A stretch of 64,000 nucleotides of DNA from Azoarcus sp. (lineage in GTDB: Bacteria; Pseudomonadota; Gammaproteobacteria; Burkholderiales; Rhodocyclaceae): the NCBI GenBank assembly GCA_030604735.1, contig JAUVVG010000006.1, forward strand, positions 1-64,000, read 5' to 3'. This document shows positions 1 through 64,000 of the stretch, piece by piece. The position numbers were made by a program, and so were the translations under genes. Below the pieces are notes generated by a model. The model saw only the letters and a list, made by a program, of their open reading frames with translations, did not search any database and was not told where the DNA came from. Each line of letters begins with the position of its first letter. The first letter of the stretch is position 1.

Positions 1-672
1 CAGTTGGCGATAGAACATTTGCTTGCCCATCTGGATCGCCAGTGGCGACTTGGCGCAGATCGAGGCGGCCAGGCGGTCGATTTCGTGATCGAGTTGCTCG
101 ACCGGAACGACCCGATTGACCAAACCCCGCCGTTGAGCCTCGGCTGCATCGATGAAATCACCGGTCACCAGCATCTCGAAGGCCTCCTTGCGACCCATGT
201 TGCGCGACAGACCCACGCTAGGGGTGGCGCAGAACAAACCGACGTTGATGCCCGATACGGCAAAGCGGGCGACATCGGCCGCCACCGCGAGATCGCACAT
301 GGACACCAGCTGGCAGCCTGCCGCAGTGGCGATGCCGTGTACCCGCGCGATCACCGGCTGCGGCATTTCGGTCAACTTGACCATGAACTTGCCGCACAAG
401 CGGAACAAGTCCTGCTGAAAACTCAGGTCATGGTTGGCACGCATTTCCTTGAGATCGTGCCCTGCGCAAAAGGCCTTACCCTCCCCGGCCAGCACGACCA
501 CCCTGACACTGGCATTGGCCGCAATCGCGTCTATCTCCGCGATCAGGGTTTCGAGCATCTCCCGCGACAGGGAGTTGAACTGGCCGGGCCGATTCAGGGT
601 CAGCCGCGTCACGCCTTCCCGGTCGGACCTCAGCAAGATAGGTTCATCACTCGGTTTCATCACTGCACTCAT
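1..672 (-). CDS. Enoyl-CoA hydratase/isomerase family protein, ECHDC3-like (3' end beyond window)
   Basis: Reading the minus strand from an ATG at 672, with a strong AGGAGGAG ribosome site about 5 nt upstream, gives 224 codons of crotonase-fold protein before the window ends. The N-terminal part has the family hallmarks: LNRP near residue 24 and the CAGHDL oxyanion-hole segment near residue 71. The second active-site segment reads GIATAAGCQL and is followed by SGINVGLFC. In canonical enoyl-CoA hydratases these positions hold the two catalytic glutamates, and neither is present here. The pattern matches ECHDC3-type proteins, so hydratase activity is doubtful and isomerase or other acyl-CoA chemistry is possible. 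It lies 25 nt downstream of the acyl-CoA synthetase on the same strand, probably in one operon of acyl-CoA metabolism. The C-terminus is missing. Confidence 0.88.
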   Translation of the reverse strand, partial: MSAVMKPSDEPILLRSDREGVTRLTLNRPGQFNSLSREMLETLIAEIDAIAANASVRVVVLAGEGKAFCAGHDLKEMRANHDLSFQQDLFRLCGKFMVKLTEMPQPVIARVHGIATAAGCQLVSMCDLAVAADVARFAVSGINVGLFCATPSVGLSRNMGRKEAFEMLVTGDFIDAAEAQRRGLVNRVVPVEQLDHEIDRLAASICAKSPLAIQMGKQMFYRQL

Positions 673-697
673 GGCGCTCCTCCTGAAATCTGCTTGT

Positions 698-2362
698 TCA
701 TGCACCGTCGATCGCGGCCGATGATTTGGCCTGCTCGCGCAGCACGAACTTCTGGATCTTGCCAGTCGATGTTTTCGGCAGGCTGGTAAAGATGATCTTC
801 TTGGGCACCTTGAAACCGGCCAGATGCGTACGGCAATGTGCGATCAATTCCTCTGCCGTCACCTGCGCATCATCGCGCAGCTCGATGAAGGCACACGGAA
901 CCTCGCCCCATTTATCATCCGGGGTCGCGACCACTGCGGCCGCCATCACCGCCGGATGCTTGTACAAGGCGTCCTCGACCTCGATGGAGGAGATGTTCTC
1001 CCCGCCGGAAATGATGATGTCCTTGGATCTATCCTTGATCTTGACATAACCGTCGGGCTGCATCACCGCCAGGTCCCCGGTGTGGTACCAGCCACCCCGG
1101 AACGCTTCCTCGGTCGCCTTCTCGTTCTTGAGGTAACCCTTCATCACCAGGTTGCCACGGAACATGATTTCGCCCATGGTCTCGCCATCGAACGGGACTT
1201 CTTCCATGGTGTCACCGTTCATCACGGTGATGCCTTCCTGGGCATGGTAGCGCACGCCCTGGCGGCCATTCTTCGCGACCTGCTCGGCCAGCGGCAACGC
1301 GTCCCAATCTTCATGCTTGGCGCACACCGCCGCCGGGCCATAGGTTTCGGTCAAACCATACACATGGGTGAGATCGAATCCGATCTTCGCCATGCCCTCG
1401 ATCACCGCCGCCGGTGGCGGTGCCGCTGCCACCAGGCCGGAGACCTTGTGATCTATTCCCTCGCGCCATTGCTCCGGCGCATTCGCCAGCATGGAGTGCA
1501 CGATGGGTGCGCCACAGTAATGGGTGACCTTGTGCTCACGGATCTGCTCGAAGATCAGGCGTGGATCGACACGGCGCAGACACACGTTCACACCGGCATT
1601 GGCCGCCATGGTCCAGGCGAAACACCAGCCGTTGCAATGGAACATCGGCAGCGTCCACAGATACACCGAATGCGGAGGCATACCCCAGGACACGATATTG
1701 GACATCGCATTGAGGTAGGCGCCGCGGTGGTGATAGACCACGCCCTTGGGGTTGCCGGTCGTGCCCGAAGTGTAGTTCAGCGAGATCGCGTCCCACTCGT
1801 CGCCGGGTTGCACATACTCGAAGTCTGGCGCGCCGGTTGCAAGCAGTGCCTCGTATTCGAGACGGCCAACCCGCTCGCCCGGGCCGGTGTACTCCGGATC
1901 ATCGACATCGATGACGATCATGTCCTTGCGACCGGCCAGTTCGACCGCGCGGGCGACCGTGCGTGAATACTCGCGATCGGTCAGCAACACCTTCGCCTCG
2001 CCATGGTTCAGAATGAACGCGATCGCTTCGGGATCGAGACGAGTGTTGATGGTATTGAGCACCGCGCCACAGGCCGGCACACCGAAGTGGCATTCGAACA
2101 TCTCCGGGGTGTTGTTCAGCACCACCGCGACCGTGTCGTTCTTGCCCACACCGAGTTGCCGCAGTGCGGACGCCAGGCGACGGGTACGTTCATAGGTCTC
2201 GCGCCAGGTCTGGCGGCGCTCGCCATGTATCAGCGCGACCCGGTCAGGATAGATGTAAGTGGTACGCTCGATGAAGGTCAGCGGGGTGAGCGGCACGTAG
2301 TTGGCCGCGTTCTTTCCCAGTCCCTGATCATAGGGCGATACGACGTTGCTTGCTTGCGTCAT
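698..2362 (-). CDS. Acyl-CoA synthetase (ANL superfamily, AlkK/DmdB-like)
   Basis: A 554-residue adenylate-forming enzyme that activates a carboxylic acid to its acyl-CoA through an acyl-AMP intermediate. The phosphate-binding loop YTSGTTGNPKG is at about residues 197-207. GLTETYG, the GWYHTGD hinge region and the GGENISSIEVED motif follow, and the C-terminal catalytic lysine lies in KTSTGKIQK. Length and motifs resemble the fatty-acyl/methylthiopropionyl-CoA ligase group (AlkK, DmdB), but the substrate cannot be read from sequence. An upstream in-frame ATG at 2419 exists. I chose the ATG at 2362 because GAGAGGAG lies just before it and the extra 19 residues look non-conserved. The downstream crotonase-like gene probably uses the product. 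Confidence 0.9.
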   Translation of the reverse strand: MTQASNVVSPYDQGLGKNAANYVPLTPLTFIERTTYIYPDRVALIHGERRQTWRETYERTRRLASALRQLGVGKNDTVAVVLNNTPEMFECHFGVPACGAVLNTINTRLDPEAIAFILNHGEAKVLLTDREYSRTVARAVELAGRKDMIVIDVDDPEYTGPGERVGRLEYEALLATGAPDFEYVQPGDEWDAISLNYTSGTTGNPKGVVYHHRGAYLNAMSNIVSWGMPPHSVYLWTLPMFHCNGWCFAWTMAANAGVNVCLRRVDPRLIFEQIREHKVTHYCGAPIVHSMLANAPEQWREGIDHKVSGLVAAAPPPAAVIEGMAKIGFDLTHVYGLTETYGPAAVCAKHEDWDALPLAEQVAKNGRQGVRYHAQEGITVMNGDTMEEVPFDGETMGEIMFRGNLVMKGYLKNEKATEEAFRGGWYHTGDLAVMQPDGYVKIKDRSKDIIISGGENISSIEVEDALYKHPAVMAAAVVATPDDKWGEVPCAFIELRDDAQVTAEELIAHCRTHLAGFKVPKKIIFTSLPKTSTGKIQKFVLREQAKSSAAIDGA

Positions 2363-2510
2363 GAAGTCTCCTCTCGGTGTCTCTCGGTGTTCATCCCAGT
2401 CGGCGGACAAGTAAGTCATTACTCCAGCTTGGCCACAATGCTTTTCAGATTGTTCATTCCCCGCCCCTCACGCCTCGCCTAACGTAAAAGTCGCCATCGC
2501 GATTCACAAC

Positions 2511-2556
2511 ACTTCCCTCTCCTGCTTGCAGAAGTGCGGTTGGAGGTGAGGGAAGC
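2511..2556. repeat. Degenerate REP-like intergenic palindrome
   Basis: Between the synthetase gene and the lipoprotein gene, CTTCCCTC is matched by GAGGGAAG about 27 bases later, with an inner TCCTGCTTGCAGAAGT portion. This is the shape of the common C-rich/G-rich intergenic palindromes of high-GC proteobacteria. A relative may be present at 23957-24080. No U-tract follows, so a classical terminator role is unlikely. Confidence 0.35.
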
Positions 2557-2602
2557 GGTCATGGCGGCTTTCATGGTCCGCTGCGGTCTGACTCCATGAA
2601 CG

Positions 2603-3223
2603 TCAGCCGCGACAGCGTTCGCCAATATTCAAACCCCGGGCTTGTTCACCGTCAAGCGCGTCGAGCCAGATGCCGAGGTCGGTGATGAACTGTCTCGCCC
2701 CGTTGCGATGCGCCACGACCCCGCCCGCGGCATCCGGCGAAGGTGCCGGTGTGTCGATCACGAAGGTCCGTGTCGCCAACGTCGATTCATCGCGCGGCGC
2801 GACCAGGCTGACCCGCGCCCGCAACTCGGCATTGCTGACTTGGGCGCTGGCAAACGACTGGATGAACTCGTCGAGCTCTATTCTCAGACGACATTGACCG
2901 GCTGGAACCGACCCGTTGCTGAACTGCGCGCCAACCAGGCGTTGCAGCATCTCGGCCGGATGGCCGACCCAACGGCTCTCCGCGTAGGTCTCCCTGCTCG
3001 CCGGTGAACGATAGTCGAGCCGATACTGCATCGCCCCATTCGCCAGCCAGGTCGGCGCCCTGACCTCGACCATGCCCGGTACGATTTTCGGGGTGTCGCG
3101 CTGGATCGGTGCGACCGGCCCCAAGTCGTAAAGCGTGAAGGCGGCCGGTGCGGTGACCAGACCGGCACAACCGCTCACGAAGACCACCAATGCGGAAATC
3201 AGGGTAACCAGCGTCTTGTTCAT
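2603..3223 (-). CDS. ABC-type transport auxiliary lipoprotein (PqiC/MlaB-operon type)
   Basis: A 206-residue protein with a lipoprotein signal: a hydrophobic stretch at residues 5-17 and lipobox VSGC, placing the acylated Cys at position 19. The mature part resembles the ABC_trans_aux (DUF330/PqiC) family, which accompanies MCE-type lipid transporters and is anchored in the outer membrane. It is the last gene of a four-gene set (permease, ATPase, MCE protein, lipoprotein), one base downstream of the MCE gene. It probably helps move lipids between MCE protein and outer membrane. The family call is by context and lipoprotein form; sequence identity in this family is low. Confidence 0.8.
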   Translation of the reverse strand: MNKTLVTLISALVVFVSGCAGLVTAPAAFTLYDLGPVAPIQRDTPKIVPGMVEVRAPTWLANGAMQYRLDYRSPASRETYAESRWVGHPAEMLQRLVGAQFSNGSVPAGQCRLRIELDEFIQSFASAQVSNAELRARVSLVAPRDESTLATRTFVIDTPAPSPDAAGGVVAHRNGARQFITDLGIWLDALDGEQARGLNIGERCRG

Positions 3224-3224
3224 G

Positions 3225-4175
3225 TCATCGTCCTTCGAAACCCGCCTCGCCCGGACCGGGTCTGCGCTCGCTGCGCCCTGTGATCAGCATCTGAGGACTG
3301 GCATCGACCTCGTCTATCAAGCGTCCGAGTCGCGCCGAGGTATCGGTCAGCTCGCTGAGCAGGTTGTTGAGCTGCGGCAGCGTCCGATCGATAACGGTAT
3401 CGCCGGTGGATTGCGCGAGCCCATCGACCGTGTCGAGCACCTGGTCGAGCCGCGACAGCAGGCCGCGTGTCTCGGTCACCAGCGGCGACGCCTCCCGACT
3501 CACTGCCTCCAGATTGGCGAGCGCGGCACCCAGATTATCCAGGTTGCGCTGGCTCATCGCCTCGTCGACCACCTGGCGAATGGATGCGATCAACTCGGGC
3601 GCTTCCTGGAAGGTCTTGTCCACCCCCCCTGCGGCGGACTCTAGCGATTCGAGCACCCCTTTGAAGCGTCCGACATTGTCGGCGTCGAAGAAACTGCCGA
3701 CCTGATCCGACAACTCGCGCAAGCGCTGCAAGGCGTCCATCGCGGTATCGCTCAGCTGGTCCAGCAGTCCGGCTTCCAGCGCGATGCGCGGGGGCGGCCC
3801 ACCGCCTGTGCGCAGCGGGGTCGGATCCTCGCCCCTGTCATCGAGCTGGATGAAGGCGAGCCCGGTGACACCCTGATAACCCAGGCTGGCGCGGGTGCCG
3901 CGGGTCATGGGCAGATCGGAACGGATGCTGATCGACACGACGATATTTCTCGGGTTGTCCGGATCGATGCGAATGCTGTTGACCTTGCCCGCCGCGATTC
4001 CGCGGAATCGAACCTGCGCCTGCGGATTGAGGCCGCCGACGCTACCAGTCGAGACGAGGTGATAAGTCGCAAGCTCCTCGCGGGTATCCGAGAACCACCA
4101 CACCGCGACCATCGCGGCCGCACCGAGCACCAGTGCAAACAAGCCCGCGGCGAGCGCGTGGGCGCGATTCTCCAT
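3225..4175 (-). CDS. MCE family protein (MlaD-like periplasmic lipid-binding subunit)
   Basis: A 316-residue protein with one N-terminal membrane anchor (residues 8-28), an MCE domain at about 37-115 and a long helical tail (about 130-300) rich in Leu/Asp heptad-like repeats. MCE proteins assemble as hexameric rings on an MlaFE-type transporter and carry phospholipids across the periplasm. The MCE core (VRFRGIAAGKV, YQGVTGLAFIQL) is clear. It is longer than E. coli MlaD (183 aa) because of the helical tail, more like single-MCE proteins of the Pqi/Ttg2C or Mce1 type. The gene follows the ATPase with a 3-nt gap. Confidence 0.88.
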   Translation of the reverse strand: MENRAHALAAGLFALVLGAAAMVAVWWFSDTREELATYHLVSTGSVGGLNPQAQVRFRGIAAGKVNSIRIDPDNPRNIVVSISIRSDLPMTRGTRASLGYQGVTGLAFIQLDDRGEDPTPLRTGGGPPPRIALEAGLLDQLSDTAMDALQRLRELSDQVGSFFDADNVGRFKGVLESLESAAGGVDKTFQEAPELIASIRQVVDEAMSQRNLDNLGAALANLEAVSREASPLVTETRGLLSRLDQVLDTVDGLAQSTGDTVIDRTLPQLNNLLSELTDTSARLGRLIDEVDASPQMLITGRSERRPGPGEAGFEGR

Positions 4176-4178
4176 GAT

Positions 4179-4979
4179 TCACTCTCTCCTGCTGCGGGCC
4201 AGGGCACGTCGTCCCTGCTCCCCGCCGAAAAAACGCTCTATGAACGGGTGCCGGACGGCCATCGTCTCATCGAGTGGCGCATAGCTGACGATGCTGCGAT
4301 CCGCCAGCACCGCGATATGGGTGGACAGCGCCGCCAAGGTATCGATGTCGTGGGTCACCAAGACCACCGTCAATGACAGTCTGGCATGCAAGGAGCGGAT
4401 CAGTTCGACAAATGACGCACTGCGATCCGGGTCCAGGCCAGCCGTAGGCTCGTCGAGCAGCAGCAGTTCCGGTTCGAGCGCGAGTGCACGGGCCAGCGCG
4501 ACCCGCTTGACCATGCCGCCCGAGAGTTCGGCAGGCATCAACATCGCATGATGAGGCTCGAGCTCCACCATGGCCATTTTCTGCGCCACCAGATCACGCA
4601 GCTCGTCCTCGCGTGCGATACCGAGTTCCTCGAGCGGAAAAGCGATGTTCTCGGCCACGTTCAAGGCCGAGAACAAGGCACCCTGTTGAAACAGCACGCC
4701 GAATCGGCGGCGCCTTGCCCTTTGCACACGCGACGAACCAGACAGCAACACCTCGCCGAACAACTTCACCGTACCGGCCTGCGGTCGGGTAAGGCCGATC
4801 AGGTGTCGCAACAAGGTCGTTTTGCCGCTACCCGAGCCACCGACCAGCGACACCATCTCACCCGGCGCGACCACCATGTCGAGTCCGTCATGAATCACGG
4901 TTCGTCCAAAGCGGGTGACGATACCCTCCAGTTCGATGACCGGTTCGACGTTTGTGGCAAGGCTGTTCGTAAGGCTCAC
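4179..4979 (-). CDS. Lipid-transport ABC ATPase (MlaF-like)
   Basis: A 266-residue ATP-binding subunit. Walker A GGSGSGKT is at residues 47-54, then a Q-loop in LFQQGALF, signature LSGGMVKR, Walker B LLLLDEP and switch-His THD. The reading frame stays open far upstream, but that part is antisense-like noise inside the permease gene. I chose the GTG at 4979, which overlaps the permease stop codon as GTGA, typical of translational coupling. LSGGM with Lys-Arg after it is characteristic of MlaF/MCE-associated ATPases. It should energise lipid movement through the MlaE-like permease. Confidence 0.9.
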   Translation of the reverse strand: MSLTNSLATNVEPVIELEGIVTRFGRTVIHDGLDMVVAPGEMVSLVGGSGSGKTTLLRHLIGLTRPQAGTVKLFGEVLLSGSSRVQRARRRRFGVLFQQGALFSALNVAENIAFPLEELGIAREDELRDLVAQKMAMVELEPHHAMLMPAELSGGMVKRVALARALALEPELLLLDEPTAGLDPDRSASFVELIRSLHARLSLTVVLVTHDIDTLAALSTHIAVLADRSIVSYAPLDETMAVRHPFIERFFGGEQGRRALARSRRE

Positions 4980-6106
4980 AGCGGTACCCCGATCGAACGG
5001 GTGGCGATCGCGAGAACGGCATCGGCCAGGATGACCATCGTGATCGACACCACCACCGATGCAGTCGTATTCGCCGACAGACTCTCGGTATTCGGCTTCA
5101 CCCTCAAGCCGAAATGGCAGGCGATCAGCGCGATCAACAGGCCGAAGATCAAGCCCTTGGTCAGACCGATGTACAGGTTGGCGATGGGCACCGCGCCGGG
5201 CAAGGCATCGATGAAGAACGCCATCGACAAGTCCATCTGAATCCAGGCCGACAGCATGCCGCCAAACAAGGCCATGCCCGAGGTCCACAACACCAGCAAA
5301 GGCATCGCGAACGACAGTGCCAACACCTTGGGGAGCACCAATCTCAGCGTACGCGAGATTCCCATGGCCGACAGCGCATCGATCTCCTCGGTCACGCGCA
5401 TCACGCCCAGTTGCGCAGTCATCGCCGAGCCGGAACGGCCGGCGACCAGGATGGAAACCAGTACCGGTCCCAGCTCTCGAATGATGCCCAGCCCGAGAAT
5501 ATTGACGATGAAGATGTCGGCCCCGAAAGCCTGCAACTGCAGCGCGGACAAATAGGACAGGACGACCCCGATCAGAAACCCGACCAATGCCGCTACCGGC
5601 ATGGCCTTGACACCCATCTTGTAGATGTTCGCCGTGATCTCCTTCAGCGGCGCGTCCGTCGGATGACGAAAAAGGTAAGCCACATCCAGGGCCAATTGCC
5701 CGACCAGGCGCACCAGATCCATCAGGTGGCCGGCCACGGCCAGCACCACGCTCCCCAACGCTGCGATCAGATCGAGCACGCCGGGTCGGGGCGGACGCGG
5801 CAAGCTCGCGCCACTCGACTCGGCTACCTTCTCGATGACCTTGCGGTGTGCCTCGCCAATCCGGATATGTTCCGGCCAGCCTTGCCCCCAGGCCCGCCAT
5901 AACAGTGTCGCGCCGAAGCTGTCGAGGCGGCTCAGTCCTTCGAGATTCCATCGCACCGACGCATTGGCCCGGGCGAGTTGCGACCGGACCTCGCCGATGC
6001 AAGATTCCAGTCGGCGGATCGTCCATTCGCCCTCCAGCGTCCATTCCGAAGTATCGATGCCGACCTTCAGGGCCGGCGCGGTCTCGCTCACCCTGTCACC
6101 CCGCAC
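4976..6106 (-). CDS. MlaE family lipid ABC permease with N-terminal STAS-like domain
   Basis: 376 residues. About 95 N-terminal residues form a STAS/MlaB-like segment (GEWTIRRLESC, LSRLDSFGATLLW), followed by a MlaE permease domain with about five hydrophobic segments and the family sequence GRSGSAMTAQLG. In E. coli the STAS protein MlaB is separate, so this is a fused version. The start is GTG at 6106; a second in-frame GTG lies five codons inside. The gene begins 6 nt after the ppx stop codon, so ppx and the transporter probably share a transcript. Confidence 0.88.
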   Translation of the reverse strand: MRGDRVSETAPALKVGIDTSEWTLEGEWTIRRLESCIGEVRSQLARANASVRWNLEGLSRLDSFGATLLWRAWGQGWPEHIRIGEAHRKVIEKVAESSGASLPRPPRPGVLDLIAALGSVVLAVAGHLMDLVRLVGQLALDVAYLFRHPTDAPLKEITANIYKMGVKAMPVAALVGFLIGVVLSYLSALQLQAFGADIFIVNILGLGIIRELGPVLVSILVAGRSGSAMTAQLGVMRVTEEIDALSAMGISRTLRLVLPKVLALSFAMPLLVLWTSGMALFGGMLSAWIQMDLSMAFFIDALPGAVPIANLYIGLTKGLIFGLLIALIACHFGLRVKPNTESLSANTTASVVVSITMVILADAVLAIATRSIGVPL

Positions 6107-6112
6107 ATCGCC

Positions 6113-7609
6113 TCATCGCGGGACCCCGTCGCCGAGTTCGAGTGACAAGCTGCGTCCGACCGATTCCCACTGTCGTTGCTCTTCTTCGAGCGCGGCCGCG
6201 GTGAGTGGCAGCTTCTTGAGCCAGCTCTTGCGCAGGCTCACCGAAAAGCCGTTTGCATTGCGCATGATCGAAATCGGCGGCATCCCCCGATCGTCACGGG
6301 CACGATGGAGAATGAACGCCAGCCGCAGACAGACGATCAGCATCCAGTCGGGACTGTCGTCGTCTATGCTGGCCACCCGGGCCAGCTTGCCGCGGTGGGC
6401 GAGCACGATACGCGCGAGGCGCGCCTGATCCATTCGCGAGACCCCGGGCATGTCGGCGTTGGCGAGACGAGAGGCGCTGTGTTTGTGATAGCTCGAATGA
6501 GCCACCGACACCCCGATCTCGTGCAACAGCGCAGCCCAGCTCAGGAACAGTCGATCCGGATGGTCGCCGGCCAGGGCCTCGGGCTCCAGACAGCCGAGCA
6601 GATGACAGGCCGTCGCCCCCACCGCCTCGGCATGGCGGCGCTCGACCCGGTAGCGGTCGATGAAGGACGACACGGTCGCATCACGCAAATCGTGGTGGTG
6701 ATAACGCCCGAGCAGATCGTAAAGCACCCCGAGCCGCAGTGCGCCCTCGGAAAACACCATGCGCTCCAATTGAAACTCCTGGAACACGGCCGACATGATC
6801 GCGAAACCACCGAGCATGACCGGCAGGCGATCGGCCTTGAGGCCGGCCATATCCAGTCTATCCAGGCGTCCCGCATCGAGCAGGATGGCCCGCAAACGCT
6901 CGAGCCCTTCCCAGGTGATGCCGCTTTCCGACAAACCGTTCTGCTCGAGTACATCGACGATGGCCTTGGCCGAACCGCTCGAGCCCACCGCCTCCTCCCA
7001 TCCCGTTCGCCGATAGAGTTGGGCGATGCCCTGCAATTCGCGGCGCGCTGCCAGTTCGGCCGCCTTCAGCGAGCGCTTGTCTATGCGTCCGTCCGGAAAG
7101 TAGCGCAGGCTGTAGGTCACGCAGCCCATGTAGAGCGATTCGAGCACGATGGGCTCGAAGCTCTTGCCGATGATGAACTCGGTCGAGCCGCCGCCGATAT
7201 CGACCACCAGTTGCTGTCGATGCGGATCGGGCAATGAGTGTGCCACCCCGACATAGATCAGGCGCGCCTCTTCCCGGCCCGCGATCACCTCGATCGGCAC
7301 GCCCAATGCGGCCTGGGCCTGAATCAGGAACTCCGGGGCGTTCTTGGCCACCCGCAAGGTGTTGGTCGCCACCGCGCGCACCGAGTCGGCGGGAAAACCG
7401 CGGATGCGTTCATTGAAACGACGCAAGGCCTCCAGGCCGCGTTGCTGGGACGCGACATCGAGCAGCTTGTCCGAAGACAATCCCGCCGCAAGTCGGACCG
7501 GTTCCTTGATGCCATCGAGCGGGTAGATCTGATCATTGACGATACGGCCTACCTGGAGACGGAAGCTGTTGGAGCCGAGGTCGATCGCTGCGATCAGTTC
7601 ATGCGTCAT
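6113..7609 (-). CDS. ppx: Exopolyphosphatase / guanosine pentaphosphatase (Ppx/GppA family)
   Basis: A 498-residue enzyme of the ASKHA fold that releases phosphate from the ends of polyphosphate and may also convert pppGpp to ppGpp. The phosphate-1 motif AIDLGSNSFRL starts at residue 7 and the phosphate-2 motif DIGGGSTE near 145. GREEARLIY and the C-terminal HD-like region (LLHEIG, SSYHKHSA) complete a full-length protein. The frame is open upstream to a GTG at 7708, but family alignment favours the ATG at 7609. It is divergent from ppk1, giving a synthesis/degradation pair for polyphosphate. Ppx versus GppA preference cannot be settled by sequence alone. Confidence 0.92.
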   Translation of the reverse strand: MTHELIAAIDLGSNSFRLQVGRIVNDQIYPLDGIKEPVRLAAGLSSDKLLDVASQQRGLEALRRFNERIRGFPADSVRAVATNTLRVAKNAPEFLIQAQAALGVPIEVIAGREEARLIYVGVAHSLPDPHRQQLVVDIGGGSTEFIIGKSFEPIVLESLYMGCVTYSLRYFPDGRIDKRSLKAAELAARRELQGIAQLYRRTGWEEAVGSSGSAKAIVDVLEQNGLSESGITWEGLERLRAILLDAGRLDRLDMAGLKADRLPVMLGGFAIMSAVFQEFQLERMVFSEGALRLGVLYDLLGRYHHHDLRDATVSSFIDRYRVERRHAEAVGATACHLLGCLEPEALAGDHPDRLFLSWAALLHEIGVSVAHSSYHKHSASRLANADMPGVSRMDQARLARIVLAHRGKLARVASIDDDSPDWMLIVCLRLAFILHRARDDRGMPPISIMRNANGFSVSLRKSWLKKLPLTAAALEEEQRQWESVGRSLSLELGDGVPR

Positions 7610-7996
7610 GGTGGGGCATGGCGATGTCCGCCGGGTCGAGGTGAAGCGCATTCTATCATCGGCCACCTGTTCGCCATCGGTGTCCGACCGCACGGCGGCG
7701 TGCGTCACGCATGAATGACGGATGAAACGGCGCAGGGATGTTCGCTTCGATGCTCCTGCATGGCGGCAACCGCGGAGTCAAATCCGCCCTGTCGATGTTT
7801 TTTCCCGCTCTCGGGCGACGTGTTGTGGTCACGAGAGGCACGATTGGTTAATCTGAACGACATGCCCGACACGGGGCGCCGCACACGACCTGCAAGCGCA
7901 TGCGGCGTGATCACCGGACGCGGGTTTATGTCATGTCACCAAACTGAAATAATCTTGATTCAGCATGCGCGGTCATTCCGGCCGTCCGAGAGAGCG
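7610..7996. promoter_or_regulatory. Divergent ppx-ppk1 control region with a possible Pho box
   Basis: This 387-base gap separates two divergent genes of polyphosphate metabolism and has no convincing gene in it. At 7933-7961 there are three units with 11-base spacing: ATGTCAC, CTGAAAT and TTGATTC. The first two each match five of seven positions of the PhoB half-site CTGTCAT, and they are separated by the A-rich CAAA. The array ends 35 bases before the ppk1 start codon. PhoB control of ppk/ppx is known in other proteobacteria; here it is only an inference from weak matches. Confidence 0.35.
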
Positions 7997-10078
7997 ATGA
8001 GAGCCACGCGAAAACAACAAGACTATCCCACCGATCACTTCTTCAACCGCGAACTCTCGCTGCTCCGGTTCCAGCGTCGGGTGCTCGCCCAGGCGGCGGA
8101 CAAGCAGGTCCCACTGCTGGAGCGACTTCGTTTCCTGTGCATCGTGTCGAGCAATCTCGATGAATTCTTCGAGATCCGTGTCTCGGGCATCAAGGAACAG
8201 ATCCGGCTGGGCAGTCGCAGCGCCGGCAGCGACGGTCTGGCGCCGACCGAACTGCTGGAGCGGGTCAGCGACGAAGTCCATTCCATCATTTCCGAGCAGT
8301 ACGAACTGCTCAATGACGACATCCTGCCGGCACTGGAAGCCGAAGGCATCTCCTTCCTGCGGCGCGGAGAATGGACCGAGGCGCAGGTCAACTGGATACG
8401 GGAATACTTCCAGCGCGAGGTCAGCCCGGTGCTGACGCCGATCGGGCTGGACCCGGCCCACCCGTTTCCGCGGGTACTGAACAAGAGCCTGAACTTCGCC
8501 ATCGAACTGGAAGGCCGGGATGCCTTTGGCCGTGACTCGGGCGCCGCGATCGTTCAGGCGCCAAGGGCGCTGCCACGGGTGATCCGTCTGCCGCGCGACA
8601 TCTGCCAGCATGAATACAGCTTCGTGTTCCTGTCGTCGGTGCTGCACGCCCATGTCGACCAGTTGTTTTCCGGGATGAATGTACTCGGTTGCTACCAGTT
8701 CCGGGTCACCCGCAACTCCGACCTGTTCGTCGACGAGGAAGAAGTCAAGGATTTGCGCGCCTCGCTCAAGGGCGAACTTCAGCAACGCCATTTCGGTGAT
8801 GCGGTCCGGCTGGAAGTCGCCGATACCTGCTCCGAGAAGATGGAGGCCTTCCTGCTGCAGCACTTCATGCTGGGGCGGCGGGACTTGTATCGGACTCCCG
8901 GCATCGTTAACCTGGTGCGCCTGATGCAGGTTCCCGACTGGGTCGCGAGGCCGGATTTGAGCTATCCGTCTTTCCTGCCCGGCATCCCGAAAGGGTTGGA
9001 GAAGAAGCGCGACGTGTTCGCCGCCATCCGCAAACAGGACATCCTGCTCCACCATCCCTTCCAGAGCTTCAACCCGGTGATCCAGCTGCTGCGCGCGGCC
9101 GCCGACGATCCTCAGGTTCTGGCGATCAAGATGACGGTTTATCGCACCGGCACCGACTCGGTGCTGATGGAACACCTCGCCCGCGCTGCGCAAAAGGGCA
9201 AGGAGGTCACGGTCGTACTGGAACTGATGGCCCGCTTCGACGAGGAGGCGAACATCACATTGGCCAATCGTCTCGAAGAGGTGGGCGTACACGTGGTGTA
9301 TGGCGTGTTCGGTTACAAGACCCATGCCAAGATGCTGATGTTCGTTCGGCGTGAAGAAGGGCAACTGCGCCGCTATGTGCACCTCGGTACCGGCAATTAC
9401 CATCCGCGCACCACCCGCTTCTATACCGACTTCGGTTTGCTGACCTGCAACGAGGAAATCGGCGAGGACGTCGCCGAGGTGTTCAAGCAACTCACCGGCC
9501 TCGGCACCGCGACCACCTTGCGCCACCTGTGGCAGGCACCCTTCACGCTGCAGTCCAACGTGGTCGAGGGCATCAAGGCCGAGGCCGCAGCCGCAGCAGC
9601 AGGACGCAAGAGCCGGATCATGGCCAAGATGAACGCCTTGCTCGAACCCGAGACCATCGAGGCCCTTTATGCGGCATCGCAGGCCGGGGTCAGCATAGAC
9701 CTCATCATTCGCGGGCCCTGCGCCCTCAAGCCGGGCGTGCCTGGCCTGTCGGATAATATCCGGGTACGCTCCATCGTCGGGCGCTTCCTGGAACATCACC
9801 GCATCTTCTATTTTTATGCGGACGGCAAGGAAGAACTGTATCTGTCCAGTGCCGACTGGATGGATAGAAACTTCTTCCGGCGGATCGAGGTCGCCTTCCC
9901 TATCCTTGACCCCCGGATCAAGCGACGCGTAATCCGCGAAGGGCTACGCGCCTACATCGCCGACAACGTACAGACGTGGGAAATGCTGATGGACGGCCGC
10001 TATCGTCGCAAATCGTCCCGCGGTACCCGGCGCTCGGCCCAGGCCTTGTTGCTGTCCGATCTGGCTGGAGCGAGCTGA
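7997..10078 (+). CDS. ppk1: Polyphosphate kinase 1
   Basis: A 693-residue enzyme that polymerises the gamma-phosphate of ATP into polyphosphate reversibly, attached to the inner membrane in relatives. The N-terminal domain (FFNRELSLLRF at about 14, SSNLDEFFEIR) and the two phospholipase-D-like catalytic domains are complete. The autophosphorylated histidine is H443 in YKTHAKM and the second conserved histidine is H462 in RYVHLGTGNYH. Their 19-residue spacing equals that of E. coli H435/H454. The frame is open upstream to 7715, but the ATG at 7997 gives the normal family N-terminus and follows a GAGAG ribosome site. Its stop faces relA tail to tail. Confidence 0.96.
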   Translation: MRATRKQQDYPTDHFFNRELSLLRFQRRVLAQAADKQVPLLERLRFLCIVSSNLDEFFEIRVSGIKEQIRLGSRSAGSDGLAPTELLERVSDEVHSIISEQYELLNDDILPALEAEGISFLRRGEWTEAQVNWIREYFQREVSPVLTPIGLDPAHPFPRVLNKSLNFAIELEGRDAFGRDSGAAIVQAPRALPRVIRLPRDICQHEYSFVFLSSVLHAHVDQLFSGMNVLGCYQFRVTRNSDLFVDEEEVKDLRASLKGELQQRHFGDAVRLEVADTCSEKMEAFLLQHFMLGRRDLYRTPGIVNLVRLMQVPDWVARPDLSYPSFLPGIPKGLEKKRDVFAAIRKQDILLHHPFQSFNPVIQLLRAAADDPQVLAIKMTVYRTGTDSVLMEHLARAAQKGKEVTVVLELMARFDEEANITLANRLEEVGVHVVYGVFGYKTHAKMLMFVRREEGQLRRYVHLGTGNYHPRTTRFYTDFGLLTCNEEIGEDVAEVFKQLTGLGTATTLRHLWQAPFTLQSNVVEGIKAEAAAAAAGRKSRIMAKMNALLEPETIEALYAASQAGVSIDLIIRGPCALKPGVPGLSDNIRVRSIVGRFLEHHRIFYFYADGKEELYLSSADWMDRNFFRRIEVAFPILDPRIKRRVIREGLRAYIADNVQTWEMLMDGRYRRKSSRGTRRSAQALLLSDLAGAS

Positions 10079-10096
10079 CCCGCCAGCCCCTTGCCG

Positions 10097-12298
10097 TCAG
10101 CGACGGCGTGCGTCCACCACATCCGGAATTTCCCGGATCAACGTGGTCGCGCGCCGGATCTGGGCGCCGCCATTGACTTCCATTGTGAAACGCATGTAAG
10201 CCTTGCCCTTCTTGGTCAGGGTATTCACCGCGATCACGTTGAGCTTTTCGCGCGACAGCACCTCCGATATGTCGCGCAACAAGCCCTGCCTGTCCGCAGC
10301 CTGAACCTCGATATCGATAGGGAACAGGGAGCGCTGGCCGTCGTAGGCGAGTTCTCCCCATTCCGCCTCGATCACACGCTCGGGATGCTTTTGCGTCAGC
10401 AACTGAAAATCGGGGCAATCGGTGCGATGAATCGACACCCCTCGCCCACGGGTCACGAAACCCTGGATCGCATCGGGTGGGGCCGGTTTGCAGCAACGGC
10501 TCAACGAGGTCATCAGTTTGCCGACACCGACCAGCAGGATCTTGTCACTGCTGTCGCCCGAGCGGCTGCGCCCGACCACGAACTCAGGTTCGGCGGAAAC
10601 CGGTTCGGGCTCCGACCCTTCGCGCAAGGCGTTCTGCACCGCCCGCGGACCGAGCTCGCCCCGTCCGGCCGCCACATACATGGCCTCGGCATTCCGGAAC
10701 CCGAGCCGGGTGGCGAGTTCGTCGGTGTTGGCCTGCGACTGCCCCTCGCGCTGCATCTCCTTGTTGACGAAGCTGCGCCCACGCGCAAGCAGTTCGTTTT
10801 CTTCGAGTTGGCTGAAATACTGCTTGATCTTGTTGCGCGCCCGGCTGGTCGCGACATAGCCGAGTTGCGGATTCAACCAGTCCCGCGACGGGGTACCTTC
10901 CTTGGCGGCCGTAATTTCGACCGTCTGCCCGTTCTCCAGGCAGGTGTTGAGCGGCACGAGATGACCATCCACCTTGGCGCCGCGGCAGCGATGGCCCAGG
11001 TCTGTGTGCAGTCGATAGGCGAAGTCGACCGGCGTCGCGCCGCGCGGCAAGTCGATCACCCTGCCCTGTGGGGTCAATAGATAAATCGTGTCGTCCAGCG
11101 ACGCACGTCGATACTGCTCGACCCAGTCCGCCGAATCGGCGATCTCATCGCGCCAGGACAACAGGCTGCGAAGCAGCGCGATCTTCTCGTCGTAATCGGC
11201 CCCGTGCCCGGTCCCTTCCTTGTAACGCCAGTGCGCGGCGATGCCCAGCTCGGCATGCCGGTGCATGTCCCAGGTCCGGATCTGGACTTCGAGCGCCCGT
11301 CCGTCTTCTGCACGTACCGCGGTATGCAAGGACTGGTAGTTGTTACCCTTGGGCTTGCTGATGTAGTCGTCGTACTCCTCGGGAATCGGGGTCCACAAGC
11401 GGTTGACGATATCGAGCGCGGTGTAGCAGTCGCGCACCTCCTCGACCAGCACCCTGACCGCGCGGATGTCGTAAAGCTGTGAAAAATCCAGCTTCTTCGC
11501 CCGCATCTTGTTGCAGATGCTGTAGATGTGCTTGGGTCGCCCCTGCACCTCGGCCTTGATGCCGGCCGCGGCCAGTTCGCGCTCGAGCGTCGCCACCGCA
11601 TCACGGATGAAGGCCTCGCGCTCGGAGCGGCGCTCGTCCAGCATCTTCGCGACGCGCTTGTAGGTATCGGGTTCGAGAAAGCGGAACGACAAATCCTCGA
11701 GTTCCCACTTCAGCTGCCATACGCCGAGCCGGTTCGCCAACGGGGCGTAGATATCCAGGCTTTCACGGGCGATATCGACCCGGCTGTCGACCGGATTCTC
11801 GGTGAAGAAACGCAGGGTCTGGGTGCGCGACGCCAGCCTGAGGAGCACCACCCGGATGTCGGCAACCATCGCCAGCAACATCTTGCGTAGCACCTCGGTC
11901 TGGGCGCGGATCTCCGGCGCGGTCGCCTTCGCGGTCATCCGGGTCAGCAAGCGCAAGCCGTTGAGTTTCTTGAGCCCCGATACGAGGTCGGCGACTGCCG
12001 GACCGAAGCGCTGGTCGAGCACTTCGTCGGCGTCGTCCAGGAACTCGCCAACCGAGAACAGCAGCGCCGCGATGCGACTTTCGGCATCGAGCTTCAGCGA
12101 GGCGCAGATCAGCGCCATGCCCAGGGCATGGGTCCAAACCGATTCGCCAGTACCGAGCACGCGTCCTTCATAGAGCTCTTCCGCGAGCGTCAAGGCGTTG
12201 CGAATCTGCGCCTGCATGGCCGGCTCCACCCCTTCCGCGAGCAACTCCAGCGGAGGGTTGGTGCCGTCGATCGAGATTGCGTGGGTCACTGAAACCAT
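10097..12298 (-). CDS. relA: RelA-type (p)ppGpp synthetase
   Basis: A 733-residue long RSH protein that transfers pyrophosphate from ATP to GDP/GTP during the stringent response. Domains in order: N-terminal pseudo-hydrolase (about 30-180), synthetase (YDIRAVRV, then KGNNYQSLHT), TGS (DDTIYLLTPQG), CC/zinc-finger-like region (RCCKPAPPD) and C-terminal ACT. Where bifunctional enzymes have the metal-binding HD of LLHDVVED, this protein reads LLFSVGEF. Before KGNNYQ it has EYDD (about residue 303) instead of RFKD. Both are marks of monofunctional RelA, so it should synthesise but not hydrolyse. The start ATG at 12298 is chosen by family length (E. coli RelA is 744 aa); the frame continues open upstream. 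Confidence 0.93.
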   Translation of the reverse strand: MVSVTHAISIDGTNPPLELLAEGVEPAMQAQIRNALTLAEELYEGRVLGTGESVWTHALGMALICASLKLDAESRIAALLFSVGEFLDDADEVLDQRFGPAVADLVSGLKKLNGLRLLTRMTAKATAPEIRAQTEVLRKMLLAMVADIRVVLLRLASRTQTLRFFTENPVDSRVDIARESLDIYAPLANRLGVWQLKWELEDLSFRFLEPDTYKRVAKMLDERRSEREAFIRDAVATLERELAAAGIKAEVQGRPKHIYSICNKMRAKKLDFSQLYDIRAVRVLVEEVRDCYTALDIVNRLWTPIPEEYDDYISKPKGNNYQSLHTAVRAEDGRALEVQIRTWDMHRHAELGIAAHWRYKEGTGHGADYDEKIALLRSLLSWRDEIADSADWVEQYRRASLDDTIYLLTPQGRVIDLPRGATPVDFAYRLHTDLGHRCRGAKVDGHLVPLNTCLENGQTVEITAAKEGTPSRDWLNPQLGYVATSRARNKIKQYFSQLEENELLARGRSFVNKEMQREGQSQANTDELATRLGFRNAEAMYVAAGRGELGPRAVQNALREGSEPEPVSAEPEFVVGRSRSGDSSDKILLVGVGKLMTSLSRCCKPAPPDAIQGFVTRGRGVSIHRTDCPDFQLLTQKHPERVIEAEWGELAYDGQRSLFPIDIEVQAADRQGLLRDISEVLSREKLNVIAVNTLTKKGKAYMRFTMEVNGGAQIRRATTLIREIPDVVDARRR

Positions 12299-12485
12299 CG
12301 CCGGATTATCCCATATCCGCCGATCGGCGCCCCATCGCATCCAGGCCTGAGTGCCCGGAACAGGCAAGCGGATCGGCATTGCCACCTGGATCGCAGCGGA
12401 ACCACGATACCGCCTCCGATAACAAACTGCGAACGCCCGCCCATGCGGTAACATCCCGCATCCATTGTCAGCAAACCCTCATCTC

Positions 12486-13385
12486 GTGCCCTCTCTGACG
12501 ACCAAGGTCAATCCTTATCTTCTGCTCACGCTCACCGTGCTGTTCTGGTCGGGCAACATGGTCATCGCCCGTGGCATCCATGAAGCCGTGCCGCCGGTGG
12601 CGCTGGCGTTCTGGCGCTGGATCATCGCCCTCGGCTTGGTGTTGCCTTTCGCGCTACCGCACCTGAAGGCCCAGCGCAATCTGCTGCGCGAGCACTGGCG
12701 CGTACTCGTCATGCTGGGCTTGCTCAGCGTTGGCGGCTACAACACCTTCGTCTATATCGCGCTGCAGCACACGACCGCGACCAATGCCACGATGCTCAAT
12801 TCGTTCATCCCGGTCGCGACGATCGCCTTCGCCTTCCTGCTGCTCAAGAAACGCCTGTCGGCACTCGAGGCGGTCGGGGCCCTGCTCTCTCTCGCCGGCG
12901 TCATGACCATCGTCGCGCGGGGAAGCCTGGAGACACTGCTCGGGCTCAACCTCAACACAGGCGACCTGTGGATGCTTCTCTCGGTAATGATCTGGGGCCT
13001 GTATACCGTGGGGTTGAACTGGCGCCCTGCCAGCATCCATCCGATGTTGATGCTGGCCGCCTTCACCGTTATCGGGCTGACGGCGCTGACGCCCTTCTAT
13101 CTCTGGGAACTGAGTACCGATAGACACATCGACTTGTCCGCAGGCACGCTCATCGCGATCATCTACACCGGCATCTTTCCGGGATTCCTCGGCTATGTCT
13201 TCTACAACGCCGGCGTGGCGGCGGTCGGGCCGAGCAGAAGCGCCCTCTTCATCCACCTGATGCCGGTATTCGGGACGGTCCTCGCGATCCTGTTCCTTGG
13301 CGAGCGACCGCTGTGGTTCCACTTCGTCGGCATCTCGCTGGTCTTCACCGGTATTTTTCTGACAACGCGCAAAGCCCATGCTTGA
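12486..13385 (+). CDS. EamA/DMT family transporter
   Basis: About 299 residues with ten predicted membrane helices in two EamA repeats; the second repeat ends with PVFGTVLAILFLGERPLW, a typical EamA signature. Members export amino acids, nucleotides or other small metabolites; the substrate here is unknown. The start is uncertain. GTG at 12486 is used, but an in-frame TTG at 12465 is also possible and neither has a clear ribosome site. The 3' end overlaps the next gene, mtfA, by 8 nt, which suggests a two-gene operon. Confidence 0.85.
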   Translation: MPSLTTKVNPYLLLTLTVLFWSGNMVIARGIHEAVPPVALAFWRWIIALGLVLPFALPHLKAQRNLLREHWRVLVMLGLLSVGGYNTFVYIALQHTTATNATMLNSFIPVATIAFAFLLLKKRLSALEAVGALLSLAGVMTIVARGSLETLLGLNLNTGDLWMLLSVMIWGLYTVGLNWRPASIHPMLMLAAFTVIGLTALTPFYLWELSTDRHIDLSAGTLIAIIYTGIFPGFLGYVFYNAGVAAVGPSRSALFIHLMPVFGTVLAILFLGERPLWFHFVGISLVFTGIFLTTRKAHA

Positions 13386-14145
13386 AGTCCTGACGAGGTG
13401 GTTCCGCCGTCGCGAACAAGGTGCCCCGTCGATTCCCGAGGCGCTGTGGCAACGCGTCGAGCACAAACTGCCTTTCCTGGACTATCTGTCCGCTGCCGAG
13501 CGAAACCGCTTGCGCACACTCGCGACCCACTTCCTGCAGACCAAGCAGTTTCACGGTGCACAAGGCATGGACCTGACCGACGAGATCATGTTGTCGATCG
13601 CGGTTCAGGCCTGTTTGCCGATTCTGAACATCGGCTTGCGCGCCTACGACGATTGGGTCGGGATCATCGTCTACCCGGGTGATTTCATCGTCCCGAGAAG
13701 CGAGGTGGACGAGAATGGGGTGGTGCACGAATACGACGACATGGTACTGGGCGAAGCCTGGGAACAAGGACCGGTGCTGCTGTCATGGCAGGAGGACGCC
13801 AGCTTGCCCGATGGCATGAATGTGGTGATCCACGAGTTCGCCCACAAACTGGACATGTCCAACGGAGGCGCCGACGGCTTTCCACCGCTCCCTCCCCACA
13901 TGGATCGTGGGGCCTGGTCCGATGCGTTCAGCGACGCCTACGACAGGCTCTGCCAGCAGATAGACCTGGGCCTGCCCACCGCACTCGACCCCTATGCCGC
14001 CGAACACCCGGCAGAATTCTTCGCCGTCGCCTCGGAAGCCTTTTTCGAAACGCCCACCGGATTGCGCAACGCCTATCCAGAGGTCTACCAGCAACTCGCG
14101 TCGTTCTACGGCCTGGATCCGGCCAGTCGAGCGATAGCCCCTTGA
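13378..14145 (+). CDS. mtfA: MtfA-type zinc metallopeptidase
   Basis: A 255-residue cytosolic protein of the MtfA (DgsA anti-repressor, M90 peptidase) family. The zinc motif HEFAH spans residues 152-156, and the third ligand region is in the conserved HPAEFFAVASEAFF segment. Family hallmarks include the N-terminal LPFLDYLSAAER helix and the YPGDFIVPRSEVDENGVVHE segment. E. coli MtfA binds the glucose repressor Mlc and has peptidase activity. Many betaproteobacteria lack Mlc, so the target here is unknown. The start overlaps the DMT transporter gene by 8 nt. Confidence 0.9.
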   Translation: MLEVLTRWFRRREQGAPSIPEALWQRVEHKLPFLDYLSAAERNRLRTLATHFLQTKQFHGAQGMDLTDEIMLSIAVQACLPILNIGLRAYDDWVGIIVYPGDFIVPRSEVDENGVVHEYDDMVLGEAWEQGPVLLSWQEDASLPDGMNVVIHEFAHKLDMSNGGADGFPPLPPHMDRGAWSDAFSDAYDRLCQQIDLGLPTALDPYAAEHPAEFFAVASEAFFETPTGLRNAYPEVYQQLASFYGLDPASRAIAP

Positions 14146-14305
14146 TCAGAAATTGCCGAGTCGTTATCGACCGTCTGAAACATGTCAGATTTGCCAGTCC
14201 GCTACCCCGGGTCTAAGCTGAGAGCGTTGCCTTTCGCAACACGGAGGCTGGTTGGGCTCGCGCTCATCCAGCCTCGGTTCATGTTCAATCGCTCGGAGGT
14301 ACATT

Positions 14306-14746
14306 ATGGCTATTACCTGGATTCTGGTCGCCAACGCCAGCCTTGCCCGACTGTATGAGAACCTCGGCCCGAACAAGGGACTCAAGCTGGTCAAGGAGCT
14401 GATCCACCCTGAAAGCCGATTGAAGAATGCCGAACTCGTCACCGACCGCCCGGGCAGCATGGCCTCGTCCGGCAACGGTCAGGGCGCAAAACAACCCCAG
14501 ACCCAGCCCAAGGAGCACGAAGCCAAGGTCTTCGCGCAGGAACTCGCCCAGGAGCTGTATCAGGGGCGGACCAAGAATGCGTTCGAACGCGCGATCGTCG
14601 TCGCGCCGCCCGCCTTCATGGGTTTGCTCAATACCGTACTTGATCATCCGACCGCGAAGCTGATCACGGACCGCTTCGAGAAGGACTACACCAAATCAAC
14701 CGAGCCACAGTTGAAGGCGCATCTGTCGTCATGCATTTTCGTCTAA
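14306..14746 (+). CDS. Host attachment family protein
   Basis: A 146-residue protein starting MAITWILVANASLARLYE, the N-terminal signature of the 'host attachment protein' family (PF10116). The name comes from an Agrobacterium attachment gene; biochemical function is unknown. The ending (APPAFMGLL, then a conserved LITDRFEKDYTK) resembles the ribosome-rescue (eRF1/Pelota-like) fold suggested for this family, which is only a structural hint. A GGAGG ribosome site lies 6 nt before the ATG. It is monocistronic: it is preceded by 160 bases of non-coding DNA and followed by a terminator. Confidence 0.82.
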   Translation: MAITWILVANASLARLYENLGPNKGLKLVKELIHPESRLKNAELVTDRPGSMASSGNGQGAKQPQTQPKEHEAKVFAQELAQELYQGRTKNAFERAIVVAPPAFMGLLNTVLDHPTAKLITDRFEKDYTKSTEPQLKAHLSSCIFV

Positions 14747-14775
14747 TGGTGGTACTCAGACGATAGGCAGTGCGC

Positions 14776-14800
14776 ACGGGGCTTCGGCCCCGTTTTGTTT
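14776..14800 (+). terminator. Rho-independent terminator after the host-attachment gene
   Basis: ACGGGGC (14776-14782), loop TTCG, and GCCCCGT (14787-14793) form a seven-pair GC-rich stem with a stable tetraloop, followed by TTTGTTT. It lies 30 bases past the stop codon, so it should end that transcript. Confidence 0.85.
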
Positions 14801-14860
14801 AGCGCGGACAATCGCTCGAGACGGCCGTTTCCCCCCGCGCAAGCTCACCCTCTCGAAAGC

Positions 14861-15436
14861 CTACCGAACAGGCGCCACTGCAGCCGGATCGGACGGCCAT
14901 CGAGCCAGGACCTCGTAGTTCGCACCATGGGCCATGCGCCTCGAACGGACCAGGACGAATTCGGTCACCGGCCACACCACGGGCGTGACAGCTTGGCGCG
15001 CAGAAGGCAGTTCGGATTTCCGCAACAAGGTCAGGTGCGGCGTGAAGCCACGCCGCTCGACCGGAAAACCCTGCGCTGACAGCGCGTCCCGCAGCGTCGC
15101 GGCGAATTCCGGCAGCACGGCGGACGGCTCGCTACAGCCGACCCAGGCGATGTCGTTGTGTGGCCATCGATCGATGAAATCGAGCCGGAGCTCGAAGGAC
15201 GGGAGACGGATCGCGGCACCGATCGCTTTCAGCGCGTCGAGCCGTCCGGCTTCGACCTCACCGACGAAAGCCAGCGTCAAGTGAAGCGTATCGAGGCGCA
15301 TCGAGCGCGCAGCCGGCCCTTGCTTCAGTGGGCGACCGATCTGGTGCAGACGACGCGCGACATCCGGTGGCGGCCACAGTGCGAAGAAGACCCGCAGCGA
15401 CTGATCGGACGATTCAGCCGTCCTGGCCGGTGCCAT
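14861..15436 (-). CDS. thpR: RNA 2',3'-cyclic phosphodiesterase (2H family)
   Basis: A 191-residue two-histidine phosphoesterase that opens 2',3'-cyclic phosphates to 2'-phosphomonoesters (ThpR/LigT). The two catalytic motifs are HLTL at residues 52-55 and HLTL at 134-137. The most likely start is the ATG at 15436, inside the end of ispF (23-nt overlap); no start codon lies nearer the conserved [10 protein letters not shown] segment. The overlap implies translational coupling with ispDF, though the biochemical link is unclear. Confidence 0.87.
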
Positions 15437-15932
15437 CGCCGTGTTTCGCGAGCAGGACCACGACTTGCGCCGCGATCCCCTCTCCCCGGCCGGTAAAGCC
15501 CAGTTTCTCGGTGGTCTTGCCCTTGACATTGACCACCTGTTTGCAGATACCGAGGTCTTCGGCGATATGGGCGACCATCGCCGGCACATAGGGCAGGATC
15601 TTCGGTGCGCGACAAATCACGGTCGCATCGATGTTGACGACGGCGTAGCCGCATCCAGCCACGGCCGCGAAGGCCTGCCTCAGCAGATGGCGGCTGTCCG
15701 CGCCGGAATGGGCCGGATCGGTGTCCGGGAACATCCTCCCGATATCGCCCAGACCAGCTGCCCCGAGCAAGGCATCGGTCAAGGCGTGGAGCAGTACATC
15801 GGCGTCCGAATGGCCTAGCAAGCCCATGGGAAACGGAATCCGAACACCGCCGATGATCAAGGGTCGCCCACTCACCAGTGCGTGGACATCGAATCCTTGT
15901 CCGATACGGAAAGGAACGGTCGGAACAGACAT
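15414..15932 (-). CDS. ispF: 2-C-methyl-D-erythritol 2,4-cyclodiphosphate synthase
   Basis: The fifth enzyme of the MEP isoprenoid pathway: it cyclises CDP-methylerythritol phosphate to MEcPP with release of CMP. The 172-residue protein has the zinc ligands D15 and H17 in FDVHAL, a third in [11 protein letters not shown] (H49), and the C-terminal [14 protein letters not shown] motif. Its ATG overlaps the ispD stop codon by one base. The product feeds the same isoprenoid pool that uppS in this window uses. Confidence 0.96.
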
Positions 15933-16633
15933 CAGGCCTCCCGGTTACGCAGAATCCACTCCGCCAGATGGAGGTCGAGCGGATAGGTCACTTTGAGATT
16001 GGTCGCATCGGATTGCACCAGCTTGGGGTGCAGTCCGGCCGCTTCGATCGCGCTCGCCTCGTCGGTCACCTCCCTGGCCTGCTCGAGCGCACGCCGCAGC
16101 ATCACATAGCGGAACATCTGCGGTGTCTGGGCCTGCCACAGGCTTTGCCTGGGAACCGTCCGGATCACATGGTCGCGTTCGTCAGATTGCTTCAGCGTAT
16201 CCGCGACCGGCACCGCGAGCAGCCCCCCGACTTCCTCATGCGAAACCTCGCGGATCAGCTTTTCGACATGCCATGGCGCGATGCACGGTCGCGCAGCGTC
16301 ATGCACCAGTATCCAGTCGGACTGTTCGGCCCGATCCGAGATGGCCCGCAGTCCACCCAGCACGCTGTCGGCCCGAGTCGCCCCCCCGCAGAACAGCGGC
16401 ACCAGCTTGTCGCCCAGGCCGGACCAGTCATGTTGGCGCCACTCGGCATCATCTACCGACAGGACGACGAAGACCTTGTCGATCTCGGGCAGTCCGCATA
16501 GCACCGACAAGGCATGGTGGATCAATGGCCTCCCGAGCAGACTAAGATACTGCTTGGGCCGTTCCGAACGCATCCTGCTGCCTGCACCGGCGGCGGGGAC
16601 GATGGCATAGTGTTTTGGGCGAAATGGCTGCAT
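15932..16633 (-). CDS. ispD: 2-C-methyl-D-erythritol 4-phosphate cytidylyltransferase
   Basis: The third enzyme of the MEP pathway: it makes CDP-methylerythritol from MEP and CTP. The 233-residue protein carries the nucleotide-binding PAAGAGSRM (13-21) with the following Lys, VHDAARPC, and TPQMFRY. The start is ATG 16633. An upstream frame extension to 16696 lacks family similarity and overlaps the promoter region of the next operon. It overlaps ispF by one base, forming an ispD-ispF-thpR operon. Confidence 0.95.
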
Positions 16634-16684
16634 GCGGCGGATATTAGCCTGAAAGCCGGGGTGGCGAGTCACTGCGCGCCGCCC

Positions 16685-16715
16685 TTGCATGCGCATGACC
16701 AGAACGGCCTATACT
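16685..16715 (+). promoter_or_regulatory. Putative sigma-70 promoter for the Memo/AMMECR1/radical SAM operon
   Basis: TTGCAT (16685-16690) and TATACT (16710-16715) are separated by 19 bases. The -10 element is a good match and the -35 is moderate with a long spacer. The predicted RNA start would be about 48 bases before the Memo-type gene. Confidence 0.4.
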
Positions 16716-16769
16716 GAAGATAAGGAACACGACGCCTGAAACCCTGTTCTTGCTGGAGGCATTCGGCAT

Positions 16770-17603
16770 ATGGCCACTGCTTCGATTCGCCCGCCCGCCG
16801 TCGCCGGTTTATTCTATCCGGCCGACGCGCGCCTGTTGCACGATCAGGTCGTCGACCTGCTCGCACGCGCCAGGCTGGATGACATCGATCCTGTCCCTGC
16901 ACCCAAGCTGTTGATCGTACCGCACGCCGGCTACATTTATTCCGGTCAGACTGCAGCCCGTGCCTATTCGCACATCGCCGGGCTGCGAGAGCGCATCAAC
17001 CGGGTCGTGCTCCTCGGACCGGCCCACCGGTTACCGGTGCATGGATTCGCCTTGCCCGCATCCTTGAGCTTCGCCACACCGCTGGGTGTCGTCCCGCTCA
17101 GCCAGAAAGACTGGAAGGTCTTGCAGCAACGCGACGATGTGGTGGTCGATGACCGCCCCCATGCCGCCGAACATTGCCTCGAAGTTCAGCTCCCTTTCCT
17201 GCAGACGGTGCTCGGCCACTTCGAGCTGGTCCCGGTACTGGTGGGCGCCCCTTCGCCCGAGGCGGTCGAGGACTTGCTCGACATGCTGTGGGGGGGAGAC
17301 GAGACCTTGGTCGTGATCAGCTCCGATCTGTCCCATTTCCATCGTTACGACCAGGCGCGGACGATGGATCGCAGGACGATCGACGATGTGATGCACTTGC
17401 GGTCCCGCATCACCACCGATCAGGCCTGCGGGGCATACCCGGTCAATGGCGCGCTGAGAGCGGCGGCGCGGCGGGGGCTGGAACCGGTCCTGCTGGACCT
17501 GTGCAACTCGGGCGATACGGCCGGTGACCGCAGCAGCGTGGTCGGCTACGCCAGTGTCGCTTTTTGCGGGAGAAACGAAGTCCATGCCGGCAGCAGACAC
17601 TGA
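16770..17603 (+). CDS. amrB: AmmeMemoRadiSam system protein B (MEMO1 family)
   Basis: A 277-residue homologue of human MEMO1, related in fold to class III extradiol dioxygenases. Likely metal-site residues are H52 in VPHAGYIYSG, the His of LGPAHR and the Cys of DLCNSGDT. HAAEHCLEVQLPFLQ and SSDLSHFHRY are further family blocks. A GGAGG site lies 12 nt upstream of the ATG. The gene overlaps the AMMECR1 gene by 20 nt, which in turn overlaps the radical SAM gene. This three-gene association is widespread in bacteria and archaea, but its biochemical product is not established. The domain call is secure; function is not. Confidence 0.92.
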   Translation: MATASIRPPAVAGLFYPADARLLHDQVVDLLARARLDDIDPVPAPKLLIVPHAGYIYSGQTAARAYSHIAGLRERINRVVLLGPAHRLPVHGFALPASLSFATPLGVVPLSQKDWKVLQQRDDVVVDDRPHAAEHCLEVQLPFLQTVLGHFELVPVLVGAPSPEAVEDLLDMLWGGDETLVVISSDLSHFHRYDQARTMDRRTIDDVMHLRSRITTDQACGAYPVNGALRAAARRGLEPVLLDLCNSGDTAGDRSSVVGYASVAFCGRNEVHAGSRH

Positions 17604-18225
17604 CCCCCCATACACTGACTCCCAAGACGAGATCGGGCCGGTCCTGCTTGCCCGGGCACGCAGTGCGATCGCACGCCATCTCGGCTTGCCGACCGACGTG
17701 CCCCCCGCGCCCGACTGGCTCTCCCGGCGTCGTGCCACTTTCGTGACCCTGACCCGGCACGGCGAGCTCAGGGGCTGTATAGGCAGTGTGCGTGCGCAAC
17801 GTCCCCTGGGTGACGATGTCGAGGCCAACGCGGTCGCGGCCGCCACCCGGGATCCCCGTTTCCCGCCACTCAGTGCCGACGAGTTTGCCGACATCCAGGT
17901 CGAAGTCTCGCTGCTGTCCGAGCCCGAGTTCATCGAGTTCGGAGACGAAGCGGCACTGGCGGCGCAAATCCAGCCAGGCAAGCATGGTGTCATTCTTTTT
18001 TCCGGATGCCGCAGCGCAACCTTCCTGCCCCAGGTCTGGGAACAGTTGCCGACCCCCGAAGCCTTTCTGGCGGCCCTGAAGCAAAAGGCCGGTCTGGACC
18101 CTCGAAGGCCAGCGCCCAAGCTGATGGCCGCGACCTATACAGTCCAGAAATGGTCCGAGGCAGACTCGTCGAGGGAGATGGCACGGCGATCGGGCGGAAC
18201 ACCGAATGAGGAGAAGTCGAGATGA
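17584..18225 (+). CDS. amrA: AmmeMemoRadiSam system protein A (AMMECR1 domain)
   Basis: A 213-residue AMMECR1-domain protein with the invariant LRGCIG motif at residues 62-67 and the following ATRDPRFPPLSADEF block. The cysteine in LRGCIG is conserved from archaea to human AMMECR1; catalysis has not been shown to my knowledge. The ATG at 17584 lies inside the end of the Memo gene and the stop overlaps the next ATG, so all three should be co-translated. About the last 20 residues are charged and probably disordered. Confidence 0.9.
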   Translation: MPAADTDPPYTDSQDEIGPVLLARARSAIARHLGLPTDVPPAPDWLSRRRATFVTLTRHGELRGCIGSVRAQRPLGDDVEANAVAAATRDPRFPPLSADEFADIQVEVSLLSEPEFIEFGDEAALAAQIQPGKHGVILFSGCRSATFLPQVWEQLPTPEAFLAALKQKAGLDPRRPAPKLMAATYTVQKWSEADSSREMARRSGGTPNEEKSR

Positions 18226-19301
18226 GCGCCATGCATCCGGCCAGGTACTGGCACGCGATCGAGGACGGTCGGATCCAGTGTGATCTGTGTCCTCGCTACT
18301 GCAAGCTTCACGAGGGCCAGCGCGGCGCTTGTTTCGTGCGGATGCGCGAACACGAGGGCATGGTCCTGACTACTTATGGCCGCAGCTCGGGTTTTTGCAT
18401 CGATCCGATCGAGAAGAAGCCCCTCAACCACTTCCATCCCGGGAGCAGCGTGTTCTCGTTCGGCACCGCCGGCTGCAACCTCGCCTGCAAGTTCTGTCAG
18501 AACTGGGACATTTCGAAATCGAAGGATATGGACCGCCTGATGGAGTCGGCTTCGCCGGACGAGATCGCTCGAACGGCAGCCCGCCATGGATGCAAGAGTA
18601 TCGCCTTCACCTACAACGACCCGGTGATCTTCGCCGAGTATGCGATCGATGCCGCCAAAGCGGCGCATGCGATGGGTTTGAAAACCGTTGCGGTGACGGC
18701 CGGCTACATCACCGAACTGGCGCGAGGCGATTTTTTCGAGCACATGGATGCGGCCAACGTCGATCTCAAGGGGTTCACCGATGAGTTCTACGTCCGACTT
18801 TGCGGCGCCCGCCTGCAGCCGGTGCTCGACACGCTGGTTTGGCTGGTTCATCACACCGATGTGTGGATAGAGATCACGACCTTGCTGATACCCGGCCAGA
18901 ATGATTCGGATGAAGAGTTGACCGCCTTGTCGCGTTGGGTCAAGAATCATCTCGGTCCTACCGTGCCCCTGCATTTCACTGCGTTCCATCCCGATTTCAA
19001 GATGTCGGACATTCCCGCGACGCCGCGCGCCACCTTGACCCGCGCCCGCGCGATCGCACTGGGTGAAGGTTTGAAACATGTCTATACCGGTAACATCCAC
19101 GATCGTGAGGGGGGTACGACACGCTGCGCCGCATGTGGAGAGGCGCTGGTCGTCCGTGACTGGTACGAGATCATCGATTACCGACTCGACCCCAACGGTC
19201 ACTGTCCTCAGTGCGGAACGCCTCTGGCCGGACGATTCTCCCAGTACAAGGGCGCGTTTGGCGCCCACCGGGTACCGGTGTCGATCCACCGCATCAGCTG
19301 A
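18222..19301 (+). CDS. amrS: AmmeMemoRadiSam system radical SAM enzyme
   Basis: 359 residues, resembling pyruvate-formate-lyase-activating enzymes. The radical SAM cluster motif CNLACKFC gives C85, C89 and C92. A Cys-rich N-terminus (C20, C23, C27, C37) and a C-terminal pair of CxxC knuckles (CAAC and CPQC near the end) could bind zinc or a further Fe-S cluster. The start ATG overlaps the AMMECR1 stop codon (ATGA). No glycyl-radical enzyme lies nearby, so a PFL-activase role is not supported. The natural partner is presumably the Memo and AMMECR1 proteins encoded just upstream. Confidence 0.93.
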   Translation: MSAMHPARYWHAIEDGRIQCDLCPRYCKLHEGQRGACFVRMREHEGMVLTTYGRSSGFCIDPIEKKPLNHFHPGSSVFSFGTAGCNLACKFCQNWDISKSKDMDRLMESASPDEIARTAARHGCKSIAFTYNDPVIFAEYAIDAAKAAHAMGLKTVAVTAGYITELARGDFFEHMDAANVDLKGFTDEFYVRLCGARLQPVLDTLVWLVHHTDVWIEITTLLIPGQNDSDEELTALSRWVKNHLGPTVPLHFTAFHPDFKMSDIPATPRATLTRARAIALGEGLKHVYTGNIHDREGGTTRCAACGEALVVRDWYEIIDYRLDPNGHCPQCGTPLAGRFSQYKGAFGAHRVPVSIHRIS

Positions 19302-19316
19302 CCAGGGTGGTGCCCG

Positions 19317-20090
19317 GTGAAGCTGCGTCACGCCATCGTCAGCATCCCGACCGAAGGGGTGTGGCTGGACGGACGCCTGTCTCACGCGCCGGATGTTCGC
19401 GCGCTGGCCATCCTCCTGCTGGCCAGCGCTGTTAGCCGCGACAATCCGCCGGAATCGTCGATTGCCGGTGAGCTACAAAAGGCCGGGTTCGCGACCTTGC
19501 TGATGGATCTGGTCACCCACCAAGAGGATGAACGCGATCCGGATGCGCGTTTCAATGTCCCACAGATGACCCGGCGCCTGCTCGGCGTGATGGACTGGAT
19601 CGGACACCAACCCGCGCTGCAAGGGCTGCCGGTCGGCCTGATCGGGTCTGCTACCAGCAGTGCGGTCGCGGTACGCGCCGCGTGGAAGGCGCCGGACCGA
19701 TTCGGGGCCATCGTGTGCCGGGGAGGTCGCCCCGACCTGGCCGGTGCCGCTCCGCTCAGGGCCTTGCGCACACCTGTTCGTTTCGTGGTCGGCACGACCG
19801 ACCCTGACCGGGATATCGCCGCTCAGGCTTTTGCGCTGATCGAAGCCGAGCGGGACTGGCAGGACATGGACACCGACGCCGATCTCGTCCCTGGTCCCGA
19901 CGGTGGGGACGAGCGACAACTCGACGCTCGCATCGGGATCACCGACTTCTCGTCTCATGTGATTACCTGGCTGACACAGACCCTGCCGCGGCCAGAGACA
20001 CCCGAGATCCAGGGGGTGGCAGTCGATGCGACCGGGGCCGACCAGGCAGAATCCATGGCCGATCGAAGTCCCGTCAACCCGCAAGGATGA
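19317..20090 (+). CDS. Alpha/beta-hydrolase-fold protein with altered nucleophile elbow
   Basis: 257 residues with the general layout of small dienelactone-hydrolase-like proteins: ILLLASAV (oxyanion strand), GFATLLMDL, then GLIGSATSSAVAVRAA. In relatives the elbow usually reads GxSTG, with the nucleophilic Ser third. Here Ala occupies that position and Ser precedes it, so the normal nucleophile seems displaced or lost. The C-terminal SSHVITWL could hold the catalytic His. The last 40 residues look unstructured. It starts with GTG 15 bases after the radical SAM stop codon, so it may belong to that operon. Function is unknown. Confidence 0.65.
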   Translation: MKLRHAIVSIPTEGVWLDGRLSHAPDVRALAILLLASAVSRDNPPESSIAGELQKAGFATLLMDLVTHQEDERDPDARFNVPQMTRRLLGVMDWIGHQPALQGLPVGLIGSATSSAVAVRAAWKAPDRFGAIVCRGGRPDLAGAAPLRALRTPVRFVVGTTDPDRDIAAQAFALIEAERDWQDMDTDADLVPGPDGGDERQLDARIGITDFSSHVITWLTQTLPRPETPEIQGVAVDATGADQAESMADRSPVNPQG

Positions 20091-20099
20091 TTCCGGACA

Positions 20100-20687
20100 T
20101 TGCTTCGCACCCTTCTCGCTTCCCTCGCCTGCCTCGCGCTACTCAGTGGCTGCACCACCGTGCTGATCCCGCCATCGGCGCCGACCGACCCGGTCAGCGT
20201 CTTCGTCCTCGACCATGGGCAGCACAGCAGTCTGTTACTGCCGACCGAAGCGGGTGGCGCGGTGCGTTATTCCTATGGCGACTGGGCCTACTATGTCGAG
20301 GACCGCAAAAGCGTGTTCAACGGGTTTCGGGCCTTGCTCTGGCCGACCCGTGCGGCACTCGGGCGCCAGGATATCGCGGCGACACCCGACGTCGGCGCCC
20401 TGTCCCGCCAGATCGGCCTGGTCGTCATCGATGCGCATGAGATCCAGGTCGAACGGACAGACGTCCTCCAACTCCATCTGAAGCTGACCCGGATGTTCAC
20501 CGACTCGCCCCACGAACCGATGCCGGCCACGAGCAATCCATCGCACTTCGTCGAGCATCCGGTGCGCTACAGTCTGGCTCACAACTCCAACCATGTCGTC
20601 GGTCAGTGGCTGACCGAGCTTGGCTGCGACGTGATCGGGCGACCGCTACTGTCAACCTGGCGTGTCATGCCCCCGGTCGTGGATTGA
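20100..20687 (+). CDS. DUF2459-like lipoprotein
   Basis: 195 residues with a lipoprotein signal and lipobox LSGC (Cys18). The mature part has FVLDHGQHSSLLLP, YGDWAYY and HNSNHVVGQWLTELG. These recall the DUF2459 family, whose members have a conserved His near the N-terminus and an HN-x-N block near the C-terminus. The start is TTG at 20100, supported by an AAGGATGA ribosome site overlapping the end of the previous gene. It is the last gene of the rightward run; its stop is 3 bases from that of the convergent SulP gene. Biochemical role is unknown. Confidence 0.65.
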   Translation: MLRTLLASLACLALLSGCTTVLIPPSAPTDPVSVFVLDHGQHSSLLLPTEAGGAVRYSYGDWAYYVEDRKSVFNGFRALLWPTRAALGRQDIAATPDVGALSRQIGLVVIDAHEIQVERTDVLQLHLKLTRMFTDSPHEPMPATSNPSHFVEHPVRYSLAHNSNHVVGQWLTELGCDVIGRPLLSTWRVMPPVVD

Positions 20688-20690
20688 TGC

Positions 20691-22277
20691 TCAGGCGGCG
20701 CATGCCTCACGCGCCGAAGCGAGCGCCGAATCGAGATCATCGCGCAGGATCTCGCTACGCAGATGCGGTGCGTTCAGGCGCACAAACTGGTCCCGTATCC
20801 GGGCTGGCACGGCGACGAAGGCCGGGATGCCCATGGCGGTCAGACGTTCGACCATTTCCTCCAGCGCGAACAGGGCCGACAAGTCCATGAACGGGACCCT
20901 AGTGCAGTCGAACACGACCGCGCGCGTGCCCATCACCTGGTCGACCCGGTCGAGTAACTGACTGGTGGAGCCGAAGAAAAATGGCCCGGACACCTCCAGC
21001 ACGCGCACATCACCCTGCATACCGCTGCCGTCGGCTTCCTGCTCGGCCGGCCAGACCCGGAAACTCGCCTGCTGGATCAGCTGATGAATGATCAGCCCCA
21101 TCGACAGCGCGACCCCGGCACTGACCGCGACGATCAGATCGACGAACACGGTCAGCAGGAAAACCGCGGTCATCACGGCGATGTCGGTACGTGGGGCGGT
21201 CTTGAGCAGTCGCAACAAACGGTAGTCAAGAATATCGACCCCGACCTTGATCAGGATACCCGCCAGCACTGCCAGCGGGATCTGGGTCGCGAGTGGCGCC
21301 GCACCCAGCAGCAGCGCAAACAGGAACAGGGAATGGACCACGCCCGACAAGCGTGAATGTCCCCCCGCCTTGATGTTGACCACGGTGCGCATGGTCGCCC
21401 CGGCACCGGGCAGGCCGCCGACAAAGGCACACAAGACATTGCCCACGCCTTGGCCGATCAACTCCCGGTTGGGTTGATGACGGGTGCGGGTGACCGAGTC
21501 GGCAACCAGCGAGGTGAGCAAGCTGTCGATGCTGCCCAAAAGCGCCAGCGTCACCCCAAGGACAAGAATGGTCGTCCAGGTGTCCAGGGTGAACTGCGGT
21601 ATCTGCAGTTCCGGCAGTCCCATCGGAATCTCGCCGATGACCGGTACCGCGAATCCCGCCACCACTGACAGCAGCGTCATCGAAATCAGCGCGACCAGCG
21701 GCGCCGGGACGATGCGGCTAACCGACATCGGCATCCGAAAGACGATGAGCAGCGTCAGCAACGACAGCAACAAGGCCTGCCCGTCGATGCTGGCGAATAC
21801 TTGAGGCAAGCGGACGATCGCCGCCAGTGGCGAAGCCTGTGGCGCCACCCCGAACGCCGGGCCGAGCTGGAGCAGGATGATGATCACCCCGATCCCGCTC
21901 ATGAAACCGGACACCACCGGGTACGGGATGAATCGCACCAGCCCGCCCGCCTTGACCACACCAAGCAGGATCTGGATCACCCCTCCGACCACGACCGCCG
22001 CCATCGCCGCTGCCAGATTGCCTCCGACCGCGACCAGCACCGACGCGAACACGACGGTCATCGGACCGGTGGGGCCGGATATCTGCATTCGGGTGCCACC
22101 CAGGAGCGCCGCGATCAAGCCGAGGACGATCGCCCCGTACAAGCCGGCGGCCGCACCGGCCCCGGACGCGACGCCGAACGCCAGCGCCAGCGGCAACGCG
22201 ACGATCCCTGCGGTCAAACCACCAAACAAATCGGCCCGCAGTCCCGCCTGCGAAACCTCTCCCCTTTTCATGGTCAT
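20691..22277 (-). CDS. SulP family inorganic anion transporter with STAS domain
   Basis: About 528 residues. A SulP transmembrane core of many hydrophobic segments (SGPTGPMTVVFASVLVAVGG, then GLPGAGATMRTVVNIKAGG) is followed by a C-terminal STAS domain (about 415-528; VFDCTRVPFMDLSALFALEEM). Members carry sulfate, bicarbonate or dicarboxylates; this short bacterial type includes BicA-like bicarbonate transporters and sulfate permeases. The substrate is not evident. ATG at 22277 or 22271 are both plausible starts. It lies convergent to the lipoprotein gene and divergent to the glutathione-reductase-type gene. Confidence 0.88.
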   Translation of the reverse strand: MTMKRGEVSQAGLRADLFGGLTAGIVALPLALAFGVASGAGAAAGLYGAIVLGLIAALLGGTRMQISGPTGPMTVVFASVLVAVGGNLAAAMAAVVVGGVIQILLGVVKAGGLVRFIPYPVVSGFMSGIGVIIILLQLGPAFGVAPQASPLAAIVRLPQVFASIDGQALLLSLLTLLIVFRMPMSVSRIVPAPLVALISMTLLSVVAGFAVPVIGEIPMGLPELQIPQFTLDTWTTILVLGVTLALLGSIDSLLTSLVADSVTRTRHQPNRELIGQGVGNVLCAFVGGLPGAGATMRTVVNIKAGGHSRLSGVVHSLFLFALLLGAAPLATQIPLAVLAGILIKVGVDILDYRLLRLLKTAPRTDIAVMTAVFLLTVFVDLIVAVSAGVALSMGLIIHQLIQQASFRVWPAEQEADGSGMQGDVRVLEVSGPFFFGSTSQLLDRVDQVMGTRAVVFDCTRVPFMDLSALFALEEMVERLTAMGIPAFVAVPARIRDQFVRLNAPHLRSEILRDDLDSALASAREACAA

Positions 22278-22402
22278 CTCATGTTTCTCGCGACACGATT
22301 GAACTGAAAAAAACGGACCCATAAACCAAAGCCTCCGACTGCGCTGGCCTCGTCCCTCCTCCCCTTGCTTTTCTGTCCGAGGCAGCGCGATCGGGCGTCA
22401 AC

Positions 22403-22408
22403 TATAGT
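22403..22408 (+). promoter_or_regulatory. Possible -10 element of the glutathione-reductase gene
   Basis: TATAGT preceded by GTCAAC. The same context (GTCAAC then TATAAT) occurs upstream of mfd at 24198. No good -35 was seen. The transcript would have a leader of about 110 nt. Confidence 0.3.
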
Positions 22409-22524
22409 GCGACTTTTCCCCCTGCACCGGAGAATCGGAGTCACACGAATGCACGACAGCGGGCTCGATCTGGGTAGGATAGGGGCTATGGCACTCCAGA
22501 ACCGCATTATTCACGAGAACCTCC

Positions 22525-23904
22525 ATGAACGATTTTGATTGCGACCTCTTCGTCATCGGCGCCGGCTCGGGCGGCGTGCGTGCAGCCCGTGTCGCCGCGC
22601 GCCTCGGGGCGAAAGTCACCATCGCCGAGAATCACCGCTTCGGCGGAACCTGCGTCATCCGGGGTTGCGTGCCCAAGAAGCTGATGGTCTACGCCTCGCA
22701 CTTTCGCGACGATTTCGAAGATGCCGTCGGTTTTGGCTGGTCGTCCGCTTCGCCGAGTTTTTCCTGGCCTTCGCTGATCGAGACCAAGAATCGAGAGATC
22801 TCACGCTTGAGCGACCTCTACCGGCGCCTGCTGTCCGATGCGGGCGTCACCTGCGTGGAAGGCAGCGCGCGGGTAGTCGCACCGCAGAGGGTGGAAGTCG
22901 ACGGGCGTCGCTTCACGTGTCGCCACATCCTCATCGCAACCGGTGGATGGCCGTTCAAACCGGACATTCCTGGTGCGGAACACGCGCTGACCTCCAACGA
23001 GGTATTCGAACTGCCCGAACAGCCGCGTCGCATCCTGATCGTGGGCGGGGGCTATATCGCGGTCGAGTTCGCCGGAATCTTCCACGGTCTCGGATCGGAG
23101 GTCACCCTTAGTTATCGCGGCGATCGGATTCTGCGCGGCTTCGATCAGGATGTACGCACACACCTGGCGAACGAGATGCGCAAAAAGGGCATCTCGATCG
23201 CGCTGAACAGCGACCTGGAGGCGATCCACAAGCGTACCGACGGACGCCTCGACCTGCAGGCCAGTGGCATTGCCGGGGCGGATCGCCCCTACGATGCGGT
23301 GATGTTCGCGACCGGCCGCGTACCGAACACCGGCGGCCTCGGGCTGGAGTCAGTCGGCGTGAAGCTGGACAAGCAAGGCGGCGTGGTCGTCGATGCGTTC
23401 TCGACCACCAATATTGCGAGCATCCATGCGGTCGGCGACGTCACCAACCGGATCGCGTTGACGCCGGTCGCGATTCGCGAAGGGCAGGCGCTGGCCACCA
23501 CCTTGTTCGGCGGCACGCCGACTTCGCCCGATCACGACTGTGTGCCCTCTGCGGTATTCAGCCAGCCCCCCATCGGCACGGTCGGCCTGACCGAAGAAGA
23601 TGCACTCGCACGACATGGCGAAATCGATATCTACACCACCCGTTTTCGGCCGATGCGGCACACCCTGTCCGGCCGGGACGAGCGCACCTTGATGAAGTTG
23701 ATCGTCGACACCGCCAGCGACAAGGTGGCGGGTGCCCACATGGTCGGGCCGGACGCGGCGGAGATCATCCAGGGCATCGCGATCGCGTTGAAGATGGGGG
23801 CCACCAAGGCCGACTTCGACGCGACCGTCGGCATCCACCCGACCGCCGCGGAAGAGTTCGTCACGCTGCGGGACCCGGTACGCAAACGTCGATCTGCGCA
23901 CTGA
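22525..23904 (+). CDS. gor: Glutathione reductase (NADPH)
   Basis: A 459-residue class I flavoprotein disulfide reductase. FAD-binding GAGSGGVRAAR starts at residue 12 and the redox disulfide C43/C48 is in GGTCVIRGCVPKK. The NAD(P) fold has VGGGYIAVEFAG, followed by an SYRGDRILRGFD segment with arginines typical of NADPH use. The C-terminal base motif HPTAAEE is present. These favour glutathione reductase over lipoamide dehydrogenase or mercuric reductase. It reduces oxidised glutathione in the cytoplasm. The gene stands alone. Confidence 0.92.
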   Translation: MNDFDCDLFVIGAGSGGVRAARVAARLGAKVTIAENHRFGGTCVIRGCVPKKLMVYASHFRDDFEDAVGFGWSSASPSFSWPSLIETKNREISRLSDLYRRLLSDAGVTCVEGSARVVAPQRVEVDGRRFTCRHILIATGGWPFKPDIPGAEHALTSNEVFELPEQPRRILIVGGGYIAVEFAGIFHGLGSEVTLSYRGDRILRGFDQDVRTHLANEMRKKGISIALNSDLEAIHKRTDGRLDLQASGIAGADRPYDAVMFATGRVPNTGGLGLESVGVKLDKQGGVVVDAFSTTNIASIHAVGDVTNRIALTPVAIREGQALATTLFGGTPTSPDHDCVPSAVFSQPPIGTVGLTEEDALARHGEIDIYTTRFRPMRHTLSGRDERTLMKLIVDTASDKVAGAHMVGPDAAEIIQGIAIALKMGATKADFDATVGIHPTAAEEFVTLRDPVRKRRSAH

Positions 23905-24233
23905 TCACACTAGCGGGCACGGCATCGGTCCACCCCTGATCATGAAAGCCACCATGCCCGCTTCCCTCACCCCCAGCCCCTCGCTCCGCGCCCCACGGGC
24001 CGGTTTGCACACCGACCCGGCTTCAGCGGCACAAAGCAGGCTTTGCGAAACCCCGCCTTCGCGCACGCGGGCGAGGGGGAGCTTAGTGAGTCGCCAGGGC
24101 GACTTTCACGCCAGCCGTTTGCCGCGGTCGACTTGCCGCAGCTGGCTTGCTGCACTCGGCTAGCGGCTGGCCCCGGACGTAAAGATCGCACGTCAACTAT
24201 AATGCCGGTCCCTTCCCAGCCCAGAAGTACGCC
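23905..24233. repeat. Gene-free stretch with degenerate C-rich/G-rich palindrome
   Basis: This 329-base gap between gor and mfd has no credible gene. A C-rich arm (CCCTCACCCCCAGCCCCTC, 23963-23981) is complemented imperfectly by a G-rich arm (GGGCGAGGGGGAGC, about 24069-24082), with the middle expanded by about 90 bases. It resembles a disrupted copy of the intergenic palindrome family suggested at 2511. The 3' part carries the likely mfd promoter. Confidence 0.4.
24198..24203 (+). promoter_or_regulatory. -10 element upstream of mfd
   Basis: A perfect TATAAT lies 30 bases before the mfd ATG, preceded by GTCAAC. The -35 region is poor, so either the promoter is activator-dependent or the extended upstream context compensates. 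Confidence 0.45.
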
Positions 24234-27200
24234 ATGTCCCGGCCGACCGCCAGTCTACCCGCCGTGCTGACCTCGCCCAAGCTCCCGGCCCCGGGCAGCC
24301 GCGTCGTGCTATCCGGCCTGAGCGGTTCGTCGGATGCGATCGCGATCGCCCAACTGGCGGCGCAGGGCCGCACCCTGCTGCTGGTCTGCGCCAATCCGCT
24401 CGACGCGCAACGCCTCGCCGACGAACTGGCCTGGGTCGCCCCGGAACTGCGTACCCACCTGCTGCCCGACTGGGAGACGCTGCCCTATGACAGCTTCTCA
24501 CCGCATCAGGACCTGATCTCGGAACGGCTGTCTACCCTGTATTCGCTGACGCGGTCCGAGACCGACGTGGTGTTGGTGCCGGCCTCGACCGCGCTGTACC
24601 GGATGGCGCCGCCGTCCTTCATGGCGGCCTACACCTTTTTTCTGAAGCAGGGCGAGACACTCGATCTGGATCGCCTGCGCGAACAGATGGCGGTGGCAGG
24701 CTATGCCCATGTCGCCCAGGTCGTCAGCCCAGGCGAATTCTCGGTGCGGGGCGGCCTGATCGACTTGTATCCCATGGGTGCCGCCCTGCCCTACCGCCTC
24801 GATCTCTTCGACGACGAGATCGAAAGCATCAAGACCTTCGATCCGGACACCCAGAGGACGGTCTATCCTGTGCCCGAGATCCGCATGCTGCCGGCCCGCG
24901 AGTTTCCGCTGGACGATTCCGGCCGTACCCGTTTTCGCAGCCGTTTCCGCGAAACCTTCGAGGGCGACCCGTCACGCGTTTCGCTGTACAAGGATGTCTC
25001 CAACGGCATCGCGCCGGCTGGCATCGAGTACTACCTGCCCTTGTTCTTCGACCAGACCGCCACCCTGTTCGACTATCTGCCGGCAGACGCGGTCGTGATA
25101 TTGCATCACGACGTCCCGACCGCGATCGACGAGTTCTGGCGCGACACCCGCTCCCGCCACGACTTGCTCAAGGGCGATCGCAGCCGCCCGGTGATGCCGC
25201 CGGAAGCCTTGTTCCTGAGCCAGGAAGATTTTTTCGTCGCGCTGAAGACCCGACCGCGCATCGTCATCGACGCGACCCGGACCGAGGTGGAAGAGACGAG
25301 GCAAGCGGTGGCCGAAGTCCTGCCCTTGCCCGATGTCGCAGTGGACCGCAAGGCGACCGACCCCTTGCACAAGCTCAAGGCCTATCTGGCCAGCGACCGA
25401 ATCACAGCCGGAACCCGGGTGTTGATTCTGGCCGAAAGCGCCGGTCGTCGCGAGACCATGACCGAGTACCTCGCCGAGTACGGTCTGAAGCTACCGGCGG
25501 CGAGCGATCTCGCCGGCTTTCTGGCGAGCGATTCATCGGCCGCGCTGGGGATAGGCCCCCTTTCGGCCGGCTTCGAGTTGCCGGCGGCGGGCTTCGCCCT
25601 GATCACCGAAACCGAGCTCTATGCCACCACCGCCAGAACCCGCCAGCGCCGCGACAACCGCAAGGCGGCGACGATGGAGGGCTGGCTGCGCGACCTGTCG
25701 GAGCTCAAACCCGGCGATCCGGTGGTGCACGTCGCGCACGGCGTGGGCCGCTATACCGGGCTGATCCACATGGATCTCGGCGAGGGCGACACCGAGTTCC
25801 TGCATCTCGAGTATGCCAACGGCGACAAGCTCTACGTGCCGGTGTCACAACTGCATGTGATCACCCGCTACGCTGGCGCGGACCCGGAGGCAGTCGCACT
25901 GCACAGGCTGGGCTCGGGGCAGTGGGAGAAAGCAAAGAAGAAGGCTGCGCTCCAGATCCGGGATACCGCTGCCGAGTTGCTGGCGCTCTACGCCCAGCGG
26001 GCGACCCGCCCGGGCCACCGCTTCGACTTCAAGCAGCATGACCTCGATGCTTTCGCCGAGGGGTTCGGCTTCGAAACCACCCCTGACCAGCAGGCGGCGA
26101 TCGACGCCGTGGTAGACGACATGCGAAGCGGTCGCCCGATGGATCGCCTGGTCTGCGGCGACGTCGGTTTCGGCAAGACCGAGGTCGCCCTGCGCGCCGC
26201 CTTCGTCGCAGTGGCCGACGGCAAGCAGGTTGCGGTGCTGTGTCCGACCACCCTGCTCGCCGAGCAGCACTGGCAGACCTTCTCCGACCGCTTCGCCGAC
26301 TGGCCGGTGAAGGTCGCCGAGCTGTCCCGCTTCAAGTCGGCCAAGGAACAGGCCGAAGCCTTGAAGCTGCTCGCCGAGGGCAAGGTCGACATCATCATCG
26401 GCACCCACCGCCTGCTGCAAAAGGACATCCAGTTCAAGCGCCTGGGCCTGGTCGTCATTGACGAGGAGCATCGCTTCGGCGTCCGTCAGAAGGAAGCGCT
26501 GAAAACCTTGCGCAGCGAGGTGGACATCCTGACCCTGACCGCAACCCCGATTCCGCGCACGCTCGGTCTTGCGCTCGAAGGATTGCGCGAGTTTTCGGTG
26601 ATCGCGACCGCACCACAGAAGCGGCTGTCGATCAAGACCTTCGTCCAGCGCTACAGCAAGGGCATCGTGCGCGAAGCCGTGCTGCGCGAATTCAAGCGCG
26701 GCGGACAGGTGTACTTCCTGCACAACGAAGTCGACACCATAGACAACATGCGCAACAGCCTGGCCGAGCTGCTGCCCGAGGCGCGCATCGCGGTCGGCCA
26801 TGGCCAGCTCCCCGAGCGCGAGCTCGAGCGCGTGATGCGCGACTTCACCCAGCAGCGGGCGAACCTGCTTTTGTGCACGACCATCATCGAGACCGGGATC
26901 GACATTCCCACCGCCAACACCATCATCATCAACCGGGCCGACCGTTTCGGCCTGGCCCAGCTGCACCAGTTGCGCGGGCGGGTCGGCCGCAGCCACCACC
27001 AGGCCTATGCCTACCTGCTGACCCACGCCGATGGCAAACCGACCCCGAATGCGCAGAAGCGGCTGGAAGCGATCACGATGATGGAAGACCTGGGCGCCGG
27101 TTTCTATCTGGCGATGCACGATCTCGAGATCCGCGGCGCCGGCGAGGTGCTGGGCGAGAACCAGTCCGGCGAAATCCAGCAGATCGGCTTCTCGCTCTAC

Positions 27201-27716
27201 ACCGAGATGCTCAAGCGCGCGGTGCGCGACCTTCAGGCCGGCAAGGAACCGGACCTGACCCAGCCGCTGGAAGTGGTCTCCGAGATCAACCTGCACAGCC
27301 CGGCCCTGTTGCCCAACGACTACTGTCCCGATGTACAGGAGCGGCTGACCCTGTACAAGCGACTCGCCAACTGCGACACCGAAGACGAGTTGCGCGACCT
27401 GCAGGAAGAGTTGATCGACCGCTTCGGTGACATGCCGGTGCAGACCCAGACACTGATCGAGACCCATCGATTGAGGATGCTGGTGAAACCATTCGGGGTG
27501 AACAAGCTCGATGCCTCCGACGCACAGCTCAGCATCCAGTTCGCCGCCGATGCGCCCATCGATCCGGCCAAGGTGATCTTCCTGATCCAGAAGGACAAGC
27601 ACACCCGGATGGCCGGCCCTGACAAGCTGATCCGGCGGATCGACCTGCCCCACATAAAACAGCGGGTACAGGCCGCGCGCGAGCTGCTTGCCGCCGTCAG
27701 CGCCGATAAACACTAG
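24234..27716 (+). CDS. mfd: Transcription-repair coupling factor
   Basis: A 1160-residue Mfd that removes RNA polymerase stalled at DNA lesions and recruits UvrA. The UvrB-homologous N-terminus (DWETLPYDSFSPHQD, GEFSVRGGLIDLYP), the RNA-polymerase-interacting domain (about 480-560; GDPVVHVAHGVGRYTGL), a RecG-like translocase with Walker A GDVGFGKTE at about 642-650, the DEEH box near 741 and TATPIPRTL, and the C-terminal D7 domain are all present. Length is close to E. coli Mfd (1148 aa). The next gene starts 10 bases after the stop. Confidence 0.97.
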   Translation: MSRPTASLPAVLTSPKLPAPGSRVVLSGLSGSSDAIAIAQLAAQGRTLLLVCANPLDAQRLADELAWVAPELRTHLLPDWETLPYDSFSPHQDLISERLSTLYSLTRSETDVVLVPASTALYRMAPPSFMAAYTFFLKQGETLDLDRLREQMAVAGYAHVAQVVSPGEFSVRGGLIDLYPMGAALPYRLDLFDDEIESIKTFDPDTQRTVYPVPEIRMLPAREFPLDDSGRTRFRSRFRETFEGDPSRVSLYKDVSNGIAPAGIEYYLPLFFDQTATLFDYLPADAVVILHHDVPTAIDEFWRDTRSRHDLLKGDRSRPVMPPEALFLSQEDFFVALKTRPRIVIDATRTEVEETRQAVAEVLPLPDVAVDRKATDPLHKLKAYLASDRITAGTRVLILAESAGRRETMTEYLAEYGLKLPAASDLAGFLASDSSAALGIGPLSAGFELPAAGFALITETELYATTARTRQRRDNRKAATMEGWLRDLSELKPGDPVVHVAHGVGRYTGLIHMDLGEGDTEFLHLEYANGDKLYVPVSQLHVITRYAGADPEAVALHRLGSGQWEKAKKKAALQIRDTAAELLALYAQRATRPGHRFDFKQHDLDAFAEGFGFETTPDQQAAIDAVVDDMRSGRPMDRLVCGDVGFGKTEVALRAAFVAVADGKQVAVLCPTTLLAEQHWQTFSDRFADWPVKVAELSRFKSAKEQAEALKLLAEGKVDIIIGTHRLLQKDIQFKRLGLVVIDEEHRFGVRQKEALKTLRSEVDILTLTATPIPRTLGLALEGLREFSVIATAPQKRLSIKTFVQRYSKGIVREAVLREFKRGGQVYFLHNEVDTIDNMRNSLAELLPEARIAVGHGQLPERELERVMRDFTQQRANLLLCTTIIETGIDIPTANTIIINRADRFGLAQLHQLRGRVGRSHHQAYAYLLTHADGKPTPNAQKRLEAITMMEDLGAGFYLAMHDLEIRGAGEVLGENQSGEIQQIGFSLYTEMLKRAVRDLQAGKEPDLTQPLEVVSEINLHSPALLPNDYCPDVQERLTLYKRLANCDTEDELRDLQEELIDRFGDMPVQTQTLIETHRLRMLVKPFGVNKLDASDAQLSIQFAADAPIDPAKVIFLIQKDKHTRMAGPDKLIRRIDLPHIKQRVQAARELLAAVSADKH

Positions 27717-27725
27717 GGAATACCC

Positions 27726-28784
27726 ATGGACACCTACTCGCTACCGATCGCCGAACGCATAGACTGGCTGTTCGATCATGCCAGGCGCCATTCGGAGGAG
27801 TTCAGCAGCCCGGAAACCTGGCTGGCGCAAAAGCGTTACCTCGCCGAGCACCCGACCGCGATATCGGTATTGAAGTGCATGGATGGCCGGATCAACCTGT
27901 CGGTCGCCACCAGCACCCCGGTCGGCATCATCCAGCCCTTCCGCAACCTGGGTGGCCGCTTCGATCTCGGCTGGCCTCATCTCGGCGAGGTGTTCTCGCA
28001 CCATATCCACAGCGTGATCGACGAGGGTCGCCGCGCCCTGACCCTGATCACCTATCACTACTCCAAGGGTGATCCACGGCGTGGTTGCGCCGGCTTCGAC
28101 TACGACACCGAGGCGGCGATACGCCATGTCCACGAGGTCAAGGCCCAGTTCGAGTACGCCTTTGGCGGTGCGCATGGCACGGTTTATCCGGTGGTGTGCG
28201 GCTTCGAGACCGATGAGGATGCGATCGTGCTCCACGGGGCCGACGGCTCGCTGCTCGACCTCTCGACCCTGCCCGAATCCGAGTGGCGCTCGCTGCCCAT
28301 CCTGCTCGAAAAGCTCTTTCCCGACATGAGCGAGCAAGTGCGCATGGACTTGTTGCCGCTGGTCCGCGGCAATCTCGCCCATATCGCCCGGATCAAGGAG
28401 ACCAAGCGCGAGATCGATATCGAGCACCGCGAGTGGATGCTCTGCATCGGTCGCGGTTTCGACTGGTTGCACCTGCCGAACCGGGCCCTGATCATCGGCC
28501 CCTACAGCCCCAACCTGTCCGACCCGATCCGCAAGGCGGCGATCATCATCAAGGCCAACATGAAGCACGGCCGCATTCCCGATGACGGCTTCCTGCTGCT
28601 GGCGACCGTGCCCTATCACGAGATCGGCATGGAGCGCGCCCGAGCGGTGCTGAAGAGTCGCTTCATGTGCCGCTTCGCGTCCGACGTGATCCGCGAGGAC
28701 TTCCCCGAGCTCGCCCGGAAAATGCACATCCGCACCGCCGTGCTCGACTGGCGCTCGCGTGCGCTCGAACCGATCGCCGACTGA
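27726..28784 (+). CDS. Beta-carbonic-anhydrase-like protein with CsoSCA-type metal site
   Basis: A 352-residue protein I cannot place with certainty. CMDGR at residues 51-55 matches the Cys-x-Asp-x-Arg start of a beta-carbonic-anhydrase zinc site. H111 and C121 in YHYSKGDPRRGC could be the other ligands. Ordinary beta enzymes have His-x-x-Cys; the wide His-to-Cys gap here recalls the carboxysomal shell enzyme CsoSCA, in which I remember ligands about 11 residues apart. No carboxysome or RuBisCO gene is nearby. It starts 10 bases after mfd and is followed by aroG. Carbonic anhydrase activity is an inference; a structural or regulatory role is possible. Confidence 0.6.
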   Translation: MDTYSLPIAERIDWLFDHARRHSEEFSSPETWLAQKRYLAEHPTAISVLKCMDGRINLSVATSTPVGIIQPFRNLGGRFDLGWPHLGEVFSHHIHSVIDEGRRALTLITYHYSKGDPRRGCAGFDYDTEAAIRHVHEVKAQFEYAFGGAHGTVYPVVCGFETDEDAIVLHGADGSLLDLSTLPESEWRSLPILLEKLFPDMSEQVRMDLLPLVRGNLAHIARIKETKREIDIEHREWMLCIGRGFDWLHLPNRALIIGPYSPNLSDPIRKAAIIIKANMKHGRIPDDGFLLLATVPYHEIGMERARAVLKSRFMCRFASDVIREDFPELARKMHIRTAVLDWRSRALEPIAD

Positions 28785-28858
28785 ACGGCATCGGCCACGC
28801 CCGCATCCCGACCTTCGCGGTACAATTCGCCCTCCTTGCTGCACGCGGAGCCCCAGCC

Positions 28859-29935
28859 ATGTCTGTCGCCCAGACCGAAAACCTCAATATTCTCGCTGCC
28901 GATCACATGCCCTCACCCGAGGAGATCAAGGCAAGCGTCCCCCTGTCCGACACCGCCGCCGCGACCGTCCTGAACGGACGCAAGGCGCTGGCCGATATCC
29001 TCGATCGCAAGAGCCGGCGCATCTTCGTCGTGCTCGGCCCCTGCTCGATCCATGACCCGGTCGCCGGTCTGGATTACGCGCGCCGCCTCAAGGCGCTGGC
29101 CGACGAAGTCTCCGACCAGTTGCTGCTGGTGATGCGGGTCTATTTCGAGAAGCCGCGCACTTCCACCGGCTGGAAGGGTTTCATCAACGACCCCTATATG
29201 GACGACTCCTTCCGTATCGACGAGGGCATGGAGAAAGCACGACGCTTTTTGCTCGATGTAAACGAACTGGGTCTGCCCGCCGCCACCGAAGCGCTCGATC
29301 CGATCGGCCCCCAGTACTATGGCGACCTGGTGGCGTGGACTGCGATCGGGGCCCGCACCTCCGAGTCCCAGACTCACCGCGAGATGTCTTCAGGCCTGTC
29401 GTCGCCGGTCGGTTTCAAGAACGCCACCGATGGCGACATGGATGTCGCGATCAACGCGATCCTGTCCGCTTCCCATCCGCACAGCTTCCTCGGGATCAAC
29501 GGCAAGGGCCAGACCGCGATTCTGCGTACTCGCGGCAATCGCTATGGTCATGTGGTCCTGCGTGGCGGCGGTGGCCGCCCGAATTACGACACTGTTTCGG
29601 TTTCGCTTGCCGAAAAGGCGTTGGACAAGGCCGGGCTGGCCAAGAACATCGTCGTGGATTGCTCCCATGCCAACTCATGGAAGAAGCCCGAGTTGCAGCC
29701 GCTGGTGATGAAGGACGTCATGCACCAGATCCGTGAAGGCAACCAGTCCATCGTCGGCGTCATGATCGAGAGCTTCATCGAAGCCGGCAACCAGTCGATA
29801 CCGAAGAACCTGGCCGAGCTTCGCTATGGCTGCTCGGTGACCGACGCCTGCGTGGACTGGCAGACGACGGTCGATATGATCCGCCATGCCCACAAGGTCA
29901 TGAGTGAAACCAGCGGGCGGGGCGAGCAGGCATGA
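28859..29935 (+). CDS. aroG: 3-deoxy-7-phosphoheptulonate synthase (class I DAHP synthase)
   Basis: A 358-residue enzyme that condenses phosphoenolpyruvate and erythrose-4-phosphate, the entry step of the shikimate pathway. Family blocks are VVLGPCSIHDP (metal-binding Cys), MRVYFEKPRT, GARTSESQTHREM, RGGGGRPNYD and VDCSHANSWKK. GARTSESQ is characteristic of the AroF/G/H group, which is feedback-inhibited by aromatic amino acids; which one cannot be told here. The ATG at 28859 follows a GGAG site; the frame is open upstream but overlaps the previous gene. The TGA overlaps the serB ATG by four bases. Confidence 0.95.
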   Translation: MSVAQTENLNILAADHMPSPEEIKASVPLSDTAAATVLNGRKALADILDRKSRRIFVVLGPCSIHDPVAGLDYARRLKALADEVSDQLLLVMRVYFEKPRTSTGWKGFINDPYMDDSFRIDEGMEKARRFLLDVNELGLPAATEALDPIGPQYYGDLVAWTAIGARTSESQTHREMSSGLSSPVGFKNATDGDMDVAINAILSASHPHSFLGINGKGQTAILRTRGNRYGHVVLRGGGGRPNYDTVSVSLAEKALDKAGLAKNIVVDCSHANSWKKPELQPLVMKDVMHQIREGNQSIVGVMIESFIEAGNQSIPKNLAELRYGCSVTDACVDWQTTVDMIRHAHKVMSETSGRGEQA

Positions 29936-30762
29936 ATCTCGTCGTACAGGGCGACGATGTCGACAGCGTCGCCCTGAAGTCACTGGCCAAGGCGACCGGC
30001 GCCAGTTCGATCGAACAGATCACGCCGCAGGCCTTCCGCCTGGTCGGGGCCTCCCCGGCCGACGGGATCGAGGCTTTGTGCGCCACCGCCACGCTGGACT
30101 GGGCCTGGGTGCCGGCCGGCCGACGGCTGACGGATTTCGGCCTGTTCATCACCGACATGGACTCGACCCTGATCGACATCGAGTGCATCGATGAACTCGC
30201 AGATCTCCAGGGCGTGAAGTCCGAAGTGGCCGAGATCACCGAAGCGGCGATGCGTGGTGAGATCGATTTTTCCGAATCGCTGACACGTCGGGTCGACCTG
30301 CTGGCCGGCTTGCCCGAAACAGCCTTGTCCGAAGTCTATGACCATCATCTCGCGCTGAATCCCGGTGCCGAGCGATTGATCCGTCGCTTGCGCGAAGCCG
30401 GTCTGCACACGGTGCTGGTTTCGGGCGGCTTCACTTATTTCACCGAGCGACTTCAGGGACGGCTTGGTTTCGACGAAGCCTATGCCAACGCACTCGAGAT
30501 TGTTGACGGCAAGCTGACCGGGCGGATCGTCGGCGACATCGTCGATGGCGCGGCCAAGGCCGGGCATCTGGTCAGGGTGCGCGAAGCACTGGGGCTCGCG
30601 CCGGATCAGGTCATCGCCGCCGGCGACGGCGCAAACGACATTCCGATGTTCCAGGCGGCGGGTTTCGGCGTCGCCTTCCGTGCCAAACCGGTGCTGCGTG
30701 CCCATGCCCAATGCTGCCTGGAGCATGTCGGTCTGGACGGCATCCTGAACCTGTTCGACTGA
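29932..30762 (+). CDS. serB: Phosphoserine phosphatase
   Basis: A 276-residue HAD phosphatase that makes L-serine from phosphoserine. About 70 N-terminal residues form an ACT-like region, followed by the nucleophile motif DMDST at 75-79 (D75 nucleophile, D77 acid/base), SGGFTYF (motif II) and GDGANDIPM (motif IV). It is translationally coupled to aroG through an ATGA overlap, linking serine and aromatic amino acid synthesis; tryptophan synthesis uses both chorismate and serine. Confidence 0.94.
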   Translation: MNLVVQGDDVDSVALKSLAKATGASSIEQITPQAFRLVGASPADGIEALCATATLDWAWVPAGRRLTDFGLFITDMDSTLIDIECIDELADLQGVKSEVAEITEAAMRGEIDFSESLTRRVDLLAGLPETALSEVYDHHLALNPGAERLIRRLREAGLHTVLVSGGFTYFTERLQGRLGFDEAYANALEIVDGKLTGRIVGDIVDGAAKAGHLVRVREALGLAPDQVIAAGDGANDIPMFQAAGFGVAFRAKPVLRAHAQCCLEHVGLDGILNLFD

Positions 30763-30816
30763 TCCGGCCTCCCGCTCATCCTGCCCCTGCGGGTGACCGG
30801 CTGTCGCTTCATCCGC

Positions 30817-31944
30817 TTACTCCGCGTCGAGATGGCGCAGGATGGGATTCAGCATCGCGGCGCCCAGCCGTTTGCTGCGCAGACCGTTCCACCCGACCAG
30901 GGGATCCGGCAGGTTCGCATTGTCCTTGAACGGCATCTCCAGCGTCATCGACAGACAGCCGAAACGATGGGCCACCCACTTGCTCGCGAGCTTGAGGGTC
31001 TCCTCGCGGAAGCGGCCCTGCTCGTAACCGTACTTGGTCTGAAAATCGGGGCTTACCGCGGCGAGATCGGTCAGAAACCGTGTCTGCGCCGCCAGCGTCG
31101 CTTCCGGCAATCCGGGCACATCGTCCAAGGTGGCGAAGAACACATAGGGCAGCGCCTCGTCCCCGTGGATATCGAGAAAGAGGTCGCAGCCTTCTGCCTC
31201 CATCGCCTGACGGACCAGGAAGACTTCCGGGCTGAGCGCGGGATCGGGCTCCCGCCACTCGCGGTTCAGATTCCGCCCGGCAGCGTTGGTCCGGAGGTTG
31301 CCCAGCACCGCGCCGTCCGGATTCATGTTGGGCACCACATGCACCACCGCCTGCTCGCGAATCCGCCGCGACACGGGATCGGACCCGTCCAGCAGCCGCT
31401 CCAGCAAACCTTCGACAAACCATTCGGCCATGGTCTCGCCCGGATGCTGGCGCGCGATGATCCAGATCGACTTGCGTCCCGGCTCGGCACGGCCGACGAT
31501 GACACGGTCCATATCGCGCCCCTGCACGCTCAGGCCCAGGGTATCGGTCCGGGCGAAGCTCGATGCCCCGGCAAGACCGATGAGGTCGAGATGGCGCTCG
31601 TGAGAATAGGGTTCGAAGTAGGCGTAATAGACGCTGTCCCGCTCCGGCACATGCTCGACCACCATTTCGCCATCCTGATAAGTCGTGGTCGGGATGCGGA
31701 ACCAGGTCTGCCTGTCGTAGGACGCGACACAGCGATAGTCGGACCATCCCGACGCATAGGTCGCCGTGCCGGCATTCTCGAACACCATCCGCACCCGCTG
31801 TCCCGCCGCATCATGCAGCCGGAAATGAAACCATTGCCGGATATCGGCCGCATTGTCGTCGCGCAGCCGCAGCCGGATGTTTCCCGGCTCTTCGAGACCG
31901 AGCACGACGATGCTGCCCGAATCGAACTGGTGAGTGATCCTCAT
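30817..31944 (-). CDS. M14 family carboxypeptidase (cytosolic carboxypeptidase-like)
   Basis: A 375-residue zinc carboxypeptidase with a beta-rich N-terminal domain of about 120 residues, typical of the CCP (Nna1/AGTPBP) branch. Zinc ligands are H167 and E170 in RQHPGE and H260 in LDIHGDE. Substrate-binding NPDG (about 208-211) and NLNREW follow, and the general-base Glu lies in TLEMPFK near the C-terminus. There is no signal peptide, so it is cytoplasmic. Eukaryotic members remove glutamates from tubulin; bacterial substrates are not known. It lies upstream of nothing on its strand except yaaA, whose stop-start gap is 14 bases. Confidence 0.88.
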   Translation of the reverse strand: MRITHQFDSGSIVVLGLEEPGNIRLRLRDDNAADIRQWFHFRLHDAAGQRVRMVFENAGTATYASGWSDYRCVASYDRQTWFRIPTTTYQDGEMVVEHVPERDSVYYAYFEPYSHERHLDLIGLAGASSFARTDTLGLSVQGRDMDRVIVGRAEPGRKSIWIIARQHPGETMAEWFVEGLLERLLDGSDPVSRRIREQAVVHVVPNMNPDGAVLGNLRTNAAGRNLNREWREPDPALSPEVFLVRQAMEAEGCDLFLDIHGDEALPYVFFATLDDVPGLPEATLAAQTRFLTDLAAVSPDFQTKYGYEQGRFREETLKLASKWVAHRFGCLSMTLEMPFKDNANLPDPLVGWNGLRSKRLGAAMLNPILRHLDAE

Positions 31945-31958
31945 GCTCGTCTCCTGAT

Positions 31959-32744
31959 TCAGTCTTCGCGACGGCGGAATACCAAGCGGTCCCGATCCGA
32001 TGCTGTCTCATCGAAGCGGTAACCTTCGAGGTCGAAACCCTCGAGTCCCTCGACCTCATCAACCCGGTTCACGATCGCATAGCGTGCCATCAAGCCACGT
32101 GCGCGTTTAGCGTAGAAGCTGATGATCTTGTACTTGCCGTTCTTCCAGTCCTCGAAAACCGGCGTGACCACCCTCGCACGTAGCTTGGCCGGTTTGACCG
32201 ACTTGAAATATTCTTCCGAGGCCAGGTTCACCAGCACTGCCTCCCTGCCCGGCTCACGTTCCGCGTCCAGCAAGTCGTTGAGGCCTTCGGTCAGCTTGTC
32301 GCCCCAGTAGGCGTAAAGATTCTTGCCCCTTGGGTTTTCGAGCCGGGTGCCCATTTCCAGTCGGTAGGCCTGCATCAGATCCAGCGGTTTCAACAATCCG
32401 TAGAGTCCGGACAGGATGCGCAGATGCGCTTGCGCATAAACGAGGTCATCCTCGGACAGGGTGGGTGCGTTCAAACCCTCGTAGACATCGCCGTTGAACG
32501 CGAGCACCGCCTGCTTGGCGTTCTCGGAAGAGAACGGCGGCGACCAGGACTCGTAGCGGGCCGCGTTCAGCGTCGCGAGTTGATCGGACAGGTTCATCAA
32601 CTTGGCGATTTCGGCCGGAGAGAGCTTGCGCATAATGTCGATCAGCGGCGCGGCCTCCTCCAGATAATCGGGTTGGGAGAACCGGGCGGTAATCGGGGGC
32701 GTTTCGAAATCCAGGGCCTTGGCCGGAGACAGAACGATGATCAT
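31959..32744 (-). CDS. yaaA: YaaA family peroxide-stress protein
   Basis: A 261-residue YaaA/UPF0246 protein. The start [14 protein letters not shown] and the blocks [27 protein letters not shown] and [13 protein letters not shown] are characteristic. In E. coli YaaA lowers free iron during hydrogen peroxide stress and has DNA-binding ability. The ATG at 32744 is set by the family N-terminus; the frame is open far upstream. The carboxypeptidase gene lies 14 bases downstream, probably co-transcribed. Confidence 0.93.
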
Positions 32745-32932
32745 GAGATGAAGGTGCTCGTCGTCGAGTTGAAGGGCAGCGTGAATGAACCGGTCGAACA
32801 AGGGCTGGCAGGCATCAGGCTCATGGGGGTGCTGATCACCTGGGCGCCAGCGATCCGTGCGACCTGACTGGCCAATGGTAGCAAATCCGCTTGTGACTCT
32901 GGCGTGGTCCGCGAGGTGGCCAGCGGTTCGCG

Positions 32933-33727
32933 CTATCGGTCCGACGGGCGGGTTTGCCTGACCTGCTCGAACAGACAGATCGCGGCCGCGGCCGAAACGT
33001 TCAAGGACTCGACCCTGCCCGGCATCGGAATGATCACCTGGTCGGACGCGATCGTCAGCAGTTCGGCCGACACCCCACTGCCCTCGGCTCCGAACAGCCA
33101 TGCCACCGGACCAGACAGATCCAGCAAGTACAAGGACTTCGCCGTCGGGCCCAGCGCGGTGGCCAGCACCTGACCATCGAAGTCGCGCAGGAGGCTCGCC
33201 GCATCCAGCCGTTCATGGATGGCCAGGTTGAAATGCGCCCCCATGCCGGCGCGCAACACCTTGGGCGCCCAGACCTGCGCACAACCTTGGGTCAGCACCG
33301 CCTGGGTCAGACCGGCGGCCGCGGCGGTGCGGAGCAAGGTGCCGAGGTTGCCCGGATCCTGCACCCGGTCGAGCACCACCAGCGATCGAGACATGTCCAG
33401 CGGCGTCACCGGCTCCGTCGGCATCCGCAGCACCGCCAGCACGCCCGACGGAGAATCGACCGGGCTGATATGGGCGAACAACGCGTCCGGCACCTGGCTG
33501 ACCGAAGAGGCCGGACAGGATGCGACCAGCGAGCGGATCTCTTCACGCTCCAGTCCTTGATCGGATACGACGACCTCCACCGGCGCCTGCCCGGCTTCCA
33601 GCGCAGCGCGCAGCAGATGGGCGCCGTCCAGGACGGTTTGATCCATCTTCCGGCGATCACGCGCCGATTGGGACAAGGCGCGCACCCGCTTGATCAGCGG
33701 ATTGTCCCGTGACACCACCACTTTCAT
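32933..33727 (-). CDS. SpoU (TrmH/RlmB) family RNA methyltransferase
   Basis: A 264-residue SPOUT-class 2'-O-ribose methyltransferase. An N-terminal substrate-binding domain (residues 1-100) precedes the three SpoU motifs: [22 protein letters not shown] and [16 protein letters not shown]. The specific rRNA or tRNA nucleotide is unknown. The start ATG at 33727 has GGAAGG upstream. It sits at the tail of the lipid A cluster after rnhB, a common arrangement in betaproteobacteria; the 124-base gap to rnhB holds nothing recognisable. Confidence 0.9.
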
Positions 33728-33851
33728 GCTTGGCCTTCCAGGCAGAGACCCGTCGCGGGCACGCGAGTGCGCAAAAATCCTGTCGCCGCAACGGAAACCT
33801 GCGGCTTTCGGTGACGCCGCTGGCACAAGCGATTACCCGCCCGGGCGGTGG

Positions 33852-34475
33852 TCATGTCGATGGGCCGGAACAGAACATCGAGCCCTGTTCATCCAGCAAG
33901 ACCCGTACCGGTCCAAAACTGCGACGATAGCAGGCGATCACCCCATGCCGGCGAAGGGCGGCGAGGTGGGCCGCGGTCGGGTAGCCCTTGTGTCTGGCGA
34001 ACCCGTACTCGGGATGCTGCAGATCGAGCTCGACGAGCAAGGCGTCACGGGCCGTCTTCGCCAGGATGGACGCCGCAGAGATCTCGACGACGGTCGCATC
34101 GCCCTTGACGATGGCTTCGCTCGGCATGGTCAGGGCCGGGCAACGGTTGCCATCCACCCGGACAAGATGGGGACGCGGCGAGAGCGCCTCGACTGCGCGC
34201 TGCATCGCCAGCATCGTTGCCTGCAGAATGTTCAGCGAATCAATCTCCGCCACACTCGCCTCGGCGACGGCCCAGCACAAGGCATGCTGCTTGATCGACT
34301 CCGCCAGCCGGTCGCGTCTGCGCTCGCTGAGCCTCTTCGAATCGGCCAGGCCCTCGATCGGACGCGCCGGATCGAGAATGACCGCTGCTGCGACCACCGG
34401 ACCGCACAGCGGCCCGCGACCAGCCTCATCGACACCGGCGACGAGTTCGCCCCCCGTCCTCCTATCTCCGCTCAT
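33852..34475 (-). CDS. rnhB: Ribonuclease HII
   Basis: A 207-residue enzyme that cleaves 5' to ribonucleotides in DNA and degrades RNA-DNA hybrids. The [17 protein letters not shown] block with catalytic Asp and Glu starts at residue 16; further acidic residues lie in VRVDGN and in the [10 protein letters not shown] block. Its start overlaps the end of lpxB by 14 nt, as in many proteobacteria, so it is the downstream member of the lpx operon. Confidence 0.95.
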
Positions 34476-35622
34476 GGCTTACCCCACCCAGATAGGGCAG
34501 TATCGCGGTCGCGGCCTTCTCGGCTGTATCCTGGCGTAGATTGCGGTGCAGCTGGTTGAACCTCAACACCAGTTCCTCACGCGCGGCATCATCGGCCAAC
34601 CAGCGCTCGAGCGCGTCGGCCAGTGCGAGCGGGGTCGCCTCATCCTGCAACAGCTCCGGCACCACCGTCTCGCCGCACAGGATGTTCGGCAACCCGACCC
34701 AGGGGAGATAGGCCATGCGCTTCATCAAACGGTACTGCCACGCGCCGATGCGGTAACTGATCACCATCGGCCGCTTGAGGAGCGCCGCCTCCAGGCTGGC
34801 CGTACCACTGGCGACCAGCACGACATCGGCCGCGGTCATCGCGTCGACCGCATGGCCGAACAAGACCTTCAGCGGGAGATCCGCGGCCTGTGCCGAATGG
34901 AGCGCCTCGTCGAACAAGCGCCGGGTCTCTCGGGTCGCGAGCGGCACCAGAAAACCGATGTTGTCGTGCCGGGCGGCCAGCAGGCGTGCGGTCTCGATAT
35001 AGGTGGGTGCGAGATTGCGTACCTCGGACTCGCGACTACCGGGCAGCAAGGCGACCAGAATCGCATCCTGGTCCATCCGCAGCCGTTCGCGTGCAGCCGC
35101 CCGGTCCGGAAACATCGGGAAGCTGTCCGCGAGCGGGTGCCCGACATAGGTCGCCGGGACGCCCGCCTGGTCGTAGATCGGCGTCTCGAAAGGAAACAGA
35201 CACAACATCTGCGATACCGAGCGGGCGATGGTCTTGATCCGGCCGCCTCGCCATGCCCATATCGACGGACTGACGAAGTGGATTGCCGGCATGCCGGCCT
35301 CCTTGGCTTTTCGCTCCAGCCACAGATTGAAGTCGGGCGCGTCCACCCCGATGAAGGCAGCGGGCCGGTCCGCCGCGACCTGCTTCCACAGCGCCCGACG
35401 GATACCCGACAGTTGCCGGTAGCGCTTCAGCGCATCCACATACCCGTGGACCGCGAGCAACTCGCTCGGCCACAAGGCATGAAAGCCCTCCTGCTGCATC
35501 TTGGGGCCACCGATGCCGTAGAACTGGATGTCGGGCCGGTGCTGACGCAGGGCCCGTATGAGGTGGCTGGCGAGCAGGTCGCCCGAGGTCTCGCCCGCCA
35601 CCATTGCTATGCGCGTTGTCAT
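34462..35622 (-). CDS. lpxB: Lipid-A-disaccharide synthase
   Basis: A 386-residue GT-B glycosyltransferase that joins lipid X to UDP-diacylglucosamine to give the lipid A disaccharide. Family blocks are [59 protein letters not shown] and [14 protein letters not shown]. The ATG at 35622 starts 4 nt after the lpxA stop codon; the open frame upstream is not conserved. Confidence 0.96.
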
Positions 35623-35626
35623 GCCA

Positions 35627-36397
35627 TCAACGAACGATGCCGCGTCCAGAGTCTGAAATGAATTCGGAGAACGGCGCCAGTTCGTCATGCCGGGCAGCCA
35701 GCTCGGCGATCTGCGTTCTGGCTTCGTCCAGTGTCAGCCCCGAGCGGTAGAGCAGACGATAGGCGCGCTTGATCGCAGCCAGGCCCTCGGCCGAGTACCC
35801 GCGTCGGCGCAAGCCTTCCGAATTGATCCCTCTTGGCACAGCCGGATTGCCGGCCACAGTGACGAAGGGCGGCAGATCCTGGAGCAACACGGTACCAACG
35901 CCGCAAAAGGAATGGGCCCCGACCCGCGCGAACTGATGGACGCCGGTGAAGCCTCCGAGAATCGCCCAGTCGCCGACGGACACATGGCCAGCCAGCGTCG
36001 CGTTGTTGGCGAAGATCGTGTTGTTTCCAACCTGACAATCATGGGCGATGTGGACATAGGCCATGATCCAGTTGTCGTTGCCGATACGGGTGACGCCGAC
36101 ATCCTGACTGGTGCCGACATTGAACGAACAGTATTCCCTGATGGTATTACGGTCGCCGATCTCGAGCCGGGTCGGCTCGTCGTCGTCCTTCTTGTCCTGC
36201 GGCACTGCGCCGATAGAACAGAACTGGAAAATCTGGTTCTCGGCGCCGATACGGGTATGACCTTCGATCACGACATGCGGACCGACCCGCGTGCGATCAC
36301 CGATCTCGACATGCTCACCGATGATCGAATAGGGGCCGACCGACACATCATGGCCAAGCCGGGCACCGGGATGGACGATGGCTGTCGGGTGAATCAT
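35627..36397 (-). CDS. lpxA: UDP-N-acetylglucosamine O-acyltransferase
   Basis: The first enzyme of lipid A synthesis, acylating UDP-GlcNAc at O-3. The 256-residue protein starts [12 protein letters not shown] and is mainly left-handed beta-helix hexapeptide repeats, with catalytic His in AYVHIAHDC and the C-terminal helical region. The ATG overlaps the fabZ stop codon by four bases (ATGA); an alternative start 7 codons upstream is less likely. Confidence 0.96.
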
Positions 36398-36831
36398 GGC
36401 AGCGTCTTGAGGGCGCACATCAATTCGGCTTCCGCGGCCACCTCGCCGTCGACCCGGGCAACCGCCTCGTACTTCCAGATGTTGCGCATCTTACGCGCGA
36501 TGCTGACTTCCATCATCAATTGGTCACCCGGACCGACCGGACGCTTGAAGCGGGCCTTGTCGATACCGGCGAAATAGACCACCGAATTCTCGTCCGGCTT
36601 TTGCCCCATGGTCTTGAACGACAGGACCGCAGCCGCCTGCGCCAGCGCCTCGAGGATCAGCACGCCCGGCATCACCGGCCTGTGCGGAAAATGACCGGGG
36701 AAGAATGGTTCGTTGATGGTCACGTTCTTGAGTGCGAGGACCCGCTTGCCTTCTTCCAGTTCGACGATACGATCGACCAGCAGAAAGGGGTAACGATGCG
36801 GGAGATAGTGCAGGATTTCGTTGATATCCAT
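36394..36831 (-). CDS. fabZ: 3-hydroxyacyl-ACP dehydratase
   Basis: A 145-residue hotdog-fold dehydratase of fatty acid synthesis. The family motifs [11 protein letters not shown] and [15 protein letters not shown] with the catalytic His are present, with the catalytic Glu in LILEALAQA. It competes with LpxA/LpxD for 3-hydroxyacyl-ACP, which is the usual explanation for its place between lpxD and lpxA. Confidence 0.96.
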
Positions 36832-36835
36832 GTTC

Positions 36836-37858
36836 TCAATCGACCTTTGGGTCTGCGAATTGTTGTTCGAGTGAGCGAACCCGATCCGACAACGAATCGA
36901 GGTGGCGCAGATGGGCGAAATTCCTGACCCAGTCTGCGTGCTTTTGTTGCGGGAGGCTGCCAGTATAGACGCCAGGCTGCCGGACCGATTTGGTGACCAG
37001 GGTTCCGGCCGAGATCACGACATCGTCACAGATCTCGAGATGTCCGATGATGCCTGCCTGCCCCCCTATCATGCAGCGCTCGCCTATCGTGGTGCTACCG
37101 GCGATCCCGACACAACCCGCGATCGCTGTCCTGGCCCCGACTCTGACGTTGTGAGCGATCTGGATCTGGTTGTCGAGCTTGACGCCGTCACCGATCACCG
37201 TGTCCTCCAGCGCGCCCCGGTCTATCGTCGTGTTGGCGCCGATCTCCACATCGTCGCCGATCACCACCCGACCGATCTGAGGGATCTTGACCCAGGAACC
37301 ATCGGGCTCCCTGGCGAAGCCGAATCCGTCTGCGCCGATGATTGCGCCGGAGTGGACAATGCAGTTTCTGCCCAGCTCGCAAGCGTGGTAAATCGAGACA
37401 TTCGCGTGCAGTACCGTGCCGGCGCCAATTCGGCTGCCACGGCCGATATGGCTACCGGGTCCGATCGCGACGTTCTCACCCATCGTCACGTCCGCGGCGA
37501 TCGTCACACCGGCCGCGATACTCGCCGAAGCCGGAATCACGCTGTGCACACAGGCAGACGGGTGCACCCCCGCAACGGGTCGCGCCGGCGGGTTGAAGAA
37601 ACGCGCAACGCGGGCGAAGAAAAGGTAGGGGTCCGGAGTGACGATACGCGGCAGGCTGGTTGCATCGCGTGCGGACGGTGCCACGATGACGGCCGAGGCG
37701 CGACAAGACGAAAGCCGGGAGAGATAACGTGGATTGGCCAGGAAAGCGAGATCGCCCTCTCCTGCTGCGTCCAACGTCGCAACCCGGCTCAGTCTGGTCG
37801 CCCCGTCTCCGAGCAACTCCCCGCCGAAACGGGCGACCAGTTCGTCGAGCCGAAACAT
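36836..37858 (-). CDS. lpxD: UDP-3-O-(3-hydroxyacyl)glucosamine N-acyltransferase
   Basis: 340 residues: an N-terminal uridine-binding domain, a long left-handed beta-helix of hexapeptide repeats, and a C-terminal helix. The catalytic His lies in the [10 protein letters not shown] repeat. Further blocks are [13 protein letters not shown] and [13 protein letters not shown]. The ATG at 37858 follows the Skp gene after 10 nt. Confidence 0.95.
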
Positions 37859-37868
37859 TCCAGCGCGA

Positions 37869-38372
37869 TCAGCGGCTCTGACCAAGCAACTTGATGACTT
37901 GCTCGGTGATGTCGATGCCAGGACTGGCGTACACCGCTTCCTGCAGAATCAGGTCGTACTTTTCATTCTCGGCGACCTGCTTGATCGCGAGGTTGGCACG
38001 ATCCAGCACCGACGCGAGCTCTTCATTGCGCCGCTGGTTCAGATCTTCGCGAAACTCGCGCTGCTTGCGCTGGAAGTCGCGATTCAGGTCGTTGAAGGTA
38101 CGCTCCTTGTTACGACGCTCGGTCTCGGCCATCGTCAAGGCATTTCGCTCCAGATCCTCTTGAAGCGCCTGCAACTCACGCGCCATGCGCTGCAATTCCT
38201 GGTCGCGCCGCTCGAACTCGCGCTCCAGCCTCTGCTGCGCCTGAACCGCGGGCGGCGCCTCACGCATGAGCCGGTCCGAATCGACGAAGCCGATCTTGGA
38301 CTGAGCCAGTGCGGCACCTGCCCCCATGCTCAGCATGGCGGCAACAAGAACGGGAAAAACACTCACTCTCAC
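37869..38372 (-). CDS. skp: Periplasmic chaperone Skp/OmpH
   Basis: A 167-residue secreted protein: signal peptide to about residue 23 (GAALA before Gln), then [11 protein letters not shown] and a long charged coiled coil (about 40-130) of RR/EE-rich sequence, typical of the Skp trimer arms. It escorts unfolded outer-membrane proteins to BamA, whose gene lies just upstream. The start is GTG, supported by a GGAGG site 5 bases before it. Confidence 0.92.
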
Positions 38373-38407
38373 TTAAACCTCCAAGTCGGTCGGGCGCACC
38401 GGAATGA

Positions 38408-40729
38408 TTAAAATGTCGTGCCCAATTGAAACTGGAACCGCTGCGTATCGTCGTCCGCACCCTTCTTCAACGGCTGCGCCAGACTGAACTTCAACGGCCC
38501 GATTGGCGAACTCCACGAGAAGGCCACACCGGTACTGTAACGCATGTCGCCGAAACGCAATTTCTCGTCCTCCTGCCAGACATAACCGCCATCGACGAAG
38601 ACCGACATGCGGAAGGACCGGTCCATTCCCGATCCGGGCAGCGGGAAATAATACTCCGCATTCACGACCAGGCGGCGGTTGCCACCGATGGATTCACGAT
38701 CGCCGTCCGGGTTACGGATCTTCTGCCCCAGCGAGCTTTCCTCGTAGCCACGCACCGAACCGATACCGCCGGCGTAGAAGTTCTTGTAGAACGGCAAGGG
38801 TTTGCCACCGAAGCCCTTGGCCCAGCCGATTTCCGCGTTCAGCATCAGCGCTTCATCACGACGGATCGGGAACCAGTGTTGATACTGATAGGACGCCTTC
38901 ACGAAACGGAGTGATCCCGGCGGGATCGCCGATTCCGCGAATACGCGCTGATAGGAACCGGCACGCGGATAGATCAGGCTGTCGCGGGTATCCCGGGCCC
39001 AGCCCGCCGACGCGATCAGGCTGTTCACCGTCACCGTACCGACGCCACCACCACCACTCGGACCGAACTTGTTGTAGAAGTCCTGGTACAGCGCGGGGCT
39101 GTCTGCATAGGTCGTGATCTTCGTCCGATCGACCGCGAGACCAAAGTTGATCGCGTCGTCTTCCGCGATCGGATAGCCGAGACGGATGCCCGCGCCGCTG
39201 GAAACCGACTTGTAGCGGGCTACGGTAGAGATGTCGGACGGATCATAGGTACGATGATAGACATCGTAACCGAGACTGACTCCATCCACCGTGTAGTAGG
39301 GGTCGGTGAAGGACAGGGACAGCGTCCGTCCGGACTTGGCGGTGTTGATGCCCAGACCGAGCGACTTGCCGCTGCCGAAGAGGTTTTCCTGTGAAACCGA
39401 ACCCGACAGTACGACCTTTTCGGAACTGGAGAAACCGGCACCCAGCATCAGGTTGCCGGTGGGGCGCTCCTTGACCGTGAAATTGACATCAACCTGGTCG
39501 GTGGTACCCGGAACGGCCGGGGTCTGTACCGTCACCTCGTCGAAATAACCGAGACGATCGACCCGGGTACGGGAGCGGTTGATCTTCTCGGCGTCGTACC
39601 AGGCCCCCTCCATCTGGCGCATCTCGCGGCGTACCACCTCGTCGCGGGTCTTGGTATTGCCGCCGACGTTGATTCTGCGCACATAGACGCGACGACCCGG
39701 ATCGACGAAGATCGTAAACGCGACTTCGCGTGTTGCAGTGTCGACCTCCGGGGCAGCATTGACGTTGGCGAAGGCATAGCCCTCGTTGCCCAGACGGTCC
39801 ATCACCGCAGTCGTGGTCTCGGTCAGCGCCGCACGCGAGAACACGTCTCCGGGACGAATCTTGACCAGGGATTGATACTCCTCTTCCGGCAACACCAGAT
39901 CACCAGCGAAGCGCACCGCCGAAACGGTGTACATCTCGCCCTCGGTGATGTTGATCGTAATGTAGATGTCCCGTCTATCGGGCGTGATGGACACCTGGGT
40001 CGAGTCGATATTGAAATCGAGATAACCGCGATCGAGGTAGTAGGAACGCAGGTTCTCAAGATCGGCCGCGAGCTTCTGGCGAGAATATTGATCGTTCTTG
40101 GTGTACCAGGTGAGCCAGCCTGGCGTGCGCAACTGGAACAGCCCTTGCAAGGTCTTGTCCTTGATCGCCTGGTTGCCGACGATGTTGATCTGACGAATCT
40201 TGGCGATCGCACCTTCATCGACACTGAAATTGATCGCAACCCGATTGCGTTCGAGCGGCGTCACCGTGGTGATGACTTCCGCGGCGTATTTGCCTCGGCT
40301 CAGATACTGGCGCTTGAGTTCCTGCTCGGCCCGGTCGAGCAGTGCGCGATCGAATATGCGTGCCTCGGCCAGTCCGACTTCCCGCAGGCCGGCCTTCAAT
40401 ACCGCGGTATCGAACTCCTTGACCCCGGTAAAGGTGATATCCGAGATCGCCGGTCTTTCGTCGACCAGTACGACGATGACTTCGTCTTCGACCTCGATGC
40501 GGACATCGCTGAAGAAGCCCGTCGCGAACAGCCCGCGGATCGCGTCGGCCGCCTGGGATTCGGTGAAGGTCTCACCGACTCTGACCGGAAGGTAGTTGAA
40601 GACGGTACCCGCTTCGGTGCGCTGGATACCCTCCACCCTGATGTCCTTGACCACGAAGGGTTCGAACGCGAATGCCGGCGCTGCAACAAAAAGGGCTGTT
40701 ACCAGCCCGGTCAGAATTCTTTGTTTCAT
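38408..40729 (-). CDS. bamA: Outer-membrane protein assembly factor BamA
   Basis: A 773-residue Omp85 protein: signal peptide to about 22, five POTRA domains (about 23-425; first [20 protein letters not shown]) and a C-terminal beta-barrel ending in Phe. Loop-6 motif VRGYEE is at the expected site. It folds and inserts outer-membrane proteins. It sits between rseP and skp as in most proteobacteria. Confidence 0.96.
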
Positions 40730-40736
40730 CCAGGTT

Positions 40737-42104
40737 TCAGCCAGAAATTAAACGCGTGATATCGTTATAGAAAGCGAATGCCATCAACATGACCAGAGCC
40801 ACCAGTCCGATCTGTTGCCCAATCTCCATGACCCGCTCGGAGACAGGTCCGCCCTTTATGATCTCGATCGTATAATACAGTAAATGCCCGCCATCCAGCA
40901 CCGGAATGGGAAGCAGGTTCAACACGCCCAGGCTGATGCTGATCAACGCGACGAAGCCCAGATAGTGGGCCCAGCCCAGCTTGGCGGTCTGCCCGGCGTA
41001 ATCCGCGATCGTCACCGGCCCGGAGATATTCTTCCACGACACGTCACCGGTGATCATGCGACCTATCATCTTCAGCGTCAGCACGCTGGTGTCCCAGGTC
41101 TTGGTCATCGCCTTGCCTATGCTTTCGATTGGACCGTAACTGACAATGGCGAACATCGCCGACCGACCTTCGGTCGGCTCCGCGACCGAAATGCCGATCC
41201 GGCCGATACGCACCCCGCCATCCTCGGTAGCATCCGGTGTCAGGCTCATTTCCACCACCGTCCCGTCACGGCGCACCTGGGCGGACAGCGGCACGCCCGG
41301 CCGTTCACGCACATACTCGACCAGTTCGACCCACGAATCGATCGGGACCCCGTCCAGCGCCACGACCTCGTCACCCGCAACGATGCCGGCACGCGCCGCG
41401 GCACTCCCCGACATCACCTGCCCGACCACCGGCAGGATATGCGGACGCCACGGCCTCAGTCCAATACGCTGGATCAAGTCGGTCTGACCATCATCGACCC
41501 GGACCCCGGCAAAATCGATCTGGCGGTAGGTTTCGACATTGCCCTCGGTTCTGACATGCAGGGTCACCGTGCGGCCGTCCAGTGCATGGCGCAGCAAGGA
41601 CCAGCGCAACTCGCTCCAGCTGCGAATGCCTTCATCATTGACGGCGAGCACGAGGTCGCCATCCTGGATTCCGCTCGTCGCCGCGAGCGTGCTGACCTCC
41701 GCGGTCAGCGCCAGGCGCGGCCTCAACTCTTCGGTCCCGGTGGCGAACAAGCCCCAATAGAGCACGATCGCCAGCAGGAAGTTGGCCAACGGGCCGGCCG
41801 CAACGATCGCAAAGCGGCGCCACACCGTTTGCCGGTTGAACGAGCGTGCGAGGTCTTCCTTGGGCACCTCGCCCTCGCGCTCGTCGAGCATCTTGACGTA
41901 GCCGCCGAGCGGGAAGGCCGCGATCGCCCATTCGGTCCGGTCGCGCCCTATGGTCCAGGTCAGCAGCGGCTTGCCGAACCCGACCGAAAAACGCAAGACC
42001 TTGACGCCGCACCAGCGGGCGACCAGATAGTGCCCCAACTCATGGAAGAAGATGAGCGCGCCCAGCGCCAGAACGAAGGGGACAATGTATTCGAGCAGAT
42101 TCAT
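40737..42104 (-). CDS. rseP: Site-2 protease RseP
   Basis: A 455-residue intramembrane zinc protease that releases sigma-E by cutting its anti-sigma factor. The HELGH zinc motif is at residues 21-25, two PDZ domains lie at about 115-300, and the third ligand is in [14 protein letters not shown]. Four membrane segments are visible. The ATG at 42104 shares one base with the dxr stop codon. Confidence 0.95.
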
Positions 42105-43291
42105 CAAGGTTGCCGGGACAGAATTTCAGAAGATGCGATCGCGCGCGCTCGACCATCGGTTTCAAGAATGGCCTCGACCGATTCGACCGGAGAGTCGCCG
42201 GCGCGTTCAAGCGTTGCTGCGATCACGTCGGCAATCTGCATGAAACCGAGCCGACCGTCCAGGAACGCGGTCACCGCTTCCTCGTTGGCGGCATTCAGCA
42301 CTGCGGCCGCAGCGCCGCCGGCGCGAAGGGCCTGATAGGCGAGTGACAGACAAGGAAAGCGGACGAGATCCGCCGGCTCGAAGGTCAGCTTGGCGATCTC
42401 GAACAAATCCAGCGACCGTACCCCGGCGTCGATCCGCTCGGGGTAGGCGAGTGCATGTGCAATCGGTGTGCGCATGTCCGGATTGCCGAGTTGGGCGATG
42501 ACCGAGCCATCGACATATTCCACCATGGAGTGGATCACGCTCTGCGGATGGATGACGACATCGATCAGCTCCGCCGGCGCACCGAACAGCCAGTGCGCTT
42601 CGATGACCTCCAGGCCCTTGTTCATCATGGTCGCCGAATCGACCGAGATCTTGCGCCCCATCACCCAGTTGGGGTGTGCGCAGGCCTGCTCCGGTGTGAC
42701 CGCATCGAGGCTGTCGAGCGGTGCTGTCCGGAACGGCCCACCCGACGCGGTCAGCATGATGCGACGCACGCCCGAAGCACCGAGCTCACGGCCAAAGGTG
42801 TGCGGGAGTGACTGAAAAACCGCATTGTGCTCGCTGTCGATCGGCAACAGTCGCGCCCCGTTCTGTGCGACCGCGTTCATGAAAAGCTGGCCCGACAGGA
42901 CCAGCGCTTCCTTGTTCGCAAGCAGCACACGCTTGCCGGCTTGCGCGGCGGCAAGGGTCGGAAGCAAACCGGCGGCACCGACGATGGCTGCCATCACCGT
43001 ATCGACTTCGGAATGCTCGGCAAGCTCGACCAGTGCCTGGGCACCCTGCAATACCTCGGTTGGACAACCGGCCTGCGTCAGCCGAGCGCGAAGCTCGTCG
43101 GCATCGGCTTCCCGGCTCATCACGGCATAGCGTGGCCGAAATTGTTCGCAGAGCTCGAACAATCGGCCAACCTGAGCATGGGCGGTCAGCGCGAAGGCTT
43201 CGAAGCGTTCAGGGTGACGCGCAATGACGTCGAGCGTGCTGCGCCCAATAGAACCGGTGGCGCCGAATACGACGATGCGACTGCGACTCAT
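42104..43291 (-). CDS. dxr: 1-deoxy-D-xylulose 5-phosphate reductoisomerase
   Basis: A 395-residue NADPH enzyme making 2-C-methyl-D-erythritol 4-phosphate, the step before IspD. NADPH-binding GATGSIG is at residues 10-16. ANKEALV, the metal-binding block [13 protein letters not shown], and ASGGPFR are present. It lies between cdsA and rseP, the arrangement typical of betaproteobacteria. Confidence 0.96.
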
Positions 43292-43304
43292 CTGCCCATG
43301 CCTT

Positions 43305-44132
43305 TCAGATCAACCACCATGTCACGATCAATGCAGTCACGGGCACCGCCGAGGTGATGCTGTCGATACGATCTAGAATACCGCCGTGTCCGGGCAGCAA
43401 GTTGCCGCTATCCTTTATGCCGGCCTGGCGCTTTAGCAGCGACTCGAACAAATCCCCGATGATGCTCACCGCGGTGAACAACACCAGCAGCGGCAATAAC
43501 CAGATCAGAGCAGTCGAACCGACAGACATCAGCGGCCACGCCCACGACAGGATTACGCCGACCAGCATGACCCCGACCGCAGCACCGGCAGCCCCTTCCC
43601 AGGTCTTCCCCGGGCTGATCGTCGGCGCGAGCTTGGTCCGCCCGAACGTGCGCCCGGTGAAATAGGCGGCGATGTCAGCGACCCATACCAGCACCAGAAT
43701 TCCAAGCAGCAAGGTGGCATCGATGGAACGCAGGTGCGCGAGCGCAAGCGCAGGCGGAACGAGCACGATGACCCCCACGGTCAACTGCAAGGAGCGGGAG
43801 TTCATCGTCCATTTTCGGGCAAGCCAGACCGGGATCACCGCCAACCAGAACAGTGCGCTGAGCACATAGGCGACGGCGGTCACCGGTCCGAGACCGGCAT
43901 TCAGATCGGACAGTCCAGCGAGCAGCCCGCACACGAAGGCCGCGATCCCGATCGCGATCGCGTAAATAATCCGGACCGGCTTGCGCAGGTCCGCCATACC
44001 GCCCCACTCCCACGCGCCCCCGCCGGAGACGAGGGCCACCAGCAGCAGCCACCCGGGTTGAGGGAGATAGAACAACGCCGACAGGAATCCCGCGAGCAGG
44101 ACGATCGCGGTCAATACCCTTTGCTTGAGCAT
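43305..44132 (-). CDS. cdsA: Phosphatidate cytidylyltransferase
   Basis: A 275-residue membrane enzyme making CDP-diacylglycerol from phosphatidic acid and CTP. About eight hydrophobic segments precede the C-terminal CDS signature [22 protein letters not shown] is also typical. The start ATG at 44132 shares one base with the uppS stop codon. Confidence 0.94.
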
Positions 44133-44950
44133 CAGGCCCGCCCGCCGCCGGACTGGTGGGCCAGCGTGGTGCTTGCCGCCGAGCCCGCCTTGATCGCTTC
44201 CCTGAGTTGCTCGCTGGTGCGGCCGAAACGGCGCTCGCGCGTACAGTAGGAGTCGATCGCGGCATCCAGCGCGGCCTCGTCGAACTCGGGCCACAAGGTG
44301 TCGGTGAAATAGAGTTCCGTATAGGCGAGCTGCCACAGCAAAAAGTTGCTGATACGCTTCTCTCCGCCGGTCCGGATGAACAGATCGGGCTCAGGTCCGT
44401 AGTTCATCGCCAGTTCCGCGCTCAAATCCTCTTCACTGAAACCGCTGCGCCGCTCGGGGTGCTTTTCCAGCATGCGGTCTATGGCTTGCAGAATGTCCCA
44501 GCGACCGCCGTAATTGGCTGCGATGGTCAGATTCATCCGGGCATTCTTGCGGGTGCGGGCTTCCGCGTCATGAATGAGTGCGACCAGCGCCGGGTCGAAA
44601 CGGGCGAGGTCACCGATCACCCGGAACCGGATCCCGTTTTCGTGCAGCCTGTCGACCTCCTTTTGCAAGGCGCGCAGAAAAAGCTGCATCAGAAACGAAA
44701 CCTCGTCTGCCGGTCGGCGCCAGTTCTCGGAGCTGAACGCGAACAGGGTCAAATGGGATACGCCGCGTTCCATGCAGGCGCGAATCACGGTACGAACCGA
44801 CTCTACTCCGCGCCGATGGCCCGCGACACGCGGCATGAGCCGCTTGCGTGCCCAACGGCCATTGCCATCCATGATGATCGCGATGTGGCGGGGCACTGCC
44901 GAAATTTCCGGTACTTCACGGGTAGAACTGGTGAAGGCAGTATCCGCCAT
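44132..44950 (-). CDS. uppS: Undecaprenyl diphosphate synthase
   Basis: A 272-residue cis-prenyltransferase that extends FPP to the C55 carrier for peptidoglycan and [13 protein letters not shown] with catalytic D28, [11 protein letters not shown] and [15 protein letters not shown] are present. About 20 N-terminal and 20 C-terminal residues exceed the E. coli protein. Overlaps cdsA by one base. Confidence 0.95.
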
Positions 44951-44997
44951 GATCTTTCCCCTCGAATGACCGGATATGGAAGCAGAGATCCGGCGGA

Positions 44998-45555
44998 TCA
45001 GATCTGCATCAGCTCTTGCTCTTTCTCCGCCAGCATCTTGTCGATCTCGGCGACATACTTGTCGGTCAGCTTCTGGCTCGCGTCCTGTCCGCGACGATCG
45101 TCGTCTTCGGAAATGAGCTTGTCCTTGACCGCATCCTTCAGTTGCTGATTCGCGTCGCGGCGCAGATTGCGCACTGCGACCTTGGCGGTTTCGCCCTCAT
45201 GACGAACGACCTTGGTCAGGTCGCGCCGGCGCTCTTCGGTCAAAGGCGGCATCGGCACGCGAATCAGCTCGCCCTGGTTGCTCGGATTCAAACCGAGATC
45301 GCTGTCACGGATGGCCTTCTCGACCTTGGACAGCATCGGCTTTTCCCACGGCTGGACGCCAATGGTACGGGCATCGATCAACGTGACGTTGGCAATCTGG
45401 TTCACCGGTACCATGCTTCCGTAGTACTCGACCATGACATGGTCGAGAATGCCGGTATGCGCGCGTCCTGTACGCACCTTTTGCAGATCGGCCTTGAGCA
45501 CCTCGACCGATTTTTGCATCTTCTGCTCGATCGTCTTGTTCAAATCGGAAATCAT
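44998..45555 (-). CDS. frr: Ribosome recycling factor
   Basis: A 185-residue factor that splits post-termination ribosomes with EF-G. It has the standard length and blocks: [44 protein letters not shown] and [10 protein letters not shown]. The ATG at 45555 is fixed by the family N-terminus. Confidence 0.96.
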
Positions 45556-45565
45556 GGTCGAATCC

Positions 45566-46285
45566 TCAGGAATGGACCAAGGTACCCTCGTCCTCACCGA
45601 GCACGACCCGCTTGAGCGCGCCGGGTTTGAAGATCGAGAACACGTTGATCGGTAGTTTCTGGTCACGGCACAGGGCAAACGCGGTCGAGTCGAGCACCGC
45701 GAGATTCCGCCCTATCGCCTCGTCGAAGCTAATGCGATGGTAACGCTGCGCGTCCGGATCCTTCTTGGGATCCGCGGTGTAGACGCCATCCACCTTGGTC
45801 GCCTTGAGCACGATTTGCGCACCCATTTCCGATCCGCGCAGTGCGGCCGCGGTATCGGTGGTGAAGAAGGGGTTACCGGTGCCGGCGGCAAAGATCACGA
45901 TACGACCTTCTTCCAGGTGACGGATCGCCCTGCCCCGGATATACGGCTCGACCACCTGATCGATGCGCAAGGCCGACTGCACCCGAGCCTCGAGGTCCGC
46001 CCGTTGCATCGCGTCGGACAAGGCCATCGCGTTCATTACGGTCGCGAGCATGCCCATGTAGTCGGCGGTCGCCCGGTCCATGCCGGACGACGCGCCCTTC
46101 ATGCCGCGAAAGATGTTGCCCCCGCCGATGACGACGCCGACCTGCACACCCAGCTTGACCACCTCGGCGATCTCCGAAACGATGCGGCTCACCACATCCT
46201 CGTTGATCCCGTAGGCGTCCTCGCCCATCAGGGCTTCGCCCGAGAGCTTGAGCATGATGCGCTTGTAGGCGGCGACGGCGGTCAT
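45566..46285 (-). CDS. pyrH: Uridylate kinase
   Basis: A 239-residue UMP kinase of the amino-acid-kinase fold. [29 protein letters not shown] and the [12 protein letters not shown] block are all conserved. It starts 9 bases after tsf on the minus strand. Confidence 0.96.
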
Positions 46286-46294
46286 GGCGACTCC

Positions 46295-47185
46295 TTACTT
46301 CTGCGCGGCGGCCGCGGCCTGCTCGGCCACTTCGGCGGCGAAGTCGGTGACCTTCTTCTCGATGCCTTCACCGACGATGAACAGCACGAAGCTGGGCACC
46401 GAGGCGCCCTTGGCCTTGAGGAGGGCTTCGATGGTCTGCTTGTCGTCCTTGACGAAGGGCTGGCCGAGCAGGGTCACTTCCTTCAGGAACTTCTGCACCG
46501 TACCGTCGGCGATCTTGTCGAGCATCGCTTCCGGCTTGCCGGCTTCGCGCGCCTTCTCGATCGCGATACGGCGTTCGGCTTCGATCAGGTCCTGCGACAC
46601 GCCGGTCGAATCCAGCGACTTCGGCTTGGAAGCGGCGATATGCATCGCCAGGTCCTTGGCCAGTTGCTCGTCGCCACCGACCACATCCACGAGTACGCCG
46701 ATCTTGGCGCCGGCGTGAACATAGCTGGCGACCTGACCCTTGGCTTCGATACGGGCAAAGCGACGGATGCTCATGTTCTCGCCGATCTTGCCGATCAACG
46801 CGGTACGAATAGCCTCAACGGATTGGCCACCGATCTCGAGCGCGGACAGTGCGGCCACATCGGCCGGGTTGTTACGCGCGACCATCTCGGCCAGTTGCGC
46901 AGCCAGTGCGATGAAGTCATCGTTCTTGGCGACGAAGTCGGTCTCGCAGTTCAGCTCGACCATCGCAGCCAGCTTGCCATCGGCGGACAGGTAGGTGCCG
47001 ACGATGCCCTCGGCGGTGACGCGGGCAGCGGCCTTGGAGGCCTTGTTGCCCAGCTTGACCCGCAGGATCTCTTCGGCCTTGGCGAGATCGCCGTCGGCTT
47101 CGGTCAGTGCCTTCTTGCACTCCATCATCGGCGCGTCGGTCTTCTCGCGCAGTTCCTTGACCATGCTTGCGGTAATAGCCGCCAT
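46295..47185 (-). CDS. tsf: Elongation factor Ts
   Basis: A 296-residue guanine-nucleotide exchange factor for EF-Tu. The N-terminal [17 protein letters not shown], the TDFVAKN motif contacting EF-Tu, and the C-terminal module ([11 protein letters not shown]) are present. The ATG at 47185 follows the rpsB-tsf spacer. Confidence 0.96.
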
Positions 47186-47228
47186 GCTAACTCCTGAAAT
47201 CAGTTTGCTTGATTCAAAGACAACTCGA

Positions 47229-47250
47229 CTCCGGGACCAGGGCCCCGGAG
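47229..47250 (-). terminator. Attenuator-like hairpin between rpsB and tsf
   Basis: CTCCGGG and CCCGGAG form a perfect seven-pair stem around an eight-base loop, 8 nt after the rpsB stop codon. The downstream sequence has only TTGTCTTT, so read-through is expected. A partial terminator in this spacer is known in E. coli. Confidence 0.5.
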
Positions 47251-47258
47251 GAGAACAC

Positions 47259-48014
47259 TCAGGCCTGCTCGTCGGAGGACTCTTCCTCGACTTCGACGAA
47301 CTCGTCCGACCCGGCTGCGACGATGTCCTGCAGCGCCATGCTACGGCCTTCCAGCACCGCATCGGCGACGCCACGGGCGTAGAGACGAATTGCGCGCGAG
47401 GAGTCGTCGTTACCCGGAATCAGGTAATCGACACCTTCCGGCGAGTGGTTGGTATCGACCACTGCGATGACCGGTATCCCGAGCTTCTGCGCTTCGGTGA
47501 TGGCAATCTTGTGGTAGCCGACGTCGATGACGAACAAGGCATCCGGCAGGCCGCCCATGTCCTTGATGCCACCGATGCTCTTCTGCAGCTTTTCCATTTC
47601 GCGCGAAGCCATCAGCGCTTCTTTCTTGGAAAGGCGATCGAACGAACCGTCTTCGGCCATCACTTCCATTTCCTTCAGGCGCTTGATCGACTGCTTGACC
47701 GTCTTGAAGTTGGTCAGCATGCCGCCCAGCCAGCGCTCGTCGACAAACGGCATACCGGCACGACGCGCCTCTTCGGCAACGATTTCACGGGCCTGGCGCT
47801 TGGTACCGACGAACATCACGGTGCCACGATTGGCGGAAAGCTTGCGGATGTAGTCCATGGCTTCCAGATACTTGGCCATGGTCTTTTCGAGATTGACGAT
47901 GTGGATCTTGTTGCGCTGGCCAAAGATATAGGGGGCCATGCGCGGATTCCAGAAACGGGTCTGGTGACCGAAATGGACGCCCGCTTCGAGCATCTGACGC
48001 ATTGTGACTGACAT
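47259..48014 (-). CDS. rpsB: 30S ribosomal protein S2
   Basis: 251 residues of ribosomal protein S2: [29 protein letters not shown]-type block MFVGTKRQA, and [18 protein letters not shown]. The acidic C-terminus is typical. It heads the rpsB-tsf-pyrH-frr run. Confidence 0.97.
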
Positions 48015-48302
48015 GAATACGACTCCGATTACAAAGGGTTTGACCTCCGCTCGACATGATTGCCTTGGCAATCCGTACCGCAACCAGCCAAGATGCCGGG
48101 TGCGGACCCTTCCGGTGCATTGCCGAGCGTGTGGATTTTGCCCACTCAACGCGAGCGGACAAGCCTGCGATTATAGCCTCACGGTGCGTGTATACTCAAG
48201 GCTGACAGGTCGGAACGCGGTACCGCATAGCGGCCCGCAGCAATCGACACCCTATGTACATCCAAAACGACGAGCGGAGTTTCGCTCCAGCATGGCCAGA
48301 TA
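48015..48302. promoter_or_regulatory. Divergent rpsB-map spacer, including rpsB leader
   Basis: This 288-base gap contains no gene. From the predicted RNA start near 48163 the rpsB leader is about 148 nt, long enough for the S2 autoregulatory structure known in other proteobacteria; I did not fold it. No equally good promoter for map was found. Confidence 0.5.
48170..48199 (-). promoter_or_regulatory. Strong sigma-70 promoter of rpsB
   Basis: On the minus strand TTGAGT (48199-48194), an 18-base spacer, and a perfect TATAAT (48175-48170). This is the best promoter match in the window, as expected for ribosomal genes. Confidence 0.75.
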
Positions 48303-49124
48303 ATGAGTATCACACCCAAGACCCCCGCAGAAATCGAGAAGATGCGCGTCGCCGGACGGCTCGCGTCGGAAGTGCTCGACTACATCACACCCCATGTCCG
48401 GCCCGGCGTGACGACCGAAGAACTCGATCGTCTTTGCCACGACTACATGGTCAATGTCCAGCAGACCATTCCCGCGCCGTTGAACTACGCGCCGCCGGGC
48501 TACACCCCCTACCCCAAGTCGATCTGTTCGTCGGTCAATCACCAGGTCTGCCATGGCATTCCCGGCCCCAAGGCGTTGAAGAAGGGCGATATCGTCAATC
48601 TCGACATCACCGTGATCAAGGATGGCTTCCATGGCGACACCAGCCGGATGTTCCTGGTCGGAGGTGAGGGCGCCGCCAGCATCCTCGCCAAGCGCCTGTG
48701 CCACGTGACCTTCGAATGCCTGTGGGTGGGCATCGCCGCGGTTCGTCCCGGCGCGCGCCTGGGCGACATCGGCCAGGCGATCCAGAAGCACGCCGAAGGC
48801 AATGGTTTCTCGGTGGTGCGCGAGTTCTGCGGGCACGGCATCGGGGCGAAGTTCCATGAAGAGCCGCAAGTGCTCCACTACGGCAAGGCGGGAACCGGGG
48901 TCGAACTGATCCCCGGCATGACCTTCACCATCGAACCGATGATCAACGCAGGCAAGGCGGCGATTTCGGAGTTGCCCGACGGTTGGACCATCGTCACCAA
49001 GGACCGGAGCCTGTCGGCCCAGTTCGAGCATACGATTCTCGTAACCGAGACCGGCGTGGACGTACTCACCCGATCGGCGGCCTGCCCGCCCCCACCCCCC
49101 TCGGTTGCACACCTGTTCGTGTAA
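48303..49124 (+). CDS. map: Methionine aminopeptidase, type I
   Basis: A 273-residue enzyme that removes N-terminal methionine. Metal ligands are the two Asp in NLDITVIKDGFHGDTSRMF, His in CGHGIG, Glu in TIEPMI and Glu in QFEHTILV. The last 20 residues, rich in Pro (PPPPPS), extend past the normal end and look like a non-conserved tail. glnD begins 4 bases later. Confidence 0.95.
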   Translation: MSITPKTPAEIEKMRVAGRLASEVLDYITPHVRPGVTTEELDRLCHDYMVNVQQTIPAPLNYAPPGYTPYPKSICSSVNHQVCHGIPGPKALKKGDIVNLDITVIKDGFHGDTSRMFLVGGEGAASILAKRLCHVTFECLWVGIAAVRPGARLGDIGQAIQKHAEGNGFSVVREFCGHGIGAKFHEEPQVLHYGKAGTGVELIPGMTFTIEPMINAGKAAISELPDGWTIVTKDRSLSAQFEHTILVTETGVDVLTRSAACPPPPPSVAHLFV

Positions 49125-49128
49125 AGAC

Positions 49129-51708
49129 ATGAACGACTGCAGACCGACTTTCGACCATGCGATCGTTGCGGCCGCGCGCGAGCGTCTGGCCGCCGGCAAT
49201 GCCGAACTGCGGGCCAGCTACGAGGCCCATCCATCCACCTCCAAGCTACTGCAGGGTCGCGCAGCGCTGGTGGACAGAACCATTGTCGAACTGTGGCGCA
49301 GCCTCGGACCGGGTGACGATGCCGCACTGGTCGCGGTCGGCGGATACGGACGCGGCGAGCTGTTTCCGTACTCCGATGTCGACTTGATGATCCTGTTGCG
49401 CGAGCCGGCCGACAAACAGGTCCAGGCCTGTGTTTCCGACCTCATCAGCGCCCTGTGGGACGTCGGACTGGAGATCGGGCAGAGCGTACGCACGCTGGAC
49501 GAATGCATGGATGTCGCGATGCAGGACATCACCATCCAGACCAATCTGCTCGAGGCCCGCCTGCTCCATGGCGATCGTGCCTTGTTCGATGCATTCACCG
49601 ATCGCTTCAGGGAAACCCTGGACGTGCGCGCCTTCTTCAAGGCCAAAAGCCTCGAACAGGAGCAGCGCTACGCCCGTTTCAACGACACTCCTTACTCGCT
49701 AGAACCCAACTGCAAGGAAAGCCCGGGGGGGCTCCGTGACCTGCAGATGCTGGGCTGGATCGCACGGGCGGCCGGGCTGGGGAAGAACTGGCGCGAACTG
49801 GCACGCAAGCGCCTCGTGACCGGTGGAGAAGCAAGCGAGCTTCGCAGCGTCGAACGATTCCTGCAGCACATCCGCATCCGTCTGCATTATCTGACTGGCC
49901 GGGGCGAGGACCGTCTGCTCTTCGATTATCAGGAAAACCTCGCCCAGCTGATGGGATTCAGCGCCACCGCGGCCAAGCGTGCGTCCGAAGTCATGATGCA
50001 GCGCTACTACCTGACGGCGAAAAAACTCATCCAGATCAATACCATCCTGCTGCAAAACTACGGCACGGTGATCTTTCCCGACCGGGGCGGCCCGGCCATC
50101 GTCATCAACGAACGCTTCCAGGCGGTGCGCGAGCTCCTGGACGTTCGCCATGATGCGGTGTTCGAGAAGTACCCTTCGGCACTGCTCGAGTGCTTCCTGA
50201 TACTTCAGCAACGCTCCGAACTAAAGGGCATGACAGCCCGCACCCTGCGGACGCTGTGGCTGAACCGCAACCGGATCAATGCGTCCTTCCGCGCCGACCC
50301 GGACAATCGCGCCCTGTTCATGCAGATCCTGCAGCAAAAGCGCGGCATCGTGCACGAATTCCGCAGGATGAACCAGTACGGCATCCTGAGCCGCTACATC
50401 GTGCCGTGGCGCAAGATCGTCTGCCAGATGCAGCACGACCTTTTCCATGTCTACACGGTCGATCAGCACATCCTGATGGTGTTGCGCAATGTCCGGCGCT
50501 TCACCATGGGCAAGCATGCCCATGAGTATCCGCTGATGACGCGGCTGATCCTCGGGTTCGAGCGCCACTGGCTGCTTTATGTCGCGGCCCTGTTCCACGA
50601 CATCGCCAAGGGCCGCGGCGGCGATCACTCCCATCTCGGAATGGTCGATGCGCGGGTGTTCTGCGCACAGCACGACTTCGACCCGGAAGACACCGAGCTC
50701 GTGGTGTGGCTGGTCGAGCATCACCTGACCATGTCGAACGTGGCGCAGAAACACGACACCTCCGATCCGGAGGTGATCCAGCGCTTCGCCGACATCGTTC
50801 AGAACGAGCGTCGCCTGACCGCGCTTTATCTGCTCACCCATGCCGACATCCGTGGCACCAGCCCCAAGGTCTGGAACGGCTGGCGGGGCAAGCTGCTGGA
50901 GGATTTGTTCTTCGCGACCCAACGGCTGCTTCGCGGCGCCACGCCCCAGCAGGCCCTCGGACTCGACGACCGTCAGGAAGACGCCCGCCGCATGCTCCGT
51001 TACTACGGCCTGCGCCCGGGGGTGGAGGAAGCGCTGTGGGAACAGCTCGATGCGGTCTATTTCATGCGCAACTCGGCCGAGGAGATCGCTTGGCATACCC
51101 GTGTCCTCTACTATCGCACCGCGAGCGAAGAGCCTGTGGTCAAGGCCAGAGTCTCGGAGGAGGACCAGGGTTTGCAGGTGATGGTCTTCACCCGCGACCA
51201 GAAGGACTTGTTCGTACGGCTCACTGGCTATTTCGGCCGTCGCGGCTTTTCCATCCTCGATGCCAAGGTGCATACCACGCGACATGGCTATGCGCTCGAC
51301 AGCTTCATGCTGCAGGATCCCGGCAGTCGGGCCCAGTACCGCGACATCGTCACCTTGATCGAGCACGAGCTTGGCGACCGCTTGCGCAAGGCCGGACCGC
51401 CGGACCAACCCAGCAGCGGCAGACTGTCCCGCCATGTCAAGCACTTCCCGATCACGCCGCGCGTCAGCATCCGGCCCGATGAAGCCGGCAAGCACTATAT
51501 CCTTTCGCTCACCGCCGCCGACCGCCCCGGCCTGTTGCATGGCGTCGCGGAAGTTCTGGCGCGCAACGGGATCGACTTGCACACGGCCAAGATCGCGACC
51601 CTGGGCGAACGGGCCGAGGATACCTTCCTGCTGACCGGCCGAGGTCTGTCCCAGGACGCGCATGTCCTGAAAATTGAACGGGAGTTGATGGATTACCTGC
51701 AGGTCTGA
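49129..51708 (+). CDS. glnD: Bifunctional uridylyltransferase/uridylyl-removing enzyme
   Basis: An 859-residue nitrogen sensor that uridylylates PII proteins at low glutamine and removes UMP at high glutamine. The nucleotidyltransferase motif GGYGRGELFPYSDVDLMIL is near 73-91, the HD hydrolase has LFHDIAKGRGGDHS, and two C-terminal ACT domains bind glutamine. The ATG at 49129 is preferred to a TTG 8 codons upstream inside map. Confidence 0.96.
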   Translation: MNDCRPTFDHAIVAAARERLAAGNAELRASYEAHPSTSKLLQGRAALVDRTIVELWRSLGPGDDAALVAVGGYGRGELFPYSDVDLMILLREPADKQVQACVSDLISALWDVGLEIGQSVRTLDECMDVAMQDITIQTNLLEARLLHGDRALFDAFTDRFRETLDVRAFFKAKSLEQEQRYARFNDTPYSLEPNCKESPGGLRDLQMLGWIARAAGLGKNWRELARKRLVTGGEASELRSVERFLQHIRIRLHYLTGRGEDRLLFDYQENLAQLMGFSATAAKRASEVMMQRYYLTAKKLIQINTILLQNYGTVIFPDRGGPAIVINERFQAVRELLDVRHDAVFEKYPSALLECFLILQQRSELKGMTARTLRTLWLNRNRINASFRADPDNRALFMQILQQKRGIVHEFRRMNQYGILSRYIVPWRKIVCQMQHDLFHVYTVDQHILMVLRNVRRFTMGKHAHEYPLMTRLILGFERHWLLYVAALFHDIAKGRGGDHSHLGMVDARVFCAQHDFDPEDTELVVWLVEHHLTMSNVAQKHDTSDPEVIQRFADIVQNERRLTALYLLTHADIRGTSPKVWNGWRGKLLEDLFFATQRLLRGATPQQALGLDDRQEDARRMLRYYGLRPGVEEALWEQLDAVYFMRNSAEEIAWHTRVLYYRTASEEPVVKARVSEEDQGLQVMVFTRDQKDLFVRLTGYFGRRGFSILDAKVHTTRHGYALDSFMLQDPGSRAQYRDIVTLIEHELGDRLRKAGPPDQPSSGRLSRHVKHFPITPRVSIRPDEAGKHYILSLTAADRPGLLHGVAEVLARNGIDLHTAKIATLGERAEDTFLLTGRGLSQDAHVLKIERELMDYLQV

Positions 51709-51731
51709 CAGGCTGAGTCAACGTGAAACGC

Positions 51732-52111
51732 TCAAGAGGAGGTTTCCTCATACTTCCGAAACGCGCGCCAAAGTGCAGCGTCATACGCGATCTTGAGCAG
51801 GCCGCAGGCCACTAGCGGCACCGCCAGCCAGCCAGCGGCGAACAGGGCACCGCCAATGGCGGGGCTCGCTGCGGCGGCGAGGAGTAGCCGGCGCTGTGGG
51901 AAACGAAACCCCACTGCCCGACCGCCAGGGTTGCCAGCGCCGATCCGAGCAGGGTGGCGGAGCTGATCAGCCCGACTTCCCACTTGCCGAGCCCGAGCGT
52001 GAGCAGATAGACCGACAGCAGAATGGCCACAAAGCCGTCGGTGAAGGCCCGCAGCGCCCGGCCGATCAGCAGCAGGCGTGCCTCGGGCGCGACGCCGTCG
52101 GGCAGCAGCAT
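51732..52111 (-). pseudogene. MFS transporter remnant with internal deletion and frameshift
   Basis: From an ATG at 52111 the minus strand encodes the start of a major facilitator protein (EARLLLIGRALRAFTDGF, then the GLGKWEVGLISSATLLGSAL helix). After about 67 codons the frame changes near 51905, and the sequence continues in another frame as the last helices and tail of an MFS protein, ending KYEETSS. Helices 3 to about 10 are missing. A full MFS protein is about 400 residues; about 120 remain. Similar MFS genes accompany chrBA in betaproteobacterial chromate operons. This copy cannot be functional. Confidence 0.75.
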
Positions 52112-52281
52112 CACTTCAGGTCGGGCAGGCGGGCGACCTTCTTCAGCGGCCCCGTGCTTGAGTGGGCGCACCAGGCGTAGAACGCTTAGAGGAACTCGGG
52201 CGCCTCGTCGATGAAGCGTGTTACCGGCCAGGGGCAGGCGATGCGGTCGATCTTGGGGCGTTCGCGGGTGACCCATTTCAT
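52111..52281 (-). pseudogene. Truncated ChrB C-terminal-type chromate resistance gene
   Basis: An ATG at 52281 opens with MKWVTRERPKIDRIACPW, the N-terminus of the short chromate-resistance (ChrB C-terminal-like) proteins. After 31 codons it meets TAA at 52188-52186. Past the stop the same frame gives FYAWCAHSSTGPLKKVARLPDLK, which looks like a C-terminal tail, ending in a TGA that shares a base with the MFS remnant's ATG. Family members are about 150 residues; some 100 codons are missing, so a deletion probably created the stop. Confidence 0.7.
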
Positions 52282-52290
52282 CTGACACGC

Positions 52291-53637
52291 TCAAACGATA
52301 TAGCTATGGACGAGGCCGATGGCGGCGCAGGCACCGATCACTTTCATGATGTCCTGCTTGTACTTCCACAGCGCGATGAAGGCCGCCACCGAGATCAGCG
52401 CGTAGAACCACTCGAAGCCGCCTGAGAACGGCGCGGCCTCGGTGGCGTGAGGGAAAATCACGTGCCAGCCGAAAAAGAGCGCCAGGTTGAGGATCACACC
52501 CACCACGGCAGCGGTGATGCCGGTGAGCGGCGCGGTGAACTTCAGGTCGCCGTGGGTGGATTCCACCAGGGGTGCGCCGGCCAGGATGAACACGAAGCTG
52601 GGCAGAAAGGTGAAGAAGGTGGCCACGGAGGCGCCCGTGAAGCCGGCCAGCAGCAAGGCATCCGGCCCGAAGATCTCCTTGGTCCAGGCACCGACGAAAC
52701 CGACGAAGGACACCACCATGATGAGCGGCCCCGGCGTGGTCTCACCCAACGCCAGGCCGTCGATCATCTGCGTGCCAGTCAGCCACTGGTAATGTTCGAC
52801 GCCACCCTGATAGACGTAGGGCAGCACCGCGTAGGCACCGCCGAAGGTGACCAGCGCGGCCTTGGTGAAGAACTTCCCCATGTCGCTCAGGGTGCCGGTC
52901 GGCAACATCAGAATGGCCGCGCCCCAGAGGGCCAGCGCTATCAGGACCAGCACAAGGAGGTAGGACCAGCGGAAGCGGGTATGCGGGATGGGCGGCGTAT
53001 CATCGTCGATCAGCGCCGGGCCGTATTGCTTATTGCTGGCACCGTGGCTGCCGCCGACCTTGAACTTGTGCGGCATGAGTTTGCCGCCCAAGGCGCCCAG
53101 CAGGCCCGCTGCCAGGACGATGTAGGGGAAGGGAATCTTCAAGGCGAAGATGGCGATGAACGACAACGCGGCCATGGCCCACAGCACGTTGTTTTTCAGC
53201 GCGCGAGCACCGATGCGCCAGGCGGCGAAGACCACGATGGCCACCACCGCCGGCTTGATGCCGTTGAACACCCCCTGCACGAAGGTGACGTCGCCGAAGG
53301 CCAGGTAGACGTAGGTGAGCGCCGCGAGGATGAAGAGGGACGGCAGCACGAACAGGGTGCCGGCGACGATGCCGCCCCAGGTGCGGTGCAGAAGCCAGCC
53401 GATGTAAATGGCGAGCTGTTGCGCCTCGGGGCCAGGCAGCAGCATGCAGTAGTTGAGGGCATGCAGGAAGCGATGCTCGGAAATCCAGCGGCGCTTCTCC
53501 ACCAGCTCCTGGTGCATGATGGATATCTGCCCGGCGGGACCGCCAAAGCTGATGAAGCCCAGCTTCAGCCAGTACAGAAAGGCCTCTCGGAAGGAAGGAT
53601 GGGCGGGTCGCAACTGCGACGGGGTCGGGGCGTTCAC
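52291..53637 (-). CDS. chrA: Chromate efflux transporter ChrA
   Basis: A 448-residue CHR-family pump with two homologous membrane halves, removing chromate from the cytoplasm. Family motifs: FGGPAGQISIMHQELVEKRRWISEHRF and PGPEAQQLAIYIGW in the first half; FGGAYAVLPYV and GETTPGPLIMVVSFVGF in the second. The GTG at 53637 overlaps the chrB stop codon (GTGA) and has AGGAC upstream; a TTG 11 codons earlier is less likely. It appears intact. Confidence 0.94.
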   Translation of the reverse strand: MNAPTPSQLRPAHPSFREAFLYWLKLGFISFGGPAGQISIMHQELVEKRRWISEHRFLHALNYCMLLPGPEAQQLAIYIGWLLHRTWGGIVAGTLFVLPSLFILAALTYVYLAFGDVTFVQGVFNGIKPAVVAIVVFAAWRIGARALKNNVLWAMAALSFIAIFALKIPFPYIVLAAGLLGALGGKLMPHKFKVGGSHGASNKQYGPALIDDDTPPIPHTRFRWSYLLVLVLIALALWGAAILMLPTGTLSDMGKFFTKAALVTFGGAYAVLPYVYQGGVEHYQWLTGTQMIDGLALGETTPGPLIMVVSFVGFVGAWTKEIFGPDALLLAGFTGASVATFFTFLPSFVFILAGAPLVESTHGDLKFTAPLTGITAAVVGVILNLALFFGWHVIFPHATEAAPFSGGFEWFYALISVAAFIALWKYKQDIMKVIGACAAIGLVHSYIV

Positions 53638-54581
53638 GTTGTTTTGTCCTCGTAACTCTTCAATAACCAATCAAAGACTTCGCACGCGCGGGCAAGCAGC
53701 GCATCGTCGTCGGGTTCGGATGCCCGCAGACCGGCGAGCAGCGATTCGATGCCCAGCGCTTCGGCGACTGGGAGCCCCCCGACGTCCAGGCAATGCACCA
53801 GCTCGCCCATGCGGCCCAGTGCGGGGAAGGAATCGAGCCCGAAGCTCGCCAGCAGCGTCTCGAAGGTGACCTTGGCGCCGACTTGGCTGAACGCCCCGCC
53901 GTCGAAATCGAAGCCGAGCCAGTCGGCTGCGCAGTCGGCAGGACTCGCCAGCCAGACGATGCGCGCGTCCGGGTCGATGAACCGCCGGATCAGCCAGGCC
54001 GAGGCAAGCCGGTCCACCCACGGGCGTGCCCGCGTTGCCCACGTGCGGCCTTGATAGTCGGCGAGGTTCAGCCGCGGGATATCCGCATGGCGGGTGGTCG
54101 GCTCGTCGGGAGACAGGCGACGGGTGAGCGTGTCGCGCAACGCGTCGAGCAGGCTCAAGGTCTGCCGTTGCGTCTCGCCGGGAAAGAAGTCGATGCGCAC
54201 TAACTGCTCAAAGCGGCGCACGAGCGGCTGGAGCTTGCGCGCGCCGCCGCCGCCGCCATCCAGGGATGTCAGGCTCCGCCCGAGTTCCTTGATTTCCTCG
54301 GCGATGGCGGCGTACTCCTCGCCCCGGTCGAACAAGGCACGCAGCGCAGCCTCCTGGGCTTCGTCACACCCGGAGAGTCGATAGATCTCGCCGCTGCCCC
54401 CTGCTTCCAACGCTTGCGTCGCCACTTCGTCCAGCGCCGCGGCACTGTCCGCCGAGTCGGGCAGCAGATAGACCCCATCGCGCAGCGTCGCGCAGCCCAG
54501 CGCCTTGACGGAGCGCCAGACGCGCATGCGGCCGGTCGATGCCTTGGTGGGCAGGCTGACGAACAGGGCAAGAAAGCTCAA
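53634..54581 (-). CDS. chrB: Chromate resistance regulator ChrB
   Basis: A 315-residue ChrB: an N-terminal regulatory domain (LFVSLPTKASTGRMRVWRSVK..., about 1-160) and the C-terminal domain (WATRARPWVDRLASAWLIRRFIDPDARI, 178-). In Ochrobactrum ChrB is a chromate-sensing repressor of chrA. The start is TTG at 54581 with AAGGAG seven bases before it; no ATG or GTG suits. It is the first gene of the leftward operon chrB-chrA-(remnants). Confidence 0.9.
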   Translation of the reverse strand: MSFLALFVSLPTKASTGRMRVWRSVKALGCATLRDGVYLLPDSADSAAALDEVATQALEAGGSGEIYRLSGCDEAQEAALRALFDRGEEYAAIAEEIKELGRSLTSLDGGGGGARKLQPLVRRFEQLVRIDFFPGETQRQTLSLLDALRDTLTRRLSPDEPTTRHADIPRLNLADYQGRTWATRARPWVDRLASAWLIRRFIDPDARIVWLASPADCAADWLGFDFDGGAFSQVGAKVTFETLLASFGLDSFPALGRMGELVHCLDVGGLPVAEALGIESLLAGLRASEPDDDALLARACEVFDWLLKSYEDKTT

Positions 54582-54612
54582 GCACGGGCTCCTTCTTCAA
54601 CAAGGAACGGTA

Positions 54613-54670
54613 AATGTAATAGATACTACATTACGTTATAGATAAAACTCAGCATAGACTGAAGCGTCAA
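54613..54670 (-). promoter_or_regulatory. chrB promoter with inverted-repeat operator
   Basis: On the minus strand TTGACG (54670-54665), a 17-base spacer and TTTTAT (54647-54642) form a promoter. Immediately downstream, AATGTA (54613-54618) and TACATT (54627-54632) form an inverted repeat with an 8-base spacer. Its position just after the predicted RNA start fits a repressor operator. The AT-rich stretch contrasts with the surrounding DNA. Confidence 0.5.
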
Positions 54671-54841
54671 TTTCGGCCGATAGCATTTCCTGCTCGCGAA
54701 CGGACGCGGGCCGTATTCCGCCCAGGGCGAGGCGGGTGCCAAACTTGCGGCTAACGGTGTTCGAACGTTTGCGAGAGAAATGGCCGCCTTGCGCTGCGCC
54801 GCTTGGGGCGGGGCGTGCTACTGGGTGGCGTCAAAGTCGGG

Positions 54842-55759
54842 TCAGACCGGATGGCGCCCGCCACGCGAGCGCCAGGCCGAGATCGAATACATCGCCAGCG
54901 CGCACCAGATCAACACAAAGCTGAACAGTTGTACGACGGTCAGCGGCTCCTTGAAAATCAGCAGCGCGGTCAGGAACTGCATGGTCGGATTGATGTACAT
55001 CAGGAAGCCGACCGTCGCCAAACGCAACCTGCGGGCCGCACCGGCGAAGGCCAGCAGGGGCATCGCCGTGATCACGCCGCTGGCCACCAACAGGAAGGCA
55101 TTCCATCGGTCATCGAAGAAATGCGAATTACCGGTCCCGACCAGCCACATCAGCGCGATCACACCCAATGGCAGTAGCAGCAGGGTTTCGACGAACAAGC
55201 CCGAAAGGCCGTCCAGCGAGACTTGCTTGCGCAAAAGACCGTAGATCCCGAACGTGACCGCAAGCAGTATCGCAATCCAGGGCACCTCCCCCAGGAGCGC
55301 GAACTGAATCGCGATCGCGACCCCGGCAAGCGCCACCGACCAGCGCTGCATCACCGCCATTCGCTCGTTCAGGAACACGATTCCGAGTGCGACATTGATC
55401 AACGGCGTGAGAAAGTAGCCGAGGCTGGCCTGGAAAACCTGCCGGGTTTCCACCGCGTAGATGAAGATGCCCCAGTTGGCGCCGATCAGCAGCGCGCAAG
55501 CAAGAACACGGACGAGTTTCCGCGGCGCGGCGAAAGCGGCCCGGATTGTCGACCACTTTCCCAGTATCGTGATCAGAAAGACCAAGAACGCGCAGCACCA
55601 GATAACGCGATGGACCAGGATCTCCCAGGTCGGCACGCCGTCGAACAACGAGAAGAAAAGCGGAAAGCAGCCCCAGATGCCATAGGCGGTGAGACCGTAC
55701 ACGACACCGCGCGTTGTTTCGCTACGGTCTGAGGATGGATGCAATCGCTGAATCTCCAT
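54842..55759 (-). CDS. rarD: RarD family EamA transporter
   Basis: A 305-residue RarD: about ten membrane helices, starting RGVVYGLTAYGIWGCFPLFF, with VPTWEILVHRVIWC, GANWGIFIYAV and TPLINVALGIVFLNER. RarD is named from a chloramphenicol-sensitivity phenotype; its natural substrate is unknown. The ATG at 55759 is chosen because upstream sequence overlaps the next operon's end without similarity. It lies downstream of the ligase-like gene on the same strand with a 28-nt gap. Confidence 0.88.
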   Translation of the reverse strand: MEIQRLHPSSDRSETTRGVVYGLTAYGIWGCFPLFFSLFDGVPTWEILVHRVIWCCAFLVFLITILGKWSTIRAAFAAPRKLVRVLACALLIGANWGIFIYAVETRQVFQASLGYFLTPLINVALGIVFLNERMAVMQRWSVALAGVAIAIQFALLGEVPWIAILLAVTFGIYGLLRKQVSLDGLSGLFVETLLLLPLGVIALMWLVGTGNSHFFDDRWNAFLLVASGVITAMPLLAFAGAARRLRLATVGFLMYINPTMQFLTALLIFKEPLTVVQLFSFVLIWCALAMYSISAWRSRGGRHPV

Positions 55760-55787
55760 AGAGTGGCCGAACAGGGGCCACGCGGTG

Positions 55788-56729
55788 CTACATTCGCCCG
55801 AAATGCGCCATCGCGAAATCCACCCGGGTATCGACGTCGGCTCCAACCGGTTCGCGCTCGATGCGCTCCAGGCGCCCACCAAGCCCCTCGCCGTTCGCCA
55901 TCTGGATCGCCAGACCTGGGCGCGCATTGAGTTCGAGCAGCATCGGCCCATGATACTTGTCGATCACCAGGTCCGCACCGATGTAACCGAGCCCGGTCAT
56001 CTCGTAACAGGCCGAGGCCAGCCTGAGCAAGCCTTGCCAGTCGGGGATCTCCAGATCGATCAAGCTGCGTCCGGTATCGGGATGAAGGTCCACCGGCCGG
56101 TCGAACTGCACCGCATACAAAGCCCGGCCGGTCGCGATGTCCAGCCCGACCCCGACCGCCCCCTGGTGCAGGTTGGCCTTGCCATCGGAGGCCGCAGTGG
56201 ACAAGCGGATCATCGCCATGACCGGGTAGCCCCGGAACACGATGACCCGGATATCCGGCACACCCTCGTAGGTATAGTCGGCAAATCGATCATCGAAGCG
56301 GATCATCGATTCGATCATCGCGACATCCGGTGAGCCGGCCAGCGAATACAGCCCGGACAGGATGTTCGAGACGTCGCGTTCGAGGTCCGCGATACCCAGC
56401 ATCGCGCCACTCGGCTTGCGGTAAGCGCCGTCCGCATGCGATTCGATCACCAGAATGCCTTTGCCCCCGCTACCCTTGGCCGGCTTGATCACGAAGGCCG
56501 GATGATCGCGCACCATTGCCGCCACCTGCCGCACCTCGAACTGCGACGTGACCGTGCCGATCAAGCCCGGGCTCGTCACCCCGTGCTCGTGCGCCAGCAG
56601 CTTGGTCTTGAGCTTGTCATCTACGAGCGGAAACAGGCTGCGATCGTTGTACCGCGCGATGTAGCAGATGTTGCGCCGGTTCATGCCGATGACGTGGCGC
56701 GAGCGCAACTCCGAGGGTCTGGCCCACAT
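55788..56729 (-). CDS. Alpha-L-glutamate ligase-like ATP-grasp protein
   Basis: A 313-residue ATP-grasp protein (PF14397 type, RimK-related). VIKPAKGSGGKGILVI is the ATP-binding lysine/glycine loop (about 92-107), GLGYIGADLVIDK and MLLELNARPGLAIQMANGEGL give the metal-binding Glu/Asn. The N-terminal IGMNRRNICYI and RYNDRSLFPLVDDKLKTK blocks are typical of this family. It probably forms an amide or peptide bond, but the substrate is unknown. It is third in a leftward operon after the retropepsin-like and transglutaminase-7TM genes, 5 bases from the latter. Confidence 0.82.
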   Translation of the reverse strand: MWARPSELRSRHVIGMNRRNICYIARYNDRSLFPLVDDKLKTKLLAHEHGVTSPGLIGTVTSQFEVRQVAAMVRDHPAFVIKPAKGSGGKGILVIESHADGAYRKPSGAMLGIADLERDVSNILSGLYSLAGSPDVAMIESMIRFDDRFADYTYEGVPDIRVIVFRGYPVMAMIRLSTAASDGKANLHQGAVGVGLDIATGRALYAVQFDRPVDLHPDTGRSLIDLEIPDWQGLLRLASACYEMTGLGYIGADLVIDKYHGPMLLELNARPGLAIQMANGEGLGGRLERIEREPVGADVDTRVDFAMAHFGRM

Positions 56730-56734
56730 TCAGC

Positions 56735-58240
56735 TCACCTTCGAACCATGGGCTTGAAGCGGCGCAATTCCAGCAGGCGGTAACCCGTGTAATTGCCGAG
56801 CAACAGGATCAATCCCATCAGAATGAACTGCACCCCGAGGAAGTTGAAGGTGATGTGGCGGATCCAGGGATTGGTCATCGCCAGATAGGCGAGTACCGCG
56901 GTCAGCAGGCTCCCACCGCCCTGGACCAGCACTTCGCGCGGTCCTTCCTCCTCCCACAGGATGGACATCCGCTCGATGGTCCATGACAGGATGATCATCG
57001 GGAAGAAGGTGATCGTCAGACCCGCATTGAGACCGAAGCGGTAGGACACCACCGAAAAGATCGAGATGATTCCGATCACGGTGATGATCACCGCCGACAC
57101 CCTCGCCACCAGCAGCAGGTTGAGGTGGGACAGGTAATTGCGGATCACCAGTCCGGTCGCAACCACCAGCAGGAAGCCGATCAAGCCGGTCAACAGCGTC
57201 GTCTGGATGAAGGCGAGCGCGATCAGCACCGGCATGAAGGTGCCCGAGGTCTTGATGCCGACCAGGATGCGCAGCATCACGACGATCAGGGCGCCGATCG
57301 GAATCAGCAGAATGGTCCGGAACAGGGATTGTTCTTCCAGCGGCAGGCTGTGGATCGACAGACCGAGCAAGGAAGCGTCCGCCGGCCTCAATGACTCGCT
57401 TTCGGTCGCGGACTGCATTTGCCGGATCATCGCAAAGCTCACGTTCGACTGGCGCCCGCCTTCGACCTGCAGAACCGGTGCGTTACCTGCGTGCCAGAGC
57501 AACAAGCGATCGGGACGCCCTTGCCGGCCGGTGGCCGGGTCGAACACGGTCCACTCGTCACCCTTGTAGACCTGCAGCCAGGTGCCGAGGCTCTGCCGCC
57601 GCCGGCCGTCCTCGAGCATCAGGCCACTGACCTGCCGCGCGGGCACCTCAGCCTGGGCGAGCAGACGCTCCACCAAATCCGGCAGCGCGTACTGGGTCAA
57701 CAGCAAGCGAGCATTCTCTCCCTGGGTCGCCCCGGTCAATTCCCGTATCAACTCGCTTGCCAACGTGTAGGGGTCCGCGGAGCGCTGGTAAGCCCGGGCC
57801 AGAACGGCTTCCGCGGCGGTATCGAACGGTGACTGCCACAGCCGATCCCGGCGCAGCTCGGGCGGCGGAATGTCGGCACGGGCCTCATTCGGTGCCACCA
57901 GAAAACGCGCCGAATAGTAAAGATGCTGGCTGCCCTGCGCATTGCGGATGGACCAGCGCGCGACCCGCGAGTCCGCGGTTTCGACGAAATTCAGGCCATA
58001 GCCCGAGGAGGCAGTATGCTCGCCGAGCAGCCGGTAGCCCTCTTGGTTGGTCGGCACGGCCAGTTCGACGATGACCGGCCCACCGGTCGCCTCGAGGCGC
58101 ACCTGGGCCTCGACCTCCCAGACCGCCCGTTGCTCGCCCGGGGTGAACGGCACCTCGTACTGGATGTGACGGTGAATCGACAAGCCGATGCCGATCAGCA
58201 TCAGGCAAGCCACGACGAGATAGAACGGTTTGCGCGACAC
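56735..58240 (-). CDS. Inactive transglutaminase fused to a multi-helix membrane domain
   Basis: 501 residues. One N-terminal helix (6-24), a periplasmic region of about 285 residues with a degenerate transglutaminase core, then about seven membrane helices (310-490). Where active transglutaminases have Cys, His and Asp, I see ARQVSGLML, WLQVYKGDEWTVFDPATG and no catalytic Cys, in line with the family name (PF14400/PF14402). It presumably acts as a membrane partner or scaffold for the two neighbouring proteins. Gap to the protease gene is 3 bases. Confidence 0.85.
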   Translation of the reverse strand: MSRKPFYLVVACLMLIGIGLSIHRHIQYEVPFTPGEQRAVWEVEAQVRLEATGGPVIVELAVPTNQEGYRLLGEHTASSGYGLNFVETADSRVARWSIRNAQGSQHLYYSARFLVAPNEARADIPPPELRRDRLWQSPFDTAAEAVLARAYQRSADPYTLASELIRELTGATQGENARLLLTQYALPDLVERLLAQAEVPARQVSGLMLEDGRRRQSLGTWLQVYKGDEWTVFDPATGRQGRPDRLLLWHAGNAPVLQVEGGRQSNVSFAMIRQMQSATESESLRPADASLLGLSIHSLPLEEQSLFRTILLIPIGALIVVMLRILVGIKTSGTFMPVLIALAFIQTTLLTGLIGFLLVVATGLVIRNYLSHLNLLLVARVSAVIITVIGIISIFSVVSYRFGLNAGLTITFFPMIILSWTIERMSILWEEEGPREVLVQGGGSLLTAVLAYLAMTNPWIRHITFNFLGVQFILMGLILLLGNYTGYRLLELRRFKPMVRR

Positions 58241-58243
58241 GCT

Positions 58244-59095
58244 CTACTCCTCGTCGCTTTCTTCGTCAGACTGGTCACGAACCGCCCGTGCAGCCGGATC
58301 CCCGCCCGGAAATTCCGGTCGGGGATGGATGAAAGTGCGGCTCACATCGACCAGCACGAGATCCATCATGAAGCGCCGCCCCAACAGCACCGGATGCGTC
58401 AGGCGCGTGCGGTCATTGACCGTGAACTCCACTTGCTGCTCGATCGGACCCAGGGTCGTCGGCAGGCTGATCACCGGGCGGCGCTCGGTCCCGCTTGCCT
58501 GCACGATCCGCACGTACCGGCGCACCGGTAACTCGAACCAGATCTCACGGGCATCGCGGACGGCGACATCTTCCCGGGTCAACCCGAGCCGAAAGCGAAT
58601 CCATTCCCGTCCGTCACGTTCGAAGGTGGTGATGTCGGTCGCCGACAACGACGCGAGACTCGCGCCGGTATCGATCCGCGCCTTGAGGTAGGTCCCGAGG
58701 GTGGGCAGGCCGACCCATTCGACCCGACCCAGCGGAACCTTGCCGTCGGGAATCCGTTCGCTATTCACCACGGGCTGTGCCGGCGCAGGGGCGGAAGCCG
58801 CAGCCTCGGCTCTCGCCCTCGCTGCAGCCTCGATCTGCTGCAGGGTCAGTCCCATCGCATCCAGTGCCTCACCGAAGGCATCGAAGCGCTGTTCCAGGAG
58901 GGCGACTCGGTCCGCACTCCGCCCCTCGCCCTCCTCCCAGCGTCGTTCGAGCCGATCGACCTCCTCCACCAATCGGGTTTCGGTCACGAACGAATCGGGC
59001 GCAAGCCATTCATGCGGCGTGGCGCAGCCGGTGGCGATCAAGAACACGGCAGAAAGCATGCCGACCGCAAGCGCGGAAGACAATTCATTTTTCAT
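58244..59095 (-). CDS. Retropepsin-like aspartic protease (ATP-dependent zinc protease family), lipoprotein
   Basis: 283 residues with a lipoprotein-like signal (Cys24 in ATGC), a coiled-coil stalk (about 38-100), an Ala/Pro linker, and a retropepsin-like domain (PF05618). The aspartic motif ARIDTGASLASLSA puts DTGA at 142-145; FTVNDRTRLTHPVLLGRRFM is the second family block. The family's database name 'ATP-dependent zinc protease' is probably inaccurate. It heads the operon with the membrane transglutaminase and ATP-grasp genes. Confidence 0.85.
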   Translation of the reverse strand: MKNELSSALAVGMLSAVFLIATGCATPHEWLAPDSFVTETRLVEEVDRLERRWEEGEGRSADRVALLEQRFDAFGEALDAMGLTLQQIEAAARARAEAAASAPAPAQPVVNSERIPDGKVPLGRVEWVGLPTLGTYLKARIDTGASLASLSATDITTFERDGREWIRFRLGLTREDVAVRDAREIWFELPVRRYVRIVQASGTERRPVISLPTTLGPIEQQVEFTVNDRTRLTHPVLLGRRFMMDLVLVDVSRTFIHPRPEFPGGDPAARAVRDQSDEESDEE

Positions 59096-59278
59096 AAATT
59101 CAGTCGATTCGATTGTTCGGAACGAGCGTACCCCCGACGGAAAGCGGTCGAGGCATCGATGCAGCAGTCAAGCGGAATAACCCATCACATTCAGCGTGCA
59201 TGGACAGGAACATGCTGCAATGGGTTCAAGAATTCGATCCGCGAAGGGATGTTAGGCGGGATACGTGACCGATAAAGT

Positions 59279-59293
59279 CAGCAATTGTTGCTG
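59279..59293 (-). terminator. Weak hairpin at the 3' end of tRNA-Leu
   Basis: CAGCAA and TTGCTG form a six-pair stem with a 3-base loop, starting at the last two bases of the encoded CCA. ACTTTATC follows. This could end the tRNA transcript or serve processing. Confidence 0.3.
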
Positions 59294-59376
59294 GTGCCCA
59301 GAAAGGGACTCGAACCCCCACGCCTCGCGGCGCCAGAACCTAAATCTGGTGCGTCTACCAATTCCGCCATCTGGGC
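59292..59376 (-). tRNA. tRNA-Leu (anticodon UAG)
   Basis: An 85-nt class II tRNA on the minus strand. Acceptor GCCCAGA pairs with TCTGGGC, discriminator A, and CCA is encoded. The anticodon arm CCAGA-TTTAGGT-TCTGG presents TAG, reading CUA and related leucine codons. A long variable arm and GGTTCGAGTCC T-arm are present. It lies between the protease gene and the AttH-like gene. Confidence 0.95.
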
Positions 59377-59430
59377 ACTGCGCCCGGAGGCTTCTCCGGG
59401 AGCGCGCAACGCGGCGGATTATACACGGCT

Positions 59431-60540
59431 TCACATGCGCAAACGTTCGCCGTAACCGGTCATTTCGAGGTAGCCCTGACCCACCTCGAACCCGTCCTCC
59501 AGCAGTCGGATCGCGCCTTCCCAATAGATCGCGCCGGTCGAGGCGCGGCTGTCCAGTTCCTGGTCGTCCATCAAGGGTTCGATCTCGAAGCGTCGCCCAC
59601 CCGCCTCGACCGACCAGGCCACCGGATAGCGGATTCCGCTGCGTGGCGACACCCATCCGCGTCGGGGCTCGAAGCGTACCTCGTTCGGCCTCAGTACCTG
59701 CAAGGAACGTCCGGGGGTCACCAAGGTGCCGGCGTTGTACATCGACTCATGCTCATGATCCCGCATCTGGAAGGCCATCAGCGATCCGCCGTCATGCAGG
59801 TTGACGCCTATCCAGTCCCAGCCGGACGCCCCCTCGGGGAGAATCTCGCTGGACCATTCATGGTCCAGCCAGGCGTGGCCGCTGACCGTGTGCGCCTTGC
59901 CCCCGAGTTCCAGCGTCCCGCTCACCGCGAGTTGCGGGCGGCTGTAGTAGTAGCTGGCATTGGCCGGATCCGGTGCCTTCTGGCTCCAGCCCTCATCGCC
60001 GTTGAGCACCGGATCCGTGGGCGGATCGAAGCGCAGCGAGAAGGCGAAATCCTCGGCATGGACCTCGGTCAGGTAATGCCCGGCCTCATCGAGTTCGAGC
60101 GACCAGTCATCCAGCCAGGCCCGTGTCCGCCCCACCGCCGCCCCGGCCAGCGGATCGAGCGCACGCGCCACCCGCTCACCATGCAGAAGACGCCCCCGCG
60201 CCGGGTCGGCTACGGCGGCATGCGCGAAGATCAACTGGCTCGGTGCGAAACGGCTCGGATTGTCCTCCCCGAGCAGGGTCCGCACCCGGAAGAAGGTGAC
60301 TTGAAAACCCCGCTCCACCCCTTCCGCGTCACGCAACCAGCCGGTGATGTACCACCACTCGGTGCGATAGTCCGGATGCGCGCCGGTGTCGTAAGGAAAG
60401 ACCAGGGCCTTGCCGGGCACCACCGGCGGATAGCGATCGTCGGCCAGGACAGCCGGGAGTCCGATCAGGACGAGACACAGCAGTGCTGACACGACGACCG
60501 CACGACCGAGGCCACGTATCGACAACCGGCTGACGCCCAT
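59431..60540 (-). CDS. Lipocalin-like protein (CrtC/AttH family)
   Basis: A 369-residue exported protein: signal peptide or anchor to about residue 33, then the two-lipocalin-domain architecture of the hydroxyneurosporene synthase (CrtC)/AttH family. EWWYITGWL, VTFFRVR, SYYYSRPQL, GHAWLDHEW and GWDWIGVNL are characteristic. No carotenoid gene is near. It follows the ABC permease with a one-base overlap, so it is likely AttH-like, an envelope partner of that transporter. The ATG at 60540 follows a GTG one codon earlier. Confidence 0.85.
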   Translation of the reverse strand: MGVSRLSIRGLGRAVVVSALLCLVLIGLPAVLADDRYPPVVPGKALVFPYDTGAHPDYRTEWWYITGWLRDAEGVERGFQVTFFRVRTLLGEDNPSRFAPSQLIFAHAAVADPARGRLLHGERVARALDPLAGAAVGRTRAWLDDWSLELDEAGHYLTEVHAEDFAFSLRFDPPTDPVLNGDEGWSQKAPDPANASYYYSRPQLAVSGTLELGGKAHTVSGHAWLDHEWSSEILPEGASGWDWIGVNLHDGGSLMAFQMRDHEHESMYNAGTLVTPGRSLQVLRPNEVRFEPRRGWVSPRSGIRYPVAWSVEAGGRRFEIEPLMDDQELDSRASTGAIYWEGAIRLLEDGFEVGQGYLEMTGYGERLRM

Positions 60541-63038
60541 CACCAGTCCTCCCGTACCGCTGCTACCGCACTGCCCCGCATCGCCTGCGCCGCCGACAGC
60601 CGCGCTGCCGCCGCGGCCAGCACCACCAGTGTCAGCCCGAAAGCGAGGATGGGGCCGAACGGCAATGCGAGATCCATGCTCCAGTGAAAGCTCTGGCGGT
60701 TGATCACCTCCACAAGGACCAAGGCGATCGCGCCGCCCGCCACGGTGCCGACCACCCCCCCCACCGCGGCCGTCACGCCCCCTTCCAGCGCCAGCAAGCG
60801 GCCAATCTCGCGGCGCTTGAGCCCGAGATGCCTTAGCATGCCGAACTCCTTGCGGCGACTCGTCGCCAGCGCGGCAAAAGTGGTGCTGATGCCGAACAGG
60901 CCGATCAGGACCGCCACCGCCTGCATCAGATAGGTCACGAGAAAGGTCCGGTCGAAGATTTCCAGGCTGATCGCGCGAATCTGAGACGGCAGCGAGATCT
61001 CCACGACCCGCTCGCCAAGCACCTCGCGCAGACGCCCGGCGACCAGATCGACGTCCGCCCCGGGCAACAGCGTGACACCCAGGTCATTGGTCAGCCTGTC
61101 GCCCGAAAGTCGTCGATAGTCCTCCAGTTCGATGATCACCGCCCCATGTTGCCGGGCGTAATCCCGGGTCACCCCCGCAACGACGAAACGCACTTCACGT
61201 CCTGCGATCGGTAACGCGAGCGGGTCGCCGATCCCCAGCCGGTGAAGATCCGCCATCGCCTCGGTGATCCACACAAGCGGCAAATCGCCCCCGGAAGGCT
61301 TCCGCTGGCTCACCACTGGCAGGGCTTCCCCGCCCGCAGTAGGTCGCGCGATCAGCGTGACCGGCAAGGACGCATCTCCCATTCGCAAGCTGTCGTAGCG
61401 CACCGGCACGACCCCGGCCACGCCTTCGGTCGCGACGACCCGCGCAACCGCCTCCTCGTCCAGGAAACCGCTCGCAGCCGATGAAGAGGCGCGCACATAG
61501 AGATCCGACGGCAGCACCTTGGCCAGCCAGTCGTCCACCGAATCCCGGAACGAGCCCACCATGATCGCCATCGAGACCGCCAGGGCGACGCTGGCCACCA
61601 CGCCCGCACCGGCGACCACCACCTGACCCGGCGCGGCAGTGACACGCGACCACGCCAGCCTCGCCAAAACGGCGGATGACAGGCCGAGCGGCGCTGCAAG
61701 CCATTTCACCCCCCCCGGTAACGACAACACTGCCGCCGCCAGCACCAAGGCCACCGCGACATAACCGAACAGCGGAATGCCACCGATCGGCCCCGGCCAG
61801 CATGCGAGGAGCGCAAGTACCAGGCACGACAAGGTCGCACCCCATCGTGGCCGTGCCGCGAGCAGTTCCCGCTCATCTGCGGCGCGCAAGCCTTGGGCAG
61901 GCGGTCGAGCGACGGCCTGACTGGCTGGCAGCCACGCGCCGGCCACCCCAGCAGCGACCCCGAGCACAAGATAGCCCAGGCTGGCCCCGGGCATGAAGCG
62001 TGCAGAGGGTGTCACATGCGCAAAATAGCCGGCCCCCAGATCGCCCCCGACCAGGGAGAAGGCCCACGCCGCCAGACCATGGGCCAGCACGATGCCCAGC
62101 ACACCACCGAGCAGGCCCAATACCGCGCCCTCGAGCAACAGACCCCGCATCACGAGATGCCGCTCCATCCCCATCGCCCTGAGAAAAGCCAGCTCCCGGC
62201 CGCGTCGTACGACCGACAAGTACTGGGTCGAAAACACCAGAAAGGCCCCGGTCAACAATGCGATCGCGGCGAGCATGGTCAGATTGACGTGATACGCACG
62301 TGAAAGACCACTGGTTTCGGCCACACCGGCCGCGGGGAGTCGCACTTCGACCCCCGGCGGCAGCAACCGCCCAAGCTCGGCCATCGTGTCTTCGCGCCTC
62401 GCGCCGGCCACGAGCTTCAGATCCACCCGGGTCAGCACACCGACGCGATCGAAGACCTGCTGCGCCCCCGCGATATCCATCACGGCGAGCACCTGCCCTG
62501 CCGCCGCCCCGGGAACCGAACCCGACACCCGTAACGTCGCTTCACGCAGGCCGCTCTGGACCCCCAATGTGTCGCCCGGCCCAAGGGCGAGCGCCTCGCG
62601 CGCCGCCGCGCTGAGGAACACCCTGTCCGGCTCGAGTGCGATCAGACGCCCTTCATCCGCTTCGGCTGCCGGCATCAGCAATGGCAGGACCCGCGCTACC
62701 CGGAAGAGATCCACGCCATGGATCCGCAGCCCCGCTTCACGACCAGGCAACCGCGCCTCGATCTCCACCACCGGGCTGGCTGCGGCCACGTCGGCGCGCT
62801 GCGCAAGCGCCAAATAGACCCGTTCGTCGAAACCCGCGCGTGGTCCCACGACTTGCAAGTCCGCTTCGCCGGCGAGCAGACGCATGCCACGACCGAATTC
62901 CTCCAGCGCCGCGCCATGGATGATCTGTACCGCAAGCCCCAGGGTCACCCCGAGCGTGATCGCGAGCAGCGACAATACGCTCGCCAGCCGTCGTCCCAGC
63001 AAACCAGTGATGAAGACCTTCCACAGCGCCTGAGTCAT
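60540..63038 (-). CDS. ABC transporter permease, AttFG/FtsX type (two FtsX modules)
   Basis: An 832-residue permease with an N-terminal helix (about 20-42), a periplasmic domain, three helices near 270-400, further membrane segments, a second periplasmic region and three C-terminal helices. Two FtsX-like modules are visible (LSVVRRGRELAFLRAMGM, later ATSRRKEFGMLRHLGLKRREIG). The ATG at 63038 overlaps the ATPase stop codon by four bases; the longer open frame is antisense noise. Such permeases act on lipoproteins, lipids or peptides in the periplasm. In Agrobacterium the equivalent functions are attF and attG; here they appear as one chain. Confidence 0.88.
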   Translation of the reverse strand: MTQALWKVFITGLLGRRLASVLSLLAITLGVTLGLAVQIIHGAALEEFGRGMRLLAGEADLQVVGPRAGFDERVYLALAQRADVAAASPVVEIEARLPGREAGLRIHGVDLFRVARVLPLLMPAAEADEGRLIALEPDRVFLSAAAREALALGPGDTLGVQSGLREATLRVSGSVPGAAAGQVLAVMDIAGAQQVFDRVGVLTRVDLKLVAGARREDTMAELGRLLPPGVEVRLPAAGVAETSGLSRAYHVNLTMLAAIALLTGAFLVFSTQYLSVVRRGRELAFLRAMGMERHLVMRGLLLEGAVLGLLGGVLGIVLAHGLAAWAFSLVGGDLGAGYFAHVTPSARFMPGASLGYLVLGVAAGVAGAWLPASQAVARPPAQGLRAADERELLAARPRWGATLSCLVLALLACWPGPIGGIPLFGYVAVALVLAAAVLSLPGGVKWLAAPLGLSSAVLARLAWSRVTAAPGQVVVAGAGVVASVALAVSMAIMVGSFRDSVDDWLAKVLPSDLYVRASSSAASGFLDEEAVARVVATEGVAGVVPVRYDSLRMGDASLPVTLIARPTAGGEALPVVSQRKPSGGDLPLVWITEAMADLHRLGIGDPLALPIAGREVRFVVAGVTRDYARQHGAVIIELEDYRRLSGDRLTNDLGVTLLPGADVDLVAGRLREVLGERVVEISLPSQIRAISLEIFDRTFLVTYLMQAVAVLIGLFGISTTFAALATSRRKEFGMLRHLGLKRREIGRLLALEGGVTAAVGGVVGTVAGGAIALVLVEVINRQSFHWSMDLALPFGPILAFGLTLVVLAAAAARLSAAQAMRGSAVAAVREDW

Positions 63039-63706
63039 TCGCTGACCGCTTCCTGCATGCCTTGGCGGGTGAGCCGAAGAATCCTGTCGGTCTGCTTGGC
63101 CGCGACCGGCGAGTGGGTGACCAGGATACCGACCGCGCCGACCTCGCGCACCGCGTCGAGCAACAGCGTCAGGACCTCGCCGGCACGGTCCGGATCCAGG
63201 TTGCCGGTCGGTTCGTCGGCGAGCACCACCGCGGGACGATGGACCAGCGCGCGCGCGATCGCGACCCGCTGCAGCTCGCCGCCCGACAGCTTGCCCGGCC
63301 CTTCGTCGGCACGTGCGCTCAAGCCGACCGCAGCCAGCATCTCCAATGCCCGTGCTCGCGCGTTGTCGCGCTTGTCGTCCAGCAACCACAAGGGCAACGC
63401 GACGTTATCGACCAGGCTGAGGTGCGGCAGAATATGAAATGCCTGGAAGACGAAACCGTAGCGACGTCGTCGCAACATGGCCCAGGCGTCATCGTCGAGT
63501 CCATCGAGACGCCGACCCGCCAGCACGATCTCTCCACCGTCTATGGGTTCGAGCCCCGCGATGCAGTTCAGCAGGGTGGATTTCCCCACGCCGGATTCGC
63601 CCATGACCGCGACGCATTCGCCTGGCCTAACCGTCAGAGAAACCTCTTGGAACAGTGCTACCCCATCCGGACGGAAGCGTTTGCAGATTTTGTCGAGTTC
63701 GAGCAT
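63035..63706 (-). CDS. ABC transporter ATPase (LolD/MacB-like)
   Basis: A 223-residue ATPase. Walker A GESGVGKST, Q-loop FVFQAFHILPHLS, signature LSGGELQRVAIARAL, Walker B VVLADEPTGNLD and switch LVTHS are complete and of the LolD/MacB subgroup. It starts the three-gene set ATPase-permease-lipocalin-like, resembling the attEFGH cluster. Confidence 0.93.
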   Translation of the reverse strand: MLELDKICKRFRPDGVALFQEVSLTVRPGECVAVMGESGVGKSTLLNCIAGLEPIDGGEIVLAGRRLDGLDDDAWAMLRRRRYGFVFQAFHILPHLSLVDNVALPLWLLDDKRDNARARALEMLAAVGLSARADEGPGKLSGGELQRVAIARALVHRPAVVLADEPTGNLDPDRAGEVLTLLLDAVREVGAVGILVTHSPVAAKQTDRILRLTRQGMQEAVSE

Positions 63707-64000
63707 GTCGGGAGAGACCGGACGACTTTGAAATGGTGCCCGATGATCTCACAGCCGAAAAACCGCGCAGCGAGTCCCGAAGACGGCAAACGCCATGTAG
63801 AGTCCGCAAAGCCTCCGGTGACCCGACGCGAGTCACACTGTGCTCGCCCGGTTCACTACCTTCAGGATCTGCATCAAGGTCGTCGAGCCGTTCCTCAATT
63901 GCGACAGACCGCGTAAGGCGAACCTTCCACAAGTGCCTTGTTACGGGGGCTCAGTGGTGGCCCGCCGCTCCAGCCTTCATCGTGCCCCTCGATGTTCAAC
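63707..64000. other. Window-edge stretch with a possible truncated reading frame
   Basis: Most of this 294-base stretch has no convincing gene. From the window edge the minus strand stays open for 34 codons to a TGA at 63897-63895, ending EGSPYAVCRN. This could be the C-terminus of a gene beyond the window, but a 34-codon opening in GC-rich DNA occurs often by chance. I do not recognise it. Confidence 0.25.

Follow-up and report, generated by a model that had tools for sequence, protein, structure and literature searches.

Proteins of the AmmeMemoRadiSam system range from archaea to bacteria. Memo (system protein B) has a human counterpart in MEMO1, and AMMECR1 (system protein A) also has one. 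The third member is a radical-SAM enzyme. The metal ligands of human MEMO1 are H49, H81 and, as the third, C244, according to PMC11081632. Literature searches, judged by titles and abstract openings, brought up nothing on the AmmeMemoRadiSam reaction or on a hydrolase partner of the system, and we do not claim the pairing described below as unreported.

Here we describe an AmmeMemoRadiSam operon in a 64,000-nucleotide stretch of an Azoarcus sp. genome (family Rhodocyclaceae), hereafter the window, to which all coordinates refer. The operon resembles the described system in encoding all three proteins above the model cut-offs, in the order B, A, radical SAM and with overlapping genes. It differs in carrying two additional genes, one for a degenerate hydrolase-fold protein and one for a DUF2459-like lipoprotein. 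NCBIfam models gave no match to either accessory protein. A hydrolase-like protein that lacks its catalytic residues yet is under selection provides a concrete handle on the purpose of the operon.

The core operon

Memo (16770..17603, + strand), a protein of LigB-type fold, scores 262 bits against TIGR04336 (cut-off 26) and 157 bits against Pfam Memo, and matches PDB MEMO1 7kq8 at E 6e-15. AMMECR1 (17584..18225, +), with Cys65 in its LRGCIG motif, reaches 185.4 bits against TIGR04335 (cut-off 99), and the radical-SAM enzyme (18222..19301, +) reaches 627.3 bits against TIGR04337 (cut-off 220). With all three adjacent genes intact and above the cut-offs, the AmmeMemoRadiSam identity proposed in an earlier note is borne out. 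AMMECR1 and the radical-SAM gene overlap by 4 bases, while the 20-base overlap between Memo and AMMECR1 depends on the choice of ATG 17584 as start in a frame already open from GTG 17524. The hydrolase-fold gene (19317..20090, +) begins with GTG after a gap of 15 bases, and the lipoprotein gene (20100..20687, +) with TTG after a further 9 bases. Given ATG 17584, these overlaps and gaps are as previously claimed.

The operon occupies a conserved slot. One border is the divergent ispD (15932..16696, − strand; Pfam IspD 225.5 bits), found at the equivalent position in most Rhodocyclaceae loci fetched. The second border is mfd (24234..27716, +). Loci in relatives were read with HMM searches over six-frame segments. 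Between the operon and mfd, the window holds a SulP transporter gene and a putative reductase-like gene, the latter named by reading the sequence.

Memo residues H52, H86, E134, H135, D186, H189 and C220 are present in 130/130 homologues, and H131 in 129/130. H52 and H86 align with the human metal ligands H49 and H81, and the region of the third ligand C244 is unaligned with the window protein (ligands as given in PMC11081632). D186 and H189 align with human D189 and H192. The candidate C244-equivalent place, 245 of Memo, is occupied by Arg in 89 and by Cys in 38 of the 130 bacterial homologues.

The radical-SAM protein carries the CX3CX2C motif as C85, C89 and C92. Additional cysteines lie towards the N-terminus (C20, C23, C27, C37, C59) and the C-terminus (C302, C305, C328, C331). 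Each of these cysteines, motif included, is kept in at least 97% of 143 aligned homologues, a set in which some genomes occur in both collections. The closest solved relative is the pyruvate formate-lyase activating enzyme 3c8f (E 3.5e-7). Both the extra cysteines at the two ends and the resemblance to these activases had been noticed before, and both stand. The window protein differs from activases in the two extra cysteine clusters and in its score against the best activase model, PFLA, of 58.7 bits, far under the cut-off of 231.75. Selenocysteine was considered for ten matches to second radical-SAM copies in the phylum sample, each of which showed one in-frame TGA. It was rejected on translation of the sequences, as the TGA is the ordinary stop of a shorter paralogue that the match overran.

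An intact and a probably disarmed hydrolase

The window hydrolase-fold protein matches no Pfam or NCBIfam family at E<=0.001. Its AlphaFold2 model (mean pLDDT 89.6) is best matched in the PDB by 2o2g, a dienelactone hydrolase-like protein of Anabaena variabilis (target TM 0.90, 29% identity). We split the aligned homologues by the columns of the nucleophile Ser and the catalytic His. Class I comprises, by definition, the 35 rows with both residues, and class II the 39 other untruncated rows, of which 36 have neither, one has Ser only and two have His only. Sequence comparison links class I members to 2o2g (E 8.7e-89). The window protein belongs to class II and is predicted to share the 2o2g fold, but neither the nucleophile Ser nor the catalytic His nor the HGSGSS motif of class I is found in it. 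GSATS replaces GASTG, and Ala and Asp occupy the Ser and His columns, with an insertion in the His region at the column compared. What had been described as an odd alpha/beta-hydrolase is thus a degenerate dienelactone-hydrolase fold. Pfam DLH is passed by two class I proteins (L119, L146) and one class II protein (L150).

On the tree, all 37 rows on one side of a branch with SH-aLRT 97 are class II, and the class label changes twice, compared to 24.8 times in shuffles. The GRPDLAG loop after strand 6 is kept in the window protein (residues 137-143). Across class II, the first G and final A of GRPDLA are found in 39/39 rows, L in 35/39 and D in 34/39. Estimates of dN/dS are 0.15-0.38 in five class II pairs, which partly overlap and include three from a single Zoogloea trio, and 0.06-0.22 in five class I pairs. 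Intact reading frames and dN/dS well under 1 in all five class II pairs reject the idea of a pseudogene. We infer that the class II protein of Rhodocyclaceae is a pseudo-hydrolase. We would expect enzyme activity from class I but none from class II.

We suggest that the locus combines a complete AmmeMemoRadiSam operon with accessory genes specific to the lineage, and give this reading, including the roles proposed here, a probability of roughly 45%. Acting in the cytosol, the core would produce or turn over a single small molecule or a single modification on a protein. The radical-SAM enzyme, resembling a pyruvate formate-lyase activase, might act on, or by way of, the cysteine in the RGCIG motif of AMMECR1, with Memo contributing via its metal site. 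Class I hydrolases could cleave an ester- or lactone-type intermediate of the core pathway, by analogy with dienelactone hydrolases, which follow ring-cleavage enzymes. Class II proteins may still bind a ligand or a partner while no longer hydrolysing, and their tie would be closer to Memo and AMMECR1 than to the radical-SAM step. The lipoprotein would ride in the same gene set, its link to the core being putative.

Gene neighborhood of the hydrolase

The earlier note had asked whether the two downstream genes recur in relatives, and the hydrolase-fold gene does. Among the matches listed, 91 of 148 Rhodocyclaceae genomes have it immediately downstream of the radical-SAM gene (median gap 72 bases), so that adjacency is not rare. 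The same arrangement occurs in 23/45 evaluable Rhodocyclaceae genomes, 5/18 other genomes of the order and 32/73 evaluable named loci. Within Rhodocyclaceae, the hydrolase is present in 122 of 182 genomes with the radical-SAM gene, leaving 60 that have the enzyme and no hydrolase, versus 21 of 67 without it (Fisher p 6e-7, kinship ignored). Adjacency counts and presence enrichment together reject chance neighbors for this gene. A scan of genome contigs with the hydrolase as query gave no match.

Outside the order, the hydrolase is not linked to AmmeMemoRadiSam. Of the 91 phylum-sample genomes that exceed the radical-SAM cut-off, the window alone shows the radical-SAM-hydrolase pair, which rejects the hydrolase as a general feature of the system. 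The profile used there was built from class I and applied at E<=1e-10, with no more than 12 candidates scored per genome, and very degenerate copies could therefore be missed.

Synteny must be weighed as an alternative, given that conservation extends to the slot as such and that the hydrolase can persist alone. The fourth gene would then be a resident of the ispDF-mfd slot with its own function and an inherited order in Rhodocyclaceae. Most class II copies indeed follow ispD or precede mfd. Four genomes (G014, G051, G057, G059) keep the gene without any TIGR04336 or TIGR04337 match. Of the 20 genomes inspected that have the hydrolase and no radical-SAM gene, 15 show neither Memo nor AMMECR1 beside it, and the hydrolase thus does not need the system; these copies are class II in 14 genomes, and the copy inspected in G042 is class I. 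Furthermore, 22 of the 45 evaluable Rhodocyclaceae genomes have the system without the hydrolase as a direct neighbor, two of which (G037, G041) encode it 4.5-5.7 kb downstream. Against inherited order alone, ispD and mfd are absent from the fetched flank in 20 of the 32 adjacent named loci, 15 of which have at least 6.8 kb upstream, and the pair is also found outside the ispD-mfd slot in other betaproteobacteria. Class I copies with intact serine-hydrolase residues adjoin the radical-SAM gene in members of the Nitrosomonadaceae, Gallionellaceae, Thiobacillaceae, Methylophilaceae, Sulfuricellaceae and Comamonadaceae. Only short gaps (-19 to 224 bases) separate the matched domains, which share their strand, and the enrichment with the system noted above, which ignores kinship, points the same way. 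We consider a mere slot resident somewhat unlikely.

The fourth gene could also have had an older partner, a phosphoribosyltransferase, with the AmmeMemoRadiSam core joining this pair in betaproteobacteria. A phosphoribosyltransferase is fused in frame in 2/10 and adjacent in 3/10 phylum-sample loci examined (14 genomes with a match). In 136 evaluable loci, a set in which some genomes occur in both collections, it also lies at most 6.5 kb downstream of the core in 19, of which 18 have it on the opposite strand. However, a search of positions 10001-30000 of the window gave none, and one is seen in few class II loci. We consider such an origin unlikely.

Loss of the radical-SAM gene

The preferred reading of a core acting through the AMMECR1 cysteine draws on genomes that have lost the radical-SAM gene. 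The loss is seen in three near-complete genomes of two genera. G453 and G458 retain Memo, AMMECR1 and the hydrolase, G498 retains AMMECR1 and the hydrolase, and a genome-wide TIGR04337 match is absent in all three. In both G453 and G498, AMMECR1 runs into the hydrolase gene, stop overlapping start. The RGCIG cysteine is present in 142 of 145 AMMECR1 proteins and missing only in these three genomes. The radical-SAM enzyme might thus act on or through this cysteine, its loss might free the residue, and the hydrolase-derived protein might be a binding subunit, itself devoid of catalysis, in a Memo-AMMECR1 complex able to outlive the radical step. As a joint claim this is improbable.

Several observations speak against an action through the cysteine. 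The cysteine losses stem from two genera only (g48, g57), and a 52% complete genome (G377) keeps the RGCIG cysteine without a radical-SAM gene at the locus. LRGCIG is common to the PDB AMMECR1 chains 1wsc, 1zq7 and 1vaj, and three of three archaeal AMMECR1 structures have the RGCIG cysteine. Haloferax volcanii matches the AMMECR1 model and is not among the controls matching the radical-SAM model. The archaeal structures and the Haloferax pattern mean that the cysteine can have another reason. Genomes with loss of the radical-SAM gene only, together with the hydrolase partner, nevertheless reduce the problem to specific questions on one cysteine, one protein pair and one enzyme activity.

Least probable, and in our view quite doubtful, is a new class II activity from other residues in the old pocket: the nucleophile place holds Gly in 23/39 and Asp in 12/39 class II rows, a mixed alignment of 27 shows no variation at E70 and R87 and almost none at R78 and the retained acid D162, and selection is purifying, but class II lacks a common nucleophile or catalytic His and diverges fast, with a mean protein distance of 1.43 versus 0.38 for the radical-SAM protein over 27 class II loci, compared to 0.48 versus 0.32 over 25 class I loci.

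The lipoprotein

The lipoprotein gene recurs rarely, in only 4/101 genomes (window included), in all four within this operon. The protein has an LLSGC lipobox and looks exported, and inspection of the other four operon proteins by eye showed no export signal. The earlier suggestion of a clue to localisation is not supported, and nearly all relatives lack the gene. The protein matches Pfam DUF2459 (PF09601) weakly, at 25.1 bits and under the cut-off of 27. PMC10318531 groups this family with papain-like proteins. The His of the GxH motif is kept, but the catalytic Cys place of the TCN motif, inferred from the alignment, holds Ser in 4/4 operon members and Cys in 6/6 canonical DUF2459 proteins, with the two-piece match of a seventh genome left out. 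Judged from these motifs, the lipoprotein is probably an exported, inactive papain-fold protein.

Operon and core proteins

The five co-directional genes at 16770-20687 (+) occupy the positions assigned to them in the earlier note. Memo (protein B), AMMECR1 (protein A) and the radical-SAM gene form the AmmeMemoRadiSam core, all three above their NCBIfam cut-offs (262, 185.4 and 627.3 bits, respectively), in a genome of 4.06 Mb and 99 contigs. The core is known but uncharacterised; a 2020 paper calls Memo-Ammecr1 systems recently described (PMC7159879). In Memo, H52, H86, E134, H135, D186, H189 and C220 are invariant in 130/130 aligned proteins and H131 is kept in 129. H52 and H86 align to the iron ligands H49 and H81 of human MEMO1 (PMC11081632), whose third ligand is C244. 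The metal site of bacterial Memo may differ from the human one, because no alignment was obtained at C244 and, at place 245, where the window has Cys, 89/130 proteins have Arg and 38/130 have Cys. The radical-SAM protein has CX3CX2C and nine further Cys at least 97% conserved (143 sequences), and the window AMMECR1 carries an LRGCIG motif with Cys65.

A convergent SulP-type transporter gene on the minus strand (20691-22322) ends 3 bases away from the operon's last stop (20687). One relative (G002:C58; loci L107 and L141) has the radical-SAM gene in two copies about 21 kb apart, one of them as two overlapping frames. Selenocysteine in second-copy radical-SAM paralogues (L292-L301) was rejected, as the seemingly in-frame TGA ends a shorter protein in the usual way.

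Two classes of the hydrolase

The fourth gene (19317-20090, +) encodes a protein that neither Pfam nor NCBIfam models match at E<=0.001. The best structural match of its model (mean pLDDT 89.6) is the dienelactone hydrolase PDB 2o2g (target TM 0.90). An alignment of 77 relatives divides in two classes. Class I has both the Ser nucleophile and the His, together with SRGGRPD and the H of HGSGSS, in 35/35 rows. The other 42 rows were reduced to 39 by dropping L157, L176 and L212 (contig ends), with two genomes counted twice because both collections contain them, and make up the degenerate class II, to which the window copy belongs (GSATS). Here 36 rows lack both Ser and His, L151 has the Ser, and L084 and L108 have a His; Gly (23/39) or Asp (12/39) mostly takes the position of the nucleophile. 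The GRPDLA loop after strand 6 persists in class II (first G and final A 39/39, L 35/39, D 34/39). In the tree, 37 rows, class II only, share one side of a supported branch, and the class II rows L074 and L134 are placed with class I. In three family genomes (G004, G053, G041), a class II copy lies no more than 5 kb downstream of the core and a second copy, of class I, is at another place. With the radical-SAM protein as yardstick, class II shows faster evolution than class I. It is nevertheless under purifying selection (dN/dS 0.15-0.38, against 0.06-0.22 in class I; five pairs each), and we read it as a pseudo-hydrolase, putatively inactive by its residues.

Recurrence beside the core

Named relatives (Aromatoleum, Thauera, Zoogloea and Rhodocyclus) put the genome in the Rhodocyclaceae, understood broadly. 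A first survey covered 101 genomes, 100 of them relatives and one the window's own; the radical-SAM model exceeded its cut-off in 65/101, and the hydrolase search gave matches in 44/101, part of them other hydrolases. The 65 radical-SAM loci were fetched with about 6 kb flanks where the contig permitted. The hydrolase follows directly on the same strand in 23/45 evaluable family loci, two being left out at contig ends, and in 5/18 other loci of the Burkholderiales. A larger survey of 249 family genomes found the radical-SAM gene in 182 and the hydrolase in 143; among the matches listed, the hydrolase lies 8-242 bases after the radical-SAM gene in 91/148 family genomes. It is present in 122/182 genomes with the radical-SAM gene versus 21/67 without (Fisher p 6e-7, uncorrected for kinship). 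By these counts, the hydrolase is therefore no rare neighbour of the core, and the rare adjacency that would have made it a chance neighbour in the earlier note's terms is not observed. A literature search, with the key comparative paper outside its reach, listed no report on a hydrolase partner.

The pairing is partly only conserved gene order. In Rhodocyclaceae the operon adjoins ispD, often mfd too, in most fetched loci. Among 80 named loci, 73 were evaluable and 32 had the radical-SAM-hydrolase pair; ispD or mfd stood within the flank retrieved, which reached up to 8 kb, in 12 of these and was missing from 20, of which 15 had at least 6.8 kb upstream and five lay on short contigs. The 20 include records of Nitrosomonas, Gallionella, Thiobacillus, Methylotenera and Hylemonella. 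Many family loci (for example L088, L096 and L114) have a membrane protein gene between ispD and Memo, presumably DUF4010 (cluster c1), which is absent from the window. In a few, a gene we take to be SprA (cluster c13) follows the hydrolase, before mfd.

The hydrolase-core link ends beyond the order: in the phylum sample, the window alone has the pair among 91 genomes above the radical-SAM cut-off. In that sample, the hydrolase family is fused with or adjoins a phosphoribosyltransferase in 5/10 loci examined (L253, L256, L254, L260, L261; all class I). Two one-frame fusions, with opposite domain orders, and three adjacencies suggest that this is an older functional pair. In L066, L119, L146, L154, L170, L174 and L198, an opposite-strand phosphoribosyltransferase gene comes at most about 170 bases past the hydrolase match.

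Genomes without the radical-SAM gene

The hydrolase is present and the radical-SAM gene absent in 21 family genomes, 20 of which were inspected (G500 was left out). G453 and G458 keep Memo, AMMECR1 and hydrolase in succession, and G377 (52% complete) keeps these three genes too; G498 keeps AMMECR1 and hydrolase, with Memo gone at the locus, and G440 keeps Memo and hydrolase. In both G453 and G498, the hydrolase start overlaps the AMMECR1 stop. Neither Memo nor AMMECR1 adjoins the hydrolase in the other 15, nine of which have ispD upstream; 14 of these hydrolases are class II, and the inspected copy of G042 is class I, its second copy being left out.

AMMECR1 occurs in six of the 67 genomes without the radical-SAM gene: G453, G458, G498 and G377, and also G420 and G437, whose contigs end just past the radical-SAM gene start and inside AMMECR1, respectively. 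The RGCIG Cys is kept in G420, G437 and G377. Of 145 AMMECR1 proteins compared, radical-SAM loci supplied 141 (with some genomes in both collections) and loci lacking that gene four; the Cys is kept in 142; the exceptions are G453 (Ser), G498 (Ser) and G458 (Arg) (L270, L271 and L272), from two genera only. In the Memo of G453, HxxEH is also without its invariant Glu (by eye). Given these losses, absence of the radical-SAM gene goes with drift at the active sites of the core, with the hydrolase retained.

A possible role for the hydrolase

In aromatic catabolism, a dioxygenase is followed by a dienelactone hydrolase, and the pairing of Memo with the hydrolase resembles this sequence by analogy. 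In the account we favour, the radical-SAM enzyme might act on or through AMMECR1, Memo could supply a metal-dependent step, and the ancestral hydrolase might have acted on an ester-like intermediate, to be kept later, in Rhodocyclaceae, as a binding partner. Against this account, the hydrolase persists without the core in 15/20 inspected genomes and is unlinked to it outside the order. Archaeal AMMECR1 proteins also carry the same Cys, and Haloferax volcanii is matched for AMMECR1, not for the radical-SAM model.

The DUF2459-like lipoprotein

The fifth protein (20100-20687, +) matches DUF2459 below the cut-off. Its recurrence, which the earlier note had raised as a possibility, is rare, with matches in 4/101 genomes, yet all four are in the operon, directly after the radical-SAM or hydrolase gene and with a lipobox (by eye). 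A profile built from two operon lipoproteins detected no related protein among the 80 named loci. DUF2459 is assigned to papain-like proteins in one study (PMC10318531). Compared with six canonical DUF2459 proteins from the same taxa (a seventh genome, with its match in two pieces, was left out), the operon lipoproteins have Ser for the TCN Cys (4/4) and keep the His. Both accessory proteins of the window operon look disarmed, because the class II hydrolase lacks Ser and His and the lipoprotein has exchanged the TCN Cys for Ser.
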